Origin: a virus
Virus record (IMG/VR): IMGVR_UViG_3300025818_004904
Location: 1 to 45,808 of that record
Reading direction: 5' to 3' (one strand)
Length of the DNA stretch: 45,808 nt
Positions within the stretch are counted from its first letter, which is position 1, and every line of letters begins with the position of its first letter. A program made the position numbers and the translations under genes. The notes under the pieces were generated by a model. The model had not been told where the DNA came from, did not search any database, and saw only the letters and a list, made by a program, of their open reading frames with translations. Of this stretch, positions 1-45,808 are shown one piece after another.

Positions 1-975
1 TTTGTAAAGGGCTGTAACAACCACGGACTAAGCGAAGAAGTAGCCAAGAACCTCTGGGCAAAAATGGAGTTCTTCTCAGGCTACGGCTTCAACCTGTCGC
101 ACGCCGTGTCCTACGGAGCAGTATCCTTCCAGTGTGCTTGGTTGAGCTACTACTACCCAGCAGAGTGGATGGCTGCCTTCCTTGACAAGGAGCCAGAAGA
201 CCGCAAGGCACAAGCAATCAATACAGCCAAGTCCTTCGGGTTTAATATTGTCCCTCCCAGCATTAACAAGTCAGGACGTGTTTGGGAAATCGGTGATGAC
301 GGCAAGACGCTTATTCAGCCTCTCGCAGGCATCAAAGGACTTGGGGATAGTGCGATTGACCAGATTATCGACAACAGGCCTTTTGAGAGCGTAGAAGACT
401 TCTTGTTCAACGAGAATATCGTCTATTCTAAACTCAACAAGAAGGCTCTTGACGTGCTGGTCCGCAGCCAATCCCTAACGGAACTAATGGACGAACGCTT
501 CACAGGACTTCGCCACTTCTGGTCAGCGGTTGCTGTCGATCGCCCTCGCAAGGAGAAGAACCTCATTGAGAATATTGAGATGTATGCTCCTGAGGGCGAC
601 TTCTCAGAGGAGGAGAAGATTGAACACTTCGCTTCGCTCACAGGCATCTTCCCTATCCATGAGATTATGCCGCAGGAAATCCAAGACAACCTAATGAACC
701 GAGGCTGCCCTCCTATCAGCGAGTATGACCCCGATCTACAACTGGTCTGGTTCATTCCAAGGGAAGTAAAAGTCAAGAAGACCAAGAACGGCAAGGAATA
801 CTGGATTATCCACACCACCGACAGCAATGCTCACGATGCTCGCATCCGTTGTTGGGGAGTAAAAGAAAACGATAGGATCTCCCTTAACAAAGTGTATGTT
901 GCTAACTTAGAATATAACGAGAAGTGGGGATTCAGCACCCGCTCTATCAAGAGGTCATTTAGGAGGCTCACATGA
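1..975 (+). CDS. dnaE: DNA polymerase III alpha subunit (DnaE-type), 3' part
   Basis: This is the C-terminal part of a C-family replicative DNA polymerase. The frame is open from base 1, so the gene starts outside the window, and 324 residues are visible. The segment around nt 79-120 (GYGFNLSHAVSYG) and the following YPAEWMAAFL are hallmarks of the region after the DnaE catalytic palm. A helix-hairpin-helix (IKGLGDSAIDQII) lies near nt 325-365, and a C-terminal OB-fold-like segment (VKVKKTKNGKEYWIIH) near nt 765-815. The catalytic aspartates and PHP domain lie upstream and cannot be checked. Most large phages use family A or B polymerases, so a DnaE is notable. The stop overlaps the next start (ATGA). 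Confidence 0.93.
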   Translation, partial: FVKGCNNHGLSEEVAKNLWAKMEFFSGYGFNLSHAVSYGAVSFQCAWLSYYYPAEWMAAFLDKEPEDRKAQAINTAKSFGFNIVPPSINKSGRVWEIGDDGKTLIQPLAGIKGLGDSAIDQIIDNRPFESVEDFLFNENIVYSKLNKKALDVLVRSQSLTELMDERFTGLRHFWSAVAVDRPRKEKNLIENIEMYAPEGDFSEEEKIEHFASLTGIFPIHEIMPQEIQDNLMNRGCPPISEYDPDLQLVWFIPREVKVKKTKNGKEYWIIHTTDSNAHDARIRCWGVKENDRISLNKVYVANLEYNEKWGFSTRSIKRSFRRLT

Positions 976-1181
976 GCAGCAAACTACTACAAGCCGCTTT
1001 GTCGAAATACGAAGCAAACCGAGACGAGGCTCTAGCCATTCTCGATGTCTATCTAAACAATTCAGTAGGGATTGGAGAACATTCGAACCTTCTAGAAGAA
1101 GTCACTAAATGGACAGAGGCTTTGACGGAAGCAGAAGAAAATATTGAAACCTTAAATCGCCACTTTAACAACGGAGAATAA
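972..1181 (+). CDS. Small hypothetical protein, 69 aa
   Basis: I do not recognise this protein. It is predicted mostly helical and rich in Glu, Ala and Leu. The ATG overlaps the dnaE stop by four bases, and a perfect AGGAGG lies at 961-966, so it is probably translationally coupled to the polymerase gene. This could be a replisome accessory, but only the position suggests that. Confidence 0.7.
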   Translation: MSSKLLQAALSKYEANRDEALAILDVYLNNSVGIGEHSNLLEEVTKWTEALTEAEENIETLNRHFNNGE

Positions 1182-1183
1182 AA

Positions 1184-1762
1184 ATGGCTAACAATGTGAC
1201 TTTCAGGGCTAATTTTGAACAAATCAACGAAGCAGCACTAGAGAGACTTCAAGAACTTTACAGCCGCTTCCAAGATGACAATTGTAATTTTGGAGATATG
1301 TTTGTAGATGGCGGAGAAGATTCACCAACTTATGAAGAAACAAATAGTCGCAGTTGGTACATTGAAAATGTTGGCAGCAAGTGGTGCTACCTTGAGGAGC
1401 ATGATGAAGAAGGTATCTTTGGAACAAGTGCCTGGGATGCTCCAGAGCTAGGGCTATGCTGGCTAGCCGAACAACTAGGAGAACTTGACCCAGAGCTTTT
1501 AATAAATGTTTCCTATGAAGACGAAGGTCCAAACTTTGTCGGCTGGATGGTATTTAATGGTCCTGATCTGTGGGCAGGAGACATTGCTGAAACAGAAGAT
1601 GAGATCAGGGATATTGTCGGTCGATATTCTCCCGACACCAACCTTGATGATGAAGATGAATATTACGATGCCCTTTGGGAATCTATCAATGACTGGCAGC
1701 GAGACAACCTTGGCCAGATAGAAAAAGATATCATCAACTCAAGGAGTTTTGAAATTGATTGA
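1184..1762 (+). CDS. Hypothetical acidic protein, 192 aa
   Basis: This is a strongly acidic soluble protein with many Asp, Glu and Trp residues and no membrane segment. I do not recognise the family. It begins two bases after the upstream stop, with GGAG in the spacer. Its 3' end overlaps the start region of the dUTPase gene, and the AAGGAG near its end (1741-1746) doubles as that gene's ribosome-binding site. High acidity and a tryptophan-rich core resemble some DNA-mimic phage inhibitors, but that is speculation. Confidence 0.75.
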   Translation: MANNVTFRANFEQINEAALERLQELYSRFQDDNCNFGDMFVDGGEDSPTYEETNSRSWYIENVGSKWCYLEEHDEEGIFGTSAWDAPELGLCWLAEQLGELDPELLINVSYEDEGPNFVGWMVFNGPDLWAGDIAETEDEIRDIVGRYSPDTNLDDEDEYYDALWESINDWQRDNLGQIEKDIINSRSFEID

Positions 1763-2327
1763 TGGAAAAGACTTAGTAAAAGGCGAAGATTGCTTTGGTT
1801 GTGGTTGTAATCTAAAACCAGCTTGCCCAGGATACTGGGACGAAAAAAAGGAAGAAAATAATAAAATGCGTGTAAGAGTCCAACGAGTTCATGAAAATGC
1901 TAAACTACCAAAACGAGCCCATGCAGATGATGCTGGTATGGACTTGTTTTTTTGCCCACCCCCAAAGCCAGAGCTAGATTCTCAGATTGAGACTGTGTTG
2001 CCTTTTGGCTCCTCGATCCTCCCAACAGGACTGAAGATTGAAGTGCCTAAGGGTTATATGCTTGAGATCAAAAACAAGTCAGGCATTGCTTCAAAGCGAG
2101 GGTTGGTTGTTGGTGCTTGTGTGGTTGATCGAGGATACACAGGAGAGATTTTTGTCAATCTTCATAACATTACCCATCGCAACCAAACGCTCCACGAAGG
2201 AGACAAAATCGCCCAGGCAGTTTTTGTAAAAGTCAGGACTGATATTGAGTTGATTGACTCAGACCACATCTATGATGAAGAGACAAGTCGTTCTGACGGT
2301 GCTCTAGGCTCTACAGGCGATCGATAA
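1755..2327 (+). CDS. dut: dUTP diphosphatase (trimeric dUTPase)
   Basis: It hydrolyses dUTP to dUMP and pyrophosphate, keeping uracil out of DNA and feeding dUMP to thymidylate synthesis (a ThyX is encoded at 35022). All five trimeric dUTPase motifs are visible in order: ADDAGMDL, NKSGIASKRGL, VVDRGYTGEIFVNL, GDKIAQAVF and the C-terminal RSDGALGSTG arm. The start is uncertain. TTG 1755 has AAGGAG at 1741-1746 with good spacing, TTG 1749 is too close, and ATG 1866 (MRVRVQRVHENAKLP) matches the usual dUTPase N-terminus and has its own AAGGAAG. If translation starts upstream, the protein carries an unusual Cys-rich prefix (CFGCGC..C). Confidence 0.93.
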   Translation: MIDGKDLVKGEDCFGCGCNLKPACPGYWDEKKEENNKMRVRVQRVHENAKLPKRAHADDAGMDLFFCPPPKPELDSQIETVLPFGSSILPTGLKIEVPKGYMLEIKNKSGIASKRGLVVGACVVDRGYTGEIFVNLHNITHRNQTLHEGDKIAQAVFVKVRTDIELIDSDHIYDEETSRSDGALGSTGDR

Positions 2328-2338
2328 GCAAAGTCAAA

Positions 2339-2349
2339 AACTACTTACT
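2339..2349 (+). promoter_or_regulatory. Candidate AACTACTTACT element before aminotransferase
   Basis: AACTACTTACT lies about 23 bp before the aminotransferase ATG. Similar AACTA(C/T)TTA(C/T) elements occur at 8348, 12614, 15084, 42806 (looser) and 44599, each just upstream of a + strand gene. This may be a phage-specific promoter element. The function is inferred from recurrence only. Confidence 0.35.
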
Positions 2350-2371
2350 TCTAGTCTTCTAGGAGAGGAGT

Positions 2372-3625
2372 ATGTCAAACGAAACATTCAGGAAGGTTCC
2401 CAGGACCGGCGTTGTATATGTTGTACAAGAAGCTTCAAAGCTAGGTTTTTATAGAGGGAATCCTGAATGGGTCAATTTTGGACAAGGACAGCCGCAGACT
2501 GATTTTATAAAGAATGGTGTCGAGCGAATACACAATATTCCAGTAGTCGACGCTGACAACGAGTATGCACCTGTATCAGGATTGCCAGATTTGCGGGAAG
2601 CGATCGCAAATTATTATAATGAAACTTTCCGAAAAGGCAAGAAATCCAAATACACTGCAAAAAACGTCTCAGTAGTATCAGGGGGCAGACTAGCACTCGC
2701 CAGATTGGCGGCTTCACTAGGAAATATTAACTTAGGACACTTTGTCCCAGATTACACAGCCTATGAAGAGCTATTATCGACATTCAACCGCTTCAACCCC
2801 ATCCCAATCCTGCTAGACCCTGAGAAGGGCTACTCTTTCACAACAGAAGATTTGAGAAGAGAAGTCCAGGGTCGTGGTTTGGGTGCCGTTTTGGTATCCA
2901 ACCCCTGCAATCCAACGGGAAAAACTATTAAAGGTAAAGCACTAAAGGAGTGGGTGAGTACTGGACGAGACTTTGACTGCTATATGCTAATGGATGAGTT
3001 CTATAGCTCTTATGTTTATTCTGGGATGCGTTTAGACGAAACTCTCAGTGCCGCAAAATACGTTGAAGACGTAAATGAAGACCCAGTAGTCCTTTTGGAC
3101 GGTGCAACCAAAAACTGGCGTTACCCAGGTTGGCGTATTGCTTGGATTGTTGGACCAGAACACGTCATTGAGAGCGTGACTAGTGCTGGTAGCTTCCTTG
3201 ACGGCGGTGCTTGTCGTCCAGCCCAGCGAGCCATCGTTCCATTGCTTGATCCAGCCAAAGTGCAGCAAGAGACAGCCGCCTTGAAAGCAAACTTCAGGGA
3301 AAAAAGAAGAATAATGTTAGACGGTCTCCAAAAGCTTGGAGTGACCTTCGAAAGAGAGCCGGACGGAGCATTTTATGCTTGGGGTAATGTATCAGCACTA
3401 CCTGAGGGTCTGAATACAGGGATGGACTTTTTCAGAGCCGCTTTGCAAGAGCAAGTTATCGTTGTTCCAGGCGAGTTCTTTGATGTGAATCCTGGCAAGC
3501 GTCGAGGCAAAGCTTCTTCACGATTTAGTCAGCATTTGAGGTTCTCTTACGGGCCAGAAATCAGCACAATCAAGGAAGGAATAAAAAGACTTCAAAAAGT
3601 GGTAGAAAATCATACAAAAACTTGA
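2372..3625 (+). CDS. PLP-dependent class I/II aminotransferase
   Basis: This is a fold-type I PLP enzyme of aspartate-aminotransferase type; 417 aa is full length. Visible landmarks are SGGRLAL at 103-109 (PLP phosphate region), NPCNPTG at 177-183, DEFYSSY from 208 with Asp208 and Tyr211, and the Schiff-base lysine Lys247 in DGATKNWRYPGWR with Arg255. A C-terminal Arg in LRFSYGPE probably binds the substrate carboxylate. Substrate specificity cannot be read from the sequence. AGGAGAGGAG precedes the ATG. A full-length aminotransferase is unusual in phage. It could serve amino-acid metabolism, cell-wall precursor change or a DNA hypermodification pathway, but no partner nearby decides this. 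Its stop codon lies inside the next promoter's -35 box. Confidence 0.92.
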   Translation: MSNETFRKVPRTGVVYVVQEASKLGFYRGNPEWVNFGQGQPQTDFIKNGVERIHNIPVVDADNEYAPVSGLPDLREAIANYYNETFRKGKKSKYTAKNVSVVSGGRLALARLAASLGNINLGHFVPDYTAYEELLSTFNRFNPIPILLDPEKGYSFTTEDLRREVQGRGLGAVLVSNPCNPTGKTIKGKALKEWVSTGRDFDCYMLMDEFYSSYVYSGMRLDETLSAAKYVEDVNEDPVVLLDGATKNWRYPGWRIAWIVGPEHVIESVTSAGSFLDGGACRPAQRAIVPLLDPAKVQQETAALKANFREKRRIMLDGLQKLGVTFEREPDGAFYAWGNVSALPEGLNTGMDFFRAALQEQVIVVPGEFFDVNPGKRRGKASSRFSQHLRFSYGPEISTIKEGIKRLQKVVENHTKT

Positions 3626-3649
3626 CACACCCTTTGCCTGTGGTAATAT
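3622..3649 (+). promoter_or_regulatory. Sigma-70-type promoter, conserved cassette 1
   Basis: TTGACA at 3622-3627, a 16-bp spacer and TAATAT at 3644-3649, with a TGG extended -10. A leader with AAGGGGAGA follows before the ATG at 3671. The -35 box contains the TGA stop of the aminotransferase gene. The same layout recurs seven more times in the window. Confidence 0.85.
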
Positions 3650-3670
3650 ACTATTGCAAAGGGGAGAACT

Positions 3671-3898
3671 ATGGAAGTCGGTAAAAAAGTAAGACTTACA
3701 GGCATCACCCGTCACGGCAAGAATCGTGTTCGTGAACAAGGGGACATCTGGGAAGTCATTCGCATGAACCCATCAGTGTCTTTCAAGACAAACGCTCCTG
3801 GACCTTTTATGTTGCTCCAGGCAACCACCACCATCAATATGCGGTGGGTCTCAACAATTGATGACGACAACTTCTCAGTAGAGGTTATTGATGAGTAA
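3671..3898 (+). CDS. Small GDLV-type protein, 75 aa
   Basis: First gene after the promoter at 3622. It starts VGKKVRLTG, equivalent to the VGDLVR of neighbouring paralogs, and ends with a FSVEVIDE strand. Its beta-rich layout fits a small SH3/KOW-like barrel, but I infer that fold only from the pattern. AGGGGAGA gives a strong ribosome-binding site. The 3' end overlaps the next gene by eight bases. Function unknown; position after a strong promoter suggests early expression. Confidence 0.8.
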   Translation: MEVGKKVRLTGITRHGKNRVREQGDIWEVIRMNPSVSFKTNAPGPFMLLQATTTINMRWVSTIDDDNFSVEVIDE

Positions 3899-4103
3899 AA
3901 ACGAATGGCGTAAAAACCTGAAGGTTGGCGACCTCGTGAGGATGAAGTCTGGACACCTTGCGATCCTGACCGAGGTATATATGCGCTCAACTGGACCTGG
4001 CGGCAGCGAGTATCCGCACGTCAAAATATTATATTGCGATGATCAGTCAGCCGGCGGGTGTAGTGCTTGGCGAGTTGCGGAGGTTCTCAATGAAGCCAGG
4101 TGA
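3891..4103 (+). CDS. GDLV-family small protein, 70 aa
   Basis: The N-terminal part has KVGDLVRMKSG and the protein ends VAEVLNEAR, the two conserved ends of this family. I chose ATG 3891 over TTG 3888 because of AGAGG at 3880-3884. The last codons (GAGGTTCTCAATGAAGCC) encode EVLNEA and at the same time hold the ribosome-binding site and start codon of the next paralog, an arrangement repeated near 6300. Function unknown. Confidence 0.82.
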   Translation: MSKNEWRKNLKVGDLVRMKSGHLAILTEVYMRSTGPGGSEYPHVKILYCDDQSAGGCSAWRVAEVLNEAR

Positions 4104-4296
4104 TTTAGTTAGAATCTCAGACTGGGATGTCAAAGCCAATTTAGGCTGGAATCCCATCGGGCTTGTCTTATCAGAGCCTGAAGTGAAGAACCACGGCACA
4201 ACCTGTGTCCTTGTTGATTGGCTTGAATCACCTGACACCGAGTATTACTCAGTCCATCATTTAGAAGTTATTTCAGGGTCAGGAAAAGGAGAATAA
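4090..4296 (+). CDS. GDLV-family small protein, 68 aa
   Basis: Starts MKPGDLVRISDWD, has a central IGLVLSEPEV strand and ends near LEVISGSGKGE. It overlaps the upstream paralog by 14 bases. The DNA around its start is nearly identical to that of the paralog at 6307, so these are recent duplicates or gene-converted copies. It directly precedes the EcoRI-like endonuclease gene, which starts two bases after its stop. Role unknown. Confidence 0.85.
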   Translation: MKPGDLVRISDWDVKANLGWNPIGLVLSEPEVKNHGTTCVLVDWLESPDTEYYSVHHLEVISGSGKGE

Positions 4297-4297
4297 A

Positions 4298-4804
4298 ATG
4301 GCAGGCGGAATCCAACCAGGGACCACGGCTTGGGACGCTCAGTCACTCAACCACGACAAGGTTGTGCGACTAGCTTCGAAGGAAGCAGAAAAGATTCTCC
4401 AAGAGAGGTATCCTGGCATTCAGCGGCACAATAAGATTATTAAAGAATCTCTTCCAACCAAGATCGGAGCTTGTTCTCCAGACGGTGGCGTCTGGTACTA
4501 TCAAGGGAAGCTGATTGCTGCTTTTGAAGCAAAAAAACAGGGACCAAGAGGGAATGCTATTGAGCGCTGGTACAAAAACTATTTCCTCATTAAAGAGATC
4601 AATGATCGCTGCCCTCTGGTGACCTATGCTATGGGCGAGGGAGTGAGAGAAGGTAATCCCATTCAGGTCATCCTTCACGCTGCCCACAAAGGACAATACA
4701 ACACTTTCCGCTCAGAAGGTCCGTCCTGCTTCCTCAAGGAAGACGGCTTTACGCTAGAGGAAATCCGAGATAGTATAGTTCAGTTCATTGAAAGCGAGAT
4801 CTGA
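4298..4804 (+). CDS. EcoRI/MunI-like type II restriction endonuclease
   Basis: This is a 168-aa PD-(D/E)xK enzyme. SPDGG (Asp62) is followed by FEAKKQG, giving Glu77 and Lys79 as the remaining catalytic residues. Next comes GNAIERWYKN at 85-94, which matches the EcoRI segment GNAIERSHKN. In EcoRI, Asn141, Glu144 and Arg145 of this segment contact the inner AATT of GAATTC, so an AATT-containing target is likely. The protein is much shorter than EcoRI (277 aa) and lacks its C-terminal part, so outer-base specificity cannot be predicted. The methyltransferase gene starts four bases downstream. GGAGAA precedes the ATG. The pair could degrade host or rival phage DNA while the phage protects itself. 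Confidence 0.85.
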   Translation: MAGGIQPGTTAWDAQSLNHDKVVRLASKEAEKILQERYPGIQRHNKIIKESLPTKIGACSPDGGVWYYQGKLIAAFEAKKQGPRGNAIERWYKNYFLIKEINDRCPLVTYAMGEGVREGNPIQVILHAAHKGQYNTFRSEGPSCFLKEDGFTLEEIRDSIVQFIESEI

Positions 4805-4808
4805 AACT

Positions 4809-5735
4809 ATGACAAAGCCACTTTATATGTGGGCAGGCGGCAAGACCCGTATGCTCAAGAAATACGCTGACCTTCTTGAGGGTGTAGCTTTTGATCGTTA
4901 TATTGAGCCGTTCTTCGGCGGCGGTGCAATGTTTATCTGGGCATATCAGAAGAATCCAGATGCTGAGTTTATTATCAATGACATCAACTCAGGTATTATG
5001 AACATTTACACTGCCATCAAGAATGATTGTGATGACTTTGTTGAAGTCTTGGACATTTTGTCTAAAGAATACTTATCTCTCCCAAAGGGGGAGACAGACA
5101 AAAAGTTTGAGAAAGAGAATGAACTAAACTGGGATAAGTTATATCGCCTCCGTCCTTGCCGCCGATACTTTTATTTCAATCTTCGCCAGAAACATGCCTA
5201 CGAATATGAGGGCTGGGGCACAACAAAAGAAGCTGCTGTTTTGTATTTCTTGATGAAAACTGGTTTTAATGGTTTGTGGCAAGAGAACAAAAACACCAAT
5301 GGACGCTTTGGCACTCCTGCTGGCCTTTTGAACCAAAAAGATAAAGTTTATGATAAAGAGGTCGTTGAGTGGTGGCACCATGCTTTACAAAAATGCACAA
5401 TCCTTAGTGGCGACTTCGAGGCAACAAAAGAACACATCAACTCTGATACCTTTTTGTTTATGGATCCTCCCTACAGAGATAGTTTCACTCAGTATGAGAC
5501 TGATTTTAATGACGCCGAGCAGAAACGTGTAATCAGCCTACTAGAAGTTTGCCAGGAACATGGCGGAACAGGATGGCTTTCAAATAGGGAGGCAGGTGAC
5601 GGCTTCTTTGAAGAGAATGCATCAGGATTTACAATGCATAAGTTCCCTGTGACTTATACCGCAGGAAGAAGAAAGAAAGTTGATGATGGCTTCGAAGCTA
5701 AGAAAGCTACAGAAATTCTTTTGGTAACAAAATAA
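4809..5735 (+). CDS. Dam-type (D12 class) adenine-N6 DNA methyltransferase
   Basis: Transfers methyl from S-adenosylmethionine to N6 of adenine in DNA. The N-terminal MWAGGKTRML and EPFFGGG (about 34-39) form the AdoMet region, NDIN at 57-60 is the acidic loop, and DPPY at 219-222 is the catalytic motif; 308 aa is normal for the D12 class. I start at ATG 4809, after the nuclease stop, rather than the upstream in-frame TTG. It probably protects the target of the adjacent EcoRI-like enzyme. EcoRI's own partner methylase is a different class, so this would be a new combination. It may instead be a solitary GATC methylase. Confidence 0.93.
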   Translation: MTKPLYMWAGGKTRMLKKYADLLEGVAFDRYIEPFFGGGAMFIWAYQKNPDAEFIINDINSGIMNIYTAIKNDCDDFVEVLDILSKEYLSLPKGETDKKFEKENELNWDKLYRLRPCRRYFYFNLRQKHAYEYEGWGTTKEAAVLYFLMKTGFNGLWQENKNTNGRFGTPAGLLNQKDKVYDKEVVEWWHHALQKCTILSGDFEATKEHINSDTFLFMDPPYRDSFTQYETDFNDAEQKRVISLLEVCQEHGGTGWLSNREAGDGFFEENASGFTMHKFPVTYTAGRRKKVDDGFEAKKATEILLVTK

Positions 5736-5740
5736 AAAAC

Positions 5741-5768
5741 TTGACCTATCCCTAAACTGTAGTAATAT
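5741..5768 (+). promoter_or_regulatory. Sigma-70-type promoter, conserved cassette 2
   Basis: TTGACC at 5741-5746, a 16-bp spacer and TAATAT at 5763-5768, followed by TGTAAGGGAGAGAG before the ATG at 5790. It belongs to the recurrent promoter-leader family of this phage. Confidence 0.85.
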
Positions 5769-5789
5769 AGTGTTGTAAGGGAGAGAGTG

Positions 5790-5984
5790 ATGAGTGACTT
5801 CAATATGTTTCATGGCGAGCGTGTCAAGTACGCAGGGTACCACCCCCTTTTCCGTGGTAAGAAAGGTGTGGTTGTCGGCGGCGACCACCACAACATTCGT
5901 GTGGAGTGGGAAGGTCATGAAGACTATCCCCCCCGTCTTCACGAGGCGTGGGAAATTGTTTGGCTCGTAGATAGCGGAGAGTAG
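5790..5984 (+). CDS. SH3/KOW-like small protein, 64 aa
   Basis: The centre reads GKKGVVVGG...IRVEWEG, a turn-strand pattern typical of KOW/SH3-like barrels, with GERVKYAG in place of GDLV. It is the first gene after promoter 5741. ATG 5790 is preferred to GTG 5787 because of AAGGGAGA at 5778-5785. It is a divergent member of the surrounding family. Function unknown. Confidence 0.78.
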   Translation: MSDFNMFHGERVKYAGYHPLFRGKKGVVVGGDHHNIRVEWEGHEDYPPRLHEAWEIVWLVDSGE

Positions 5985-5986
5985 TT

Positions 5987-6154
5987 ATGAAAATGAAAGA
6001 GGGTGATCTGGTTCGGCACCTTGAGGATGGTCAAGCAGGAGTTATTGTTCTGTCTTGGGGTGTTATGGATGTTGTAGAGGTTCTCTGGAATGATGGTGAA
6101 GTCAGGGGACAGAACCTCTGCGAACTGGAGTTGATCAATGCAGCAAATAAATAG
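5987..6154 (+). CDS. GDLV-family small protein, 55 aa
   Basis: Encodes KMKEGDLVRHLEDG, then AGVIVLSWG and a C-terminal LCELELINAANK. The start lies two bases after the previous stop. The CTGGAG near its end serves as ribosome-binding site for the overlapping next gene at 6138. One of the shortest complete members of the family, so it may define the minimal domain. Function unknown. Confidence 0.8.
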   Translation: MKMKEGDLVRHLEDGQAGVIVLSWGVMDVVEVLWNDGEVRGQNLCELELINAANK

Positions 6155-6320
6155 GTTCGGTGTCGGTGCCCTAGTCAATGTTGATAAGCATTACAACAAG
6201 ACTTTGGGTATGATTGTTCGTCAAAGCCGTGGGTACAACTGGATTGTCAAACGTATGAACGACGGTCAAAATGTTCTAGCCCACGAAGACAATATGGAGG
6301 TGGTCAGTGAAGCCAGGTGA
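6138..6320 (+). CDS. GDLV-family small protein, 60 aa
   Basis: N-terminal FGVGALVNVDKHYNK replaces GDLV, followed by LGMIVRQSRG and a C-terminal DNMEVVSEAR. It overlaps both neighbours by 14-17 bases. Its end (GAGGTGGTCAGTGAAGCC) is nearly the same DNA as the end of the gene at 3891 and again contains the next gene's start. Confidence 0.8.
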   Translation: MQQINRFGVGALVNVDKHYNKTLGMIVRQSRGYNWIVKRMNDGQNVLAHEDNMEVVSEAR

Positions 6321-6468
6321 TTTGGTTCGGCATCGAGGGAACAAAGAATTATACCTCATACGAAAAATCTTTGAAGCCAGGGGTGAGATTATATGGGTCA
6401 ACCTAGAAGGTATGCCCGAAAACAAGATTCATTATCCAGAATCTCTAGAACTAATACAAAAAGCTTGA
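6307..6468 (+). CDS. GDLV-family small protein, 53 aa, GTG start
   Basis: Reads MKPGDLVRHRGNKELYLIRK and ends SLELIQKA. The GTG start lies inside the 3' end of the previous paralog, with GAGGTGG as ribosome-binding site. The TGA stop is inside the -35 box of the promoter at 6465, so coding and promoter information overlap. Confidence 0.78.
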   Translation: MKPGDLVRHRGNKELYLIRKIFEARGEIIWVNLEGMPENKIHYPESLELIQKA

Positions 6469-6492
6469 CAGCAACCTTATCCGTGATAGTAT
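6465..6492 (+). promoter_or_regulatory. Sigma-70-type promoter, conserved cassette 3
   Basis: TTGACA at 6465-6470, a 16-bp spacer and TAGTAT at 6487-6492, then GATGTAAGGAGAGAG before ATG 6512. The -35 box contains the stop codon of the gene at 6307. Confidence 0.83.
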
Positions 6493-6511
6493 AAGATGTA
6501 AGGAGAGAGAA

Positions 6512-6667
6512 ATGTCGGTTCAAGAACACATCGAAAACATCCTCAACGCCGAAGGTCAAGGCGCACTTGACGCTTGGTATGTTGCCATCCACGAGCACCC
6601 TCAAAGTGCTATGGATATCCACGATGAGGTTGTTGATCACCTTGTCGCTAACACCTTCATGTACTAA
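6512..6667 (+). CDS. Small helical protein, 51 aa
   Basis: A short acidic, helix-prone protein (ILNAEGQGALDAWYVAIHEH is typical). It does not carry the GDLV signature of its neighbours. It is the first gene after promoter 6465, with AAGGAGAGAG as ribosome-binding site. I do not recognise it. Confidence 0.68.
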   Translation: MSVQEHIENILNAEGQGALDAWYVAIHEHPQSAMDIHDEVVDHLVANTFMY

Positions 6668-6677
6668 GGAGAGAGTG

Positions 6678-6941
6678 GTGCTTTACGGCGAAGAACTTCT
6701 CAAGTCAATTCAGAACCGCTGCCGTATCCAGCCTGGTATGCTGATTCGCAGCCGACCAGAAGGTTTTGGAGAGAATGCCCCTCACGGCGGTAAGGTTGCT
6801 CTTGTCACGAAGGTGTCTCCTGGCTGTAAGTTTAGCCAAGACTACGAAGGTGCAGAAGAACACATCTTTTATGTCTGTGAGCCCTTTGACGGCACAAATG
6901 AGTTCGTAGATTATGTTTGCAATATGGAGCAGGTATCGTGA
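6678..6941 (+). CDS. GDLV-family small protein, 87 aa, GTG start
   Basis: RIQPGMLIRSR takes the place of PGDLVR, followed by GKVALVTKVSPG, and the protein ends VCNMEQVS. GTG 6678 is chosen over GTG 6675 because AAGGAG at 6666-6671 then has six bases of spacing. Overlaps the next gene by four bases. Confidence 0.75.
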   Translation: MLYGEELLKSIQNRCRIQPGMLIRSRPEGFGENAPHGGKVALVTKVSPGCKFSQDYEGAEEHIFYVCEPFDGTNEFVDYVCNMEQVS

Positions 6942-7198
6942 AGGTCGGGCAGATTGTAAAAATAACACCCAAGGCTTTAAACAAGTTCGCTCCTGGCATC
7001 CGCAAACGACTTGAAGGCTCAATTGGTCTGGTGGTCAAGGAGAAGTATGACCTCTCCTATAGGATTGACCAAGACAAACTCCCAGAGCGGGTCAAGGTTT
7101 ATCCATCTGCTGTTCAGTTCAATGAACTAGAAGACATTATGGGTTGCGAGGACAACACTATCATGCTCTTTGCAAATGAGGCAGAGGTCTTATCATGA
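6938..7198 (+). CDS. GDLV-family small protein, 86 aa, GTG start
   Basis: MKVGQIVKITPKALNKF at the start, GSIGLVVKEKYD in the middle and NEAEVLS at the end give the family pattern. The GTG overlaps the previous stop (GTGA). GAGGTCTTATCATGAAT at its 3' end again encodes EVLS and supplies the ribosome-binding site and start of the next gene. Confidence 0.78.
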   Translation: MKVGQIVKITPKALNKFAPGIRKRLEGSIGLVVKEKYDLSYRIDQDKLPERVKVYPSAVQFNELEDIMGCEDNTIMLFANEAEVLS

Positions 7199-7392
7199 AT
7201 CCAGGTGATTTAGTTCGCATTAGAAAGACAGCGATTGACGAGTATTCAATTGACTGGTTTATTTATCTCGCAGAAAAAAAGGCTCCTCTGCTTTTGATGG
7301 AAAAGATTAATAAGCAGCACTGGAAAGTTATGCGACCTGACGGCAGCACCTGCTTTCTTTCAGAGCGGAAACTTACGAAGAGGCTGTGGTAA
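7195..7392 (+). CDS. GDLV-family small protein, 65 aa
   Basis: Begins MNPGDLVRIRKTAIDEY and later has HWKVMRPDGS, a strand-turn typical of the family's second half. It overlaps the upstream gene by four bases (ATGA) and the next by one (TAATG). The C-terminus diverges from the LEVS ending. Function unknown. Confidence 0.82.
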   Translation: MNPGDLVRIRKTAIDEYSIDWFIYLAEKKAPLLLMEKINKQHWKVMRPDGSTCFLSERKLTKRLW

Positions 7393-7628
7393 TGCAACGA
7401 GAAACATACAACTCACGGCTCAATATGAATCCAGACAATGTCAAGCCAGGAACGCTACTACGGGCAAAGAAGTGGTGTCGAAACAATATCACTATTCGCA
7501 AGAATGGCGAGTATGCTATCATTGTACCAGCAAAAGAAAAGTATTCTGAGTATGATGTTATGTTCCCCAGCGGGATGAGGATTATGTATATGGCGATCAA
7601 CTGGGAGGTGATGAGCAGTGTTGATTAA
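7392..7628 (+). CDS. GDLV-family small protein, 78 aa
   Basis: A 14-residue N-terminal tail precedes VKPGTLLRAKKWC, then GEYAIIVPAKEK and a C-terminal INWEVMSSVD. ATG 7392 is supported by GAAGAGG at 7377-7383; GTG 7386 is too close. GGGAGGTGATG near its end forms the ribosome-binding site for the gene at 7618. Confidence 0.77.
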   Translation: MQRETYNSRLNMNPDNVKPGTLLRAKKWCRNNITIRKNGEYAIIVPAKEKYSEYDVMFPSGMRIMYMAINWEVMSSVD

Positions 7629-7857
7629 AGATAAGATGTGGAAAGTCCAGCAGCCTGGAACTATTTTACGAGCCCGTCATAGTGCTCGCCGTGGTCAGTT
7701 GGCTTTGGTTCTTGCGAGACCCTACTCCGGCCCTCGCCCAAGCAATGGCTATCCCCCCAACCAGTATGTAAAGATGCAGATGATCTCAACCGGCGAGAGG
7801 ATTGAGGAATCACTCACTAACGCCAACAACTGCTGGGACATCGTTAGCGAACCCTGA
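7618..7857 (+). CDS. GDLV-family small protein, 79 aa, GTG start
   Basis: QQPGTILRARHSARRG, GQLALVLARPYSG and a C-terminal NCWDIVSEP follow the family order. GTG 7618 is favoured by GGAGG upstream, although TTG 7621 or ATG 7636 could be used. Overlaps the upstream gene by 11 bases and is the last gene before a new promoter. Confidence 0.75.
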   Translation: MLIKDKMWKVQQPGTILRARHSARRGQLALVLARPYSGPRPSNGYPPNQYVKMQMISTGERIEESLTNANNCWDIVSEP

Positions 7858-7890
7858 CGGCAAACAAAAACTATAATAATAAAAAAACCC

Positions 7891-7899
7891 TGCTATACT
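7891..7899 (+). promoter_or_regulatory. Extended -10 promoter
   Basis: TGCTATACT is an extended -10 (TGn plus TATACT) about 20 bp before ATG 7919. No convincing -35 box is visible; the upstream stretch is A/T-rich. Confidence 0.55.
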
Positions 7900-7918
7900 T
7901 TACAAAAAGGAGAAAGTT

Positions 7919-8080
7919 ATGAGCAACCCAGAACTTAAGCCAGGAACCATGGTACAACACCCAGCATCAGGCGACACTGGTCAGCTACTAGGACCTTTTG
8001 TTCGCAAGGGCGAGCGATGGTGGACTGTGAATTGGCAAGAGGGCGGCACCCTAGCACACAAAGAAGACGAAATCCAATAA
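7919..8080 (+). CDS. GDLV-family small protein, 53 aa
   Basis: LKPGTMVQHPASGDTGQLLG is followed by RWWTVNWQEGGT and ends HKEDEIQ. It has its own promoter (7891) and AAAAGGAGAAAG ribosome-binding site. The Trp-rich second strand resembles SH3-like barrels; fold inferred only. Confidence 0.75.
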   Translation: MSNPELKPGTMVQHPASGDTGQLLGPFVRKGERWWTVNWQEGGTLAHKEDEIQ

Positions 8081-8085
8081 ATCAT

Positions 8086-8113
8086 TAGACACAGAAAAAA
8101 CCTGTGTTATAAT
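8086..8113 (+). promoter_or_regulatory. Sigma-70-type promoter with 16-bp spacer
   Basis: TAGACA at 8086-8091 (five of six to TTGACA), a 16-bp spacer and consensus TATAAT at 8108-8113, with TGT as extended -10. The spacer length matches the eight main cassettes, but the leader differs. Confidence 0.7.
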
Positions 8114-8131
8114 GACGTGGAGGTTGCTCTT

Positions 8132-8335
8132 ATGGCTCTCAAGTCAAAATACAGCCCTGGACAACTCGTCGAGATTACGATTGCCGGGCAACGCTATGTT
8201 GGGCTAGTTTTATCAACTACCCCAGCACCACGAAGAGCAATGAGCCCGATGTTAAAAGTCGAATGGACTGGCGAAGCCCCTCGTGATTATCAAGTTGAGT
8301 ATATCTCAGAAGAGGGTTTGCGGCTGGTGAAATAA
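8132..8335 (+). CDS. GDLV-family small protein, 67 aa
   Basis: KYSPGQLVEITIAGQRYVGL is followed by LKVEWTGEAP and the C-terminal YISEEGLRLVK. ATG 8132 is placed eight bases after GGAGG (8119-8123); the upstream in-frame GTG overlaps that site. Last member of the first array. Confidence 0.77.
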   Translation: MALKSKYSPGQLVEITIAGQRYVGLVLSTTPAPRRAMSPMLKVEWTGEAPRDYQVEYISEEGLRLVK

Positions 8336-8341
8336 CCTACC

Positions 8342-8377
8342 TCTCCGAACTATTTACTATGTAATAGATTTCGGAGA
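8342..8377 (+). other. Inverted repeat upstream of ftsH
   Basis: TCTCCGAA at 8342-8349 and TTCGGAGA at 8370-8377 are a perfect 8-bp inverted repeat. An inner pair, CTATT and AATAG, lies at 8350-8354 and 8363-8367. No T-run follows, so this is not an obvious terminator. It could be an mRNA hairpin or operator. Confidence 0.6.
8348..8360 (+). promoter_or_regulatory. Candidate AACTATTTACTAT element before ftsH
   Basis: AACTATTTACTAT lies inside the hairpin above, about 28 bp before the ftsH ATG. It is one of six similar elements; see 2339, 12614, 15084, 42806 and 44599. Confidence 0.35.
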
Positions 8378-8388
8378 AACCCGCTCAC

Positions 8389-10215
8389 ATGCCTATTAGT
8401 AGCAAAAACAAAAGTTTAGTTATATGGTTTATCGTTGTTGTTGCTGCTTTTTTCGTGTTGAGCGTCGGGACATTCGAGCCTCCCACTACAGTTGAGAAGG
8501 TCTCCTACACACAGATAATCAAGATTGTCGAGGAAGCCGAAGAAGCCAATAAGGACGCCTCTATTCTCATTCAGGGAAACCAATGGGAACTAAAAATAGA
8601 GGGCAAAACCTATATTACAACGGCTCCTTTAACTGATAAAACAATAGAAGACCTATCCAAGCACAAGAACCTAGAGATAAGGTTTTTGGAGCCCAAGCAG
8701 CCATCCATCTGGGTGACTGCCCTAATATCGTGGCTTCCGTTCTTAATAATATTTTATTTTGTTTATCGCTTTTTTAAGAACGCTCCAAAACTAGGCGGCG
8801 GAGGCGCTGGACGACTTGACGACTTTGGGAAGTCAGGTGCTACAGTCATTATGCCGGGTCTAGACGCCTACAAGTTTGATGACGTTGCTGGCTGCGACGA
8901 AGCCAAAGAAGAACTGGAAGACCTTGTTGAGTTTTTGCGGAACCCAAAAAGATTTACAGATATGGGCAGCAAACTTCCAAAAGGTGTTCTATTACACGGG
9001 CCTCCTGGAACAGGCAAGACACTACTAGCCAAAGCAATGGCTGGCGAAGCAGAAGTCCCGTTCCTATTGGCTGCTGGCTCAGACTTCGTAGAAATGTTTG
9101 TTGGCGTAGGTGCTTCCCGTGTCCGTGATTTATTCGACCAGGCTTATCAACTTGCTCCCTGCGTAGTCTTCATTGATGAGATCGACGCCATCGGCAAGAA
9201 GCGTGGCGGACCTGGGGGCGGAGGCAATGACGAGCGAGAGCAGACACTCAACCAAATGCTTGTCGAAATGGACGGCTTCGCAGACAACTCAGGCATCATC
9301 ATTTTAGCGGCTACAAACCGAGTAGAAATGCTTGACCGAGCCCTTACCCGCCCTGGACGCTTTGACCGCAAAGTTTCGGTTGGATTGCCCGATGTAAATG
9401 GGCGGCAACAAATATTAAAGATACACACACGCAACGTCCCCGTTGCTGAAGACCTAGACCTAGAACTCATAGCCAAAACAACACCGGGCTTCTCAGGTGC
9501 TGACCTATCCAACCTCGTCAATGAGGCTTCCATCATAGCAGCCCTAGACGAAGCACCCGTAGTTGAGAACTACCACTTCGACCAAGCCAGAGATAAAGTC
9601 ACTATGGGCAAACCTCGCAAGTCAATGAATATGAGCGAGGAGTCTAGACGTGCTACAGCAATCCACGAAGCGGGACACGCTCTGTTGGCTTACTACCTAG
9701 AGGACGCTGACCCTCTACACAAGGTCACCATCATTCCTCACGGCAGAGCCCTCGGCTTAACAATGCAACTCCCAGAAGACGACAAATATTCGTGGAGCAA
9801 AAAAGAAAACATAGCAAGAATCAAAGTATTGCTGGGTGGCTACATCGCAGAGAAAATGTTTTACGGGATTGAAGGCACATCAACAGGCGTATCAAATGAC
9901 TTATTACGAGCCAAACAAATAGCCGAGACAATGGTTAAGGACTACGGAATGGGCTCAGTCGGTCCAGTTTATTTCGGCAATGCCGACGCTTACGGCAATC
10001 GTGGTGCTGATATGTCTGACTTCACCAAAGAGCAGTTCGACACAGCCGTCAATGAGATTATGACCCAAGCCCTGCGGGAAGCAGAAGAACTGCTCAATGA
10101 AAAGCGAGAGCACATCGTCATTCTAACCAATATGCTCTTGGAGCAGGACACAGTCCTAGAGGAAGAGTTGGAAGGTATGTTCGGTCTCCTCGACATTTAT
10201 TTTGAGGAAGACTAA
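8389..10215 (+). CDS. ftsH: ATP-dependent zinc metalloprotease FtsH
   Basis: Membrane-anchored AAA+ protease that unfolds and degrades proteins. The 608-aa protein looks complete: membrane segments at about 9-27 and 106-126 flank a periplasmic domain, Walker A GPPGTGKT is at 204-211, Walker B VVFIDEID at 259-266, and the second region of homology [14 protein letters not shown] is present. The zinc site is HEAGH at 426-430 with Asp504 (VSNDLL) as likely third ligand, so it should be active. It lacks the long C-terminal tail of host enzymes. A phage FtsH could remodel the host protease pool or membrane quality control; cyanobacterial photosystem repair is one known host role for FtsH, but nothing here indicates that host. 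It is a single-gene unit with a recurrent element upstream. Confidence 0.97.
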
Positions 10216-10223
10216 AATAAAAC

Positions 10224-10251
10224 TTGACCGATAGAAACCCTGTGGTAATGT
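10224..10251 (+). promoter_or_regulatory. Sigma-70-type promoter, conserved cassette 4
   Basis: TTGACC at 10224-10229, a 16-bp spacer and TAATGT at 10246-10251, with ACAGGGAGGAAGG before ATG 10274. Confidence 0.8.
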
Positions 10252-10273
10252 AGTATCACAGGGAGGAAGGTAT

Positions 10274-10789
10274 ATGAATATCTTTGCTATTGAAGGCGAT
10301 GCCGAGACTGGTCAAATTGACTGGGAAGCATCTGCTCGTTCTCAAGACAACTTGCGGGTCGTCAAAATGATCCTAGAGTCATGTCAGATCCTATCCACAG
10401 TATTGAACGAGCAGGGGATGAAAGCGCCTTATCGCTCCTTCAATCCAAAGCACCCTTCGTGCCTGTGGGCTGCCGAGTCAGCCAACAACTTTACCAACCT
10501 TGCTCTGCACTGTCAGGCAATGATTGACGAGTACGAGCATCGCTTCGGCAAGACACACAAGTGCCAAGCAGTGCTTCAAAAGCTTATTGAGATGTTTGAC
10601 CCTGATCTGTTTCCACAGCAGGAATGTACTCCACTGCGGCTCGCTATGCCTGATGAGTTCAAGTCAGACAATCCAGTCGTATCCTACCGCAAGTTCTATG
10701 CTGCGAAGCCACGACTACGATACCCAGCAGACAAAGTGCCTGACTGGGTCTATGAATACCGCACCGAACCTTTTGAGCTTGTAGCATAA
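10274..10789 (+). CDS. Conserved phage protein of unknown function, 171 aa
   Basis: The ordered motifs VKMILESCQILS (about 30-41), HPSCLWAAES, RFGKTHK and LRLAMPDEFK followed by SYRKFYAAK are, to my recollection, shared with a widespread family in marine phages. I cannot assign a reaction. The conserved His, Lys, Arg and Trp residues suggest a nucleic-acid enzyme or binding protein rather than a structural protein. First gene after promoter 10224; GGGAGGAAGG gives a strong ribosome-binding site, which suggests early expression. Confidence 0.82.
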   Translation: MNIFAIEGDAETGQIDWEASARSQDNLRVVKMILESCQILSTVLNEQGMKAPYRSFNPKHPSCLWAAESANNFTNLALHCQAMIDEYEHRFGKTHKCQAVLQKLIEMFDPDLFPQQECTPLRLAMPDEFKSDNPVVSYRKFYAAKPRLRYPADKVPDWVYEYRTEPFELVA

Positions 10790-10799
10790 GGAGTTGTAA

Positions 10800-10979
10800 A
10801 TGAGCTTAACACTAGACGAATACCGTGAGATTATTGCTTGGTATGCGAAGACAAAGTATTATGAACAAAAGTACGGCAATGCTGCTCCGCCAGTCGATAG
10901 GGACTTTGAGAATCGCATTCATCGCAAACTAAGAGAAAGTGTAAAGCATGACGAACAAGAAGCACAAGAAGAAGCTTAA
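10800..10979 (+). CDS. Small hypothetical protein, 59 aa
   Basis: A charged, helical protein starting MSLTLDEYREIIAWYAKTKY and ending with Glu/Ala repeats. It starts ten bases after the upstream stop, preceded by AAGGAG. Its last 32 bases overlap the next gene. Not recognised. Confidence 0.65.
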   Translation: MSLTLDEYREIIAWYAKTKYYEQKYGNAAPPVDRDFENRIHRKLRESVKHDEQEAQEEA

Positions 10980-11229
10980 ACGAGCGGCAAAAAAGAAAAA
11001 AGATAAAGCCCAAGCACAGCAACAGCAAGAGCAACTGAAAAAACAAATGAACATGTTTGACAGATTGCCAGAAGCATGTAATACTTGCGGCGAAGAATTC
11101 CCAAAGACCCGTGAAGCCCATATGTCTTGGCGAGTCACAGTGCGAAACAAAGAACAACAAGTTAGGCTATTCTGCCCTGACTGCCTAGAGAAAGCAAAAG
11201 AATTTGTGGAGGAACACAATGAAGTTTAA
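10948..11229 (+). CDS. Lys-rich zinc-ribbon protein, 93 aa
   Basis: The first 35 residues are Lys-rich with a Gln run, and the C-terminal half has CNTCGEEF and FCPDCLEKA, four cysteines in CxxC pairs that likely bind zinc. A basic tail plus zinc ribbon suggests nucleic-acid or ribosome binding. It overlaps the IMPDH-family start by 11 bases, so the two are likely coupled. Confidence 0.72.
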   Translation: MTNKKHKKKLKRAAKKKKDKAQAQQQQEQLKKQMNMFDRLPEACNTCGEEFPKTREAHMSWRVTVRNKEQQVRLFCPDCLEKAKEFVEEHNEV

Positions 11230-12259
11230 AGAAGCAGTAACTTACGACGACATGCTCTTGGTGCCCCAGTACAGCGACATCAAAAGCCGAAGTGAAGTAA
11301 ATCTTAGCAGCGATCTATCTGCCCACGTTACGCTTAACTTGCCTATTCTGTCTGCTCCGATGGACACAGTATGTGAAGGGGAGATGGCGGTCACCATGGC
11401 ACGTAATGGCGGCATGGGAATCATTCATCGCTACAACAGCATCGATGAGCAAGTAAGACTAGCTAGAGAGGTTTCAGCCCGAGGCGAGAGTGTTTTTGCT
11501 GCTGCTGTGGGAGTCACTGGCGATTACCAAGAGCGAGCAGCATCTCTTATTGATGTTGGTGTTAATACATTGTGTCTAGATGTCGCTCACGGGCACCACA
11601 TCTTGATGAAGAATGCCCTCCAACATCTACGAGCGAAGTTTGGATCTTCTATTACGCTGATCGCAGGGAATGTCTGTACCGTAGAGGGAGTAAATGATCT
11701 TGCTGACTGGGGTGCTGATGCTGTCCGAGCCAACATTGGCGGCGGAAGCATTTGCTCAACCCGCATCGTCACGGGTCATGGACTCCCAGGACTCCAGACC
11801 ATTTTTGATTGTGCTCGAACTGACCGAGATGTGAAGATCATTGCTGACGGCGGTATCAAAACCTCTGGCGACATTGTGAAAGCTCTAGCTGCTGGTGCTG
11901 ACTTTGTAATGTGCGGCTCTCTCCTTGCGGGAACCGAAGAAAGCCCAGGACTAGTCATCACCATGCCTGACGGCACCCGAATGAAAGAGTATCGAGGCAT
12001 GGCTTCCAAGGATGCCCAAATGAGTTGGCGAAATCGGTCATCAACTCCAGAAGGTGTTGCTTCCTACATTCCTTACAAGGGAAGTGTCGTAGATATTCTC
12101 CGTGATTTGGAAGGCGGCATTCGCAGCGGACTATCCTATACAGGTGCTCGCAACCTCGCCGAACTCCAGAACAATGCTCAGTGGTCTCGCCAGACTTCAG
12201 CAGGAACTGTTGAGAGCGGCACCCACATTCTCACTGCTCAAGATGGGCGGAGGAAATAA
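11219..12259 (+). CDS. IMP dehydrogenase/GMP reductase family protein
   Basis: A 346-aa TIM-barrel enzyme of purine metabolism. The start [15 protein letters not shown]-like region, the catalytic loop GGGSICSTR with Cys179, [20 protein letters not shown] and YRGMASKDA are all diagnostic. There is no CBS domain insert, so it has GMP-reductase-like length, but the C-terminus [13 protein letters not shown] resembles IMPDH (ITSAGLRES). The flap [12 protein letters not shown] lacks an obvious Arg-Tyr dyad. I therefore leave the direction (IMP to XMP, or GMP to IMP) open. ATG 11219 has GGAGGAA upstream. A phage copy could raise or rebalance guanine nucleotides for DNA synthesis. Confidence 0.93.
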
Positions 12260-12261
12260 AA

Positions 12262-12594
12262 ATGTTTTATCGCAAAGACGGAAAAGAACAGCAAGACGAA
12301 ATCAATCGTACCCCAACTCAAGATGAAGTTCAATACGGACCTAATCCAAAGTGCTTTGAAGTTCATGAAAAGTGGCAAGTAGAGTGCGATCAAACTAGCT
12401 GCCGTAACTGGATGAACTACGAGGGAGATTTGAACTGTGCAATGGTTTGTGCAAGAAAATATCCAGCAGGTTTAAGCTTACGAGAAGTTGCTGATAGAAT
12501 GGGTGTGAGCTTCCCAAGAGTGAGCCAAGTTGAGCATGGAGCATTCAAGAAAATGAAAGACATGGGTCTAATTCAGGATTTAGTAGATGAATAG
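12262..12594 (+). CDS. Sigma-70 region-4-like HTH protein, 110 aa
   Basis: The C-terminal half, LSLREVADRMGVSFPRVSQV followed by EHGAFKKMKD, matches the helix-turn-helix of sigma-70 region 4. The first half has several cysteines (ECDQTSC..NC..VC) that may bind a metal. Small region-4-only proteins in phages can act as transcription regulators or alternative sigma parts; I infer a transcription role. It starts two bases after the upstream stop, so it belongs to the same operon as the IMPDH-family enzyme. It is a candidate factor for the AACTA(C/T)TTA elements that begin just downstream. Confidence 0.75.
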   Translation: MFYRKDGKEQQDEINRTPTQDEVQYGPNPKCFEVHEKWQVECDQTSCRNWMNYEGDLNCAMVCARKYPAGLSLREVADRMGVSFPRVSQVEHGAFKKMKDMGLIQDLVDE

Positions 12595-12613
12595 GTCCTT
12601 TTCCAATATAACA

Positions 12614-12624
12614 AACTATTTATA
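12614..12624 (+). promoter_or_regulatory. Candidate AACTATTTATA element
   Basis: AACTATTTATA lies about 43 bp before ATG 12668, in a 73-bp gap after the HTH gene. It matches the elements at 8348 and 15084. Confidence 0.4.
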
Positions 12625-12667
12625 TTTGATTGCCTTTGGCGTCGAATAAAACAAGGAGTAAATTACA

Positions 12668-13255
12668 ATGACAAAGAAAGCTTCAAAGCTAATTAACGAA
12701 AGTGTTATCCGTCGCTGGGGTAAGCTTGCTGCAATGCAACCACTAACCGAGAACTTCATCGACACCCTCGCAGAAGAAGAGGAAGAGATGGAAGCCGAAA
12801 TGGAAATGGACGCTGAGCCTGCTGGCGAAGCTGAAATGGAAATGGACGCTGAAGAAGCCACACCAGAAGAGCAGGACGCTGTTGAGTCCATCGTTCAGGC
12901 TGTTGTCGATGCTATCTCCGCTGAAACCGGCGTAGAGATCGAAGTCGAAGGTGAAGCTGGCGAAGCAGAAATGGACATGGATATGGACATGGATGACGAA
13001 GCTGCTATGCGTGATATGGACGACGAAGCTGCTATGCGTGACCCAGCTATGCGTGATCCAATGAACCGCACAGACGAAGAAGTAACTGAGGCTACTGAAG
13101 AAGAAGAAACAGTCGTCGAAGCTACAGAAGAAGAAGCCGAAGAAACAACTGAAGAAACAACAAATGAAGAAGTAGAACTCGAAGTCATCGACGACGAAGC
13201 TCTTACCGAAGCCGTTCTTCAGCGTGTCATCGAACGCCTACTAAAAAAGAACTAA
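12668..13255 (+). CDS. Acidic low-complexity protein with repeated Met-Asp units, 195 aa
   Basis: After a short basic N-terminus (KLINESVIRRWGKLAAMQ) with possible prohead-protease-like sites (INE, LTE, LAE), the rest is extremely acidic. It holds runs of MEMDAE, a (MD)n stretch and tandem DDEAAMRD/AMRDP units at about nt 12990-13065. The C-terminus VLQRVIERLLKKN is basic again. Scaffold or internal head proteins of large phages can look like this, and the recurrent upstream element fits late expression. Function is inferred, not shown. The repeats probably expand and contract between relatives. Confidence 0.78.
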   Translation: MTKKASKLINESVIRRWGKLAAMQPLTENFIDTLAEEEEEMEAEMEMDAEPAGEAEMEMDAEEATPEEQDAVESIVQAVVDAISAETGVEIEVEGEAGEAEMDMDMDMDDEAAMRDMDDEAAMRDPAMRDPMNRTDEEVTEATEEEETVVEATEEEAEETTEETTNEEVELEVIDDEALTEAVLQRVIERLLKKN

Positions 13256-13275
13256 TCTAAAGAGAGGTTCTCTAA

Positions 13276-14097
13276 ATGACGAAGCCGCTGCCTTCCATTA
13301 ACTTGAAGAATTTAGTTCGCCAAGTTATAACGGAACAGCGGCATTCGTATATCTTGGAATCGCCAAGAACCCTAGAAGAAGGTGTTTATGACCCCGCCAT
13401 TCTAAAAGCAGTCTTTACTGCTGGCGGTCCCGGCAGCGGAAAGTCTTTCACAGCCGATGCAGTTTTTGGAGCCCGTGGTCCAAAAGGAAAGCCATACTTT
13501 GAGAACGCTTCATTCCTCGGCGGCGGATTAAAATATATTAATTCCGATCGCTTCTTTGAGAAAGAGTTAGAGAAAGCGGGCATTGATCCCGGCGATCTAG
13601 CCAAAATAGAAAAAGAAGACCCAGAACTTTGGGATAAGATTCAGGGAAGATCACCAGAGTCTCTAAGAAGTATCGCCAAGGGCAACTTAGAAACCCTTAG
13701 AAAGTTCCTAGAGGCTGGACGACTTGGGCTAATGATTGACGGAACTGGTCGTGACTTTGATAAAATGGCTAGAGAAAAAGCAAGAGCCGAAGAGCTTGGC
13801 TATGATACCTTCATGATTTTCGTGGATACAAGTCTTCCCGTCGCTCTTGAGCGAAATGCCAAGAGAGAAAGAGTTCTGCCAGAGAAGGCTGTTAAAGATC
13901 TATGGCAACAAGTCCAAGATAATAAAGACAGATATGAAGCTTTGTTTGGGGACAACTTTGTAGTAGTAGATAATACAAAGTACGGACCACCACCACAAGA
14001 AGTAGTGAAAGCCCTAAACAGATTTGTTGAATCACCCGTCCAGAACCCAGCCGGTCAAGCTTGGATGGAAAGCGAACTAGCGAAAAAACGCAGATAA
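13276..14097 (+). CDS. P-loop kinase, zeta-toxin-like
   Basis: Walker A GGPGSGKSF lies at about 53-61, followed by YINSDRFFEKEL where zeta-type kinases place a catalytic Asp, IDGTGRD, and the lid-like segment ERNAKRERVLPEKAV. The fold is that of zeta toxin/polynucleotide-kinase-type P-loop enzymes; substrate unknown. The N-terminus (NLKNLVRQVITEQRHSYILE) resembles the short leaders on other proteins in the window that I suspect direct them into the capsid. It sits between the acidic protein and an unknown gene, with GAGAGG before the ATG. A virion-delivered kinase is an attractive but unproven idea. Confidence 0.82.
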   Translation: MTKPLPSINLKNLVRQVITEQRHSYILESPRTLEEGVYDPAILKAVFTAGGPGSGKSFTADAVFGARGPKGKPYFENASFLGGGLKYINSDRFFEKELEKAGIDPGDLAKIEKEDPELWDKIQGRSPESLRSIAKGNLETLRKFLEAGRLGLMIDGTGRDFDKMAREKARAEELGYDTFMIFVDTSLPVALERNAKRERVLPEKAVKDLWQQVQDNKDRYEALFGDNFVVVDNTKYGPPPQEVVKALNRFVESPVQNPAGQAWMESELAKKRR

Positions 14098-14111
14098 AGA
14101 AAGGCATCTAA

Positions 14112-14510
14112 GTGTCTATCGACATCAAAGACCTTTTAGTAAAAGAAGGTTTTGTAATTTTCCCTACAGAAGACGACAATATCATTGATGCTGAACGGGC
14201 CTTCTTTGGGCATCGTGCTATTCAATGGATAAGAGAAAAGAATGCAGAAGAAGAAAACTTTAATCTACACACCTATTTAGTCGCATTAACTTATTACAAG
14301 CTTGGTCTAGCAGATTTAAAGTTTGAGGATAATGAGTTATTATATAGATACACAGGCAACATAACAGGCGAGAGAACCAATGAATATTCTCAAGTTAATA
14401 ATGAATCTTTTGGCGAGTTCTATCGCCCAGGCCAATACCCAGTCTCCAAAAGAGCAGAAGAACCTGAAGGACCTGCTGACCAGCAAGAACCTACAGAAGG
14501 TGATGAATAA
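14112..14510 (+). CDS. Hypothetical protein, 132 aa, GTG start
   Basis: Starts SIDIKDLLVKEGFVIFPTED and has a helical middle; the last 40 residues are Pro/Glu/Gln-rich and probably disordered. No family recognised. AAAGGC is the only ribosome-binding-like site. Its 3' end overlaps the next gene by eight bases, or by 131 bases if that gene starts at its upstream ATG. Confidence 0.68.
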   Translation: MSIDIKDLLVKEGFVIFPTEDDNIIDAERAFFGHRAIQWIREKNAEEENFNLHTYLVALTYYKLGLADLKFEDNELLYRYTGNITGERTNEYSQVNNESFGEFYRPGQYPVSKRAEEPEGPADQQEPTEGDE

Positions 14511-15078
14511 AAAGGGCTATACCTTTTTTGACGGTAATAAACAACTAAATGTAAATCTGATTGGAGTTCGCAGGGACAACCCAGGGACCAACGAGTTTGA
14601 TGATTTCTTTGTAATGATTTATAGGGACAAGCAACTAAAAGAAGTCTGTGAAGTTTTCCCAGTGACTACCGACCCAGGAGAATACTGGCTTGAAAACCCA
14701 ATGAACCCCAAGGGAACAGCAGTTCTAGTTCCAGGACAATACCGAGGAACCTGGCAACTAGGCAAGCACCAGAACAACTACGAAGCCCTTGTCCAGCGAA
14801 AAGAAGTCAAGGTTTGGCGGGACAACAATAAAGATAAAGTAATTGATTACAAGAGTTTCCACACAATCAGCGAAGGCCACTTCGGCATCAATATCCATCG
14901 CAGCAATCCCTACGACAAGTCCTACCTCGTCAATAAGTGGAGTGCTGGTTGTCAGGTGTTCCAGTCCGTTGATGACTTTGATGAGTTTATGAAAATCTGT
15001 AAGAAGTCAGCCAATCTCTACGGCAACTCTTTTACTTACACTTTATTAACGGAACAAGAAATTAGGAAACACCTTTAG
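14503..15078 (+). CDS. L,D-transpeptidase-like peptidoglycan protein
   Basis: The signature GHFGINIHRS (His132) followed by WSAGCQVF (Cys150) is the His...Ser-x-Gly-Cys pattern of YkuD-like active sites. Upstream TTDPGEYWLENP and VLVPGQYRGTWQLGKH match a common phage and bacterial family with this fold. It likely acts on cell-wall peptides during lysis or infection. I start at ATG 14503, where the conserved family begins (GYTFFDGN, IGVRRDNPG). An in-frame ATG at 14380 would add 41 residues that look like a signal peptide (ILKLIMNLLASSIAQA) but would overlap the previous gene by 131 bases. Confidence 0.82.
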   Translation: MNKKGYTFFDGNKQLNVNLIGVRRDNPGTNEFDDFFVMIYRDKQLKEVCEVFPVTTDPGEYWLENPMNPKGTAVLVPGQYRGTWQLGKHQNNYEALVQRKEVKVWRDNNKDKVIDYKSFHTISEGHFGINIHRSNPYDKSYLVNKWSAGCQVFQSVDDFDEFMKICKKSANLYGNSFTYTLLTEQEIRKHL

Positions 15079-15082
15079 AACT

Positions 15083-15100
15083 GACTATTTATAGTTAGTC
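15083..15100 (+). promoter_or_regulatory. Candidate ACTATTTATA element inside small palindrome
   Basis: ACTATTTATA at 15084-15093 is flanked by GACTA (15083-15087) and TAGTC (15096-15100). It lies about 25-40 bp before ATG 15125. One of six related elements. Confidence 0.4.
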
Positions 15101-15124
15101 TTATTTTAATAAGGAGAAAAAACA

Positions 15125-15427
15125 ATGTCCCAATATAAGATTTCCAAAGCAAGGTTGAAAGAAATTATCAAAGAAGAATATGAAGCTGCTATGACTCGTG
15201 TTGAGGAAGCAGAAAAGCCAGACTTTCTTGACCTAGACAAAGACGGCGATAAAGAAGAGCCAATGTCCAAGGCTGCCGACGAAAAGGAAGAAAAGGAAGG
15301 CGACAAAGAAGAAAAGGACTTGAGCAAAGTACCACCACAACTTCGCAAAAGCATGGAAAAGAAGATGAAGAAAGAATCCCTTGACTCAATCCGTGCTCTT
15401 ATTCAGCAAGAACTTAAGAACCTATAA
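15125..15427 (+). CDS. Small charged protein with N-terminal leader motif, 100 aa
   Basis: The N-terminus ISKARLKEIIKEEYEAAM is a short amphipathic helix like those on several other proteins here. The middle is a highly charged Lys/Asp/Glu low-complexity stretch and the C-terminus is a second helix (LDSIRALIQQELKNL). AAGGAGAAAA precedes the ATG. Such leader-plus-linker proteins are common near capsid genes of large myoviruses, so it may be packaged. Overlaps the next start by one base (TAATG). Confidence 0.75.
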   Translation: MSQYKISKARLKEIIKEEYEAAMTRVEEAEKPDFLDLDKDGDKEEPMSKAADEKEEKEGDKEEKDLSKVPPQLRKSMEKKMKKESLDSIRALIQQELKNL

Positions 15428-16688
15428 TGAACTTAAAACCTCATCAAGTTGATTTAATAATCACTAATGGACCAGTACGTGACGAGTTTGCTCACAAGGT
15501 CAAGGAACTGGATCGTCGGTTGAAGATGAACGGGATGGACTACAAGCAGTGGGACACCCTTACAGACCATCAACACGAGATCTTTACAGATAATCTGTTC
15601 CTTGATGGCGAGTGTGCTGCTAGCCCAGAGAACTATGTTCGAGGGGCAGTTGATTCCTGCTGGTGCCCAGATGTAGTGGAAGACCTACACCACCACTCCC
15701 CAGTCTTGATGAGGGAAATAGAAAAACAACAGGAGATGGCTCCTGATATGACCGTGAAGATTAGCGAAAGCTTAGGCTTCTTAAATGAGTTTATCGACAG
15801 GCAAGTAGATCTAATTCAAGAAGCCTCCCAAGCGGTGCAGCAATATGAGCAAAAGGTTTTGGATAGCCTAGCAGAAACAGGTATTCAGGGCGTAATGATC
15901 GACGCTGACGCTGATTCAAATGGACCCGACGGCCAGTTCGTGATTAATGGTGAGCCATATTGGTTAGAAGTAAAACTAAACACCAGAGCACAAATGGGCG
16001 ATGGTGCTATAAAGTATTATCCTGCTCGACCAGAAGGTCAGCGTTTCTACTTGTCTAGGCCTGAAAAGTTTGATGTTCAGGGCTGGGAGGTTGCAAAGGC
16101 TGCCCTAGAGGAGAAAGAAGAAGATATCCTCAATTGGGTAACCGCCCTTATTGACCCTGCTCGACCAGCAAGCTCTAAATGGGTTGACGATCCCAACAAG
16201 ACCGCACTAGGCTTCCAGACTACTTCCAGAAAATATGAAGCAGCTAAAGAGGCTGGTCTTTTAAACAAAGCCAGTGCAGGTTTTGGAAAGCTTCCAGCAA
16301 TCAAGGCTCCTCCTACTTTTATTAATAATATGTACGGAGCAAAGGACATTTACTATATTCAGATTGGCGGCAAGGGTCTGTATTATATGGCTAAAAACCC
16401 AGCTAATCTACCAGTTCCTCAGTTCGACGGCGAAATTAATGTTGAAATGCGTCCCCGAGCTAGCGGGAAACCAAAAACAAAAGACGCTCAAGGTAAAACA
16501 ATTTATAAATATGTGCCATCTGCTGTAGAGGGTGATGAAGACGTCCTATATCAGGGCGGAACCTATTCAGTTGTTGCACGATTTATGTCTAAAGATATTG
16601 CTCCAAGTCCATATACCCTTGACGACCCAGCAAGTATTGAGAAAATGCTAGCAGCAATGAATGCTGCACCCGAAGAAAGCGAGGAAAC

Positions 16689-16692
<4 letters not shown>
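15427..16692 (+). CDS. Putative PD-(D/E)xK nuclease paired with methyltransferase
   Basis: I do not recognise the 421-aa family as a whole, but residues 167-183 read PDG, 12 residues, then EVK, a PD-(D/E)xK site with Asp168, Glu181 and Lys183. The C-terminal half (FINNMYGAKDIYYIQIGG and a later VARFMSKD) may be the DNA-recognition part. The stop overlaps the start of a Dam-type methyltransferase by four bases, the classic arrangement of coupled restriction and modification genes. A type II-like restriction enzyme is the simplest reading. A packaging or recombination nuclease is possible because neighbours look virion-related. Confidence 0.72.
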
Positions 16693-19065
<2,373 letters not shown>

Positions 19066-19110
19066 ATTTGCAAGTCTAGCGACTAAATAGAATAGCCGGT
19101 TACATCTCAA

Positions 19111-19145
19111 AAAGACCAGAGTATTTAATGCCTGGTCTTTTTTTT
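19111..19145 (+). terminator. Rho-independent terminator after groEL
   Basis: AAAGACCAG at 19111-19119 pairs perfectly with CTGGTCTTT at 19132-19140, followed by an uninterrupted T run to 19145. It closes the 12.6-19.1 kb transcription unit. Confidence 0.93.
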
Positions 19146-19161
19146 ATCTGGGGGCTTTCTA

Positions 19162-19620
19162 ATGAATGATGAAACATTAAAATTAGTTTTGCAAAAAATT
19201 GAAATACTAGAAAACCGAATCTGTAGTGCTAAGTCTCTTAACGGAGGTTTTGATAAACTAGCAAACGATGTAGAACACATCAAAGAAAGCCAAGCAGATA
19301 TTCTTGACGGTATTCGTGGAGTAAAACAAAACCTTTATGAGCCAGATTCAGGCTTGTTTAGTCGTGTAAAAGATCTGGAAGTAGAATCTACTCGTCGTCA
19401 AGAGTTCATCAACGAAGTGAAGCCAATCATTACCCAGCACCAAGAAGTTGTCTTGTGGAAGAAACAAGCAGAGAAAGAAGTAGATGAAGTAGAAGAACTA
19501 CGACACGAAATATCCAAACTTCAGGACTGGAAAGCAGGGATGCAAAAGGTCATCTGGCTAATCGCTACTGCTGCTGGTGGTATGTGGGTCAAACACTTTA
19601 TGGACTTGATGATGAAATGA
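19162..19620 (+). CDS. Coiled-coil protein with C-terminal membrane segment, 152 aa
   Basis: Heptad-like helices fill residues 1-125 and a single hydrophobic segment (VIWLIATAAGGMWV) lies near the C-terminus. This resembles XhlA-type phage membrane proteins involved in lysis, but identity is too uncertain to name. GGGGG lies upstream of the ATG. It heads a group of four small membrane genes, a possible lysis cassette. Confidence 0.7.
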   Translation: MNDETLKLVLQKIEILENRICSAKSLNGGFDKLANDVEHIKESQADILDGIRGVKQNLYEPDSGLFSRVKDLEVESTRRQEFINEVKPIITQHQEVVLWKKQAEKEVDEVEELRHEISKLQDWKAGMQKVIWLIATAAGGMWVKHFMDLMMK

Positions 19621-19751
19621 TTATTCTAAGCATTATATCAGTTGCTTCTTTGTCTTCTGCTTTATACTACCGATATTTGTGGAAAGCCGAAAAGATACAA
19701 AAAGAAAACATGGCTAAAAACTTAAAAGCAATGGAGTGGTGGGGAGAATGA
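19617..19751 (+). CDS. Small membrane protein, 44 aa
   Basis: Residues 1-17 (MIILSIISVASLSSALY) form one membrane segment, followed by a short charged tail. Start and stop overlap the neighbours by four bases each (ATGA), which supports translation. Could be a holin-like or accessory membrane protein. Confidence 0.58.
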   Translation: MIILSIISVASLSSALYYRYLWKAEKIQKENMAKNLKAMEWWGE

Positions 19752-20107
19752 AGAACTGGAAACCAATCTTTATAGAGAACAGCAAAATACCTGTATGGTT
19801 ATCTTACTTGGCTCCGATTAACATCGGTGCGATCACTCTATTCTTTCTCGTCTTCAGTCGTGGAGAAATCAGCGAAGAAACAAAACGACACGAAACGATA
19901 CACTTCCAGCAGATGCTTGAGACTTTTTTAATCGGCTTCATTATCCTTTATTACTGGGACTATTTGAAGGGATACATAAAATATAAGAATGGAAGAGTTG
20001 CCTACTTTAGCATCCGAGCAGAACAGGAAGCTTATCACAAGGCATCACTACCTTTTTATTTAGAAGAGCGAAAGAGGTGGCGATGGATTTGGGATTATAA
20101 AGTCTAA
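19748..20107 (+). CDS. Membrane HExxH protein, putative metallopeptidase
   Basis: Two hydrophobic segments (about 20-37 and 60-72) flank HETIH at 48-52, a zinc-binding HExxH site. A glutamate in AEQEAY (Glu92) is a plausible third ligand. Phages often carry small HExxH proteins of this layout next to lysis genes; substrate unknown. ATG 19748 overlaps the upstream stop (ATGA); GTG 19736 is an alternative. Confidence 0.68.
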   Translation: MKNWKPIFIENSKIPVWLSYLAPINIGAITLFFLVFSRGEISEETKRHETIHFQQMLETFLIGFIILYYWDYLKGYIKYKNGRVAYFSIRAEQEAYHKASLPFYLEERKRWRWIWDYKV

Positions 20108-20193
20108 TGATATATGATGACTCAGCCATAGGCTTAATGGCTTTTGCTTTCATATCCCTTGCGATAAGTATTTCTATGTTTTTCGACAGATAA
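20107..20193 (+). CDS. Single-membrane-segment peptide, 28 aa
   Basis: Hydrophobic throughout (GLMAFAFISLAISISMFF) after a short acidic start. It overlaps the previous stop by one base and ends just before the promoter at 20197. Too short to be certain. Confidence 0.42.
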   Translation: MIYDDSAIGLMAFAFISLAISISMFFDR

Positions 20194-20196
20194 AAC

Positions 20197-20224
20197 TTGA
20201 CTCCCATAAGTCTTATGATAATAT
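20197..20224 (+). promoter_or_regulatory. Sigma-70-type promoter, conserved cassette 5
   Basis: TTGACT at 20197-20202, a 16-bp spacer and TAATAT at 20219-20224, then ATGTAGGGAGAAGAG before ATG 20246. Confidence 0.84.
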
Positions 20225-20245
20225 AACAATGTAGGGAGAAGAGAT

Positions 20246-20884
20246 ATGAGCTACTGGCATCAAATGTATCCTAAGAAAAGAGCTTCTGAGCGAGTGGAAG
20301 TTCCTAATGGCGAGGCTCGCTTTGAAGCACTCCTCGCCAAAGAACTCAGCGTACATGACCGCAAGTTCGCCACATCCCTGAGCGAGCAACTTAAGGACCA
20401 AGGCAAACTCTCTCCCAAGCAGGTTGAGTGCCTTGATCGTATGGAAGAGCGATACTCAGAAGAGGCTATGATCGCTCGCAAGAACTGGGAAGCGACCTAC
20501 AAAGCAGAGCACCGCCAGACAGCGATTATCTGTGCGAACTACTACGTCACGACCAGTTACTTCCGTGACCTCGCAGTCAAGATTGCGACCGACGAAGATT
20601 TCGTCCCCACCCAGCGGCAGTTCAATGCCCTCACCCAAAACAAGTATGCGAAGAAGGCTATCAAGGCTGCGACCGAGCCGCCTGCCTTTCCTATCGGCAC
20701 CCTCGCCAAGGTTCGAGCCAACTACAACTTGGTCAATGACCGCTCTCTCCACAACCAGATTGGACTAGTGGTGGCTAACCACGCTAAAGGGCTCTATGCT
20801 TCCTCAACTATCCTTGTAAATGGGAAGCAACACAAACTACAAGACCGCTGCCTCAAGTCCGCTGCGGGCAAGAAAAAGAAATAA
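20246..20884 (+). CDS. Protein with C-terminal GDLV-like domain, 212 aa
   Basis: Residues 1-145 are helical and highly charged with no recognised motif. The last 65 residues, beginning PAFPIGTLAKVRANYN and continuing NQIGLVVANHAKG, look like one GDLV-family domain fused to the helical part. This links the small proteins to a larger architecture. First gene after promoter 20197, with AGGGAGAAGAG as ribosome-binding site, so probably early. Confidence 0.78.
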   Translation: MSYWHQMYPKKRASERVEVPNGEARFEALLAKELSVHDRKFATSLSEQLKDQGKLSPKQVECLDRMEERYSEEAMIARKNWEATYKAEHRQTAIICANYYVTTSYFRDLAVKIATDEDFVPTQRQFNALTQNKYAKKAIKAATEPPAFPIGTLAKVRANYNLVNDRSLHNQIGLVVANHAKGLYASSTILVNGKQHKLQDRCLKSAAGKKKK

Positions 20885-20908
20885 CTTAAGTAACAATACA
20901 ACCTATTG

Positions 20909-20914
20909 TATAAT
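20909..20914 (+). promoter_or_regulatory. Probable -10 box
   Basis: Consensus TATAAT at 20909-20914, about 22 bp before ATG 20936. The -35 region (TTAAGT at 20886) is weak. Confidence 0.5.
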
Positions 20915-20935
20915 CCTATAAAGGAGGACTCGTAT

Positions 20936-21361
20936 ATGCGAGCAACAATTAGTTTCGATATCGAACTCGACAAAGTAGAAGAGACAATGAGTGCCCTGGT
21001 AAGTCAGCAGTCATCTGCCTTGCGAGTAGCAGCAAACATCTTGGACAATGCGGGAAGCGCAACCCTGCTAGAGGAAGTGACTGAAGCGATTGACCTGCTC
21101 CAGGAAGCAACTTCACAACTCCAGCAGTATCAGCAGATGCTGACCTCTTTTGAGAAGGCAAAGTTTGAGACTATGCTTCCGCAACAGGCTCCTGCATCAA
21201 CCCCAGTTCAAACACAGGCTGTTACTGAGGCAGCAAAAAACATTGAAGGACTCCAGGAGACCCTAAAGGCAATGAGTGATTTTGGTTCTTTTGTGGATAG
21301 GATCAATAACCAAGCACAAGAAGAGGAAGAGGCCGATGGACTACAAACCCAAGAAGGGTGA
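20936..21361 (+). CDS. Helical acidic protein, 141 aa
   Basis: After a beta-like start (RATISFDIELDKVEET) the protein is helical with Gln/Leu repeats, suggesting coiled coil, and ends in a Glu run. ATG 20936 follows AAGGAGGAC. Overlaps the next gene by 26 bases. Not recognised. Confidence 0.72.
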   Translation: MRATISFDIELDKVEETMSALVSQQSSALRVAANILDNAGSATLLEEVTEAIDLLQEATSQLQQYQQMLTSFEKAKFETMLPQQAPASTPVQTQAVTEAAKNIEGLQETLKAMSDFGSFVDRINNQAQEEEEADGLQTQEG

Positions 21362-21596
21362 TTTAGTATATCTTCCCTCGAATATTATGATTATCGGGGA
21401 AGGACTTGCTCAGAATACCAGCGTACCCGATCGATGGCTGAACCTGATTGAGCCAGTCATGGCTGTGGTAGTTGAGCCAAATTATAATAACGAAAGCATA
21501 TATCATAAGATTCACCTTAAGGGTGATAACTGGCTTGTCAGAACTATAGACACATTGGAGGTTATTACAAGTGATAAGCGTAACAGAAGTATTTGA
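21336..21596 (+). CDS. GDLV-family small protein, 86 aa
   Basis: MDYKPKKGDLVYLPSNIMII at the start, MAVVVEPNYNN in the middle and TLEVITSDKRN near the end give the full family pattern. GAGGAAGAGG lies just before the ATG. GGAGGTTATTACAAGTG near its end supplies the next ribosome-binding site, as in the main arrays. It lies outside both arrays. Confidence 0.78.
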   Translation: MDYKPKKGDLVYLPSNIMIIGEGLAQNTSVPDRWLNLIEPVMAVVVEPNYNNESIYHKIHLKGDNWLVRTIDTLEVITSDKRNRSI

Positions 21597-21870
21597 AGAA
21601 GTTGTAAAGACTACATCCGAGAACTCCTCAGGCAATCCTCAGGTTCGCACCAAGAAAAAGTTCTCTACAAGAGAGATCTTGATTAACGAAGATTATATTG
21701 TAAGGATTATTCCGCATGAATACACCTCTTCAGTTGAGAATGAGATGCTTGTGGAGGCAGGACTTGAACGAAAGCACTTTTCCAGGATTATTATGGACGG
21801 GAAAAACTTCATAAACTCGGAGATCGTAATCCTCTCATCCCTGTATAATATCGAGAAAGCCTTAAAGTAA
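21571..21870 (+). CDS. Hypothetical protein, 99 aa, GTG start
   Basis: Starts MISVTEVFEEVVKTTSEN. The later INEDYIVRIIPHEY and EIVILSSLYNIEKA vaguely recall the GDLV layout, but the match is weak. GGAGG precedes the GTG at eight bases. Not recognised. Confidence 0.65.
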   Translation: MISVTEVFEEVVKTTSENSSGNPQVRTKKKFSTREILINEDYIVRIIPHEYTSSVENEMLVEAGLERKHFSRIIMDGKNFINSEIVILSSLYNIEKALK

Positions 21871-21873
21871 TCA

Positions 21874-22755
21874 ATGAGCAACCACACTTGGTATGACCTA
21901 GCAGATCATTTCTGTGCTAGGGAAAAGTCCCTCATGGACGGAGGAGACAACCAGTATTTCGAGCGGCTTGCTGCTCGACGTTACAACTACGCTCTGAAGA
22001 GTAATCCAGGTGCTGTGCGTTTAGTTTTCTTACGCTCCGCAGCGGAGAGCCCAACGAACAAGACTTTGTTGCGTAATGGGCGTTTCATCTGGTGCAAGAA
22101 CTTACGCTTTGAGGGAGTGACTGAAAACAATCTAAGGAAGCTTTCCTTCACGATCGGCAAAGGGCAGAAAAGATTTACAGTTACCGAGCAAGATGTCTTG
22201 GTTATTCCTGGTAACATTTATATTAACAACAACTCTTTTTTCCGCAAATATGAGAAAGTATTTTCATCGTTCTCCTCAGTGTTTGCCTGTCGGGAATGTC
22301 TTAAGATAATGAAAAGAAGTGATGGATATGATTGGAATTCTCTAGATGAATTTGCAGAATATGTCAGAAGCTATGCCCCGTTTCGACCTGGGACATTGGT
22401 TTCCCCTCGTATGGGCTTCTTTGTTCCCAGGATTAGCAAGCTGCAAGATAAAGTAGCAGACCTATCAGCTAAGTTCTGCCAAGAAAAGTCAATCAACAAC
22501 AGGAAGCAAGAGCTAATCTCTTACCTTTCAGGAAGGGATTACATCACCACAGATCAAAACCTTCTGAAATTGTTCAACGACTTCAACGAGTGGTGCAAAG
22601 AGGAGCCCTCTGCTGCTCATCCTGTGGGCATTGTTCTTGGTCAAGCTCGTGATGTTTCACCACATTCAGGCAGGGAACTTTACCGAGTAAGCTTTGCGGA
22701 AACTATTTATGAAAAGGTACATCCGATACAAATGGAGGTTTTAAATGAAGTTTAG
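21874..22755 (+). CDS. Large protein with interrupted GDLV-like domain, 293 aa
   Basis: Residues 1-165 are unrecognised and contain CRECLK. The C-terminal part has FRPGTLVSPRMGFF, then about 75 residues with helices, then HPVGIVLGQARD, YRVSFAE and a terminal IQMEVLNEV. This reads as one GDLV-type barrel with a helical insertion. Its last codons (GAGGTTTTAAATGAAG) are almost the same DNA as the 3' ends of genes at 3891 and 6138 and supply the start of the next gene. Confidence 0.72.
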   Translation: MSNHTWYDLADHFCAREKSLMDGGDNQYFERLAARRYNYALKSNPGAVRLVFLRSAAESPTNKTLLRNGRFIWCKNLRFEGVTENNLRKLSFTIGKGQKRFTVTEQDVLVIPGNIYINNNSFFRKYEKVFSSFSSVFACRECLKIMKRSDGYDWNSLDEFAEYVRSYAPFRPGTLVSPRMGFFVPRISKLQDKVADLSAKFCQEKSINNRKQELISYLSGRDYITTDQNLLKLFNDFNEWCKEEPSAAHPVGIVLGQARDVSPHSGRELYRVSFAETIYEKVHPIQMEVLNEV

Positions 22756-23002
22756 ACTATACACAAAGTCTAATTGCCCTTACTGCCATGCAGCTATGCA
22801 GCTTTTGGCACAACACCAAAAAGAGTTCGAACTGTACGGACTAGATCAGCAGCCAGAACTGCTCAACGAAATCCAGAACACTTATAACTGGCGTACAGTT
22901 CCAGTGGTCGTAGAGATTACTGAAGGGCAAGAAAAGTTCATTGGGGGATTCACCGACCTCAAAGAATATCTAAGCAACGGTAAGCAACTACTAAAAGGAT
23001 AA
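22745..23002 (+). CDS. Glutaredoxin
   Basis: Thiol-disulfide oxidoreductase of 85 aa with CPYC at residues 11-14, the cis-Pro segment TVPVVV and a GGF(T)DL glutathione-binding region. Phages use glutaredoxins to reduce ribonucleotide reductase; none is visible here, so it may lie elsewhere. ATG overlaps the upstream gene by 11 bases. Confidence 0.92.
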   Translation: MKFRLYTKSNCPYCHAAMQLLAQHQKEFELYGLDQQPELLNEIQNTYNWRTVPVVVEITEGQEKFIGGFTDLKEYLSNGKQLLKG

Positions 23003-23009
23003 ATAATAT

Positions 23010-23612
23010 ATGATTTGGAAAACAGAAATCTCTCCTCTTCTAAAAGACTTTGAACTCATGCGACAGCCAGTCATCATTAGGGTGAATAAGTTTGATGAAG
23101 CGGCAGCTAAAGATTTTGCCAGCAGAATGGCTGCGGCTCATAGCACAGGGCAAAAAGTAATCCCTGTAATCATCGACTCATACGGCGGTCAGGTTTATTC
23201 CCTGATGTCTATGATCGCTCAGATCAGAGCTTCAGAACTTCCCGTTGCTACAATCGTAGAAGGTAAAGCAATGTCCTGCGGCGCTGTCCTGTTGTCCTTC
23301 GGCGAGCAGGGTATGCGATTTGCTGACCCCGATGCAACCATTATGATTCACGATGTGAGCAGTGGCGGACGTGGGAAGATCGAAGAGCTTAAAGCTGACG
23401 TAGCAGAAGCTGATCGTCTTGACGAGAAGATCTTTACAATGATGGCTCGCAACTGCGGAAAGAAAGACGATTACTTCAAGAAAAAGGTTTTTAATAAAAA
23501 GCACGCTGACTGGTTTATGGATGCAGCCGAGGCAAAACGCCACGGACTGGTAAATCAACTCAGGTTGCCACAGTTGAAGATTAAGGTAGATGTGGATATT
23601 GACTTCGAATGA
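23010..23612 (+). CDS. clpP: ClpP-like serine protease
   Basis: A 200-aa protein with the ClpP fold. The catalytic triad is visible: Ser89 in GKAMSCGAVLL, His114 in IMIHDVS and Asp167 in HADWFMDAAEA. GLVNQL ends the core. There is no Clp ATPase in the window, so it may pair with a host unfoldase or act alone. It sits between glutaredoxin and the transglycosylase, not next to portal or capsid genes, so a prohead-maturation role is not favoured but not excluded. It overlaps the next gene by four bases. Confidence 0.9.
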   Translation: MIWKTEISPLLKDFELMRQPVIIRVNKFDEAAAKDFASRMAAAHSTGQKVIPVIIDSYGGQVYSLMSMIAQIRASELPVATIVEGKAMSCGAVLLSFGEQGMRFADPDATIMIHDVSSGGRGKIEELKADVAEADRLDEKIFTMMARNCGKKDDYFKKKVFNKKHADWFMDAAEAKRHGLVNQLRLPQLKIKVDVDIDFE

Positions 23613-24112
23613 TCGAATTTGTAAGCATAGTCCTGACGCTTATGTCGTCAGGTTATTCCATGCCGATCCACTTTGACAATGAGCAAAGAGAAATCGGGCA
23701 AGGAATAATAAAAGAGGCGCATAAACTAGGGGAAGACCCCTACACGCTCATGGCTATTGCTTGGCAAGAAACTAGAATCAAACGAGGTAGAACTTCACAC
23801 ACTGGCGACGTAGGAATATTCCAGATCAACTGGAGTTTCTGGGGAAAGCGAATCTGGAAGTATAAATCTTATCAGCAGTTTGTAGAAGACATGGATAACA
23901 TTGAGCATGGTACTTTAGCAGCCGTTATGGTTTTGCGAGAGATGCGACTCTACAAGACTTGTATAGGAATCAATCTGTATGCTTGCTACAACGGCGGACC
24001 AGCGTGGATGAAGTCTAAGAACATAGACAAGATTGCAACGTATGCTCGCAGAGTTCATGCTAAACGGCAACAATATATAAGAAAACACAAAAGCTGGGCA
24101 AAACCAAAATGA
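23609..24112 (+). CDS. Lytic transglycosylase (SLT-type)
   Basis: Cleaves peptidoglycan glycan strands. Residues 1-18 are a signal-peptide-like hydrophobic segment. The catalytic Glu54 lies in AIAWQETR, followed by GDVGIFQIN (about 66-74) and YACYNGG, the three goose-lysozyme/SLT motifs. At 167 aa it is a single-domain enzyme. The possible export signal suggests use in lysis; a virion role is an alternative. Confidence 0.9.
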   Translation: MIEFVSIVLTLMSSGYSMPIHFDNEQREIGQGIIKEAHKLGEDPYTLMAIAWQETRIKRGRTSHTGDVGIFQINWSFWGKRIWKYKSYQQFVEDMDNIEHGTLAAVMVLREMRLYKTCIGINLYACYNGGPAWMKSKNIDKIATYARRVHAKRQQYIRKHKSWAKPK

Positions 24113-24444
24113 CTAAAAAAGAACAATACGCAATGAGGCTCGACAACCTAATGAACGGAATAAAGATAGTAGGGGAGAACCTTGACTTCTTGTGCAGTCT
24201 GATTGAGTATCCATCAGAAGAATATCAGATCCCTGATGCTGTTGAATATAGTCACGCCGTTGTTGCTTTGATGAATCAGCTAACTTATATGACCTGCGAA
24301 ATAGATATCGATAACTTGACGGAAGACGGTGATTACGTTATACTAAAAAAGAAGCAAGTAGAGGTTTTATCAACTCTGTCTGACGACTCAGAAGAAGCAC
24401 TGGAGATGTTGAGAGAATGTGGAATTTCGATAGCAAAAAACTAA
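24109..24444 (+). CDS. Hypothetical protein, 111 aa
   Basis: Acidic helical protein with DGDYVILKKKQVEVLSTL in its second half, faintly similar to the C-terminal EVLS end of GDLV proteins. Overlaps both neighbours (ATGA at the start, 28 bases at the end). Not recognised. Confidence 0.68.
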   Translation: MTKKEQYAMRLDNLMNGIKIVGENLDFLCSLIEYPSEEYQIPDAVEYSHAVVALMNQLTYMTCEIDIDNLTEDGDYVILKKKQVEVLSTLSDDSEEALEMLRECGISIAKN

Positions 24445-24617
24445 AGTATCTAGCGTTTTATTATTTCTGGCTCTACTTCCTAGTCCTTTGCACAGCATTT
24501 GATTTTTATATGGGAACTGTTACTGGCTTTACGTTTGGATATATTGGAGCCTTTGCCTACATGTATCTCAGACTTCAGGAAGCAAAAGAACTTTTAAAAG
24601 GGGGCGAGGATGAGTAA
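24417..24617 (+). CDS. Small membrane protein, two segments, 66 aa
   Basis: Hydrophobic segments at about 10-30 and 34-52 (FYYFWLYFLVLCTAF and TGFTFGYIGAFAYMYL), then a charged tail. GAGAGA precedes the ATG. Not recognised. Confidence 0.65.
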   Translation: MWNFDSKKLKYLAFYYFWLYFLVLCTAFDFYMGTVTGFTFGYIGAFAYMYLRLQEAKELLKGGEDE

Positions 24618-24840
24618 TAAACTTATTAACGTATGGGACGTTGAGCACAACGAACTCGCAGAGACTTTGAGCTTTAAGGTAGTCTGCGACCAAGAGGTTG
24701 GCGACCTGCTTTTGGCGATTGCCTACAAAGATGAGATGACCAAGGAAGAGATGGCTCTTGAACTAGCAAACCTCCTAGAGCGCTCAATCCACTTGAACCT
24801 ACCCAGATCCCACCGATTTTGGAAGAAGAAAAAGAAATGA
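24610..24840 (+). CDS. Small hypothetical protein, 76 aa
   Basis: MSNKLINVWDVEHNELAET at the start and a C-terminal Lys run (WKKKKK). Charged and soluble. Overlaps neighbours by 4-8 bases. Not recognised. Confidence 0.65.
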   Translation: MSNKLINVWDVEHNELAETLSFKVVCDQEVGDLLLAIAYKDEMTKEEMALELANLLERSIHLNLPRSHRFWKKKKK

Positions 24841-24941
24841 TTGATAAGGGTATCCAAGTCGCTATCAATACTGTAGTAGGCGTATCGCTCCTAGCGGTTA
24901 TTGGCCTCTTTATGTTGTCGGACAGGGTGATGAACAGGTGA
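24837..24941 (+). CDS. Single-membrane-segment protein, 34 aa
   Basis: Hydrophobic centre (TVVGVSLLAVIGLFML) between charged ends. Four-base overlaps with both neighbours (ATGA, GTGA) support it as a real coupled gene. Confidence 0.52.
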   Translation: MIDKGIQVAINTVVGVSLLAVIGLFMLSDRVMNR

Positions 24942-25399
24942 GTGTTCTGGAAGAGCATCCGTGGCAAACCCTTAACGGCAATGAAGTCGAAGATATACGG
25001 GACAAAATAAAAGAATATTGTTCCAAGGGCAAATACACTTTACACATTGGAAGTGATACAAAGCCACACAGTGATTCCACTACCCTAATCACAACTATCT
25101 GCTTTAGAGAGCAAAGCAAAGGAGCAGTCGTCTTTTATCAAAAGCAAAAGATAAAGTTCTTTACCAACGTGTTGGAGCGATTGCTACACGAAGTTGCGGT
25201 CTCGCTACAGGTCGCCGAAGAGGTAAGGGAAGCAACAGGCATATCACCAACCATTCACGCAGATGTAAATCCTAATGAACAAAACTTAAGTAATCGAGTA
25301 GCTGATGCTATAATGGGTATGATCAAAGGAATGGGATACCCAGTCCTTATTAAACCAGATGCTTGGGCAGCAGACATCGCCGATATGTACACGAGGTGA
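24938..25399 (+). CDS. RNase H-like protein of YkuK (DUF458) type
   Basis: YTLHIGSDTKPHSDSTTLIT, a central helix with LLHEVAVSLQVAEEV, then IHADVNPNEQNLSNR and VLIKPDAWAADIAD match the YkuK-type RNase H fold. Asp residues in GSD, HAD and KPDAW could form the metal site. The family's substrate is not well known. GTG start overlaps the previous stop. Confidence 0.78.
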   Translation: MSVLEEHPWQTLNGNEVEDIRDKIKEYCSKGKYTLHIGSDTKPHSDSTTLITTICFREQSKGAVVFYQKQKIKFFTNVLERLLHEVAVSLQVAEEVREATGISPTIHADVNPNEQNLSNRVADAIMGMIKGMGYPVLIKPDAWAADIADMYTR

Positions 25400-25401
25400 C
25401 A

Positions 25402-25665
25402 TTGAATATAAAAAGTAATAAGAGAAATCAATTCTTACTTTTCTGTGCTAACGAAAACTTTACATTATCACACACAAATACACTTTTAGAAGAAAGGATG
25501 ATGGCTAGTGTTTGCGAAGAAGAATGGGCTTTATGGACAAACTACTACCAACCTCTCGCAGAGAGTTACCCAATATACGAGAAAGAAATTATCTACAATG
25601 ATCGCTCGCTTGCTTGGTTTGCCAAGGATCTAAAGAAGCGACACAACAAAGACACTATCTCTTGA
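25402..25665 (+). CDS. Hypothetical protein, 87 aa, TTG start
   Basis: NIKSNKRNQFLLFCANENF at the start, with Trp/Tyr-rich middle. TTG 25402 follows CGAGG; GTG 25396, which overlaps the upstream stop, is equally possible. Not recognised. Confidence 0.6.
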   Translation: MNIKSNKRNQFLLFCANENFTLSHTNTLLEERMMASVCEEEWALWTNYYQPLAESYPIYEKEIIYNDRSLAWFAKDLKKRHNKDTIS

Positions 25666-25676
25666 AAGGAGATAAA

Positions 25677-26039
25677 ATGGATTTTCAAAAGCACACAGAG
25701 AACTTCAAGATTTTCTGCCGCAACAACCGCCTTCGTCTTAAGGAAGCTGGTGACGGACTTCCAATCGCCAAAGCCATCGGCAAGTTCTCGGAAGATCACT
25801 TCTATTGTAATTTTAGAGAAGGAACAATCGGTGTATATGTTACACGAGAGAGCCAACGGCAGTTTACTTATCTAAACAAGAAACTAATTAAACTTGGTTG
25901 TGAACCAACCCAAGTGGGTGATTTTGAGGGCTGCTACGATCTAGAGTGGATGAACATCCCACCCGTCGCTCGCCTACTCAAGATTAGAAAAGGGGCTGCG
26001 AAGGTCAAGGACCCATCGTGGCTAAGGAACAATGAGTAA
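25677..26039 (+). CDS. Hypothetical protein, 120 aa
   Basis: A basic soluble protein. RNNRLRLKEAGDGLPIAKAI and later GTIGVYVTRESQRQFTYLN suggest a small alpha/beta fold. AAAGGAGATAAAATG gives a strong start. Not recognised. Confidence 0.72.
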   Translation: MDFQKHTENFKIFCRNNRLRLKEAGDGLPIAKAIGKFSEDHFYCNFREGTIGVYVTRESQRQFTYLNKKLIKLGCEPTQVGDFEGCYDLEWMNIPPVARLLKIRKGAAKVKDPSWLRNNE

Positions 26040-26241
26040 AAATGAACTAGATCCAAAGACTTTGGGCGAGAAGTATCTTATGGAGGTGCTCCATTCTGAC
26101 GACCCAAAATTTTTACGTAGCATGGTACTGGAAATCTTGGTGGTGATGTCGCACGTATATAAGAGAATGCAACTTCACGTAATGCTTCACCCCGTTTTCT
26201 TTTTCGCCGGATTTTTAACTTGCTATTTTCTAACAAGGTAG
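26032..26241 (+). CDS. Small C-terminally anchored membrane protein, 69 aa
   Basis: Soluble acidic first half, then one membrane segment at the C-terminus (PVFFFAGFLTCYFLT). Overlaps the upstream gene by eight bases; the promoter at 26220 lies inside its last codons. Confidence 0.66.
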   Translation: MSKNELDPKTLGEKYLMEVLHSDDPKFLRSMVLEILVVMSHVYKRMQLHVMLHPVFFFAGFLTCYFLTR

Positions 26242-26247
26242 TATAAT
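26220..26247 (+). promoter_or_regulatory. Probable sigma-70-type promoter
   Basis: TTGCTA at 26220-26225, a 16-bp spacer and consensus TATAAT at 26242-26247, about 26 bp before ATG 26273. Confidence 0.65.
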
Positions 26248-26272
26248 CGGGGCACAAAGAAAGGAGCCTAAG

Positions 26273-26512
26273 ATGGCTACACGACCCGGACGACTTCTCG
26301 ACAAAACATTCACCTCGTTCACCGAAGCGAGCGGCCGCCTCGAAGACACGATCAATTGGGTCCTTCGGGCAGAGGCTTTGGCTAATGAGTTTGAGCCCGG
26401 CTGTAAGGCAGAGGTCTCGCTCCATCTGTTGGGTAAGGTATTAGAAAAAGCACACAAAGAGTTGGACAAAGCGTCCGCCGAACTAGCAAAGGAGGTTTTT
26501 GGAGATGAGTAA
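26273..26512 (+). CDS. Small helical protein, 79 aa
   Basis: Basic start (ATRPGRLLDKTF) then helices with regular Leu/Glu/Lys spacing. AAAGGAGCC ribosome-binding site and its own promoter. GGAGG near its end serves the next gene. Not recognised. Confidence 0.7.
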   Translation: MATRPGRLLDKTFTSFTEASGRLEDTINWVLRAEALANEFEPGCKAEVSLHLLGKVLEKAHKELDKASAELAKEVFGDE

Positions 26513-26705
26513 AGAGTTTTTCCCCGTCTTCGACGAGCAGAAATTCGGGGAAGACATAGGAAGAATATTAGATAAGTTTCAGTTTTCCGACGAAACTCGT
26601 CGCCAAATTTTTTTACAGATAATGGAATACGCAACAGAGAATGCCCGCTTTGTACAGGAGCCGGCAACCCAAAGAAAGGCAATCAAAAATGACAACAACA
26701 GATAA
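26505..26705 (+). CDS. Small hypothetical protein, 66 aa
   Basis: SKEFFPVFDEQKFGEDIGRI is followed by helices. ATG 26505 lies nine bases after GGAGG at 26491-26495. Overlaps both neighbours by 8-17 bases. Not recognised. Confidence 0.63.
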   Translation: MSKEFFPVFDEQKFGEDIGRILDKFQFSDETRRQIFLQIMEYATENARFVQEPATQRKAIKNDNNR

Positions 26706-26928
26706 AGACTTTGAAAAGAGCGTCAAGGAGTTCGTAAATCGCTTGACAGAGATTGAGAATGAGATCACAATCCTTCGACAAGATCGTTCGGAACTGTTCG
26801 CAGAGATGAAGAACAAGTTAGACACTCGTTCATTCCGAGCAGCCCTCAAGATCCACAATCTACAAACGTCAACCCCAGATCAATATTCTTTACAGAAAAT
26901 CCTGAGCGTTTTGGAAACTGCTGAATAG
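26689..26928 (+). CDS. GapR/DUF2312-like small protein, 79 aa
   Basis: The segment VNRLTEIENEITILRQDRSE with LFAEMKNKLDTRSFRAALKI resembles GapR-type (DUF2312) DNA-binding helical proteins, which have a coiled coil followed by a basic helix. Similarity is by eye and moderate. ATG 26689 has AAGAAAGG upstream. Confidence 0.6.
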   Translation: MTTTDKDFEKSVKEFVNRLTEIENEITILRQDRSELFAEMKNKLDTRSFRAALKIHNLQTSTPDQYSLQKILSVLETAE

Positions 26929-26951
26929 TTATAATACTATGGGGTAGCGCA

Positions 26952-27491
26952 GTGAACATATGCATTGGTCTTTACAAAGGCGAGGGACGCCTACATAACG
27001 CCATCGTAAGGCGCTGGACCAAGAGCATCTACTCACACGCAGAAATGATCCTACCCGATAGAACCTCCATAACTATTTTCCCGTTTAGTCTGAAAGGCAT
27101 CCGACGAGAACCATTCAAAATGAAAGACGAGAAGGACTGGGATTTTATCTGCGTACCAGTAAATCCTCACCAACTCTCAATCATCGAAAGGTTCTATGAA
27201 GACACCAAAGGACAGCAGTATGATTGGACAGGGCTTCTAGCTTCACAACTCGTGCCCTTCCATATCAAACACAAGAACCGCTGGTACTGTTCTGAATGGA
27301 TAGCATATGCCCTACGACTTGCCGGCATTGTGACAAACCTGCACGGAGAAACTGACATGTCTCCCGAAGTTTTGAGCCGCTTGTTACCTATGGGAGCAAG
27401 ATATGAAAACTATGCCGACATACCCGAATCATCAAACTGGAACGACGTCTGGGTTAAAACAACGCATTTTGGACCCGATGAAGAGAGTTAA
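26952..27491 (+). CDS. YiiX-like permuted NlpC/P60 peptidase, GTG start
   Basis: Residues 24-33 (KSIYSHAEMI) place Ser28-His29, and WYCSEWIAYAL puts Cys113 in the C-terminal half. That His-before-Cys order is typical of YiiX-type permuted papain-like enzymes. FYEDTKGQQYDWTGLLASQ matches the family's middle. Likely a cysteine amidase on peptides or lipid-linked substrates. GTG 26952 is required because the nearby ATG 26960 is out of frame; the ribosome-binding site is weak (GGGGTAG). Confidence 0.78.
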   Translation: MNICIGLYKGEGRLHNAIVRRWTKSIYSHAEMILPDRTSITIFPFSLKGIRREPFKMKDEKDWDFICVPVNPHQLSIIERFYEDTKGQQYDWTGLLASQLVPFHIKHKNRWYCSEWIAYALRLAGIVTNLHGETDMSPEVLSRLLPMGARYENYADIPESSNWNDVWVKTTHFGPDEES

Positions 27492-27504
27492 GGAGTCACG
27501 ACCA

Positions 27505-27732
27505 ATGGAAGTTGGCTGTCTCGTTGAAACTACCGACAAAATCTTCACACTGCCTTCTCACAACGAAATAGATGGCATCCATGACATCCTAGACAAAGGA
27601 ACAGTAGGCATCATTGTGAAGCGTCCAACCCACGGCAAACCACGTCAATACTTGATAAACTTTGTTGGTGGTAGAGAATATTGGATGTTTAGCAACGAAA
27701 TCCAACCGTACATGGGAGAAAAAAATGTTTGA
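27505..27732 (+). CDS. GDLV-family small protein, 75 aa
   Basis: MEVGCLVETTDKIFTLP at the start, GTVGIIVKRPTHG in the middle and WMFSNEIQPYM near the end follow the family order. AAGGAG lies ten bases before the ATG. Overlaps the nuclease gene by eight bases. Confidence 0.74.
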   Translation: MEVGCLVETTDKIFTLPSHNEIDGIHDILDKGTVGIIVKRPTHGKPRQYLINFVGGREYWMFSNEIQPYMGEKNV

Positions 27733-28063
27733 ATACTACGCAAAAGTTTTAAAGATAGTTGATGGCGATACAATTGATGTGTTGGTCGATTTAGGGATGG
27801 GCGTTCATCGCAAGGAGCGCTTACGTTTTTCCCGCATTAATGCTTGGGAAGTCCGTGGGGAGCACAAAGAAAAAGGCAAGCTCGCAAAGGCTAGAGTTGC
27901 CGAACTTATTCCTGTTGGTCAAAAAATTATTATTAAAACTGAGAAAGATAAAAGAGGGAAGTTCGGACGGTATCTAGCAGAGATTATTATCTTAGATGAC
28001 GACGAAACCAACTTAAACGATTTGCTTCTATACGAAGGACACGCTGTCCTTTATAATAAATAA
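27725..28063 (+). CDS. Staphylococcal-nuclease-like (thermonuclease) protein
   Basis: A 112-aa SNase-fold enzyme. IVDGDTIDVLVDLGMG near residue 11, RLRFSRINAWEVRG (Arg34 and Glu42 region) and KRGKFGRYLAEI (Arg82) are the three active-site blocks. The likely role is degradation of host nucleic acid or processing of DNA. No signal peptide is seen, so it acts inside the cell. GGGAGAAAA precedes the ATG. Confidence 0.9.
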   Translation: MFEYYAKVLKIVDGDTIDVLVDLGMGVHRKERLRFSRINAWEVRGEHKEKGKLAKARVAELIPVGQKIIIKTEKDKRGKFGRYLAEIIILDDDETNLNDLLLYEGHAVLYNK

Positions 28064-28078
28064 AAGAAAGGAGCCACC

Positions 28079-28237
28079 ATGGCTGCACGTAAAGGCAACA
28101 AAGTTGCACTCAAGGCTAAGAAGCCAAAGAAGACCCGTCAAGGGAATGGAACTCACTCTAAGTTTCCTGGGAAGGGATCTGATCCTTCAAAGGTAAGCAA
28201 GGGTTACCGCAAGAAGTATCGGGGGCAGGGACGATGA
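28079..28237 (+). CDS. Small very basic protein, 52 aa
   Basis: Nearly half of the residues are Lys, Arg or Gly (ARKGNKVALKAKKPKKTRQG at the start). Likely a nucleic-acid-binding protein or ribosome-associated peptide. AAAGGAGCC gives a strong start. The stop overlaps the next ATG. It follows a TAATAAATAAA stretch that resembles, but does not match well, a T4-type late promoter. Confidence 0.72.
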   Translation: MAARKGNKVALKAKKPKKTRQGNGTHSKFPGKGSDPSKVSKGYRKKYRGQGR

Positions 28238-28515
28238 ATATTAACTTCCAAAGGATTTATGAAGACGAGGTTCAGGAAGTCACGAAGGATAATCTTAATT
28301 TGTCCCGTCATTTTACAGAATTGTCTCAAGATCATCAGCGACTATTCGAGGACTTGGTGACGGCTGGGTACAACCTAGCCCTGCAAGACGCCCTAGATCC
28401 AGAAGTTTTGGAGGAAACGGCTGCTCTATCCCGTGAGATGAGCGACCAACTCAGCAGCTTCTCAGGACTAGTTAAAGGTTTCTTGATCGCCAAGAAACTA
28501 GAGAGTGAAGACTAA
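28234..28515 (+). CDS. Helical protein, 93 aa
   Basis: Acidic and helical (LALQDALDPEVLEETAALSR). Start and end overlap neighbours (ATGA; 11 bases). Not recognised. Confidence 0.66.
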   Translation: MNINFQRIYEDEVQEVTKDNLNLSRHFTELSQDHQRLFEDLVTAGYNLALQDALDPEVLEETAALSREMSDQLSSFSGLVKGFLIAKKLESED

Positions 28516-28834
28516 TTATAAACAGGGCGATCTGGTAAGGTTCGTTCAGAACAATGGTTGGAGTATGTGTCTTCCAACCGACACAAACGGAGGTTACGGA
28601 AAAGAGGTAAGAGAATATGTTATAACAGCAATTCCTTTGGATTTCTTCGATGCGTTTTATGATTTAGAAGAAAAACTAGGGTTGATCGTCAAAGTGATCA
28701 GAAACAAGCTGGAACAACCGCTCGGTTATCAAGTACAAGTTGGTAAAGACGTTTTATATTTTAGATCAGTTTTAGCCGAAAAATACTTTAGACCTGTGGG
28801 AGAACCAACTGATGAAAGTAGGGGATCACGTTAG
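28505..28834 (+). CDS. GDLV-family protein, 109 aa, GTG start
   Basis: YKQGDLVRFVQNNGWSM at the start and KLGLIVKVIRNK in the second half; a roughly 45-residue insertion separates the two. The end (LAEKYFRPVGEPTDE) differs from the LEVS ending. GTG start overlaps the upstream gene. Overlaps the next paralog by 23 bases. Confidence 0.74.
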   Translation: MKTNYKQGDLVRFVQNNGWSMCLPTDTNGGYGKEVREYVITAIPLDFFDAFYDLEEKLGLIVKVIRNKLEQPLGYQVQVGKDVLYFRSVLAEKYFRPVGEPTDESRGSR

Positions 28835-28979
28835 ATTTAAGACGTTTGACTGTGAAGAAGAATGGAAGACTGGAATTCTAGTTCGTTATGACGAGTTTCT
28901 CAGAGTCGGTGAGATTGTAAAAGGTGAGTTTACTTTTTATGCTCCCCGCAGGTTGATCGAACCAATGGGATTTCTGTAA
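28812..28979 (+). CDS. GDLV-family small protein, 55 aa
   Basis: MKVGDHVRFKTFDCEEEWKT followed by GILVRYDEF and FYAPRRLIEPMG. Compact version of the family directly after a longer member. GTGGGAG lies before the ATG. Confidence 0.75.
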   Translation: MKVGDHVRFKTFDCEEEWKTGILVRYDEFLRVGEIVKGEFTFYAPRRLIEPMGFL

Positions 28980-29053
28980 TGAAACTAGATGCGCTTGAAC
29001 TATTACTTTTACTCACCGTTTTATTATATTGTGCAAAACTATATGGTTATTAG
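28979..29053 (+). CDS. Possible hydrophobic peptide, 24 aa
   Basis: Short ORF (ALELLLLLTVLLYCAKLYGY) starting in TAATG and overlapping the next gene in another frame. Could be a small membrane peptide or a leader for the lipoprotein gene. Weak evidence. Confidence 0.3.
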   Translation: MKLDALELLLLLTVLLYCAKLYGY

Positions 29054-29297
29054 AACACTCTTACTAGGTCTCGTGTTGTCGTTTAGTTGTACAACGACGC
29101 CGCTGAAACCCGTCCCTAAACAGTGCGAAGACAGTTGTCAAGCCGTACTTGATGCCCGTGATGATACGATGAAAAAGTTCCGAACTTTATGTATGGGACT
29201 TGCTTACGTCGCAGCACGTCATTACGACGACGAGAACATTCGCCAAGAAGTTAATGAAGGGATGAGAGTTTGCTCTTACGTTTACGGGAGTAGATAA
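29043..29297 (+). CDS. Putative small lipoprotein, 84 aa
   Basis: RTLLLGLVLSFSC is a signal peptide ending in Cys, then TTTPLKPVPKQCEDSC, a Pro-rich exported start typical of outer-membrane lipoproteins or o-spanins. The lipobox (SFSC) is not canonical. ATG 29043 gives the cleanest signal; an in-frame start at 28989 would add 18 residues. Likely periplasmic. Confidence 0.62.
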   Translation: MVIRTLLLGLVLSFSCTTTPLKPVPKQCEDSCQAVLDARDDTMKKFRTLCMGLAYVAARHYDDENIRQEVNEGMRVCSYVYGSR

Positions 29298-29609
29298 GTG
29301 ATAGAAGAATACCTAACATATCTGTATGCTTTTACACAGTCGTTGGTATTCTTTATTTATTACCCTCACTTGATGAGCATCTGGAGGTCGCCTAGAGCCG
29401 AAGCTATTAACGTCCCAGCCCAATTCACATTCTTCTGTATTGGAGCAATTTCAGGACTATATATGTATATAGTAAACGGCGATCACCTCGCTACACTGGT
29501 TATATGTGGGCATATTTTCATCGGTAACCTTGCTTCTGCGGTGATGGCTTTTTATAAGCAACGGAAAGGCAGAATAGATGACCGAAGAAAAGAAGAAGAA
29601 GCCTCGTAA
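29298..29609 (+). CDS. Three-segment membrane protein, PQ-loop-like
   Basis: Three hydrophobic segments; the first holds FFIYYPHLMSIWRSPRAEAI, close to the SWEET/PQ-loop pattern (Y-x-P-Q, S-x-x-x-x-I). The tail is charged. A small SemiSWEET-like transporter half is possible but not certain. GTG start follows the previous stop directly. Confidence 0.58.
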   Translation: MIEEYLTYLYAFTQSLVFFIYYPHLMSIWRSPRAEAINVPAQFTFFCIGAISGLYMYIVNGDHLATLVICGHIFIGNLASAVMAFYKQRKGRIDDRRKEEEAS

Positions 29610-29892
29610 GGATAGAATACGGGCAAAAAAGAAAACATATAAACTAACCAAGCGTCACGTAGAGATGATACGCTCACAGAAAGGCAAGATGTCTGTTCGC
29701 AAAACCGCTAAATGGTTTCAGGAACAAACTCACTACATTTATAAAGTGTCTCCCTCAATGGTTCATCACATTTTCAGTGGCAGACGACATGCCCAGAAGG
29801 AAGACCAAGTATCTATCTACGATTTGATTGCTGAAGATATGACTGAAGAACAACTTGAGAACCTAGATCCAAAGAAAGTTAACTATGATTAA
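29578..29892 (+). CDS. Helix-turn-helix protein, 104 aa
   Basis: A Lys-rich N-terminus is followed by LTKRHVEMIRSQKG, VRKTAKWFQEQ and VSPSMVHHIFSGRRHA, a resolvase/HNH-associated type of HTH that reads as DNA binding. The C-terminus is acidic. Likely a regulator or part of one. Overlaps the upstream gene by 32 bases. Confidence 0.66.
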   Translation: MTEEKKKKPRKDRIRAKKKTYKLTKRHVEMIRSQKGKMSVRKTAKWFQEQTHYIYKVSPSMVHHIFSGRRHAQKEDQVSIYDLIAEDMTEEQLENLDPKKVNYD

Positions 29893-30145
29893 AGCATATT
29901 TTATTTTTCTCGCTGCCCTTTTAACGGCGGACTTGACGAGCCCAGAAGCCGTTTATGGTGGGCAGATAAGCAGACACCAAGACCTTAGAAAAGCGGAACA
30001 AATCACACAAATTCTAAAGAACCAGAATCAGAGAACTATCTCTCTCATTCTCCGCAAAATGAAGTGGACTTACTACTCGAACTATGCCCGTGAACGGCGG
30101 AGAAACAAACAATGTCGAAAGACAGTTTATCAAATGCTCCACTAA
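29885..30145 (+). CDS. Putative secreted small protein, 86 aa
   Basis: The first 22 residues (IKAYFIFLAALLTADLTSP) look like a signal peptide; the rest is very basic (NYARERRRNKQCRK). Overlaps the HTH gene by eight bases. Not recognised. Confidence 0.62.
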   Translation: MIKAYFIFLAALLTADLTSPEAVYGGQISRHQDLRKAEQITQILKNQNQRTISLILRKMKWTYYSNYARERRRNKQCRKTVYQMLH

Positions 30146-30191
30146 TACCGCACTTTTTTTGTTAATTTATAAAAAAGAACGAATTTAAAAC

Positions 30192-30219
30192 TTGACGTAC
30201 TCCCTGTCGGTGATAATAT
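30192..30219 (+). promoter_or_regulatory. Sigma-70-type promoter, conserved cassette 6
   Basis: TTGACG at 30192-30197, a 16-bp spacer and TAATAT at 30214-30219 with TGA extended -10, then GATGTAAGGGAGA before ATG 30242. Confidence 0.86.
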
Positions 30220-30241
30220 AAGATGTAAGGGAGATACAGAT

Positions 30242-31150
30242 ATGGGTTATCGCACTAATCAATGTTCTTCTTGTGCCGGCTGGGGTCACAATCGTCGTGG
30301 TTGCCCTGAGGTCAAAGCGGCTTATGAGAAGGTACTCAAGCTCTGTGTTAAGTATGGCATTGAGCTTGAGCCTGATGCTAGCTACTCCGAAGTGATTAAG
30401 CCGCTCAGAGAAAAGCAGATGGCAGCCCATGGTGTCAACGACTACTATGAGATTCACCACATTGATCACGAAGAGCACATCAGCTATTGGGAAACCACCA
30501 GCTTTATGGAGCAACGTGAGCGTCTTGCTGCCGCTGCCCGACGTAGAGAGCGAGGTAAAAAGCGTCAATGTAGCTTCTGCGGCAGGACTGGTCACAACCG
30601 TCGCAACTGCCCAGAGAAGGAAGCTCACATCCGTGAGTGCCGTGCGATGAAGTCCCTGGCTCACCGAGTTGCTCGTATGACCTTTGAGGCTGCTGGTATT
30701 GTGCCTGGTGCTCTGATTCAGTACCGTGAGTATGACTATACCACCAGAGACTATGTTGATCGTGTCGGCTTGGTTCAGGGCATTGACTGGTCCCAGATTG
30801 GTCAGCAGGATACTAAGAATAGCAGCGGCTTGGGCAATGTGCTTGAATACTGGGTCTTCCGTGGCAGCAAAAGCATTATCATCAAAGACCACGAAGGTCG
30901 CACTCGCAACATTGCGGTTCCCCGAAACATTGAACAACAGAGTAGTTATTTCGGCGACATGCACAACCAGTTCAGTTTGATCTGCCCCGTTCACGGTTCC
31001 CGTGTGAATCTTGATGGCTACGAGGGAGATAGCAAGTTCCCCGTCAGTATGCCAGTCTATATGTGGGGTGCCAAGTGGATGAACAAGCGATTCGGCAACA
31101 AAGTTATTAAGGCTATCAAAGAGGTTGGTAGCGAACTCATCGTAGCGTAA
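30242..31150 (+). CDS. Double CCHC zinc-knuckle protein, 302 aa
   Basis: Two perfect CX2CX4HX4C zinc knuckles are visible: Cys8-Cys11-His16-Cys21 (CSSCAGWGHNRRGC) and Cys110-Cys113-His118-Cys123 (CSFCGRTGHNRRNC). Such knuckles bind single-stranded RNA or DNA in retroviral and eukaryotic proteins and are rare in phages. The C-terminal 170 residues (from about 130) are unrecognised; EAAGIVPGALIQYREYD followed by DRVGLVQGI faintly recalls a GDLV-type barrel. It sits behind a strong promoter and a purine-rich leader, so it is probably early and abundant. A role in mRNA handling or host takeover is inference. Confidence 0.85.
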   Translation: MGYRTNQCSSCAGWGHNRRGCPEVKAAYEKVLKLCVKYGIELEPDASYSEVIKPLREKQMAAHGVNDYYEIHHIDHEEHISYWETTSFMEQRERLAAAARRRERGKKRQCSFCGRTGHNRRNCPEKEAHIRECRAMKSLAHRVARMTFEAAGIVPGALIQYREYDYTTRDYVDRVGLVQGIDWSQIGQQDTKNSSGLGNVLEYWVFRGSKSIIIKDHEGRTRNIAVPRNIEQQSSYFGDMHNQFSLICPVHGSRVNLDGYEGDSKFPVSMPVYMWGAKWMNKRFGNKVIKAIKEVGSELIVA

Positions 31151-31161
31151 GGAGAAAAGCT

Positions 31162-31338
31162 ATGGAAAAAGAAGTACTTATCGCACGTATCGAAGCCTTT
31201 GACATTGTTTGGAAAGAGGCGGAACGGCTGTCCCCAGGTGGCTACGAGCACCTCATGAGCACTGAAGATTTTTGGGACCCCTTCCTTCACAACGAATTTC
31301 AAACCCGCCGTGGATGGCATAAGCTTGGGAGCGCATAA
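31162..31338 (+). CDS. Small hypothetical protein, 58 aa
   Basis: Acidic-basic mix with FDIVWKEAERLSPGGYEHLM. GTAAGGAGAAAAG before the ATG. Shares one base with the next start (TAATG). Not recognised. Confidence 0.65.
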   Translation: MEKEVLIARIEAFDIVWKEAERLSPGGYEHLMSTEDFWDPFLHNEFQTRRGWHKLGSA

Positions 31339-31451
31339 TGAAAGAGAAATTTGATAAATGGGTCGAGGGTTGGTCAGATGGTACTTTGCTTATCTACTTC
31401 ACCGCTCTGGCTGTCCTTCAAACTTCGGTAGTCATCTTTGTCTTAGGGTGA
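31338..31451 (+). CDS. Single-membrane-segment protein, 37 aa
   Basis: Charged start then one hydrophobic segment (LIYFTALAVLQTSVVIFVLG) to the C-terminus. Coupled to upstream gene by TAATG. Confidence 0.52.
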   Translation: MKEKFDKWVEGWSDGTLLIYFTALAVLQTSVVIFVLG

Positions 31452-31455
31452 TGAA

Positions 31456-31707
31456 ATGAAGAAGATTATTCATGTAAATCAGAATGTCATCCGCCGTAAC
31501 ACAAAACAGGGCACTGACGAGCCAGTCTTGACGGTAAAAACATATAAAGAAAACAATTATGCCCACGAGGCTATAATCAAAACAAAAGATGGTGTAGAAT
31601 TAGGAAGAGTAATCTATAGTCCGCATAAGCCACTAAGTTGTGGAGCAAGAGTCTGGATTGAAACAGACACTGAGACTTCTGACGTAGAGCTTGTTGTGAG
31701 AGGGTAG
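31456..31707 (+). CDS. Small beta-rich protein, 83 aa
   Basis: Lys-rich start (KKIIHVNQNVIRRNTK), then strands ending CGARVWIETDTETSDVELVV. Last gene before the sugar cassette. Not recognised. Confidence 0.66.
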   Translation: MKKIIHVNQNVIRRNTKQGTDEPVLTVKTYKENNYAHEAIIKTKDGVELGRVIYSPHKPLSCGARVWIETDTETSDVELVVRG

Positions 31708-31739
31708 AACTTTATAACTTTAAAGCCTGGAGAAAATAA

Positions 31740-32633
31740 ATGGCTAAATATTTGGTAACTGGTGGTGCTGGATTTATTGGAAGCCACCTCGTTGAACAAC
31801 TCCTGGAAAACGGACATCAAGTTGTCGTCGTAGATGATGAGTCTGCCGATTGTAATGAAGAGTTTTTCTGGAATGATAGGGCAGAGAATCACAAAGTTGA
31901 TATTACAGACTATGAATCTCTTGCTCCATTATTTGAAGGGGTGAAGGGTGTGTTCCACTTCGCTGCCGAAGCAAGGATCCAGCCAGCAATCGAGAACCCA
32001 TCTCGTGCAGCATCTGTCAATGTGCTTGGCACTTGCAATGTTCTTCAGGCAGCAAGAACTCATGGCGTTGAGAGAGTTATTTACTCTGGAACATCTTCAG
32101 CATATGGGCTCAAGAACATTCCTCCATTACGAGAGGATATGCCTAATGACTGTCTCAATCCTTATTCTGTGACAAAGGTCGCAGGTGAAGAGCTATGCAA
32201 AATGTATACTAGGCTCTTTGGATTGAATACCGTTATCCTTCGCTACTTTAATGTCTATGGAGAACGTCAGCCACTTAAAGGTCAGTACGCTCCAGTAGTT
32301 GGGATCTTCCAGCGACAGGTAGCCAACGGGGAAGCTATGACTGTTGTTGGCGACGGTGAGCAGCGTCGTGACTTCACCTATGTGAAGGATGTTGCCAACG
32401 CTAACTTTCTTGCTATGACTTCGGAGAACAGCGAGATCTTTGGCGAGACATTCAACGTTGGCACAGGAACAAATATGTCCGTTCTAGAGCTTGCTGAGCT
32501 AATCGGCAATGAGGTAGTTCATATTCCCGAACGCCTAGGCGAGGCTCGTGCCACCCTTGCAGACATCGGCAAGATTAGGAGTATGCTCGGCTGGGAACCA
32601 ACTATCTCTATTCAAGAATGGCTTACAAATTGA
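31740..32633 (+). CDS. NAD-dependent nucleotide-sugar epimerase (extended SDR)
   Basis: TGGAGFIG at 7-14 is the NAD-binding loop; SGTSSAYG supplies the catalytic Ser/Thr, and Tyr142 with Lys146 (YSVTK) complete the active site. RYFNVYGERQ and DGEQRRDFTYVKDVA match UDP-glucose or UDP-GlcNAc 4-epimerases. At 297 aa it is compact but complete. Its likely role is to make UDP-galactose (or UDP-GalNAc) for the downstream mutase. It overlaps the glycosyltransferase gene by 16 bases. Confidence 0.93.
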   Translation: MAKYLVTGGAGFIGSHLVEQLLENGHQVVVVDDESADCNEEFFWNDRAENHKVDITDYESLAPLFEGVKGVFHFAAEARIQPAIENPSRAASVNVLGTCNVLQAARTHGVERVIYSGTSSAYGLKNIPPLREDMPNDCLNPYSVTKVAGEELCKMYTRLFGLNTVILRYFNVYGERQPLKGQYAPVVGIFQRQVANGEAMTVVGDGEQRRDFTYVKDVANANFLAMTSENSEIFGETFNVGTGTNMSVLELAELIGNEVVHIPERLGEARATLADIGKIRSMLGWEPTISIQEWLTN

Positions 32634-33352
32634 TCGCTGACAAAATACAAGTTGTGACTCTAACTTGTGACCAGTACCTTGATACAAGAGTCCCAGCAGT
32701 TAAAGAAACCTTTGGTCAGAACTTTGATACTATTTTTCTCACTGATACACCAGTCGATGAGGAGATCGTTGGGTATAACACCCCGAAAAACTATGATGGT
32801 ATTCAGCAGAAATACACTCAGTTTTTCTTAAACCACGACTTCACTAAGTTTGACTACTATTTCTTTGTCGATGATGACACATACATAAATCATAACAATA
32901 TCAACAACTTGGGACTAGATGAACTCGACCCAGAAGAAAGATTTTGTTTGCTAAGATTGCTGTATCTAGGGGAGACTGGTCTAGATATGCACGGACGCCA
33001 AACAGGCTATCCGATGCACAAGATCAAAGGAAAAAATACACAGCTACCCCTTTATCATCCAAGTGGCGGGGCTGGGTTTGTCTTGTCAAGGGCAGCCTGT
33101 CTAAGTATCCAAAACTTCTTAAAACAAGTGGATGAAGAGTCTTTGCCTCAAAGCGGACACTCTGATGTTACTGTTGCGTTTTGGATGCGAGAGTGTGATG
33201 TTAAGCTTCTCCCAAGTGATAAGCTTTGGTGGAATAATCCAGAAAGTCTCTATCAAGAATATTATTCTGACTTTACGGAAGAACTAGAAAAAAATGCTGT
33301 TACATTTCATTACATGACGCCTGAAAGAATGAGGGCAATGTATCAAAGCTGA
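32618..33352 (+). CDS. Fringe-like (GT31-type) glycosyltransferase
   Basis: DYYFFVDDDTYINHNN carries the metal-binding DDD motif (85-87); SGGAGFVLSRAA and HSDVTVAFWMREC are the next two blocks of the GT31 fringe/beta-1,3-galactosyltransferase family, best known from eukaryotes. No membrane anchor is present, so it works in the cytosol on UDP-sugars. The likely donor is a sugar made by its neighbours. The start is either ATG 32618 or TTG 32630. The acceptor (DNA, protein or lipid) is unknown. Confidence 0.8.
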   Translation: MAYKLIADKIQVVTLTCDQYLDTRVPAVKETFGQNFDTIFLTDTPVDEEIVGYNTPKNYDGIQQKYTQFFLNHDFTKFDYYFFVDDDTYINHNNINNLGLDELDPEERFCLLRLLYLGETGLDMHGRQTGYPMHKIKGKNTQLPLYHPSGGAGFVLSRAACLSIQNFLKQVDEESLPQSGHSDVTVAFWMRECDVKLLPSDKLWWNNPESLYQEYYSDFTEELEKNAVTFHYMTPERMRAMYQS

Positions 33353-33375
33353 TAGTCTTAGAAAAGGTTATAAAA

Positions 33376-34470
33376 TTGTATGATTACATTATAGTGGGCA
33401 GTGGGCTATTTGGCTCAATATGCGCCTACGAACTAGAAAAGCTAAACAACAAAGTTCTCGTCTTGGAGAAGCGTCCCCATGTAGGTGGCAACTGTTACAC
33501 TAAAAACGTTGAGGGTATCAATGTTCATAAGTACGGACCCCACATCTTTCACACAAACGACAAGAGGATATGGGATTATGTCAGCCAGTTCGTTGAGTTT
33601 AATCATTACACAAACAGGACCAAAGTAAATTACCAGGGTCAGATATATTCTTTTCCCATTAATCTGATGACTCTCAGCCAAGTTTGGGGAGTTAAGACTC
33701 CTCAAGAGGCACAGCTAAAACTAGAGAAAAACAGAGTCCCCATCAAAAATCCTCAGAACTTGGAGGAGTGGATCCTCTCTCAGGTCGGTGAGGAAATATA
33801 TGAAATATTTGTCAAAGGATATACCACTAAGCAGTGGGGGCGAGAACCAAAGTACTTGCCTTCATCGATTATTAGGCGACTTCCGATTAGGCTAACTTAT
33901 AACGATAACTATTTTAACGACAGATATCAGGGAATACCGATCGGCGGCTATACGCAGATCTTTGAAAAGCTTCTAGAGAACGTTGATCTAGAGACGGGCG
34001 TCGATTTCTTTGACAATAAAGAATATTTTGAAAGCATCTCTAAAAAGATCATCTTCACGGGAAAGATAGATGAACTTTTTGAATACACTTTTGGCGAGCT
34101 TGAATATAGAAGCTTGAAGTTTGAGGAAGAGATCCTAGAGGGGGATTTTCAAGGGAACGCTTTAATAAATTACACTGAACAGAGTGTCCCATTCACTAGA
34201 ATATGCGAACATAAGCACTTTGAGTTTGGAAATCAGGACAAAACTGTTATTACAAGGGAGTATCCAGACTCATACTCGGCTGGAAAGGTTCCCTACTATC
34301 CAGTCGGGGACCAGAAGAACTTAGAGATATATAAAAAATACAAAAACCTGTCCAAAGACTTTAACAACTATATTTTTGGTGGTAGACTAGCGGAGTACAA
34401 GTACTATGACATGCACCAAGTCATTGGAAGTGCCCTTAGTAAGCTCAAGAGAGGAATTATAAATGAGTAG
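33376..34470 (+). CDS. glf: UDP-galactopyranose mutase
   Basis: Flavoenzyme that converts UDP-galactopyranose to UDP-galactofuranose. GSGLFG at 8-13 is the FAD-binding loop, and KRPHVGGNCYT, KYGPHIFHTND and KGYTTKQWGR are characteristic mutase blocks; 364 aa matches the bacterial enzyme. The start is TTG 33376 with AAAGG eight bases upstream. Together with the epimerase and glycosyltransferase it forms a three-gene galactofuranose pathway. E. coli does not need this for growth, so in phage it probably serves glycan decoration. Confidence 0.96.
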   Translation: MYDYIIVGSGLFGSICAYELEKLNNKVLVLEKRPHVGGNCYTKNVEGINVHKYGPHIFHTNDKRIWDYVSQFVEFNHYTNRTKVNYQGQIYSFPINLMTLSQVWGVKTPQEAQLKLEKNRVPIKNPQNLEEWILSQVGEEIYEIFVKGYTTKQWGREPKYLPSSIIRRLPIRLTYNDNYFNDRYQGIPIGGYTQIFEKLLENVDLETGVDFFDNKEYFESISKKIIFTGKIDELFEYTFGELEYRSLKFEEEILEGDFQGNALINYTEQSVPFTRICEHKHFEFGNQDKTVITREYPDSYSAGKVPYYPVGDQKNLEIYKKYKNLSKDFNNYIFGGRLAEYKYYDMHQVIGSALSKLKRGIINE

Positions 34471-34540
34471 TAGAGTTGGAGTCATAGGATGTGGTTTTGC
34501 AGAAGATCTAATAAATCTAATCAAAAGGAGAACAAAATGA
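34463..34540 (+). pseudogene. Truncated Rossmann-fold oxidoreductase start, 25 aa
   Basis: SSRVGVIGCGFAEDLINLIK begins like a GFO/IDH-type dehydrogenase (GxGxxA) but ends after 25 codons, with the DUF3310-like gene starting on its stop. It may be a remnant of a deleted sugar-modifying gene or a start codon relay for the next gene. Confidence 0.45.
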
Positions 34541-34746
34541 TTAATAATAATGTAGATCACCCCAAACACTATAACGAAGGTGTCGAAGCAATCGATGTGA
34601 TTGAAAGCTGGGACCTCAACTTCAATGTAGGCAACGTCATTAAGTATATGCTACGTGCCCCACACAAGGGAGAAGAGATTCAGGACCTAGAAAAGGCTAA
34701 ATGGTATCTCGATCGTCACCTGGAGAATGTTAGGAAGACAAAGTAA
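34537..34746 (+). CDS. DUF3310-like protein, 69 aa
   Basis: VDHPKHYNEGVEAIDVIESW, GNVIKYMLRAPHKG and LEKAKWYLDRHL are the classic DUF3310 blocks (often annotated SaV-like). Found in many phages; function not settled. AAAAGGAGAAC precedes ATG 34537; a longer in-frame start at 34489 is unlikely. Confidence 0.9.
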   Translation: MINNNVDHPKHYNEGVEAIDVIESWDLNFNVGNVIKYMLRAPHKGEEIQDLEKAKWYLDRHLENVRKTK

Positions 34747-34865
34747 TGAAGGTAGCAGTTCTAGCAGCCGTCGTTTTGATCGGCGGATTCTTCATGGCTA
34801 AGCTAACACTTGAGTTCCTCGACATATTGCTCGAAAAACTCAAGGAAGAAAATAGAGAAGATTAA
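34746..34865 (+). CDS. Small membrane protein, 39 aa
   Basis: Hydrophobic first 20 residues (KVAVLAAVVLIGGFFMAKL), then an amphipathic charged tail. TAATG overlap with upstream gene. Confidence 0.58.
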   Translation: MKVAVLAAVVLIGGFFMAKLTLEFLDILLEKLKEENRED

Positions 34866-34866
34866 A

Positions 34867-35016
34867 ATGGAAGATATTAAAAAACTAACTGAACAATGTG
34901 TCCTAAACAGTGATAAGATACATGTGATTGCTCAAGAGTTAAAGAGCACCAAACGACAATTAGACAGGCTTGCAATCCTATATGTGATCACAACATTTAT
35001 CTTGGCGGCTTTGTAA
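34867..35016 (+). CDS. Small membrane-anchored helical protein, 49 aa
   Basis: Charged helix (KKLTEQCVLNSDKIHVIAQE) followed by a C-terminal membrane segment (LAILYVITTFILAAL). It starts one base after the previous stop. Not recognised. Confidence 0.6.
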   Translation: MEDIKKLTEQCVLNSDKIHVIAQELKSTKRQLDRLAILYVITTFILAAL

Positions 35017-35021
35017 GGAAT

Positions 35022-35705
35022 ATGACTGTAAAACTTATTTCATACTCACGAGTTCCCGACGAATCAGAGCTTGATCTTAATAATGTTCAGGAACTGATTG
35101 CTTATTGTGCGAGGGTGAGCAACCCTAGCAATCAAATGAATAAGGAAACCTCTGAGCGATTGATCAAATACCTGATCAAACATGCTCACTGGTCACCACT
35201 TGAGATGGTGAATGCTTGTCTTGAAATCAATACGACCAGAGATATCGCTCACCAGATTGTTCGGCACCGCTCTTTTGCTTTTCAGGAGTTCAGTCAGCGA
35301 TATGCCAACCCAAAAGAGATGGGCGATATGTTTATCTTGCGGGATGCACGGCTACAAGATAAAAAGAACAGGCAGAACTCAATCGATATTGACGACGATA
35401 CTCTCAAAGAAGAGTGGAACGCAAGGCAGACTGCTGTGATCGACCTAGCCAAAGAAACATATGACTGGGCGATTGAGAACGGGATTGCTAAAGAGCAAGC
35501 AAGAGTTGTGTTACCTGAAGGCAACACTAAAACACGATTGTATATGAATGGAACACTCCGCTCGTGGATTCACTACATTGAACTGCGAGCAGCCAACGGC
35601 ACCCAAAAAGAACATATGGAAATCGCTCACGCTTGTGCGAAAGTGATTGCTGAAATCTTCCCACTAGCCAAAGACTTTATTGAAGGAGAACAAAATGAAA
35701 ATTAA
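35022..35705 (+). CDS. thyX: Flavin-dependent thymidylate synthase ThyX
   Basis: Makes dTMP from dUMP using FAD, NADPH and methylene-tetrahydrofolate. The signature RHRX7S is exact at residues 81-91 (RHRSFAFQEFSQR). The C-terminal part includes RLYMNGTLRSWIHYIELR, the substrate-binding helix. At 227 aa it is full length. It complements the dUTPase at 1755, which supplies dUMP. GGAATATG gives a modest ribosome-binding site. It overlaps the next gene by 11 bases. Confidence 0.96.
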   Translation: MTVKLISYSRVPDESELDLNNVQELIAYCARVSNPSNQMNKETSERLIKYLIKHAHWSPLEMVNACLEINTTRDIAHQIVRHRSFAFQEFSQRYANPKEMGDMFILRDARLQDKKNRQNSIDIDDDTLKEEWNARQTAVIDLAKETYDWAIENGIAKEQARVVLPEGNTKTRLYMNGTLRSWIHYIELRAANGTQKEHMEIAHACAKVIAEIFPLAKDFIEGEQNEN

Positions 35706-36060
35706 AGTAAAAGTCTGCACAGAGAAACACATCGTAGAAGCAAGAACTATTGTTCTGGATACAGAAGAGTATCCAAGACTTCAGGAGATGATTGACAACG
35801 GAGAGTTGAAAGACATTTCCAACGGAGGTGAATACCCTGAAGGCGGAAGGTTCTGGCGGCTAGACTGGACAGACACAACCGCTAAAGAGTTCCTAGTGGA
35901 TGCTTGGCAGATTACCGACGAAGACGAAGCCGATGAGGTTTATTATGAAGAGCACTTCGACATTGACGAGAGTTGGGCTTATGACGGCATTGTCTGGGAG
36001 AACGACTCTGACCAGCACCCATTTGTTGTTGGCTATGTTCCAGTGGTAGAAGAAGAGTAA
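35695..36060 (+). CDS. Acidic hypothetical protein, 121 aa
   Basis: Beta-like start (KIKVKVCTEKHIVEARTIVL) then a very acidic C-terminal half with Trp residues (FWRLDWTDT, ESWAYDGIVWEND). ATG 35695 follows GAAGGAGAAC. Possibly a DNA-mimic-like acidic protein; not recognised. Confidence 0.72.
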   Translation: MKIKVKVCTEKHIVEARTIVLDTEEYPRLQEMIDNGELKDISNGGEYPEGGRFWRLDWTDTTAKEFLVDAWQITDEDEADEVYYEEHFDIDESWAYDGIVWENDSDQHPFVVGYVPVVEEE

Positions 36061-36189
36061 ATGAACATGATCGTAAAGTTCATATCATTTGTGATCTTTA
36101 TGATCTCATTTTACTTTTTGGCTTACTTTGTTGGCGACCGAGTGGCTGCTATAATCACCCGAATGAAAGGCACAAAAGAAAAGAAATGA
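36061..36189 (+). CDS. Small membrane protein, 42 aa
   Basis: One long hydrophobic segment (FISFVIFMISFYFLAYFVG) and a basic tail (RMKGTKEKK). It starts directly after the previous stop. Confidence 0.58.
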   Translation: MNMIVKFISFVIFMISFYFLAYFVGDRVAAIITRMKGTKEKK

Positions 36190-36269
36190 AAGGACTAATC
36201 AAGCTGATAATAATGAGCTTACCTATAGTATTATATACAGTAATAGATTCAGTAAGAACAGACGTATAG
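36186..36269 (+). CDS. Hydrophobic peptide, 27 aa
   Basis: KGLIKLIIMSLPIVLYTVID then a short tail. ATG overlaps the previous stop (ATGA). Small size keeps confidence low. A 390-bp non-coding region follows. Confidence 0.42.
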   Translation: MKGLIKLIIMSLPIVLYTVIDSVRTDV

Positions 36270-36310
36270 ATTGCTAGGTTGATAGCGTTTACTAGTTTGT
36301 TTACAGATCA

Positions 36311-36350
36311 CTGCAAAGTTTGCACACTTACTGCAAGAAATGCACAGTTT
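36311..36350 (+). repeat. Two tandem 20-bp iteron-like repeats
   Basis: CTGCAAAGTTTGCACACTTA is followed immediately by CTGCAAGAAATGCACAGTTT. Each unit has the form CTGCAA-N4-TGCACA-N4. The first holds a perfect 13-nt palindrome, TGCAAAGTTTGCA. A third partial copy (TTGCAAAATGA) lies near 36370. Confidence 0.75.
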
Positions 36351-36386
36351 TCAGAACTCATTGTTTTTATTGCAAAATGATAACAC

Positions 36387-36413
36387 TATGCTAGCTTTAT
36401 CAGTATGTTAGCT
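36387..36413 (+). repeat. Direct repeat TATG(C/T)TAGCT
   Basis: TATGCTAGCT at 36387-36396 and TATGTTAGCT at 36404-36413 differ at one base and are 17 bp apart, close to two helical turns. Confidence 0.6.
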
Positions 36414-36659
36414 ATGACTGCCATTGGCTGCTTTTGGCAGCGATTGTCAGCATTTGTATTAAATACACGGTAAATAGATCAACGTCAATCAAAAAGCAAT
36501 AGCAGGCAAAAGCAGAAAGGACTACCATTCTACCACACTCTTCGGAAGGTGTTAAACAGCTTTTGACTGCCGTACTCGACTAGGAGAGAGTTAAACTAAC
36601 GTATTGAAAAAGCAGGGAATAAAAAAAGACAATAAATGTGAAAAAAGAGCATTAAAAAC

Positions 36660-36687
36660 TTGACGGATACAGCATCTGTAGTAATAT
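36660..36687 (+). promoter_or_regulatory. Sigma-70-type promoter, conserved cassette 7
   Basis: TTGACG at 36660-36665, a 16-bp spacer and TAATAT at 36682-36687, then GTGTAAGGGAGAGAG before ATG 36711. Confidence 0.86.
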
Positions 36688-36710
36688 ACTAGTGTAAGGG
36701 AGAGAGATTC

Positions 36711-37754
36711 ATGGCTGTTGATTTCAAAACGTTCGTTTCCTTAGCACCCGCAGTGAGCGCTGCTCGCCTGCCTGTCCTGCTCCGTGGTCGCCACGGTATT
36801 GGCAAGAGCCAGGTTGTGTATCAGCTTGCTGCTAACATGGGCTTGCCTGTTATTGAGCGGCGTGCTAGCCAGATGACAGAGGGTGATCTTGTTGGTCTCC
36901 CCAGCATTGATGGCAACCGCACGAGCTTTAACCCGCCTGACTGGTTCAAAGAAGCTTGTGAAGAGCCAGCAGTTCTCTTCCTTGATGAAGTTGATCGTGC
37001 TACTCTGGAAGTCCGCCAAGGGATTTTCGAACTGACTGACAGCCGTAAGCTGAATGGTCATCATCTTCACCCTGACACGATTGTGTTTGCTGCCATCAAT
37101 GGCGGGGAACATGGGGAACAATACCAAGTTAATGAAATGGACCCAGCAGAACTTGACCGATGGTCAGTCTGGGATATTGAGCCCACTGTTGAAGACTGGC
37201 TTGCATGGGGCAAGGAAAACGTTGATAGCCTGATCTGGGATTTTGTGAACCAGAATAGGGATCACCTTGAGCATAAGGGCGAAATTGAGCCGAACAAGCG
37301 CTATCCCAGCCGTCGTAGCTGGAAGCGGCTGAACGATGTGCTCGCAGGTGCTGGCTATCTTGAAGAAGCTGGTCCTGAAATGTTCACCCTTGCTCAGTCC
37401 TTCGTCGGCTTCGAAGCTGCTGTCGCTCTCAATGACTTCGCTCAGAACTATGAAAGGGTTGTGACGGTTGCTCAGCTTCTCGCTGGTGAGCGTAAAGACG
37501 CTCTGGCTGCCTTCTCCCTGAATGAGCACTGTGCGATGGTGGAAAAGATTGAAGCAGAAGAAGTCTGCAAGGAAGAACTCAGCGCCGAACACATCAGTGC
37601 TCTGGCTAGCTACTTCTGCGAGTTGCCCTCTGAAGCGGCAATGAAGCTCTGGACGGTCCTCAGCACCGCTGGTGTTCAGGACAACGTCATCAAGTTCCAC
37701 GGTGCTAATGATGGTGCCGTCGGTTCTCACCTCTCCAAAATCCTGGGAGCCTAA
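36711..37754 (+). CDS. MoxR-type AAA+ ATPase
   Basis: Walker A GRHGIGKS at 26-33 and Walker B VLFLDEVD at 88-95 lie in a 347-aa protein with the MoxR/AAA_5 layout (DLVGLPSIDGNRTSFNPPDW and FAAINGGEHG are typical). MoxR ATPases act as chaperones or metal-insertion factors with VWA proteins; the next gene is exactly such a protein. It has its own strong promoter, and a terminator separates it from the VWA gene, which has a matching promoter. CGT, CGC and GGT codons look commoner than in nearby genes, consistent with high expression. Confidence 0.92.
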   Translation: MAVDFKTFVSLAPAVSAARLPVLLRGRHGIGKSQVVYQLAANMGLPVIERRASQMTEGDLVGLPSIDGNRTSFNPPDWFKEACEEPAVLFLDEVDRATLEVRQGIFELTDSRKLNGHHLHPDTIVFAAINGGEHGEQYQVNEMDPAELDRWSVWDIEPTVEDWLAWGKENVDSLIWDFVNQNRDHLEHKGEIEPNKRYPSRRSWKRLNDVLAGAGYLEEAGPEMFTLAQSFVGFEAAVALNDFAQNYERVVTVAQLLAGERKDALAAFSLNEHCAMVEKIEAEEVCKEELSAEHISALASYFCELPSEAAMKLWTVLSTAGVQDNVIKFHGANDGAVGSHLSKILGA

Positions 37755-37783
37755 TCTCTCTCTCACCCTATCCCAGGTGCATT

Positions 37784-37812
37784 AGCTCAGCTTCGGCTGG
37801 GCTTTTGTTTTT
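37784..37812 (+). terminator. Rho-independent terminator after MoxR gene
   Basis: AGCTCAGC (37784-37791), TTCG loop and GCTGGGCT (37796-37803) form an 8-bp stem with one G-T pair, followed by TTTTGTTTTT. UUCG loops are exceptionally stable. Confidence 0.9.
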
Positions 37813-37830
37813 GAGGGCAGCAAATAAAAG

Positions 37831-37858
37831 TTGACAGAGTAGTATGATGTGCTAATAT
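37831..37858 (+). promoter_or_regulatory. Sigma-70-type promoter, conserved cassette 8
   Basis: TTGACA at 37831-37836, a 16-bp spacer and TAATAT at 37853-37858, then AATGTAGGGAAGAGAG before ATG 37883. Confidence 0.87.
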
Positions 37859-37882
37859 ACTAATGTAGGGAAGAGAGATATT

Positions 37883-39070
37883 ATGAGCTTTGATCTTAAA
37901 CTCCATGCTTATCGACTGCTGATGGACGAGCCCTTCTTTGCTTGTCTGTCCCGCAAGATTGAGAAGCGTGAGGATCGCAGTATCCCAACAGCAGGTGTGC
38001 TCGTCAATGAGAACACTGGTCAGTTTGAGATGATCTACAATCCTGAGTTCCTTGCTAGCCTGCCCGAGAACCAGATCAAGGGTGTTCTCAAGCATGAGTT
38101 CTATCACCTGATTTTTGAACACGTTACCAGCCGTAAGCCTGAAGGCGTTGCTCACAAGTCGTGGAACATTGCTGCTGACCTGGCTATCAACAGCCACTTG
38201 GTTGATGAGCTTCCAGAGTTTGCCTGTATGCCGGGTGTCGGTCCTTTTGAAGAACTGCCCAAGTTCAAAACGGCTGAGTGGTATCTCAAGAACATTACTC
38301 AAGATCAGGTTGATCAGTGCAATGCTCCCGGCGGTATGGACGGCGGTGAGGGCGAAGCTGGTACTGGTCAGCTTGATAGCCATGAGGGTTGGGATGAAGA
38401 AGGTGGTAGCCCTGCACAAGAAGCTGCCAACCAGATGGCTAAGGAACGACTGAAGCAAGCAATGAAGGAGGCTGCCCAGGAAGCCAGCAAGTCTCCCAAC
38501 GGCTGGGGATCAGTTTCAGGGGACCTTAAAAAAGAAATCATGAAAAGGATTGAAACGAAGGTAGACTGGAAGAAGGTACTACGATACTTCATCAAGACTT
38601 CCCAACGTGCTAACAAGAGCAGCACTGTCCGCCGTATTAACAAGCGGTATGCCTACATTCACCCAGGGAAGAAAGTAAAGCGGCAAGCAAAGATCGCAAT
38701 TGCTATTGACCAGTCTGGTAGCGTTAGTGATGAAATGCTTGAGAGCTTCTTCGGTGAGCTTAATAAACTTGCTAAGCTGGCTGCCTTCACGGTCATTCCC
38801 TTTGATACCAGCGTTGATGAGAAGCTGGTCTATGAATGGAAGAAGGGCAAGGCTCACAAAGCTGAACGGGTGATGTGCGGCGGCACCTGCTTTGATGCTC
38901 CTACCGAATATGTAAATAAGCGTGGGGACTTTGACGGTGTTATTATTTTGACGGACATGGAAGCTCCTGCTCCCAAAGCCTGCAAAGCCCAGCGGATGTG
39001 GATGACTGATGAGCGGGGTGCTAGCCGTCCCTACTTCCAAACCCGTGAGCGTGTGATCGCAATCTCCTAA
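37883..39070 (+). CDS. VWA-domain metallopeptidase-like protein (DUF2201 type)
   Basis: HEFYHLIFEH at 71-80 is an HExxH site in the N-terminal domain, followed by WNIAADLAINSHL, the layout of VWA-like predicted metallopeptidases. A Gly/Asp-rich linker leads to a C-terminal VWA domain with a MIDAS motif DQSGS starting at Asp276, and LTDMEAPAP near the end. At 395 aa it is complete. It is the natural partner of the MoxR ATPase upstream. In bacteria such pairs remodel or activate other proteins; what the phage pair acts on is unknown. Its separate identical-type promoter suggests matched, early expression. Confidence 0.9.
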   Translation: MSFDLKLHAYRLLMDEPFFACLSRKIEKREDRSIPTAGVLVNENTGQFEMIYNPEFLASLPENQIKGVLKHEFYHLIFEHVTSRKPEGVAHKSWNIAADLAINSHLVDELPEFACMPGVGPFEELPKFKTAEWYLKNITQDQVDQCNAPGGMDGGEGEAGTGQLDSHEGWDEEGGSPAQEAANQMAKERLKQAMKEAAQEASKSPNGWGSVSGDLKKEIMKRIETKVDWKKVLRYFIKTSQRANKSSTVRRINKRYAYIHPGKKVKRQAKIAIAIDQSGSVSDEMLESFFGELNKLAKLAAFTVIPFDTSVDEKLVYEWKKGKAHKAERVMCGGTCFDAPTEYVNKRGDFDGVIILTDMEAPAPKACKAQRMWMTDERGASRPYFQTRERVIAIS

Positions 39071-39095
39071 TCAAAATCAAGGGAACAAATAAATA

Positions 39096-39266
39096 ATGAT
39101 TAACATAACAGAACTACTGGTAGCATATGAAAGCGGAGAACAAACTGAAACAGAAACTATCCAGATGTTCCAACACTTAATTGACAGCGGTCTTGTTTAT
39201 ATGCTGCAAGGTCACTACGGAAGGACAGCAGAATATTTGATTGCTGCCGGCAAATGCAAACGTTGA
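39096..39266 (+). CDS. Conserved small phage protein, 56 aa
   Basis: The end LVYMLQGHYGRTAEYLIAAG followed by KCKR matches a frequent small phage protein whose hallmark is LQGxYGRTAxxLIxxGxC. Function unknown. It starts after AAATAAATA and has only a weak ribosome-binding site (AGGGA). Confidence 0.78.
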   Translation: MINITELLVAYESGEQTETETIQMFQHLIDSGLVYMLQGHYGRTAEYLIAAGKCKR

Positions 39267-39310
39267 CAGCCATGCCAGCCCCCTATCCCCCTAATGTTAG
39301 TCCCTAGGGC

Positions 39311-39339
39311 TTGACTGCCCTCCAGGGGGGTGCTAAGTA
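39311..39339 (+). promoter_or_regulatory. Weak promoter candidate before SET-domain gene
   Basis: TTGACT at 39311-39316, 17 bp, then TGCTAAGTA (extended -10). The spacer contains CCCTCC and GGGGGG. Poorer than the main cassettes; the 39267-39389 gap holds no gene. Confidence 0.4.
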
Positions 39340-39389
39340 CATTCACGACACGGGGCTAAATTTTTCAGATTATGACCTCTATATAGGGC

Positions 39390-39683
39390 ATGACTTATTT
39401 GCCCCTCCCAGCCAATGTCTGCCTTAAGGAATCTCCTATACATGGTATGGGTCTGTATGCGAAAGAAGATATAGAAAAAGGACACGTCTTTGGAATCACC
39501 CACGTATCTGACTATGAGTTTGAAGACGGATATATCAGAACTCCTCTAGGCGGATTCTTCAACCACTCAGAAGATCCTAACTGCGAAGCCTATATCGAGG
39601 GAAGATACATAAAACTAAAAACAATAAAAGAAGTAAAGAAAGACGAAGAGCTAACTGCCCATTATTGGCTTTACGATTTATGA
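39390..39683 (+). CDS. SET-domain protein, 97 aa
   Basis: SPIHGMGLYAKEDIEKG at the start, FFNHSEDPNC at 57-65 (NHS..PNC) and DEELTAHY near the end are the three landmarks of SET lysine methyltransferases. At 97 aa it is a minimal SET domain with no pre- or post-SET part, as in some viral enzymes. It may methylate host or virion lysines. The ribosome-binding site is poor (AGGGC). Confidence 0.88.
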   Translation: MTYLPLPANVCLKESPIHGMGLYAKEDIEKGHVFGITHVSDYEFEDGYIRTPLGGFFNHSEDPNCEAYIEGRYIKLKTIKEVKKDEELTAHYWLYDL

Positions 39684-39716
39684 TGCCAAAGTCTCAAAAA
39701 ATTCCTATATAAATTT

Positions 39717-39908
39717 ATGGGACTTCAACCAGGTGACTTAATAGAATTCACATGGGCTGCTAGCTTTGGCGACAGAACAGAACTTGCTATATTCATCGGA
39801 TGGGAAAGAGAAGATATAAAAGCAAGGGCAAAAATACTGTATAATACAAAAGTACTCTGGGTTAATCACCAGTTCATAAGGAAAGTAGAAGATGACTCCG
39901 AAGTTTAA
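39717..39908 (+). CDS. GDLV-family small protein, 63 aa
   Basis: MGLQPGDLIEFTWAASFG opens the second array. The core AIFIGWEREDIK and the ending HQFIRKVEDDSEV follow the family order. No clear ribosome-binding site; TATATAAATT lies directly upstream. Overlaps the next gene by 17 bases. Confidence 0.76.
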   Translation: MGLQPGDLIEFTWAASFGDRTELAIFIGWEREDIKARAKILYNTKVLWVNHQFIRKVEDDSEV

Positions 39909-40164
39909 AGTAGGCGACTTAGTACAATATGACCTGAGTCTAGAGTTCGAAGGCGATGCCCTCGACCCTAATGCCCCGGCGGATCAGTACATGCGTCAAG
40001 GGATCATCACGGGGTTCGTGGATGTAGAGACAGGTCAGCGTCTAAACGGCGACTTTGCAACGGATGATAAAGTGGTCGCTGCGTCCATCTTAGGTCCTAA
40101 GGGTTCAGACGTCATCCTCATGACTAACCTAGAGATGGTTTCAGCGGCTCGCAGCGAATGCTAA
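39892..40164 (+). CDS. GDLV-family small protein, 90 aa
   Basis: KFKVGDLVQYDLSLEFEG at the start, a roughly 20-residue insertion, GIITGFVDVETG, and the end TNLEMVSAARSEC. GGAAAG before the ATG. Overlaps the next gene by seven bases. Confidence 0.8.
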   Translation: MTPKFKVGDLVQYDLSLEFEGDALDPNAPADQYMRQGIITGFVDVETGQRLNGDFATDDKVVAASILGPKGSDVILMTNLEMVSAARSEC

Positions 40165-40388
40165 CATCCGGCGACCTAGTCAGAATCAAAGTACCAAACC
40201 TTGACTACTTCAATAACAAGCTCGCAATCGTTCTCCACCTTGCTAGCAAACAACAGCATTACGACAATGACGGCAACCTGCACACAACCCGCTACTATCT
40301 TATCAACCTATCAGGCTCCCAAGCCGATCACATCTTTTCACAACACCAGCTTGAACTGCTTTCAAAGGCATACGAAATAAATGACTAA
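40158..40388 (+). CDS. GDLV-family small protein, 76 aa
   Basis: MLTSGDLVRIKVPNLDYF, KLAIVLHLASKQ and HQLELLSKAYEIND give the family ends. The SKA ending is shared with the next paralogs and differs from the SEAR ending of the first array. Confidence 0.82.
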   Translation: MLTSGDLVRIKVPNLDYFNNKLAIVLHLASKQQHYDNDGNLHTTRYYLINLSGSQADHIFSQHQLELLSKAYEIND

Positions 40389-40608
40389 CAACAAAGCATT
40401 CATCTTCGAAGTAGGAGATCTAGTCAAATGGAAGCAGCAAAGAATAACAGAAGACTTTGTCGAGGAGTACGAAAATGTCGGCATCGTCATCGGGCATGAA
40501 CGACGCTACGCAAAGGAAGAGCATGTCTGCAAAGTGCAAGTTGGCAGCCAAACCTACAGCATCCGCACGCATATGCTTGAACTCGTATCAAAGGGCACAA
40601 AAGAATAA
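40381..40608 (+). CDS. GDLV-family small protein, 75 aa
   Basis: FEVGDLVKWKQQRITEDF, VGIVIGHERRYAK and HMLELVSKGTKE. Start overlaps the upstream gene by eight bases; the stop overlaps the next ATG by one base (TAATG). Confidence 0.82.
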   Translation: MTNNKAFIFEVGDLVKWKQQRITEDFVEEYENVGIVIGHERRYAKEEHVCKVQVGSQTYSIRTHMLELVSKGTKE

Positions 40609-40838
40609 TGAGCAACAAAACATACGGCAGCGGATTCCGTTATAATATAGGCGACCTTGTTAAGTTTAGACATGACCGTATGAATGTAATAGATTATAAG
40701 GTAGGAATAGTAGTAGAACAGAGTTATAGAATCACTAGAGATAATATGTTTAAAATCTTAGTGAAGGATAAATACTACTGGAAATCTGCGGATAAGATTA
40801 CTTTGCTGTCTAAGGCTACGAAAGGCTCTTCTAAATGA
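40608..40838 (+). CDS. GDLV-family small protein, 76 aa
   Basis: YNIGDLVKFRHDRMNVID, YKVGIVVEQSYRI and DKITLLSKATKGSSK. Codon use is more A/T-rich than in the preceding paralog, so copies may have arrived at different times. Confidence 0.82.
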   Translation: MSNKTYGSGFRYNIGDLVKFRHDRMNVIDYKVGIVVEQSYRITRDNMFKILVKDKYYWKSADKITLLSKATKGSSK

Positions 40839-41173
40839 TTCACAACGATAAACAGCAGTCATGTGCTGGTAAGACTTTGCGGAGTGACCCAACATATGGT
40901 TCAGCACCTTCACAACACTCGCCCGCACGAGCCGACCGCATCGACAGGTTCGTAGCCAGTCGGGAACCTTCCCAAGGGGTTATCAAATATTGTAAAAGAT
41001 CTTATAGGGTTGGAGATTTATTGAGAGGGCTATCAACTGCGTGGAATCCTAATGGATTGGTTTTGATTACGAGGTCCTCTGGGCATTGCTCATACTTTTA
41101 TGGGATTAACTGCCTTACGGGCGATGAGCACCTTTTCAATCTTCAACATTATGTAGGGGTTGATGAGGTTTGA
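40835..41173 (+). CDS. GDLV-family protein with N-terminal extension, 112 aa
   Basis: The first 55 residues are polar and unrelated to the family; YRVGDLLRGLSTAWNPNG starts the usual domain and NGLVLITRSSGH continues it. The ending differs (HYVGVDEV). ATG overlaps the upstream stop (ATGA). The extension DNA (40860-40975) is more GC-rich than its surroundings and may be a later insertion. Confidence 0.75.
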   Translation: MIHNDKQQSCAGKTLRSDPTYGSAPSQHSPARADRIDRFVASREPSQGVIKYCKRSYRVGDLLRGLSTAWNPNGLVLITRSSGHCSYFYGINCLTGDEHLFNLQHYVGVDEV

Positions 41174-41178
41174 CTGCC

Positions 41179-41367
41179 GTGCCAGCCGTTGCCGGCTTTG
41201 ACTGCAAAGTTGGAGACTTGATAAAGTGCAAGCAATTCCCAATGACTCCTCTGCTTGTTGAGAATATTATGTACCATGGCTGCGATGTTGTCTATGTTGT
41301 TAGGCATGACGGCTGTGCCTGCTATTTACTTGAGACAGATATTGTCGACCTGTTATCTAAATCTTAA
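41179..41367 (+). CDS. GDLV-family small protein, 62 aa, GTG start
   Basis: FDCKVGDLIKCKQFPMTP, then VVYVVRHDGCA and DIVDLLSKS. GTG 41179 has GATGAGG at suitable spacing; TTG 41170, which overlaps the upstream stop, is an alternative. Five cysteines are unusual for the family. Last member of the second array. Confidence 0.74.
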   Translation: MPAVAGFDCKVGDLIKCKQFPMTPLLVENIMYHGCDVVYVVRHDGCACYLLETDIVDLLSKS

Positions 41368-41403
41368 AAAAATTCTTAAGAAAAAAATCGGAGTTTTTGA
41401 GTT

Positions 41404-41541
41404 ATGAGAAAATTTTATATCGGAATACTGTTAATCTGCTACTGGCTTCAAAAGAAAAATTGGCGGAACCCTGGCGGGCTGGTTTGGCGGCTGACAACTC
41501 CTATTGGTGCGTGGGCTGCGGGGAAAGCTGGTGACTCCTAG
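41404..41541 (+). CDS. Small membrane protein, 45 aa
   Basis: RKFYIGILLICYWLQKKN then a Gly/Trp-rich tail. GGAG lies nine bases before the ATG. Overlaps the Smr gene by 11 bases. Weakly supported. Confidence 0.48.
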   Translation: MRKFYIGILLICYWLQKKNWRNPGGLVWRLTTPIGAWAAGKAGDS

Positions 41542-41767
41542 ATTGGACCTTCATGGGCTGCGTCACCATGAGGTTGAAAACGAAGTCGTGAGGTTTTTAG
41601 AGAAGCACTTAAGGTCTGGTTTGTTTATAGAAATCATCACGGGCAATAGTCAGGTCATGATTGAAGAAAGTATTAAAATAATACAACAATACGGGTTACA
41701 ATATTATCATGGATACCCTAATTACGTTGGAAGGATAATGGTAGTGACCTACGATGAGTTTCACTAG
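41531..41767 (+). CDS. Smr-domain protein, 78 aa, GTG start
   Basis: LDLHGLRHHEVENEVVRFLE and IEIITGNSQVMIEESI are the two Smr blocks (LDLHG and the TGxG-like TGNS). Smr domains nick or bind nucleic acids, and some act in ribosome rescue. The protein is a bare Smr domain. GTG 41531 follows GGGGAAAG. Confidence 0.85.
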   Translation: MTPRLDLHGLRHHEVENEVVRFLEKHLRSGLFIEIITGNSQVMIEESIKIIQQYGLQYYHGYPNYVGRIMVVTYDEFH

Positions 41768-41858
41768 TTTATACATTTTTGCCTTTATCGGATGGTGTGC
41801 CATTAGTTGGGGTCTTGCCCTATTTATTGCGAATAGATTTTTTGGAAATAAAAAGTAA
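41754..41858 (+). CDS. Single-membrane-segment protein, 34 aa
   Basis: SLYIFAFIGWCAISWGLALF spans almost the whole protein. It overlaps the Smr gene by 14 bases. Low confidence due to size. Confidence 0.48.
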   Translation: MSFTSLYIFAFIGWCAISWGLALFIANRFFGNKK

Positions 41859-41867
41859 GGTTTTACA

Positions 41868-42212
41868 ATGGTTTATAAGTTATTGTTTTTGCTCGTTTTT
41901 ATGAGCCCCTATAATGCTGAATATAATCTACAGCAAATCGAATGCCCACGATGGGCTCCTGGTGGTGATGAAATCCTACCAATGAACATCACCCTTTCCC
42001 CACAACTCAAACTTCAGAACGCAATGAGGTGTTACTGTCAAGTTGTGAAATACAAGGAGCGTGAATGTATCCGCAATGGTGTCCCAGAAAGAATCTGTCA
42101 AAGAAGAACTGAAGACTGGGTTACTAATAATCTAAAACTTAACCAAAACGTCATCCAGGATAATGTGATGATGAGACTGCCTAAGAGGAACCTAATCATC
42201 AATGAAAACTAA
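41868..42212 (+). CDS. Secreted Cys-rich protein, 114 aa
   Basis: A signal peptide is visible at 1-18 (YKLLFLLVFMSPYNA), then a soluble domain with about five cysteines (ECPRW, CYCQV, EC..N, RICQRR) that could form disulfides in the periplasm. It overlaps the pilin-like gene by 11 bases, suggesting the two act together. Not recognised. Confidence 0.7.
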   Translation: MVYKLLFLLVFMSPYNAEYNLQQIECPRWAPGGDEILPMNITLSPQLKLQNAMRCYCQVVKYKERECIRNGVPERICQRRTEDWVTNNLKLNQNVIQDNVMMRLPKRNLIINEN

Positions 42213-42609
42213 AGGCTTCGCTTTAATTCTTACTCTAGTTGTTGCAACAGTTATTAGCACTTCTGCTATTTTAATCTATACTATGACTAGGGACGAGATG
42301 CAGATCGCCGCCAACAACCGCAGGGTGTTGCAATCAAAACTTGCAGCAGTCTCAGGACTCACTCACTTCAAGAGTATGGAACTATTCTACGAACACTTAA
42401 GACAACAAGCAGACGCTCTGGGTCGTGAGAAGATTATTGTCATTGAGGAGACCGCACTGGGCGACCGAACATTTTATAGAGTTGAAGTCAATCTATGTTG
42501 TGGATTAGGTGAGAACGAGTTCATGGTTAAGAGCACTGGGTACTACAAGGACAATGGTCGTATTATTTCAGAGCATGTAAAGCGTTCTTTATTCAGGACT
42601 GTAGACTAA
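42202..42609 (+). CDS. PilX-like minor pilin, 135 aa
   Basis: KTKGFALILTLVVATVIST fits a prepilin signal with cleavage after Gly5 and a hydrophobic N-terminal helix. It lacks Glu at +5, as in GspK/PilX-type minor pilins. The following NNRRVLQSKLAAVSGLTHF matches the PilX N-terminal continuation. A type IV pilus or type II secretion pseudopilin in a phage is very unusual. It could interfere with host pili used by rival phages, or derive from a host gene. The partner gene upstream is secreted as well. Confidence 0.75.
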   Translation: MKTKGFALILTLVVATVISTSAILIYTMTRDEMQIAANNRRVLQSKLAAVSGLTHFKSMELFYEHLRQQADALGREKIIVIEETALGDRTFYRVEVNLCCGLGENEFMVKSTGYYKDNGRIISEHVKRSLFRTVD

Positions 42610-42639
42610 TTACAAAGTCTTATTTTTTTAGGTGTGCCA

Positions 42640-42777
42640 ATGATCTCTAAGAATAAAACTTGGAATTTGATTCTTGAAGGACTTAAGGACATTCAAAGCT
42701 CTAAAAAAATTACCGACGCAGTTATGAAGCAAATCCAGGAGCTACAAGCTAAAAATGTTGAAAATTCAAACAAATAA
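42640..42777 (+). CDS. Small protein with leader-like motif, 45 aa
   Basis: KTWNLILEGLKDIQSSKK contains LxE-G, the type of site cut by T4-like prohead protease, and the rest is helical. GACTAATTAC lies upstream. Likely part of the leader-tagged group that follows. Confidence 0.55.
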   Translation: MISKNKTWNLILEGLKDIQSSKKITDAVMKQIQELQAKNVENSNK

Positions 42778-42805
42778 GAAATGGTGGTGGTGGCTCAATA
42801 ACCTA

Positions 42806-42818
42806 AACTATTATTTTT
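42806..42818 (+). promoter_or_regulatory. Candidate AACTATTATTTTT element
   Basis: A looser match to the AACTA(C/T)TTA element, 12-24 bp before ATG 42830, overlapped by CCTAAA...TTTAGG inverted repeat. Confidence 0.3.
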
Positions 42819-42829
42819 AGGAGAAGCCA

Positions 42830-43030
42830 ATGAAGATTACATTATCACGTTTGACCGAGATTGTAAGAGGCGTTGTCGAAGAGGCAGCCAAAGAAGGTAA
42901 GATCCAGAAGATCTACCGTAAGTCTTACGACAGAATGATAAAGAAAGCTTCTACTGGCGGAAATAAAAATACCCCTCCATTCACTAAGAAAGCAGCCAAA
43001 TCAGGCAAGTCTGGTTTAGGACCCTTTTAA
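42830..43030 (+). CDS. Small basic protein with N-terminal leader helix, 66 aa
   Basis: ITLSRLTEIVRGVVEEAAKE is an amphipathic leader like those at 15125, 12668 and 44266. The remainder is basic (RKSYDRMIKKASTGGNKN). TAGGAGAAGCC gives a strong start. Possibly a packaged DNA-condensing protein. Confidence 0.66.
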   Translation: MKITLSRLTEIVRGVVEEAAKEGKIQKIYRKSYDRMIKKASTGGNKNTPPFTKKAAKSGKSGLGPF

Positions 43031-43031
43031 A

Positions 43032-43457
43032 ATGAATCACGATAAATGGAAAAAATTTCTAAGTGAAGCCAAGATGGCGGATCTTGGTGCTGAACAAAAG
43101 TATGTTGCCAAGATTGGTAGTATGAAAGTTCTTATCGATATTGAGGACGCCGATCTTGTTGGTACCAAGCACAGCAAAGAGAGACAGTTCCGTCATGATA
43201 GGAAAATCTCTAATGAAGCGATCATCAACGCTGTTGAACTAGCTCTAGGTAAAGTCATTAATGATTTTGCCAATGGCGAGCTTGGGAATAATGAACCATT
43301 TGTCATACGTGCTGTTAGTAGAGGCAAGGCACCTGATCTTAATGTTGTTGCTGCCCTTGATATGAAAAAAGGTCCTGATAGTGTTAAAGTTGTGACTGTC
43401 ATGAGAAAGAATGATTTCAAGACAGATGACAAGACCTACGAGGTTCATCCTCGATGA
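43032..43457 (+). CDS. Leader-tagged protein, possible BECR/DUF4258-like fold, 141 aa
   Basis: KWKKFLSEAK at residues 5-14 contains L-S-E before Ala, the form of a prohead protease site, and the same KWK(K/Q)FL(S/N)EA occurs in the next gene. The body has HSKERQFRHDRKISNEAIIN and a later KVVTVMRKNDF, a pattern seen in small RelE/DUF4258-type nucleases. I rate the leader likely and the nuclease idea weak. Overlaps the next gene by four bases. Confidence 0.68.
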   Translation: MNHDKWKKFLSEAKMADLGAEQKYVAKIGSMKVLIDIEDADLVGTKHSKERQFRHDRKISNEAIINAVELALGKVINDFANGELGNNEPFVIRAVSRGKAPDLNVVAALDMKKGPDSVKVVTVMRKNDFKTDDKTYEVHPR

Positions 43458-44269
43458 TCTACCAGGCTAAGTGGAAACAGTTTCTTAACGAGGCTGTTAA
43501 AGTTTATGTTCATGGATACGTTAAGCCAGAGTCTGCTTTCCACACTATAGCTGAATGGGAAGCTTTTGCGGATCAAATCTTACAGTTCCAAAAGGATGGA
43601 CACTCTATACGTGGTGGTAAGATTGATGGTCCCACAGAGTTAGTAGATTTAATATATTCTTTTTATGGCTTCCAGCTAAATGTAGAAGTTGATCGATATG
43701 AGTTGCTTACATTTAAGAATGTGATGGATCATGTCGAGGATCTGATCAACCATAGAGTGTGGGGACTTCGCAGGGAGTTTGGAGGCTACTTTCCTGACAT
43801 TAACAAACTAAGATTAGCATACTTTTATTCCCGTGGAGACATGGAGCCATACATTCTTATAGATGATGAATTTACCGAGCAAATTTATGGCTCAACTAAT
43901 AACCCCAAAAAACTTCTCCACTACACAACAAAAGACGGTGTAGATAGAATACAGAGAGCAATAGACTCAGGTGACCCTTTTGACATTTCTGCCTACACCG
44001 TGGCTGAACGACCTTTCTTTAGAAAAGAGTCAAACTTGATTATGGAGTTTGAAGGAAATGTTCGTGCTGGGTTTCGTAGCGATGTAAAATCTTTTGCTGT
44101 TGATAACGGAAGAAAATGTGTGAACCTATATAGATTAGGTTACCCTGGTGAAGATAAAGACAATCTTTGTACTGATCTAGAAAATGACTGTAACGGTGAG
44201 TTGAAAACTTCTTTATGGAATGAGTTCATTGCTACGCCGATCAAAATTTTAGGAGTTGATGAAAAATGA
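43454..44269 (+). CDS. Leader-tagged protein, 271 aa, possible ADP-ribosyltransferase-like
   Basis: AKWKQFLNEAVK near the start repeats the leader of the previous gene. The second half has LLHYTTKDGVDRIQRAIDSG, which resembles the first strand of ADP-ribosyltransferase-like folds (H-Y-x-T plus G-V-x-x-I), followed by a conserved Cys-rich LCTDLENDC. If correct, this would parallel T4 Alt, which is packaged, cleaved and injected. Similarity is weak and by eye. No other family recognised. Confidence 0.62.
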   Translation: MIYQAKWKQFLNEAVKVYVHGYVKPESAFHTIAEWEAFADQILQFQKDGHSIRGGKIDGPTELVDLIYSFYGFQLNVEVDRYELLTFKNVMDHVEDLINHRVWGLRREFGGYFPDINKLRLAYFYSRGDMEPYILIDDEFTEQIYGSTNNPKKLLHYTTKDGVDRIQRAIDSGDPFDISAYTVAERPFFRKESNLIMEFEGNVRAGFRSDVKSFAVDNGRKCVNLYRLGYPGEDKDNLCTDLENDCNGELKTSLWNEFIATPIKILGVDEK

Positions 44270-44586
44270 ACATCACTGAAGAACTATTAAGAAAAGTTGT
44301 CGCTGAAAGCATTAAGCGAACTAAGGAACTACGTGAAGCTTTCCGTATGGAAAAGGACTTCAAGAAAGGTATGCCTGTTACTTGGAATACTCTTGAAAAG
44401 GTAACTAAGAAAACAGCAAGTGGTCGTGAAAAGGTCGATTACGAACGAGTAGAAAACAAAGGCTATATCATGGATTTGGTCAGAGCACCATTAGGATCTG
44501 TCGAGCCAGGTTTAGCTGTTGTTCAGGACATGGACGGCAACACTCAAGAAATAGCACTAACCGAGCTTACACCAGTTAAAGCATAA
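44266..44586 (+). CDS. Leader-tagged small protein, 106 aa
   Basis: NITEELLRKVVAESIKRTKE is the leader helix (VAE before Ser). The rest is a basic beta-like domain (GYIMDLVRAPLGSVEPGL and VVQDMDG). Overlaps the upstream gene by four bases. Not recognised. Confidence 0.68.
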   Translation: MNITEELLRKVVAESIKRTKELREAFRMEKDFKKGMPVTWNTLEKVTKKTASGREKVDYERVENKGYIMDLVRAPLGSVEPGLAVVQDMDGNTQEIALTELTPVKA

Positions 44587-44598
44587 CTCCTGAACTGA

Positions 44599-44611
44599 AA
44601 CTACTTACTAT
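44599..44611 (+). promoter_or_regulatory. Candidate AACTACTTACTAT element
   Basis: AACTACTTACTAT ends directly before ATG 44612, closer than in other copies. There is no Shine-Dalgarno in between, so if this is a promoter the real start may lie downstream or the message may be leaderless. Confidence 0.35.
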
Positions 44612-45808
44612 ATGAGTACTTTCAGAGAACATAAGACTATCGCCGATCGAGCAGCGAATGACCGCTCTCGGCATAGGAAAAAAGTAGAAAAAGCAATCAA
44701 GGAAAGCATCAAGGATGTTGTTGCCGAAGAGAGCATCATTGGTCAAAGTGGTAAAAAGAAAATAAGGATTCCAATCAAAGGAATCAAAGAACACCAGTTT
44801 GTCTATGGAAACAATGAAAAGAATAAAAGAGTTGGCTCTGCCCAAGGTAAGGATGTAAAACAAGGGCAACGAATAGGGAAAACTAATCCCCGCAAAGGAC
44901 AGGGGCAAGGAAACAAGCCAGGCAATAAGCCTGGTGAGGAAATGTACGAAATTGAGATGTCCCTGGAGGAGCTAGCGGAATATCTCTTTGCTGATCTTAA
45001 TCTCCCTGAACTAGAAAAGAAGCAGTTCAAGTTTATTACTGAAGAGAAGATGAAACGTAAAGGCAAGAGACCTTACGGTATTCGTCCTAGACTTTCTAAA
45101 AAGGAAACAATAAAACAGAAGATAAAAAGAAAGAAAGCAGCAATCAAAGCTGGAACACACGATCCTGAAAGTGGTGAGCGTTTCCCATTTCATGAAAGTG
45201 ATCTAAGATACAAGCACATTGCTCCTGTAGAAAAGGAAAACACTACAGCAGTTATTTTCTTTGTAATGGATGTCTCTGGGTCTATGACTAAGTCTAAGAA
45301 GTTCTTGGCTCGTAGTTTCTTCTTTCTTTTATACCAATTTTTGAATCACAAGTATTCTTCAGTTGATGTTGTTTTTGTTTCCCATACAACTGACGCAAAA
45401 GAAGTCAATGAAGAGCAATTCTTCACCCGTGCTACTGGTGGCGGGACAATGGCTTCTTCTGGGCTTGAAAAAGTCAAGGAAATCATAGACAAGAGATATC
45501 ATCCAAATAACTGGAATATCTACACTTTTTATTGTGGCGATGGCGAGAACTGGGGCTCTGATAATGATAAGACTATAGAGCTTTTTAGGGAACTAAAAGA
45601 AATAAACCAAATGATGTGCTACACAGAGATTGGCGAAGGTAACGATAACTCACGTATAAACTCTTTATCATTCTTTGCCGAGTTTTCTGAAAACAGTTTA
45701 TGGAATCGTATTGAGACTCTGACAGACAAAAGACTTAAGAAAAACCGATTGATAACCCATGATAATATTTGGTCATCTTTCAAGAGACTGTTCGGAGGGA
45801 AAGCATAA
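44612..45808 (+). CDS. yhbH: YhbH/YeaH-type (DUF444) VWA protein
   Basis: This matches the bacterial YhbH/YeaH family along its length: HRKKVEKAIKESIKDVVAEE, KIRIPIKGIKEHQF, ELAEYLFADLNLPELEKKQF, a VWA MIDAS DVSGSM at 220-225, RSFFFLLYQFLNHKYSSVDV, GGGTMASSG and NIYTFYCGDGENW. At 398 aa it is complete and ends on the last base. In bacteria this gene works with the PrkA kinase and SpoVR in stress and stationary-phase control; neither partner is visible here, though they could follow. The N-terminal helix resembles the leader motif of its neighbours, but it is also native to the family. Confidence 0.95.
   Translation: MSTFREHKTIADRAANDRSRHRKKVEKAIKESIKDVVAEESIIGQSGKKKIRIPIKGIKEHQFVYGNNEKNKRVGSAQGKDVKQGQRIGKTNPRKGQGQGNKPGNKPGEEMYEIEMSLEELAEYLFADLNLPELEKKQFKFITEEKMKRKGKRPYGIRPRLSKKETIKQKIKRKKAAIKAGTHDPESGERFPFHESDLRYKHIAPVEKENTTAVIFFVMDVSGSMTKSKKFLARSFFFLLYQFLNHKYSSVDVVFVSHTTDAKEVNEEQFFTRATGGGTMASSGLEKVKEIIDKRYHPNNWNIYTFYCGDGENWGSDNDKTIELFRELKEINQMMCYTEIGEGNDNSRINSLSFFAEFSENSLWNRIETLTDKRLKKNRLITHDNIWSSFKRLFGGKA

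Follow-up and report, generated by a model that had tools for sequence, protein, structure and literature searches.

Integron gene cassettes form rows of promoter-poor genes that are gained, lost and reordered singly at a shared joint; a tyrosine integrase and attC-type recombination sites mark such arrays. In T4-like phages, PeSL (promoter early stem-loop) elements act as mobile regulatory cassettes (Arbiol 2010; Comeau 2014; as summarized in PMC4503421 and PMC5348500). In Cluster K mycobacteriophages, the SAS/ESAS sequences form a short repeat with a Shine–Dalgarno core at many gene starts; SAS, the 13-bp GGGATAGGAGCCC, lies mostly in intergenic gaps of >50 bp before the starts of genes of different families, is not tied to one fold, and has been proposed as a possible recombination target (PMC3203893). 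At the protein level, phage T4 MotB is a DNA-binding early protein, toxic to its host, whose N-terminal domain is predicted to be of the KOW/SH3-like class (PMC7827196).

How phage mosaics swap small genes of unknown function without wrecking their operons is a long-standing question, and the locus described here makes such a joint visible. It lies in the viral record IMGVR_UViG_3300025818_004904, of which positions 1 to 45,808 (45,808 nucleotides, the window) were analyzed. Judging from the sequences compared, the genomes of large environmental phages hold genes for tiny, putatively barrel-shaped proteins in long rows, which are apparently reshuffled gene by gene at a 14-base overlap seam.

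Results and Discussion

Gene Content and Family Membership

The original prediction placed an array of tiny GDLV-family proteins at 3671–8335, and these limits hold, coinciding with the start of a1 and the end of a14. Fourteen candidate small barrel genes (a1–a14) lie between them, together with a nuclease ORF, a Dam-family methylase and a 51-aa ORF that had not been listed (Table 1). The N-terminal GDLV, central GLVL and C-terminal LEV(I/V/L)S motifs on which the family was proposed proved genuine. In leave-one-out HMM scoring, seven of the fourteen proteins (a2, a3, a5, a7, a9, a10 and a11) exceeded every control (20,000 shuffles and 356 natural decoy ORFs), while 6, 63 and 74 of the 20,000 shuffles outscored a6, a14 and a8, respectively, and a12, a13, a4 and a1 were weak. 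An HMM built from other contigs only ranked a2, a3, a5, a6 and a7 above all 20,000 shuffles, a10, a14 and a11 above all but 3–8 of them, and a9 and a13 above all but 45–77, and gave a1, a4, a8 and a12 no support; by sequence alone, support for a1, a4 and a12 is weak. Chance motifs as the source of the family likeness are ruled out by the profiles, compared with shuffles and decoys, and by shuffles of the seam described below. No stretch of this diverse family was conserved enough for a direct alignment-based scan. Because the array genes have orthologues in other viral contigs, across which dN/dS is mostly 0.02–0.4, indicating purifying selection, we take them to be real genes; no diversifying selection was seen in these values. 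Of the array-2 genes, c4 and c5 belong to subfamily s6, other members of which lie in array 1 of L009, L014 and further relatives.

Table 1. Features of the Array Region and of Array 2 (Window Coordinates)
Feature	Position	Strand	Evidence and remarks
sigma70-like promoter TTGACA-N16-TAATAT, head of block 1	3622..3649	+	exact TTGAC-N17-TADTAT; also lies ahead of a1 in L006
a1 (subfamily s18), weakly supported member	3671..3898	+	leave-one-out p ~0.11; orthologues in 5 contigs
a2 (s5), GDLV cassette; left border of variable s5-s3 slot	3891..4103	+	leave-one-out above all controls
seam a2/a3 GGAGGTTCTCAATGAAGCCAGGTGATTTAGT	4079..4109	+	overlap of 14 nt; strict pattern but for one mismatch; none expected by shuffling
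a3 (s3), GDLV cassette	4090..4296	+	profiles; SH3-like model, pLDDT 86
PD-ExK-like nuclease ORF (PDGG...EAK), not family member	4298..4804	+	sequence motif only
Dam-family D12 N6-adenine DNA methyltransferase	4809..5735	+	PF02086 E=9e-34; TIGR00571 above cut-off
sigma70-like promoter TTGACC-N16-TAATAT, head of block 2	5741..5768	+	exact-pattern scan
a4, weakly supported member	5790..5984	+	profiles; orthologues in L004, L009
a5 (s11), GDLV cassette	5987..6154	+	profiles
seam-like junction a5/a6 GGAGTTGATCAATGCAGC	6127..6144	+	17-nt overlap, stop shifted
a6 (s15), GDLV-family cassette	6138..6320	+	profiles
canonical seam a6/a7 GGAGGTGGTCAGTGAAGCCAGGTGATTTGGT	6296..6326	+	exact to strict pattern; 0 expected in shuffles
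a7 (s9), GDLV cassette	6307..6468	+	profiles
sigma70-like promoter TTGACA-N16-TAGTAT, head of block 3	6465..6492	+	exact-pattern scan
unrelated 51-aa ORF	6512..6667	+	conserved in L006; no Pfam match
a8 (s8), divergent member	6678..6941	+	SH3-like model; leave-one-out p ~0.004; profile-profile vs A2 E=0.0015 over 24 columns
a9 (s12), family member	6938..7198	+	leave-one-out above all controls
a10 (s4), GDLV cassette	7195..7392	+	profiles
a11 (s1), family member	7392..7628	+	profiles
a12 (s2), weak by sequence	7618..7857	+	leave-one-out p ~0.02; orthologues in 17 contigs
a13 (s14), member	7919..8080	+	profiles; missing from corresponding place in L004
promoter-like TAGACA-N16-TATAAT preceding a14	8086..8113	+	promoter scan
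a14 (s0), member, last in array 1	8132..8335	+	profiles
array 2, seven same-family genes c1-c7	39717..41367	+	other overlap lengths, no canonical seam; profiles

Predicted Fold, Nuclease–Methylase Pair and Promoters

That the proteins form one small beta-barrel family, as originally suggested, is borne out by AlphaFold models of the canonical a3 (pLDDT 86) and the outlying a8 (pLDDT 88), both of which show five strands arranged as a barrel, the last of them preceded by a short helix turn; a8 has an additional N-terminal helix. As modeled, a3 and a8 are SH3/KOW-like small barrels. Their best structural matches are KOW, Tudor, PsaE, NdhS and R67 barrels, with Z up to 7.6, and Foldseek gave weak E-values (0.0037 at best), which is usual for 60-residue barrels. 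No Pfam model, whether KOW, another SH3 class or any other, came close to its cut-off with ten of the array genes or with the 26 members of A2, and the best PHROG match was that of a2 to phrog_8500 (E=6e-4, function unknown), the other genes giving E >0.01. Searched against 50,697 phage records, the array proteins queried matched nothing clearly related. No close cultured relative was found: positions 1–20000 gave no megablast match, and tblastn gave none for a3, a10 and a5 and, for a2, only matches at E ≥3, mostly to mycobacteriophages. BFVD matches with A0A516 accessions were considered as Rheinheimera Barba phages, and the protein accessions of one Barba record gave this no support. The net charge of the family centers on zero (mean −0.35), with several members acidic; this near-zero charge is uninformative on nucleic-acid binding, and we dropped it as a guide.

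The nuclease ORF, which had no Pfam, NCBIfam or PDB match, is probably a restriction enzyme, judging from its motif; an EcoRI-like assignment, which had the motif but no support from these databases, was rejected. It has an orthologue in L006 and gives way to an unrelated ORF in L004. In L004 an unrelated pair takes the place of the whole restriction-modification-like pair, which L009 lacks.

The strong promoters that had been anticipated are present as promoter-like sites, the exact pattern TTGAC-N17-TADTAT occurring seven times in the window (three of them in array 1) against 0.06 expected; a looser pattern was at chance level and was discarded. Terminator-like sites number 8 in 3000–9000, against 5.0 ± 2.4 expected.

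A Dual-Coding Seam between Neighboring Genes

At the seam, [T]GGAGGTGATCARTGAARNNNGGTGAYYTNGT, E-V-I-S-E-(A/S)-R-stop closes the upstream gene and M-K-(P/V)-G-D opens the next, with a 14-nt overlap, and the same bases provide the end of the upstream gene, an extended Shine–Dalgarno and the start of the downstream gene. The left half of these ~32 bp is the extended Shine–Dalgarno GGAGGTGATC, complementary to the 3′ end of 16S rRNA, from which the final strand (E-V-I-S) of the upstream protein is also translated; the middle, a start codon plus 14 nt, codes for both E-(A/S)-R-stop and M-K-(P/V)-G-D; and the downstream protein takes its GDLV strand from the right half. Where genes are joined by a seam, the C-terminal LEV(I/V/L)S motif doubles as the Shine–Dalgarno of the next gene. 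The GDLV...LEVIS likeness of the termini, read originally as a family signature, is genuine, but part of it is one dual-coding DNA seam rather than protein homology alone.

We note that canonical seams within the window itself number only two, with one related junction besides, and that the evidence is comparative. At a2/a3, the tail of a2 reads LNEAR-stop and the head of a3 MKPGDLV, and the a5/a6 variant of the junction recurs in L009, where it joins a5-like/s9, s9/s9 and s9/s8. The seam is also constrained at the level of its nucleotides, as codon usage there differs from that elsewhere in the same genes (GAG 0.96 vs 0.56, GTG 0.85 vs 0.19). The left gene writes the first residues of the right protein, since right genes after s5 often begin K/Q/R-V-G-D, whereas K-P or Q-P is the opening when another left gene precedes.

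All 29 IMG/VR contigs carrying the strict seam have it between two GDLV genes, and a search of 85,000 bacterial and archaeal genomes returned one unrelated match, at an acyl-CoA-synthetase-like ORF. A relaxed pattern was found in at least 120 stretches, with a small downstream ORF at 198 of 198 matches (76 loci checked), and the matches listed contain at least 280 unique seams in at least 113 loci. In 14 records of up to 257 kb, seams are almost wholly confined to arrays, and the reversed-pattern control gave 0 throughout. Seam frequencies are biased because most strict-pattern loci were chosen by their seam, a bias that does not affect contigs found by other means, where an overlap of exactly 14 nt occurs in 16 of 43 family pairs vs 5 of 162 non-family pairs (p=1e-8). 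A literature search, with subscription papers mostly outside its reach, found no earlier account of such seams. In uncultured large phages, the DNA signature GGAGGTGATCARTGAARNNNGGTGA offers a simple means of locating arrays that encode small, SH3-like candidate effectors.

Gene Exchange across Relatives

When one neighbor is replaced, DNA similarity stops at the borders of the seam on either side. Where orthologous right genes follow unrelated left genes, identity stays at 0.27 as far as −20 and then jumps within the seam, and where orthologous left genes precede unrelated right genes, it drops to 0.23–0.37 beyond +20, the pair counts behind both profiles not being independent. We distinguished 28 types of gene gain or loss, 16 of them bounded throughout by seam overlaps of 11–20 nt. 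Some gain and loss also falls at junctions of 1 and 4 nt that lack the seam (s4/s7/s1, s7/s16/s1 and s8/s12/s10), and the seam is therefore not required. Seams are no more alike within contigs than between them (permutation p=0.91), which gives no sign of ongoing homogenization; translation by itself may suffice to maintain the seam.

Expansion by tandem duplication, as put forward in the original prediction, does not stand as the main account: the genes fall into separate subfamilies with orthologues in other phages, and arrays differ by gain, loss and reordering. Recent tandem duplication is ruled out as the main source, neighbors being mostly of different subfamilies; those of the same subfamily are, among cases of note, only L009 s9-s9, L038 s3-s3 and the array-2 pair c4-c5. 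The comparison points to an array formed mostly as ancient cassettes, diverged and held under purifying selection, were shuffled, with tandem duplication mostly wrong as an account of it.

Recent-looking tandem copies are rare (the L009 and L038 pairs), and L092 has ~40 candidate genes. In L059, a gene for a GIY-YIG nuclease, an unrelated fold, ends with a seam-compatible tail, and the joint may therefore admit other cargo.

Proposed Mechanism and Alternative Explanations

We consider it probable, though with real reserve, that array 1 is an operon-like row of exchangeable SH3/KOW-fold cassettes, joined by the seam and exchanged by crossover within it, that serves as an adaptable accessory locus. 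Sequence comparison shows that adjacent cassettes are commonly fused at the dual-coding seam, that neighbors change and the seam stays, and that the sigma70-like promoters head the blocks. Crossover inside the seam through short homology would allow a gene to enter, leave or be reordered with both frames and the next ribosome-binding site intact, and translation would be coupled through the overlap. The least certain steps concern function: the proteins may be early host-interacting adaptors that bind protein or nucleic acid, in the manner of T4 MotB and further SH3/KOW proteins, each subfamily may have its own partner, and the array may be an adaptable accessory locus of the phage that also takes up restriction-modification pairs. 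The early, host-targeting role raised in the original prediction is likewise putative, with dN/dS indicating purifying rather than diversifying selection and the net charge of the family centered on zero. More tentatively, the seam may be a dedicated modular-assembly joint, combining recombination linker, stop, Shine–Dalgarno, start and two SH3-barrel strands, with which large phages would reshuffle operons of dozens of small effectors while frames and translation stay unbroken.

It is somewhat unlikely, in our judgment, that the seam is a translation signal only, in which a strong Shine–Dalgarno and the 14-nt overlap are selected for coupled, stoichiometric translation and exchange occurs anywhere by illegitimate recombination, the usual view for mosaic phages (PMC3203893). 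Breakpoints would then look concentrated at the seam because selection keeps only joints with frames and ribosome-binding site intact, and the synonymous bias, which fits anti-Shine–Dalgarno complementarity, the lack of homogenization within contigs and the exchanges at 1- and 4-nt junctions all agree with this reading. However, the seam joins 55 distinct subfamily pairs, in which cutting and pasting at random would rarely arrive at exactly this 14-nt overlap and frame without a shared pairing sequence, and the seams of unrelated gene pairs are still 64–74% identical over −12..+19 (invariant GGTGA excluded) vs 25–31% just outside.

As for function, the restriction-modification-like pair that is exchanged or absent in relatives, the high gene turnover and the acidity of several members could also fit counter-defense proteins, such as DNA- or protein-mimic inhibitors of restriction or immunity, in a defense/counter-defense hotspot; with the family charge centered on zero and selection purifying rather than diversifying, we regard this as unlikely. 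Less likely still is that the co-translated barrels assemble as hetero-oligomers into a variable multisubunit complex, comparable to the R67 DHFR tetramer: translational coupling favors stoichiometric neighbors, and R67 DHFR is among the matches of the a3 model (Z 6.8), but this match reflects a common small-barrel arrangement, and free exchange of neighbors is hard to reconcile with obligate partners. For the preferred reading of seam-joined, exchangeable cassettes, a dual-coding linker common to hundreds of gene pairs makes breakpoint position, frame preservation and coupling directly testable.

Comparison with Known Systems

The seam resembles SAS as a short repeat at gene starts containing a Shine–Dalgarno core, but it is not the 13-bp SAS: its consensus differs, it is coding in both genes whereas SAS is mostly intergenic, and the genes that it joins belong to one barrel family. 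With PeSL, as described in the summaries cited above, the array shares a conserved regulatory sequence at gene borders tied to modular shuffling of small and, here, putatively early genes, and promoter elements head blocks here too; PeSL is described there as promoter–terminator motifs, whereas the present seam lies inside two overlapping frames and carries the Shine–Dalgarno, start and stop. MotB and the array proteins are likened by fold class alone, the SH3-like barrel, as MotB has an added OB-fold and lies outside any cassette array. As in integrons, the cassettes are gained, lost and reordered one by one at a common joint, but here the joint is a translated seam and the cassettes overlap.

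Gene Content and Predicted Fold of the Array Proteins

The window, a 45.8-kb virus record, carries aminotransferase, FtsH, IMP-dehydrogenase-like, GroEL and MoxR-like ATPase genes, together with the end of what we read, from the translation, as a DNA polymerase III alpha of the PHP type. Its nearest records are IMG/VR contigs; close relatives of the IMPDH and MoxR proteins (71–85% identity) lie on contigs no longer than 190 kb, and remoter ones (41–62% identity) on contigs reaching 257 kb, none of the records searched being a verified complete genome. In one related contig, L011 (IMGVR_UViG_3300032086_001327), the entire aminotransferase-array-FtsH block is missing between dUTPase-like and IMPDH-like genes.

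Features of the window and of related contigs
Feature	Position	Context
Array 1, 14 candidate small genes (a1–a14)	3671–8335	Between aminotransferase (to 3625) and FtsH (from 8389)
Nuclease-like ORF and Dam-family methylase	4298–5735	Inside array 1
51-aa ORF, unrelated to the family		Inside array 1
Array 2, seven genes (c1–c7)	39717–41367
Stray family members	21336, 27505, 28505, 28812	Outside both arrays
D12-class adenine methyltransferase, second in window	16689–17486	PF02086; no recognised nuclease partner
Exact promoter copies outside array 1	20197, 30192, 36660, 37831	All + strand; 30192 heads the gene below
Protein with two zinc-knuckle-like CCHC stretches	30242–31150	Weak Pfam zinc hits; possible SH3-like stretch in C-terminal part
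SET-domain protein	39390–39683	PF00856, E=6e-11; immediately upstream of array 2
Nuclease-like ORF and adenine methylase	L004:5979–7635	Place equivalent to window 4298–5735 in a close relative; nuclease-like ORFs unrelated
GIY-YIG nuclease gene	L059:6959–7219	Within a GDLV array

The original suggestion of a small beta-barrel family is supported, the family by profiles and the barrel by structure prediction. In leave-one-out profiles, seven array-1 genes beat all shuffles and decoys and three others reached p of 0.004 or less, and a profile built from other contigs alone agreed on ten genes; a1, a4 and a12 are weakly supported by sequence. Five-strand SH3/KOW-like barrels are predicted for both a3 (26 sequences, pLDDT 86) and a8 (11 sequences, pLDDT 88). 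Because small folds score middling (Z up to 7.6; best Foldseek E 0.0037), the models support this fold class without any particular family within it. The array proteins queried match no Pfam model, nor any PHROG of assigned function. A methylation link between the SET-domain protein and the adjoining Tudor/SH3-like gene row would be pure speculation.

A Dual-Coding Seam between Neighboring Genes

On inspecting gene starts, which are predicted, we saw that the last part of a gene and the first part of the following one are largely a single DNA stretch, the seam. At a6|a7, ATG GAG GTG GTC AGT GAA GCC AGG TGA reads M-E-V-V-S-E-A-R-stop for a6, while GTG AAG CCA GGT GAT TTG GTT reads V-K-P-G-D-L-V for a7; GGAGGTGRTC is an extended Shine-Dalgarno, complementary to the 16S rRNA 3′ end. 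Seam codon use tracks this element (GAG 96% vs 56%, GTG 85% vs 19%), and the most frequent form globally is EVISESR-stop / VKVGDLV. As the window has only two canonical seams, the case leans on its relatives. Among contigs not picked through the seam, an overlap of exactly 14 nt occurs at 16 of 43 family junctions vs 5 of 162 non-family ones.

A strict seam pattern occurs in 29 IMG/VR contigs, in all 29 between two GDLV genes. Bacterial and archaeal genomes totalling 257 Gb contain it at one place, preceding an acyl-CoA-synthetase-like ORF that is not a family member. A relaxed pattern finds at least 120 stretches, and in the 76 loci checked a small downstream ORF accompanies 198/198 matches and a GDxV-type upstream gene 186/198; by eye, the other twelve appear to be mostly contig ends or GSLV-type variants. 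One of these twelve upstream genes encodes the L059 GIY-YIG nuclease (PF01541, E=1e-16), whose C-terminal KKLEVISEDR is a seam-type tail, and which could either be cargo unrelated to the family or mediate exchange. The extreme array, in L092 (IMGVR_UViG_2684622992_000003), has 42 candidate GDLV genes with 23 junctions overlapping by exactly 14 nt, and adjoins a MoxR/VWA pair resembling that near window array 2.

Gene Exchange, Probably at the Seam

Across about 30 contigs, the small-gene subfamilies (labelled s) follow an order conserved in part, s18-s5-[slot]-s3-s6-...-s8-...-s4-s7-s1-s2-s0, in which the s5–s3 slot holds from zero cassettes (window, L004, L006) up to four, with 14-nt overlaps at almost all joints. 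Of 28 gain/loss types, 16 have seam overlaps of 11–20 nt at all borders, the borders of the remainder being partly 1- or 4-nt junctions. Where junctions have the right gene alone in common, DNA identity is 0.27–0.29 left of −12 and 0.70–0.82 within the seam; with the left gene alone in common, it is 0.69–0.78 up to the seam, then 0.37 and 0.23 past +20; and with neither, 0.64–0.74 in the seam (GGTGA invariant) and 0.25–0.31 outside, the pairs compared not being independent events. How the right protein begins tends to depend on which gene lies to its left: K-V-G-D where that gene is s5, K-P-G-D where it is another.

From these observations we infer crossover inside the seam, probably near the GDLV codons. 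We grade this no higher because random joints followed by selection would likewise enrich endpoints at the seam, and because seams within one contig are not homogenised, which favors the selection account.

Promoter-like Sites, Restriction-Modification-like Cassettes and Possible Function

The strong promoters originally proposed for the array have support in the sequence: the window has seven exact TTGAC-N17-TADTAT sites, every one on the coding strand, vs 0.06 expected, and three of them head array blocks, 19–21 nt before a start. Near-identical elements precede different genes in L004, L006, L009 and L014. Judging by their host-sigma70 look, the genes behind them may be expressed early. Values of dN/dS are mostly 0.02–0.4.

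Our best guess is that the cassettes are small adaptors that interact with the host, and the array an accessory locus open to adaptation, by analogy with phage T4, where an early protein predicted to contain an SH3-like/KOW domain is DNA-binding, toxic to E. coli and beneficial to phage fitness (PMC7827196, PMC6070864). A counter-defence role is a live rival, since the array has taken in a nuclease/methylase pair that is exchanged among relatives: one type is common to the window and L006, in L004 the nuclease-like ORF is an unrelated one accompanied by a TaqI-like methylase motif (E=0.013), and L009 lacks the pair. Such pairs make this place in the array an exchange site for restriction-modification-like cassettes.

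Comparison with Known Systems

We found no earlier description of such seams in the literature searched, which was mostly open-access. The closest precedents are the T4 PeSLs and Cluster K SAS, in which repeated border sequences are tied to gene shuffling; what sets the seam apart from both, as they are described, is its dual-coding junction within one protein family.

Follow-up and report, generated by a model that had tools for sequence, protein, structure and literature searches.

The locus and its setting

The gene pair described here was found on IMG/VR record IMGVR_UViG_3300025818_004904, a 45.8-kb virus contig that was analysed as a whole and is referred to below as the window. The first gene (4298..4804, + strand) encodes a putative compact endonuclease of the EcoRI family, 168 AA residues long, with catalytic residues D62, E77 and K79 and an AATT-reading segment G85-N86-A87-I88-E89-R90, and a Shine-Dalgarno-like purine-rich stretch, AAAAGGAGAATAAA (4283..4297, + strand), precedes its start. 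The second gene (4809..5735, + strand), separated from the first by 4 bases, encodes a D12/Dam-class N6-adenine methyltransferase (MTase), the predicted AATT-protecting partner; its length of 308 AA residues is counted from the ATG, the TTG start at 4788 merely giving the longest frame. Other genes of the contig encode part of Pol III alpha, dUTPase, FtsH, GroEL, ThyX, a ClpP-like protease and ATPases. This gene content appears to fit a large phage, in line with the phage context given to the pair in a preliminary description of the locus.

The nuclease

The product of ORF 4298-4804 contains the motifs C-SPDGG, FEAKKQG and GNAIERW. The PDGG...EAKxQG catalytic site and the GNAIER segment that had been noticed in the 168-residue protein are thus present, and an alignment of 42 phage relatives shows them to be nearly or fully invariant. 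Among the fully conserved positions are P61-D62, E77, K79, Q81, G85-N86-A87, E89-R90 and K93-N94, and I88 is kept in more than 90% of these relatives. The PD-(D/E)XK catalytic residues of the EcoRI family are aligned to their EcoRI counterparts, which are numbered D91, E111 and K113 in that enzyme. The invariant residues of the phage protein match those that in EcoRI carry out catalysis or contact the inner AATT, the contacts in the GNAIER segment being N141, A142 and R145 (PMC4081073).

The nuclease belongs to PHROG 2400 (E 2.2e-38), to which PHROG assigns no function. A profile search, proposed in the preliminary description as the test that could refute membership of the EcoRI family, placed the protein inside it. 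Profile-profile comparison in hhalign against an EcoRI-family profile of five proteins gave P=7.9e-12 over the whole protein, with PDGG, ExK, GNAIER and KN aligned, and hmmsearch of the PDB with the nuclease profile matched EcoRI as the sole family (E 2.4e-7). The profile was required for this result, since a phmmer search of the PDB with the window protein alone returned nothing relevant. The single protein also matched no model in Pfam or NCBIfam, and its PADLOC scan gave nothing above noise save a weak REase_II match (E 0.011). With Pfam PF02963 the window protein gave no match and the best of the 42 members, at E 0.027, stayed short of the curated cut-off, suggesting that the nuclease is a distant EcoRI homologue outside the curated Pfam family as modelled.

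Structural modelling in AlphaFold2 gave a confident model (pLDDT 89.4) with the core order helix-three strands-helix-strand (alpha-beta3-alpha-beta). A Foldseek search of the PDB with this model yielded no match below E 1e-3, and EcoRI was absent among the listed matches. The protein had been thought to lack the C-terminal half of EcoRI, which is not borne out: the alignment starts near the EcoRI N-terminus and reaches approximately column 264 of 287, with deletions inside it, the missing EcoRI segments being ~20 residues between EAKHQG and GNAIER and a long insertion after the fourth strand. The nuclease is compact throughout, not truncated, and the product of ORF 4298-4804 is, as judged from these comparisons, a compact EcoRI homologue.

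Homologues with 42-43% identity were found in the T4-like cyanophages S-BM1 and S-RIM2. The S-CREM2 homologue (gp11, 40% identity to the window nuclease) is annotated as 'restriction endonuclease EcoRI'; EcoRI is not mentioned in the S-CREM2 paper, the assignment of gp11 coming from annotation only, and the passages on virion proteins that were consulted do not name gp11. No relatives were found by tblastn in plasmids, nor by a bacterial genome scan with strict peptide patterns, the latter being no proof of absence.

The methyltransferase

The MTase (4809-5735) matches MethyltransfD12 with E 8.6e-34, which bears out its earlier assignment to the D12 class. It passes the cut-off of TIGR00571 'dam' (156.9 bits against 114.85) and aligns with DpnM and Dam. 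Recognition of GATC by Dam is divided between K9 and R124, which read the outer G bases, and other residues, which read the central A:T pairs. At the matching positions of the window MTase these two GATC-reading residues are absent, with M in place of K9 (LYMWAGGK) and Q in place of R124 (FNGLWQEN), and the same holds across the clade of nuclease-linked MTases, which carry M, I or V at the K9 position (K in L021) and Q at the R124 position. Given the roles of K9 and R124 in Dam, their replacement leads us to expect an xATy site other than GATC for this enzyme.

All linked MTases except that of S-CREM2 fall into one supported clade (98/94), separate from Dam, DpnM and T4 Dam. A second D12 MTase, encoded in S-BM1, S-RIM2, G004, G012 and G013, is a separate enzyme of the RYPGGK/RYMGGK type. 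In G004 no MTase adjoins the nuclease, and a member of the clade is located ~18 kb away.

Pairing of the two genes across phages

Alignment found 84 nuclease loci in IMG/VR, 80 of which were kept. A D12 MTase is present at 66 of the 84 loci, the window included: downstream of the nuclease at 64, fused to it at one and upstream at one. All 64 downstream MTases are on the same strand as the nuclease, either overlapping it, within tens of bases of it or past one intervening gene. The fusion (L046:1887-3296) is a natural single ORF of nuclease and D12 MTase, the upstream case is L073, and at L078 an MT-A70-class MTase (4661-5700) follows the nuclease in place of the D12 enzyme. Nuclease and MTase distances are correlated (Mantel r 0.68, 0/2000 permutations), so that the two proteins co-diverge. 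Adjacency of a nuclease and an MTase gene, a feature of type II restriction-modification systems, was found at this locus and its relatives.

Solo nucleases of the type seen at L011-L020 were considered as MTase-free cases and dropped: because the near-complete G004 carries its MTase ~18 kb from the nuclease, such loci were not counted as solo. In S-RIM2, gene 059 (L004:5627-6670), encoding a 347-AA protein with a weak DUF6551 match, lies between nuclease and MTase. This insertion occurs in most of the S-RIM2 isolates listed, and KX349240 has the MTase directly after the nuclease.

AATT elimination in a nuclease-only lineage

Three nuclease-bearing contigs of ~115 kb each, representing two species of a T4-like cyanophage lineage, contain no AATT at all, compared to Markov expectations of 233 (G006), 339 (G007) and 281 (G008). 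The 41-kb G027, an extension of G006 when placed on the map of G007, is likewise free of AATT. G007 and G008 are 99.99% identical and G006 is 87% identical to both; as the two species are related, the AATT-free genomes count as one lineage. No D12 MTase was detected in the G006, G007, G008 and G027 contigs, and no N6_N4 MTase in G006-G008; as the nuclease-only genomes are represented by contigs of ~115 kb, an MTase may be encoded elsewhere in them.

As the Markov expectation was not trusted on its own, it was supplemented by a synonymous-codon null, near-miss counts, 13 control genomes and 80 contigs sampled in the reverse direction. Synonymous-codon shuffles of the coding DNA gave 315 +/- 13 AATT in G007 and 229 +/- 12 in G006, against none observed. 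The two species differ by 8,044 substitutions, 326 of which hit the mismatched base of an AATT near-miss; AATT was gained in 0/326 of these possible one-step changes, compared to 143/351 for ATTA and 199/547 for GATC. AATA, AATC and AATG remain common in the lineage (506-647 each), indicating that exactly AATT has been removed, whatever its flanks. GATC is present at 673 against 810 expected.

Control genomes and alternative explanations

In 13 cyanophages checked to be nuclease-free, observed/expected (o/e) AATT is 0.64-1.00. When all 256 tetranucleotides are ranked by how well they tell genomes with the nuclease from those without it, AATT, which was the hypothesis before the scan, comes first (p 2.2e-4 uncorrected, about 0.06 after Bonferroni correction). 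In the reverse test, 79 of 80 related contigs sampled via gp32 have AATT o/e of 0.64-1.14, and the sole AATT-free contig continues G006, which bears the nuclease. Pair-bearing genomes range from 0.12 to 0.91, and other phages with the nuclease show depletion to varying degrees (G026 0.12, G004 0.16, S-BM1 0.25). Nuclease-bearing genomes that are near-complete and retain AATT have a D12 MTase as well, usually one without Dam K9 and R124. The fragments G003 and G014 keep AATT, and no MTase was seen in those fragments.

S-CREM2 is an exception, having the nuclease, 185 AATT sites and only a D12 MTase of a different type, which it has in common with the nuclease-free S-N03 and ACG-2014f. This KWTGGK...FNGIWQGYK type (L005:7468-8358, L152:19644-20537 and L153:34011-34892 in S-CREM2, S-N03 and ACG-2014f) is located near a large protein of 869-980 AA residues, possibly a two-gene system of another kind.

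A tetranucleotide can be lost entirely for other reasons. Most of the T4-like cyanophages examined have no CCGG or almost none, with or without the nuclease (records W04-W14; contigs G003-G008 and G021), TTAA is absent from S-RIM14 (202 expected) and CTAG from G021 (202 expected), hinting at other site-purging pressures. Because CCGG is missing regardless of the nuclease, a zero count in itself is no proof of a self-nuclease; the argument for one is built on the specificity of the association for the nuclease-bearing lineage. An AATT-specific restriction system of the host could have driven the loss, the phage nuclease having another target or not being the cause, and the CCGG, TTAA and CTAG losses, for which no self-nuclease is known, are in keeping with this. 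We nevertheless consider it unlikely, given that AATT elimination was seen only in the nuclease-bearing lineage, with neither the 13 nuclease-free relatives nor 79 of the 80 sampled contigs strongly depleted, and that graded depletion recurs in G026, G004 and S-BM1. In addition, the core that EcoRI reads through its GNAIER element is exactly AATT (PMC4081073).

The second alternative is that nuclease and MTase are isospecific with EcoRI and both act on GAATTC, as family membership and the low number of sites in the window might suggest. GAATTC occurs exactly four times, at the positions given earlier (11095, 22335, 28873 and 39744), and this is the expected count (4 against 3.9, and 8 against 10.6 in S-BM1); both GAATTC and GATC have normal frequencies in pair-bearing genomes. 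The nuclease-only lineage has lost AATT in all flanking contexts, and the nuclease is without the long EcoRI segments. Site statistics favour AATT of any flank over GAATTC as the target, and GAATTC specificity is very improbable. The preliminary description had held that the GAATTC sites call for self-protection or a different target. Its argument for protection stands, since the 102 AATT sites of the window would need protection by methylation, while AATT, irrespective of flank, and not GAATTC is predicted to be the site that matters.

It is about equally improbable that the nuclease acts in DNA repair, recombination or homing and lies beside a methylase by chance. Such a role would agree with the Mus81/Hef/XPF nuclease domains that Foldseek matched weakly, and is opposed by the recurrent adjacency, the fusion, the co-divergence with the MTase, the substitution of an MT-A70-class MTase at L078 and the counter-selection of AATT. 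GATC specificity of the pair, following the Dam-class label, the 'dam' subfamily score and the alignment with DpnM and Dam, is hardly credible given the replaced K9 and R124 and the many, freely gained GATC sites of the nuclease-only lineage, and was dropped on site counts, as was GAATTC specificity.

Proposed function and comparison with known systems

The homology to EcoRI, the conserved linkage, AATT as the selected sequence, and the MTase clade with its residues are supported computationally. From these we infer cleavage, methylation, dimerisation and purpose as follows. The small EcoRI-type PD-(D/E)XK nuclease, presumably a dimer, retains the inner AATT reader GNAIER and would cut unmodified AATT in host DNA and in the DNA of co-infecting phages, yielding nucleotides and/or excluding competitors. 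The adjacent D12 MTase, apparently a Dam relative with altered readers of the outer G:C pairs, would methylate an adenine within AATT on the DNA of the phage itself. That both enzymes share one specificity is suggested by the co-occurrence of the MTase clade with AATT-keeping genomes and by the K9/R124 changes, S-CREM2 being the exception. In at least one cyanophage lineage, where the MTase was not found, self-immunity would be gained through complete removal of AATT, so that a restriction enzyme may be carried safely without a partner.

We are thus fairly confident that the pair represents a phage-encoded type II restriction-modification unit that targets AATT and acts against host or rival DNA, with self-immunity provided by methylation or by total site elimination. 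It is also likely, if less firmly so, that the phage mini-EcoRI family as a whole serves as a self/non-self AATT weapon with interchangeable immunity, either a Dam-derived AATT methylase or a genome-wide AATT purge. The earlier suggestion of a role against host or rival DNA is judged right on this reading and would describe the purpose of the pair.

Bacteria are the usual owners of restriction enzymes, which they use against phages; here such a weapon appears to be carried by marine and other aquatic phages. No report of phage-borne AATT enzymes was found in the open-access literature searched. The target of a very small EcoRI-family enzyme is predicted from genome statistics alone. If the proposal is true, PHROG 2400, a group of unknown function, would be explained, cyanophages would have a means of breaking down host DNA or excluding rivals, a compact AATT cutter and its methylase would become available, and site purging could replace methylation as self-immunity.

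The nuclease resembles EcoRI, MunI and MluCI in PDGG...ExK, GNAIER, the order of core elements and the AATT core, the residue comparison being with EcoRI only. EcoRI star activity is directed at N/AATTN (PMC4081073). Unlike EcoRI, which has 277 AA residues, the phage nuclease has 168 and is without internal EcoRI segments, is predicted to recognise a 4-bp AATT site, is partnered by a D12 instead of an EcoRI-type MTase, and was found in phages, with no match in plasmids or in the bacterial genome scan. The phage MTase shares the D12 family, its motifs and a TIGR00571 score above cut-off with Dam, DpnM and T4 Dam, whereas its clade is set apart (98/94) by M/I/V and Q at the K9 and R124 positions.

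Chlorovirus restriction-modification systems, such as CviAII of PBCV-1, likewise consist of a virus-encoded MTase adjacent to a short-site endonuclease. According to passages of PMC7019647, they have a proposed role in host DNA degradation, and the enzymes proved not to be responsible for the exclusion of other viruses; host degradation would therefore be the likelier role for the phage pair. Chloroviruses differ in being eukaryotic algal viruses with different enzymes and in packaging their nucleases in virions; a site-elimination variant is not described in those passages of PMC7019647. A divergent EcoRI homologue beside a D12 MTase is also encoded on the Paracoccus marcusii plasmid pCP157_17 (L085:1106-2976). 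This plasmid-borne pair has the MTase first and longer proteins, and is possibly a cellular cousin of the phage arrangement.

Other observations in the window

A possible second restriction-like pair is located at 15427-17486, where a second D12 MTase, of the RYPGGK type (16689-17486), has its start overlapped by an ORF of 421 AA residues that carries a PD-ExK-like motif, GPDGQF...LEVK. In relatives the N-terminus of this ORF is conserved and the motif domain variable; the downstream MTase is present in L228 and L230, and another gene takes its place in L227 and L229.

The nuclease-MTase pair sits within a run of many small ORFs (3671-4296 and 5787-8335), several of which share a 'KPGDLVR'-like start and apparently form a tandem paralogous family. 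In the window, CGCG is missing (0 against 55 expected) and GGCC, with 17 occurrences against 114, is strongly depleted, and both patterns are also seen in the related contig G001.

Follow-up and report, generated by a model that had tools for sequence, protein, structure and literature searches.

A dispensable three-gene phage insert predicted to make and transfer galactofuranose

What would a phage do with three successive sugar genes, one of them from a glycosyltransferase family known mainly from eukaryotes? The question arises from IMG/VR record IMGVR_UViG_3300025818_004904, whose 45,808 bases are called the window here. The window is a genome fragment from a marine phage lineage, with a DNA polymerase fragment at its left and an open reading frame (ORF) running off its right end. 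At positions 31740-34470, genes for an epimerase, a Fringe-like transferase of the GT31 type and a UDP-galactopyranose mutase (UGM) lie head to tail on the plus strand, on which the insert and flanking genes below are also given. The overlapping or closely spaced run described in the initial annotation was confirmed, with a 16-base overlap between the epimerase and Fringe-like ORFs and a 23-base gap between the Fringe-like ORF and that of UGM. A crude hydropathy scan revealed no evident membrane helix in the three proteins. A separate IMG/VR contig (L002) repeats window positions 30747-34998 without gaps at 99.86% identity, which makes an assembly join at the three-gene run unlikely and led us to rule out an artefact at the cassette. 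Host rather than phage DNA was likewise ruled out, as the flanks are phage-conserved genes whose synteny is found in many virus contigs. Elsewhere, the window carries host-like genes for an FtsH-like protease (8389-10215), a member of the IMPDH/GMP reductase family (11204-12259), GroEL (17479-19065) and a DUF444 protein (44612-45808), and two phrog_56 DNA methyltransferase genes (4788-5735 and 16689-17486). A 302-aa protein at 30242-31150, kept across the phage lineage, contains two CCHC zinc-knuckle-like repeats, CSSCAGWGHNRRGC and CSFCGRTGHNRRNC; it had no match in Pfam or PHROG.

The firmest of the three enzyme assignments is that of UGM (33376..34470; 364 aa, TTG start). The protein matched PF03275 (E 1.3e-76) and, over residues 1-359, NCBIfam TIGR00031 with 409 bits, exceeding the curated equivalog cut-off of 303.75. 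It is 58% identical to E. coli Glf across its length, has the FAD-binding motif GSGLFG at position 8 and shares with Glf the catalytic residues H56, W154, R168, Y179, R275, Y308 and Y343. These features strongly support an enzyme predicted to turn UDP-galactopyranose into UDP-galactofuranose. A bifunctional UDP-GalNAc mutase of the C. jejuni UNGM type was considered and is less likely, as the window protein has H59, not R59; arginine in place of histidine at this position is what we take to be the mark of that type.

For the first gene (31740..32633; 297 aa), matches to Pfam Epimerase (E 2.8e-62), to the nucleotide-sugar epimerases of phrog_540 (E 1.9e-100) and to PDB 4zrm (E 4e-55) point to an NAD-dependent nucleotide-sugar epimerase. 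It has the extended-SDR features GGAGFIG at position 8 and YSVTK, the YxxxK motif, at 142 (Y142), and is 56-60% identical to epimerases of cyanophages S-SKS1 and P-SSM2. Its best NCBIfam model was GalE (TIGR01179), but because the score of 165.9 bits is below the cut-off of 262.3, we call it GalE-like only. UDP-glucose as its probable substrate is suggested by the adjoining UGM.

The middle gene (32618..33352) encodes a 244-aa protein that matched PF02434 (E 7.3e-10; 39.1 bits, where the curated threshold is 21) and PF01762, Galactosyl_T (E 4e-6). All 24 aligned viral relatives also matched PF02434 at E <= 0.01, and no convincing PHROG was found for these 24. Twelve positions are invariant across the 24 sequences, including D85-D87, the catalytic-base candidate D183 and H231. 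Thus the metal-binding DxD (DDD at 85-87), the catalytic Asp of motif V (SDV at 182-184) and the C-terminal His (H231) are all present in the window protein, as is an SGGAG motif at 149-153. The residue before the catalytic Asp is S182, neither acidic nor Gly. Searched against PDB, the family profile retrieved C1GalT1 (7q4i; E 4e-23), Manic Fringe (2j0a; 5e-9) and GfsA (8yrl; 2e-7). The enzyme is probably a soluble inverting GT-A transferase, in which the DDD motif would work with a metal and D183 would act as the base. By profile, it has the GT31 core fold region and active-site residues in common with animal Fringe and C1GalT1 (PDB 2J0A, 7Q4I); it differs from them in lacking an acidic residue in motif V, in belonging to a prokaryotic virus and in adjoining UGM. 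With GfsA, the beta-(1->5)-galactofuranosyltransferase of Aspergillus fumigatus (PDB 8YRL, PMC11538602), it shares GT31, the DxD, the catalytic Asp, the metal-binding His and a non-acidic residue preceding the catalytic Asp, Gly in GfsA and Ser in the window protein. The profile match to GfsA covers only part of the domain, and GfsA is roughly double the length, having a beta-sandwich domain in addition.

How rare such enzymes are in phages depends on where one looks. Against named phage records, two Fringe-like queries had no match and a third had one weak partial match, to an uncultured metagenomic phage; the rarity claimed initially therefore holds for these records. It does not hold for IMG/VR environmental virus contigs, in which the family occupies 55 loci in about 37 non-redundant groups. 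When a bacterial source of the GT31 gene was sought, the sole relative found in the genome collection, by one strict peptide-pattern scan, was in a Bacteroidetes metagenome-assembled genome (MAG); such a scan undercounts relatives because a single strict pattern was used. Across 395 genomes of the phylum of that MAG there were one strong and six weak GT31-like matches. The one clear cellular relative (L139:6001-6642, Bacteroidetes MAG) is inside an open frame of 3071 codons, with a UGM gene at a distance of about 4 kb.

Comparison with relatives of the window delimited the cassette. By blastn, window positions 30284-31702 correspond to positions 1-1428 of contig L147 and positions 34525-37767 to its positions 1429-4666, at 92% and 88% identity, so that L147 joins window base 31702 straight to 34525 without the cassette. 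The same empty junction occurs at 378/379 in a second relative, L222, with about 91% nucleotide identity near the site. The three genes are a discrete, dispensable insert of 2,822 bases (31703..34524), missing from both relatives. To its left, the insertion altered the final codons of a phrog_8676 gene (31456..31707); to its right is a gene for a DUF3310 protein (34489..34746), whose native start is, from synteny, probably an ATG at about 34537. The insert is slightly low in GC (0.417 vs 0.442 for the window).

This site varies among relatives. Just past its DUF3310 gene, L222 carries a GmrSD_N/HNH endonuclease-like gene together with RmlC-, RmlD- and RmlB-like dTDP-rhamnose genes (L222:597-4343). 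Its RmlD-like ORF is short (243 aa), and the restriction-type gene adjoins the sugar-donor genes. In other relatives, the cassette interval is taken up by DNA methyltransferases or by small uncharacterized genes. Left of the cassette site in L148 (9055-10592), a protein without a Pfam match is followed by an N6/N4 DNA methyltransferase, in a layout like that of a restriction-modification pair. None of 14 related records has a UGM, and six of them have a GT2-type transferase elsewhere, several adjoining other transferases. The varied contents indicate a variable spot of which the galactofuranose (Galf) module is one of several occupants, and the empty-site relatives together with the Rml cassette of L222 suggest a swappable nucleotide-sugar module in this marine phage lineage. 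Absence from close relatives and the low GC would also suit passenger genes taken from a shared phage gene pool and having no present role. Yet the three ORFs are intact and tightly packed, their catalytic residues are kept and other phage contigs contain this combination too, and we regard a mere passenger status as very improbable.

Does the Fringe-like enzyme use Galf? In counts over non-redundant groups, with the window left out of the Fringe-like set, 6 of 36 Fringe-like groups had a UGM gene no more than 5 kb away, compared with 1 of 42 phage GT4 groups (p 0.04) and 0 of 70 phage ATPase groups (p 0.001). The single positive among the GT4 controls was the locus from which the query itself came, a locus identified by way of UGM. 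UGM-linked Fringe-like members, window included, are spread over four clades, suggesting about four independent links between UGM and GT31. In L003, the epimerase, GT31-like and UGM genes are all adjacent in an order different from that of the window, and in L119, L120 and L091 UGM directly adjoins the GT31-like gene. Among the best 80 UGM loci in virus contigs, a Fringe-like gene could be detected within 6 kb at none besides L002, so that pairing with GT31 is not the usual arrangement for phage UGM. In a stretch of L120 (690-9864), UGM and two Fringe-like genes are interspersed among tail-fibre genes, one of them encoding collagen repeats and an Mtd_N (major tropism determinant) domain.

The active site gives a third line of evidence, after neighbourhood and arrangement. 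According to the study of the GfsA structure, GT31 enzymes that use a pyranose carry Asp or Glu just ahead of the catalytic Asp, whereas GfsA has Gly there, a proposed feature of galactofuranosyltransferases (PMC11538602). In the eight UGM-linked viral members this residue is Gly in five, Ser in three and acidic in none; in 31 unlinked members it is mostly Ser, with seven acidic residues and one Gly. As a clean marker, a non-acidic residue was rejected, since the difference in acidic residues (0/8 vs 7/31) is not significant (about 0.17, hypergeometric by hand). For Gly (5/8 vs 1/31), the value is about 5e-4 by hand, for related sequences and with a test chosen after the data had been seen.

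Of the initial proposal that the cassette makes and transfers Galf, the making is thus well supported by UGM, and the transfer in part, by the UGM neighbourhood and the motif. The recurrent neighbourhood, the gene arrangement and the motif suggest that the GT31-like enzyme may transfer Galf. Alternatively, epimerase and UGM might make UDP-Galf for transferases of the host or others of the phage, and the Fringe-like enzyme might act with another donor, UDP-Galp, UDP-GlcNAc or UDP-Glc, on the glycan that those transferases modify. The solved enzymes closest to it by profile, a beta-1,3-glucosyltransferase and C1GalT1, are indeed pyranose users, the window enzyme has the Ser that is also the norm in unlinked members rather than Gly, and other transferases are present elsewhere in relatives of the lineage. 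Such a division of labour fits poorly with the enrichment of UGM around the Fringe-like family and with the absence, from all UGM-linked members, of the acidic residue that pyranose users keep; we consider it unlikely.

We propose with moderate confidence a module for UDP-Galf synthesis and Galf transfer, swapped in and out of a variable spot, that acts on a host-surface or virion glycan. The epimerase would convert UDP-glucose to UDP-galactopyranose, UGM, as predicted from its family and active-site residues, would convert this to UDP-galactofuranose, and the GT31-like enzyme would move Galf to an acceptor glycan. The acceptor would most likely be a host-surface glycan (LPS or capsule) or a virion glycan, and adsorption or superinfection might be altered as a result.

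Phage DNA, virion proteins and host surface had all been suggested as targets at the outset, and they do not fare equally: we would rank the host surface first, the virion second and DNA third. Both rhamnose and Galf are frequent constituents of bacterial surface polysaccharides. Since a close relative has genes for making rhamnose just one gene downstream of this site, a surface glycan fits better than DNA, and DNA has the least support of the three. Galf on a modified phage base could block restriction, and DNA-glycosylating phage transferases do exist; moreover, relatives have DNA methyltransferases in the same interval, and a GmrSD_N/HNH gene stands beside the rhamnose genes of L222. But no thymidylate-synthase-type hydroxymethylase (PF00303) was found in the 14 related records (about 1 Mb in total, several being fragments), and without this usual enzyme in relatives DNA becomes a less likely target. 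A search of related records for Tet_JBP (PF12851) also gave none, with its positive control equally silent. To our knowledge, no GT31 enzyme acts as a DNA transferase. Given also that rhamnose and Galf are typical surface-glycan sugars, DNA hypermodification appears improbable.

A narrower form of the reading that we prefer would have the module decorate tail fibres or capsid only and leave the host surface untouched. The UGM-GT31 pair of L120 does lie between tail-fibre genes, and glycans on mycobacteriophage capsids and tail tubes have been reported in work cited in PMC12619734. The window cassette, however, is set among non-structural genes with no structural gene adjoining, and we doubt that the virion is the only target.

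Parts of this picture are already known, namely UGM in phages and phage sugar-gene clusters; the pairing with GT31 and the cassette swap are new. UGM matches occur in 88 phage records (Rhizobium, Agrobacterium, Aeromonas and Streptococcus phages; phrog_9677), full-length proteins of the same family whose identity to the window UGM does not exceed 57%. Unlike the window, the named-phage collection that holds these records gave no Fringe-like match. Earlier papers list phage UGM among cell-wall related genes (PMC6630229, PMC10611076). In marine T4-like phages, LPS-type genes vary and have been proposed to alter the host O-chain against coinfection, as set out in a study of pelagimyophages (PMC7029224). 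In such phages (pelagimyophages; cyanophages P-SSM2 and S-SKS1), variable glycan genes are either clustered or found in twos and threes, as in the window, but GT8 is the main transferase family reported, and the available text of PMC7029224 mentions neither GT31 nor UGM. The closest parallel in position is the Rml cassette of L222, in the same lineage and with nucleotide-sugar genes within one gene of the same site; it supplies a different donor, includes no recognised glycosyltransferase and is accompanied by the GmrSD_N/HNH gene. In open-licence papers we found no description of a phage GT31/Fringe-like family, of its recurrent pairing with UGM or of such an insert with an empty-site relative.

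Phage UGM had previously been noted singly, with a guess at a role in the cell wall; here it stands in a dispensable module beside a transferase of a mainly eukaryotic family. As a tentative extension, the phage GT31-like family may include a galactofuranosyltransferase branch of prokaryote viruses, paired with UGM in several lineages and swapped against dTDP-rhamnose modules, in what could be a viral sugar-coat switch. The empty-site and rhamnose-bearing relatives offer a testable comparison, in which much the same phage backbone carries no donor genes, UDP-Galf genes or dTDP-rhamnose genes. Should UDP-Galf prove to be the donor of the GT31-like enzymes, these would count as compact relatives of their fungal counterparts and could help to show how GT31 transferases choose a furanose.

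Follow-up and report, generated by a model that had tools for sequence, protein, structure and literature searches.

A joint sequence between tandem SH3-like mini-protein genes of uncultured marine phages and probable cassette exchange at it

In a 45.8-kb virus record (here called the window, meaning the whole stretch of DNA that was analysed), seven consecutive overlapping ORFs on the plus strand at 39717–41367 form a series of small genes, designated array B. The first-pass annotation had recognized these genes by a GDLV-type pattern, had pointed to a second set of the same domain about 31 kb away, and had proposed two independent expansions, each with its own C-terminal ending, L(L/V)SK in one and EVxSEAR in the other. 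This raises the question of how such arrays are built, and of what their recurrent gene ends represent. The explanation that we consider likely as a whole is that the arrays consist of one protein family, that their genes are packed together by translational signals, and that genes are exchanged at the joints between them.

Two arrays of one small-barrel family

The series of seven overlapping GDLV-type genes was confirmed, with overlaps of 1 to 17 nt at all six junctions. The encoded proteins are 63–112 aa long and carry a GDL[VIL] motif close to the N-terminus, or, in gene 6, after an extension. Gene 1 (39717–39908), an SH3-like mini-protein of 63 aa, matched the seed model with an E-value of 1.4e-12, being itself a seed, and a later model with 5e-4. 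Gene 2 (39892–40164; 90 aa) shares 17 nt with the end of gene 1, and its counterpart at 9621–9851 of the related locus L002 shares 36% identity over 67 aa. Orthologues of gene 3 (40158–40388; 76 aa) were found in L002, L005, L006, L010, and L072, while gene 4 (40381–40608; 75 aa) is predicted by AlphaFold modeling (pLDDT 86) and a fold search to encode an SH3-like barrel. Gene 5 (40608–40838; 76 aa) has an orthologue at L002 10299–10520, with 52% identity and a dN/dS of about 0.21, and gene 6 (40835–41173; 112 aa), which encodes an SH3-like domain behind the N-terminal extension, pairs with L002 10581–10853 at an SH-aLRT of 100. Gene 7 (41170–41367; 65 aa) starts with TTG and was matched by the later model with an E-value of 0.013; its orthologue was not found among the relatives compared.

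Array B is located between a VWA gene and an Smr gene, a site at which SH3-like genes are also present in L002–L012 and other relatives, several of them clearly orthologous to array B genes. Other features of this region include a small SET-domain protein encoded directly 5′ of the array at 39390–39683, which is present in L005 and L072 and was not seen in L002, a MoxR-like AAA ATPase together with the adjoining VWA/metallopeptidase gene at 36711–39070, and a DUF444 (YeaH-like) protein at 44612–45808, at the contig end. A PilX-like prepilin signature at 42202–42609 (PilX_N, E 9e-5, just below the cut-off) is conserved in L007, L009, L012, and L041, and around window position 35700 L041 has about 400 additional bases between flanks that are 94%–95% identical.

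The N-terminal extension of gene 6 (40835–40996, plus strand) had earlier been described as 55 residues, unrelated to the domain and GC-richer. The ORF is indeed present in the window, and the orthologues compared are without the extension. The homologous stretch of L002, the nearest relative, forms an independent ORF of 41 aa with a stop codon that overlaps the SH3 gene's start, and by this comparison the extension is a read-through fusion with that small ORF. The GC content of the extension (49%–50%) is above that of the preceding gene (32%–35%), but it is not exceptional, because it is below that of the gene at 39892 (52%–54%) and within the range of the array. A foreign GC-rich insert as the source of the extension was not supported, given the small ORF in L002 and this GC range, and a structured RNA or a tRNA inside it was rejected on the basis of searches that gave no Rfam match and no tRNA match.

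The second set, array A, was confirmed as about 14 family ORFs at 3.67–8.34 kb on the plus strand. It was compared with locus L074, whose FtsH gene is 92% identical; the dN/dS values of most array A genes were between 0.02 and 0.25, with one gene at 0.58, and these low values, which reflect purifying selection, indicate that the ORFs are real genes. The array contains a GKKV variant (3671–3898; dN/dS 0.03 against L074), a gene with the C-terminus EVLNEAR (3891–4103), and a gene starting with MKPGDLV (4090–4296) for a predicted SH3/KOW-like barrel (pLDDT 91.6). These are followed by genes at 5787–5984 and 5987–6154 (dN/dS 0.02), by a gene with the C-terminus EVVSEAR whose protein is identical in L074 (6138–6320), and by a gene starting with VKPGDLV (6307–6468). 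Further along are the GMLI (6678–6941) and GQIV (6938–7198) variants, a gene at 7195–7392, the GTLL (7386–7628) and GTIL (7618–7857) variants, a gene on a segment absent from L074 (7919–8080), and a GQLV variant (8132–8335), for which the comparison with L074 favoured the ATG start at 8132. Solitary copies on the plus strand were a family member containing KGDLVYL and LEVITS (21276–21596; model E 1.9e-5) and two probable members at 27376–27732 (E 8.7e-5) and 28776–28979 (MKVGDHVRF; E 2.6e-4), and a profile search suggested a further single copy at 28502. The same phage contig encodes an FtsH-like AAA protease (8389–10215), an IMP dehydrogenase-like protein (11204–12259), and a GroEL chaperonin (17479–19065).

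The source of the window is a clade of large (160–200 kb) uncultured marine phages, and a T4-type gp23 capsid gene was present in 13 of 13 long contigs tested. A direct query with one array B protein returned no relatives, because members of the family diverge too fast. Relatives were gathered through neighbouring genes, with the VWA/metallopeptidase gene that precedes array B leading to 72 IMG/VR loci, a large share of them on 150–200 kb contigs, and the FtsH gene to five. Of 30 related contigs, 27 contained members found by the profile, which speaks against a chance pattern, and copy numbers at a strict cut-off ranged from 0 to 29 per contig. Altogether, the roughly 200 related loci contain about 1,700 members, with up to 24 of them in one same-strand array, and thus represent a large phage protein family of uncultured marine viruses for which a fold is predicted. 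In cultured phages, neither an array protein nor array DNA had a match, and a description of these arrays was not found in the open-licence literature.

Both arrays belong to one SH3-like/KOW-like small-barrel family of rapidly diverging single-domain mini-proteins of about 50–90 aa. AlphaFold models of one member from each array were SH3-like barrels, with pLDDT values of 86 (array B) and 92 (array A), and the nearest solved folds were those of Spt5/NusG KOW, R67 DHFR, and Tudor, with Spt5 KOW giving a Z score of 8.4 and 1.9 Å over 57 residues for the array A model. A profile built from 92 members gave weak matches to the NusG and uL24 KOW domains (E 1e-3 to 8e-3), and the Pfam KOW family PF00467, at E ≤ 0.01, matched one of the 92 members (E 0.003) and none of those in the window. 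The Pfam SH3 matches of window members were all sub-threshold and PHROGs gave nothing useful for them; among PHROG and Pfam families of known function there was no significant match to array B, the best one (E 0.011) being below the cut-off. As judged from the models, the fold is almost certainly an SH3-like barrel, a five-stranded small beta barrel of about 60 residues.

A multifunctional joint between adjacent genes

A conserved DNA joint of about 30 nt, GGAGGTTATCAGTGAAAGTCGGTGATTTGGT, connects many adjacent genes of the family; it codes for the last beta strand of the upstream gene and also holds both the ribosome site and the start of the downstream one. Translated in one frame, the joint consensus, TTGGAGGTTATCAGTGAAAGTCGGTGATTTAGT, gives ..LEVISESR*, and the next frame gives VKVGDLV. 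The C-terminal LEV(I/V) codons spell the Shine–Dalgarno sequence GGAGGT of the next gene, a few bases 5′ of its start. In the most frequent type of joint, the downstream start, RTGAARnnnGGTGAY, and the end of the upstream gene have 14 nt in common, and the upstream stop (gGTGAt) is contained in that start. The residue before the glutamate sets the next start codon, serine giving GTG and asparagine ATG, and when MKPGD replaces VKVGD the upstream gene ends in SEAR. The ending "EVxSEAR" is, in the other reading frame, the DNA of the Shine–Dalgarno sequence and the MKPGD start of the next gene.

The frequency of this arrangement was determined at loci chosen by neighbour genes, with the loci fetched by the joint pattern excluded. 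A joint of the GGAGGTnnTnARTG type was located at 117 of 194 coupled starts, and in these 117 adjacent pairs the geometry was identical, the upstream stop being the TGA within the GGTGAY of the downstream GD motif. At the same loci, 79% of the coupled genes had GGAG or GAGG within their last 35 nt, as against 30% of the uncoupled ones and 22% of controls, and the ratio of GAG to GAA at the glutamate of the C-terminal motif was 122:6 in coupled versus 34:23 in uncoupled genes (p 6e-25 and 5e-9 for these ribosome-site and codon tests); gene bodies favour GAA (526:656). DNA identity within arrays was 74%–85% in the joints and 27%–28% in the bodies, and the joint pattern was found in 17 of 22 contigs, on a single strand in each, with 0 matches in controls. 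These data make us highly confident that the joint serves at once as strand-coding sequence, ribosome site, and next start. Downstream genes would then be translated by coupling to the upstream gene.

In the window, pattern matching located two copies of the joint, each consisting of a Shine–Dalgarno sequence, an upstream-gene stop, and a downstream-gene start, at 4079–4106 and 6296–6323 on the plus strand. The (S/N)EAR ending is found in only two of the approximately 14 array A members, and these two endings are exactly the two joint copies, which shows that they originate from gene overlap and not from descent. The pattern had zero copies in array B, where other overlap types are used instead. 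The L(L/V)SK ending occurs in four of the seven array B proteins, the other three ending in KVEDDSEV, MVSAARSEC, and VDEV, and in the genes with this ending an AAGG ribosome site is perhaps contained in the SK[AG] codons. The sequence AAG was observed in 7 of 14 coupled versus 4 of 30 uncoupled LSK endings, a small sample in which many of the 14 are not of the array B type, and this comparison is suggestive only. Each of the two endings is confined to part of its array; their interpretation as subfamily signatures is rejected, and they reflect translation signals at gene boundaries.

These observations bear on the proposal that one domain expanded twice independently, each expansion acquiring its own subfamily ending. 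The array labels do cluster on the tree, with 4 changes versus 18.5 in shuffles, although near-copies alone would give this result, and joint modules occur only in array A. On the other hand, the endings are boundary signals, and several window genes group in the poorly resolved tree with their L002 counterparts and not with each other, so that array B comprises several old orthologous lineages. The tree was built on 65 usable columns, and of its 63 branches 33 are unresolved, a resolution too poor for counting expansions. The single domain family and the clustering of array labels are retained from the earlier proposal, while two separate expansions seem unlikely. As far as the sequence comparisons indicate, array B is an older, syntenic, and more vertically inherited set of paralogues and not a recent local radiation, which is suggested by its syntenic orthologues, by the pairing with L002 in the tree, and by the absence of the joint.

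Probable exchange of cassettes at the joints

The behavior of individual genes as cassettes was analyzed by comparing neighbours and by scanning for filled and empty sites, on the complete set of loci, in which those retrieved with the joint pattern were kept. Among cassettes that were 80%–95% identical between loci, the next cassette was homologous in only 22 of 120 cases, as compared to 81 of 105 for ordinary genes (p 2e-19). Matches between the arrays of different phages begin and end at joints, which is partly expected because the joint itself is conserved; the comparison of neighbours is the stronger evidence. The scan returned 19 rows, corresponding to 13 distinct events, nine of which break at most 33 nt from the GD codon, in a zone that makes up 17.5% of array sequence (p about 6e-5). 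In the clearest filled/empty pair, L047 and L069, the flanks are 100% identical over 591 bp and 99.98% identical over 13,255 bp, and the sole difference is one 176-bp cassette between 20-bp repeats. A single upstream joint leads into four different cassettes in L034, L037, L042, and L047. Array A of the window differs from L074 by an approximately 270-bp segment (7862–8131), which carries the gene at 7919–8080 between two array A genes with flanks 88%–91% identical, and from L076 by the swapped order of the pair at 6138 and 6307 and the genes at 6496–6943. From these comparisons, cassettes are very probably gained, lost, and reordered exactly at joints.

The same arrays could also have arisen by plain tandem duplication and divergence through unequal crossing-over, with the joint kept by selection on both reading frames and the ribosome site and with no exchange between phages. 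Local duplicates do exist, as there are within-locus pairs of at least 70% identity, and L002 9852 and 10299 group with window gene 40608. Moreover, the three functions of the joint could by themselves conserve it through selection on coding and ribosome binding, without recombination. However, this explanation does not account for the 98 of 120 pairs in which near-identical cassettes of different phages have unrelated neighbours, for the matching blocks that end at joints, or for the filled/empty pairs with almost identical flanks, and we regard it as improbable. Metagenome assemblies could misjoin cassettes at short repeats, though the repeats are shorter than the usual assembly k-mers, and some of the contigs may represent the same population in different variants.

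Exchange between joints would probably occur by homologous recombination between these short repeats. The stretches shared at breakpoints are 12–35 bp long, vary in length, and have no fixed core. Since the DNA differs little from joint to joint, exchange between any two of them would leave two intact genes with working start signals. Integrons likewise hold rows of single-gene cassettes that can be exchanged and that share a boundary, and the precise breakpoints and the strong conservation of the joint could be taken to mean that it is an attachment site at which a site-specific recombinase or mobile-element enzyme moves the cassettes, as integron integrases do. In contrast to integrons, the array boundary is coding and translational and the genes belong to one protein family. 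The coding and ribosome-binding functions already explain the joint, and the breakpoints track stretches of varying length and not one fixed core, which makes an enzyme of this kind very improbable. The relatives document exchange at the joints in arrays of the array A type; for array B, where the joint is absent, the support is indirect only. Such exchange offers a simple physical rule by which accessory genes of large phages can be reshuffled unbroken, with the exchange point placed at the gene end, the ribosome site, and the next start.

Possible roles and comparison with known systems

The conserved residues of the family are mostly at core or turn positions, and the proteins have pI values of 4.2–10.1 (median 6.7) and net charges between −8 and +6 (5th to 95th percentile). 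Together with the rapid turnover seen in the copy numbers, this core and turn conservation and mixed charge lead us to propose, tentatively, that the family supplies small, variable, and evolvable binding modules, whose targets in infection would most likely be host proteins. A serious rival, which we nevertheless hold to be rather unlikely, is that they are KOW-like nucleic-acid-binding factors acting in transcription, antitermination, or at the ribosome. The best fold and profile matches are to the KOW domains of NusG, Spt5, and uL24 (PF00467), but these mini-proteins differ from them in being free-standing single domains in arrays, and the range of charge and pI shows no common basic character. 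The predicted fold itself says nothing of function, since SH3-like barrels bind many ligands and a Z score near 8 can mean a common arrangement only. A host-binding role would fit a diversity-generating array, in which one coding sequence serves as C-terminal strand, ribosome-binding site, start, and recombination joint, and from which phages draw variable anti-host binding repertoires. We find this extended reading plausible but stop just short of favouring it; if true, it would represent a new kind of genome organisation, through which a phage clade equips itself with varying sets of small anti-host binding proteins.

Short repeats at gene boundaries are known from other phages. The SAS/ESAS elements of cluster K mycobacteriophages, GGGATAGGAGCCC, are located at gene starts and repeated across different gene families (Pope et al. 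2011, PMC3203893). The array joint is similar in being a short conserved sequence repeated at gene starts in a phage clade, but the two sequences differ, and while SAS precedes unrelated families, the joint is embedded in the coding sequence of each of its two neighbours, including the upstream stop and the downstream start, and links tandem members of one protein family. The promoter early stem–loop (PeSL) elements of T4-like phages reportedly act as conserved boundaries through which genes are shuffled in modules (Arbiol 2010; Comeau 2014; cited in PMC4503421). The resemblance lies in the repeated boundary element and in shuffling, and the array phages also have the T4-type gp23; PeSLs, however, are promoter–terminator motifs, while the joint is a translation signal in overlapping coding sequence. 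As described in these sources, neither SAS nor PeSL elements lie within the coding sequence of two genes of the same family.

The joint can also serve as a DNA signature for finding more such arrays. The pattern was present in at least 119 viral stretches among the matches listed, and in about 85,000 bacterial and archaeal species it was found in only five contigs, all from metagenome-assembled genomes. These five joint-bearing contigs (L198–L202), which come from marine metagenome-assembled bacterial genomes, are perhaps phage contigs binned with their hosts.

Follow-up and report, generated by a model that had tools for sequence, protein, structure and literature searches.

A DUF444 gene at the end of a virus contig and the predicted YeaH-SpoVR-PrkA operon of T4-like ocean phages

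The DUF444 gene and its locus

The window, that is, the whole stretch of DNA analysed here, is the linear virus contig IMGVR_UViG_3300025818_004904, with a length of 45,808 bases. It encodes a phage-type DNA polymerase, a dUTPase, methyltransferases and an endolysin match. Its last gene encodes a DUF444 (YeaH/YhbH) VWA protein, and, as the first-pass annotation had stated, the window ends exactly at the stop codon of this gene. The features of the window are listed in Table 1.

Table 1. Features of the window, with positions on the contig.
Feature	Position	Strand	Characteristics
FtsH	8389-10215		HEAGH intact
Chaperonin, GroEL-family protein	17479-19065		
AAA_5 ATPase, first half of the second AAA+/VWA pair	36711..37754	+	Pfam AAA_5 1.4e-11; PHROG ATPase 1.2e-49
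DUF2201 protein	37883..39070	+	Metallopeptidase-like domain (HEFYH) and VWA-like domain (DQSGS); Pfam DUF2201_N 3.9e-24, DUF2201 5.7e-11
Run of small ORFs	39892-41367		Paralogue-like; common GDLVK/GDLIK motif
Smr-like ORF	41504-41767		Adjoins the run of small ORFs
Gene upstream of the pilin-like gene	41868-42212		Kept together with the pilin-like gene in 16 loci of this phage group
Type IV pilin-like protein	42202-42609		PilX_N, below cut-off
Upstream gene	43032..43457	+	N-terminal W-x-x-F-L-x-E tag
Conserved upstream gene, family f52	43454..44269	+	N-terminal W-x-x-F-L-x-E tag
Small conserved upstream gene, family f39	44266..44586	+	14 loci; N-terminus MNITEELLRKVVAESIKR
DUF444/YeaH/YhbH VWA protein	44612..45808	+	398 aa; ATG start; stop is the last base of the record
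MIDAS motif 1, D220-V-S222-G-S224	45269..45283	+	D, S, G and S invariant in 35 sequences
MIDAS motif 2, T279 in GGT	45446..45448	+	Invariant
MIDAS motif 3, D310 in DG(E/D)N	45539..45541	+	Invariant

In a profile search, the DUF444 protein matched Pfam PF04285 with an E-value of 1.2e-107 and 361 bits (cut-off 27 bits). The match had been described as covering the entire family length; it consists of two stretches, profile positions 10-177 and 219-415 of 418, so that nearly the whole profile is covered and about 40 positions (178-218) are absent. The length of the protein is essentially full. The metal site was found intact, as had also been claimed, the five residues D220, S222, S224, T279 and D310 being invariant in an alignment of 35 phage and bacterial DUF444 sequences. 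Chance is excluded as an explanation of the DUF444 observation.

In the AlphaFold2 model, the C-terminal half adopts a VWA fold (best Z 17.7, rmsd 2.6 over 161 residues), and confidence is low over much of the N-terminal third. Foldseek matched the model to MDN1-MIDAS and NorQD; a search of the PDB by sequence gave no match for DUF444. Codon comparison of the window gene with locus L003 gave a dN/dS of 0.03, indicating strongly purifying selection, and all three proteins of the DUF444-SpoVR-PrkA trio described below are under selection. In two near-identical loci (L058 and L059) the DUF444 gene is split into overlapping frames (5453-6190 and 6105-6662), by a frameshift, an insertion or a sequencing error.

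SpoVR and PrkA in related phages

Partner genes prkA and spoVR had been predicted 3' of the DUF444 gene. Comparison of the window protein with viral contigs gave 19 relatives with 59-94% identity, and in all 19 SpoVR and then PrkA lie directly downstream of DUF444. In L003, the DUF444 protein of which is 94% identical to that of the window, the partner genes occupy positions 3928-5244 and 5248-7191, with nearly full-length Pfam matches to SpoVR (1.2e-115), AAA_PrkA (1.9e-141) and the PrkA C-terminal domain (1.4e-80).

A PrkA-anchored scan of viral contigs detected at least 575 encoding stretches, the best 80 of which were kept; together with the DUF444-anchored scan they represent 84 distinct marine contigs, "marine" being a label taken from published work on viral spoVR and from the type of collection, not from sample metadata. 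An independent SpoVR-anchored scan detected 515 encoding stretches and yielded 73 new loci, many of them on contigs already counted. In these sets of best-scoring matches, whose proportions apply to the marine clade and not to viruses at large, the order YeaH-SpoVR-PrkA on one strand was present in 82 of the 84 contigs, the remaining two (L054 and L109) beginning inside the operon, and the whole operon was present in 71 of the 73 SpoVR-anchored loci, the other two being cut by contig ends. The first-pass annotation had named what would refute it, namely no partner genes in related phages and no profile match to the family; both partners and the match were found.

With start codons taken nearest the upstream stop, the gap between DUF444 and SpoVR never exceeded 3 nt in the measured loci and was usually an overlap of 1, 4 or 8 nt, and that between SpoVR and PrkA was most often 1-5 nt and in a minority 20-70 nt. 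PrkA was present in one copy per virus contig. From the gene order, the window gene is thus the predicted first cistron of a phage YeaH-SpoVR-PrkA operon, whose completeness is read in the relatives since the window contig itself stops at gene one.

The major capsid gene gp23 was present in 12 of 13 long relative contigs, versus none of 14 control genomes. Judged by this gene, the carriers of the trio are T4-like phages, a class that rests on gp23 in the long relatives and not on the 45.8-kb window itself. Hundreds of T4-like ocean phages thus appear to carry YeaH-SpoVR-PrkA in rearranged order.

Two other phage records were considered. Bacillus phage CM1 has a DUF444-like gene, the neighbours of which include no annotated trio members. 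The yeaGH genes of Enterobacter phage LAU1 were rejected as likely host flanking DNA; they lie at the record end and are 84-85% identical over 99% to Klebsiella/E. coli yeaGH.

Surroundings of the operon

Four kinds of surroundings of the trio were distinguished across the marine phage loci. In the group of the window, the AAA_5-DUF2201 pair and the pilin-like gene lie upstream, a PALP-family enzyme is usually encoded downstream, and in the compared contigs the operon and gp23 are some 75-100 kb apart. The second group has gp23, a head-tail adaptor-like gene, two unnamed genes, the trio and the tail sheath in this order, in some cases with a tail-fibre-like gene separating the last two; in one of its loci (L068) the preceding unnamed gene (4663-5496) overlaps DUF444 (5493 onward) by 4 nt. 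Downstream of the trio in the third group come a gene whose product partly matches the GroEL profile, small conserved genes, a tubulin-like gene in some loci, and PhoH; about 30 marine loci have a GroEL-like gene after the trio. In the fourth group (L019, L021 and L063-L075), the upstream genes are in the opposite orientation. Thermus phage Lalka8 has the portal and minor head genes on one side of the trio and TerL on the other. Seven large-phage loci encode a tubulin/FtsZ-like protein (below the Pfam cut-off; L094 14783-15955, family 100) on the downstream side of the operon.

Since the trio remains intact in three or more dissimilar settings, it is regarded as a kept unit. From its position in the second group and in Lalka8, late expression seems likelier than a simple dormancy switch; given the distance of about 75-100 kb from gp23, this is not confidently extended to the window. 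The T4 late promoter TATAAATA was not found just upstream of DUF444 or of gp23.

Many otherwise unlike proteins of the window and of L003-L021 and L063-L075 have an N-terminal tag, W-x-x-[FY]-[LIV]-x-[EQDN] (for example, MKLLMENWRKFLKEG). It occurred within the first 25 residues of 50 of 2451 ORFs, versus 13 of 15630 internal 25-residue windows, a count that includes near-identical loci and several tagged ORFs of one family. The tag recalls the T4 capsid-targeting sequence, and by this analogy the tagged proteins may be virion cargo.

Gene order, phylogeny and origin

The order PrkA-YeaH-SpoVR was found in 53 of the best bacterial loci, besides two miscalled rows, and the marine phage order is a cyclic permutation of it. 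A "DUF444 first" order at L150 and L164 was discarded as an ORF-calling artefact with overlapping frames. Within the bacterial collection, the permuted order YeaH-SpoVR-PrkA was seen in L159 (a Clostridia MAG) and in L110 (NHDW01000006.1, 305,838 bases), filed as the Methylococcaceae MAG TMED69. The latter was rejected as a bacterial copy in phage order, because gp23 lies on the same contig as the phage operon and the surroundings fit phage group III; L110 is thus most probably a large phage that was binned wrongly.

In the DUF444, SpoVR and PrkA trees, the marine set formed one clade in each; for DUF444 and SpoVR, this clade had full or near-full support. The PrkA and SpoVR proteins nearest to this clade among bacteria belong to a sub-family in Clostridia, Flammeovirga, Bdellovibrionales and others, with 52-61% PrkA identity to the marine phages; in the DUF444 tree the marine clade lies beside a different bacterial set, with long branches. 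In the PrkA tree, a quick tree in which long branches are present, the phage label changes six times, which points to acquisition of the trio by phages several times.

The trio is also present in the megaphages LR756504, LR745206 and LR756511, in the bacterial order PrkA-YeaH-SpoVR. Their PrkA proteins group with different bacterial lineages, which argues for separate acquisitions. The SpoVR gene of LR756504 (L025, 12500-14407) apparently contains an intein, whose insertion site is the conserved NEG|CA motif.

Comparison with known systems

The Thermus phages phiYS40, TMA, phiLo, MN1 and Lalka8 encode all three families on the same strand, in the permuted order where it was read; phiYS40 has an extra gene between SpoVR and PrkA. 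Their proteins share only about 22-36% identity with those of the marine phages, their PrkA forms a separate clade and their SpoVR is highly diverged. SpoVR (ORF28) and PrkA (ORF30) have been reported in the Ralstonia jumbo phage RsoM2USA (PMC8504454). The bacterial operons (yeaGH and ycgB in E. coli; prkA/yhbH/spoVR in B. subtilis) have the same families, MIDAS residues and PrkA domains, but their order differs.

The trio in Thermus phages and spoVR in ocean viruses are thus already known. No description of the whole trio as a marine-phage operon was found in a literature search that covered few subscription papers; PMC5764234 was discarded, since it concerns DUF4445 and not DUF444.

An AAA+ motor is paired with a MIDAS-bearing VWA partner in RavA-ViaA. 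The same pairing is found in NorQ-NorD and MDN1-NLE1, as in the trio, which differs from all three systems in that PrkA, with its kinase-like C-terminus, represents another AAA+ family and SpoVR has no known counterpart there. The PDB contains one PrkA structure set, 9xip. PrkA of B. anthracis is an AAA+ protein; when well purified, it showed negligible kinase or protease activity, in contrast with an earlier report of weak protease activity for B. subtilis PrkA (PMC13001217).

Predicted fold of SpoVR and a second AAA+/VWA pair

The predicted model of SpoVR had a pLDDT of 87.2. No SpoVR match was obtained when the PDB was searched by sequence, and Foldseek on the model returned nothing significant. 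VIA-align gave 3o0y (Z 11.2) and 3cmn (Z 10.0), followed by M3, M32, M4, ACE-type, M61 and other metallopeptidases with Z 5-9; values of 11.2 or less are modest, as common arrangements can score so and the candidate pool was rich in ACE2 entries, and the likeness is suggestive because it is consistent across several metallopeptidase families.

H106, H110 and E253 of SpoVR were invariant in 36 sequences and lie in the predicted helices 97-116 and 249-267, an arrangement that a metal site would be expected to show. In zincins, the Glu after the first His of the HExxH motif serves catalysis. SpoVR has H106-(C/V/A)-x-x-H110 instead, Glu being absent at position 107 in all 36 sequences, and for this reason it is possibly no peptidase. 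On the model, SpoVR may be a metal-binding protein with a zincin-like fold that does not perform classical peptidase chemistry.

The DUF2201 gene lies about 6 kb upstream of DUF444. Because its protein combines HEFYH with a VWA-like motif, the phage would have two AAA+/VWA/metallopeptidase-like sets.

Function of the trio

As the best explanation, it is tentatively proposed that the trio encodes an AAA+/VWA/metallopeptidase-like machine of the phage's own, which would remodel proteins or control stress during infection. The DUF444, SpoVR and PrkA proteins would together form one machine, in which PrkA, an AAA+ ATPase with a kinase-like C-terminus, would be the ATP-driven motor, DUF444 would grip a client or partner through its metal-bound MIDAS, as in other AAA+/VWA systems, and SpoVR, with its predicted zinc-metallopeptidase-like fold, would act on the client or sense it. 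The phage's own copy would probably be made in the later part of infection, and the trio would remodel or clear proteins and let a starved or stressed cell go on producing during the building of virions. Since the entire module is carried and not a lone adaptor, the phages need not act via the host PrkA. Besides the trio, the window phage has FtsH, a GroEL-type protein and the second AAA+/VWA/metallopeptidase-like pair. This machine fits the anatomy somewhat better than the dormancy reading of the first-pass annotation, and roles in proteostasis or assembly would be at least as likely, given that the trio lies among virion genes or beside putative virion-cargo genes in several lineages.

Import of the whole YeaG-YeaH-YcgB pathway, by which a stationary or starvation-adapted state of the host would be imposed or prolonged in favour of a slow, long infection, is considered rather unlikely. 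It agrees, as does the proposed machine, with the need for yeaG in adaptation of E. coli to nitrogen starvation, in which AAA+ and kinase-domain residues are both required and yeaH mutants behave alike; yeaG/yeaH also influence rpoS and metabolic heterogeneity (PMC4664914). Of the viral sporulation-type genes in the ETNP oxygen-minimum zone, spoVR had the highest abundance and was read as promoting sporulation, PrkA and YeaH being unmentioned (PMC8940887). The selection on all three proteins would also be expected, but a position among virion genes, as in one group, is unexpected of an early takeover function, and no dormancy regulator was met beside the trio, although the search for one was not systematic. 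A further reading, in which the trio is a general AAA+/VWA/metallopeptidase-like machine for remodelling proteins that was made by T4-like ocean phages into a proteostasis system of late infection or virion assembly, is regarded as doubtful.

It is improbable that the trio is a dedicated machine for virion assembly or maturation, or is itself packaged, in the manner of the phage proteases and chaperones for capsid, neck and tail proteins. Its position between the adaptor and sheath genes in the second group and between head genes and TerL in Lalka8, the GroEL-like gene following it and the candidate virion-cargo genes directly upstream in the group of the window are consistent with such a role; against it, bacteria keep the same trio without phages, the trio is far from gp23 in the group of the window, and the N-termini of DUF444 and PrkA have no cargo-like tag. 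That the trio is a mere passenger, a host operon of recent capture that does nothing for the phage, is extremely improbable, for although homologous operons are common in bacteria, it is contradicted by the strong purifying selection, and the deep single marine clade, the preserved metal-site residues and the hundreds of matching stretches also stand against it.

Significance

Conservation of PrkA, YeaH and SpoVR is wide among bacteria. That one phage clade retains just these three genes together through changed surroundings indicates one functional unit, and the phage trio offers a compact, selectable system for finding its function, with burst size as an easy read-out. The finding also bears on the interpretation of viral "sporulation" genes in oxygen-minimum-zone surveys: if the reading as late-infection or assembly proteostasis is true, the abundant marine viral spoVR would be unrelated to spores.
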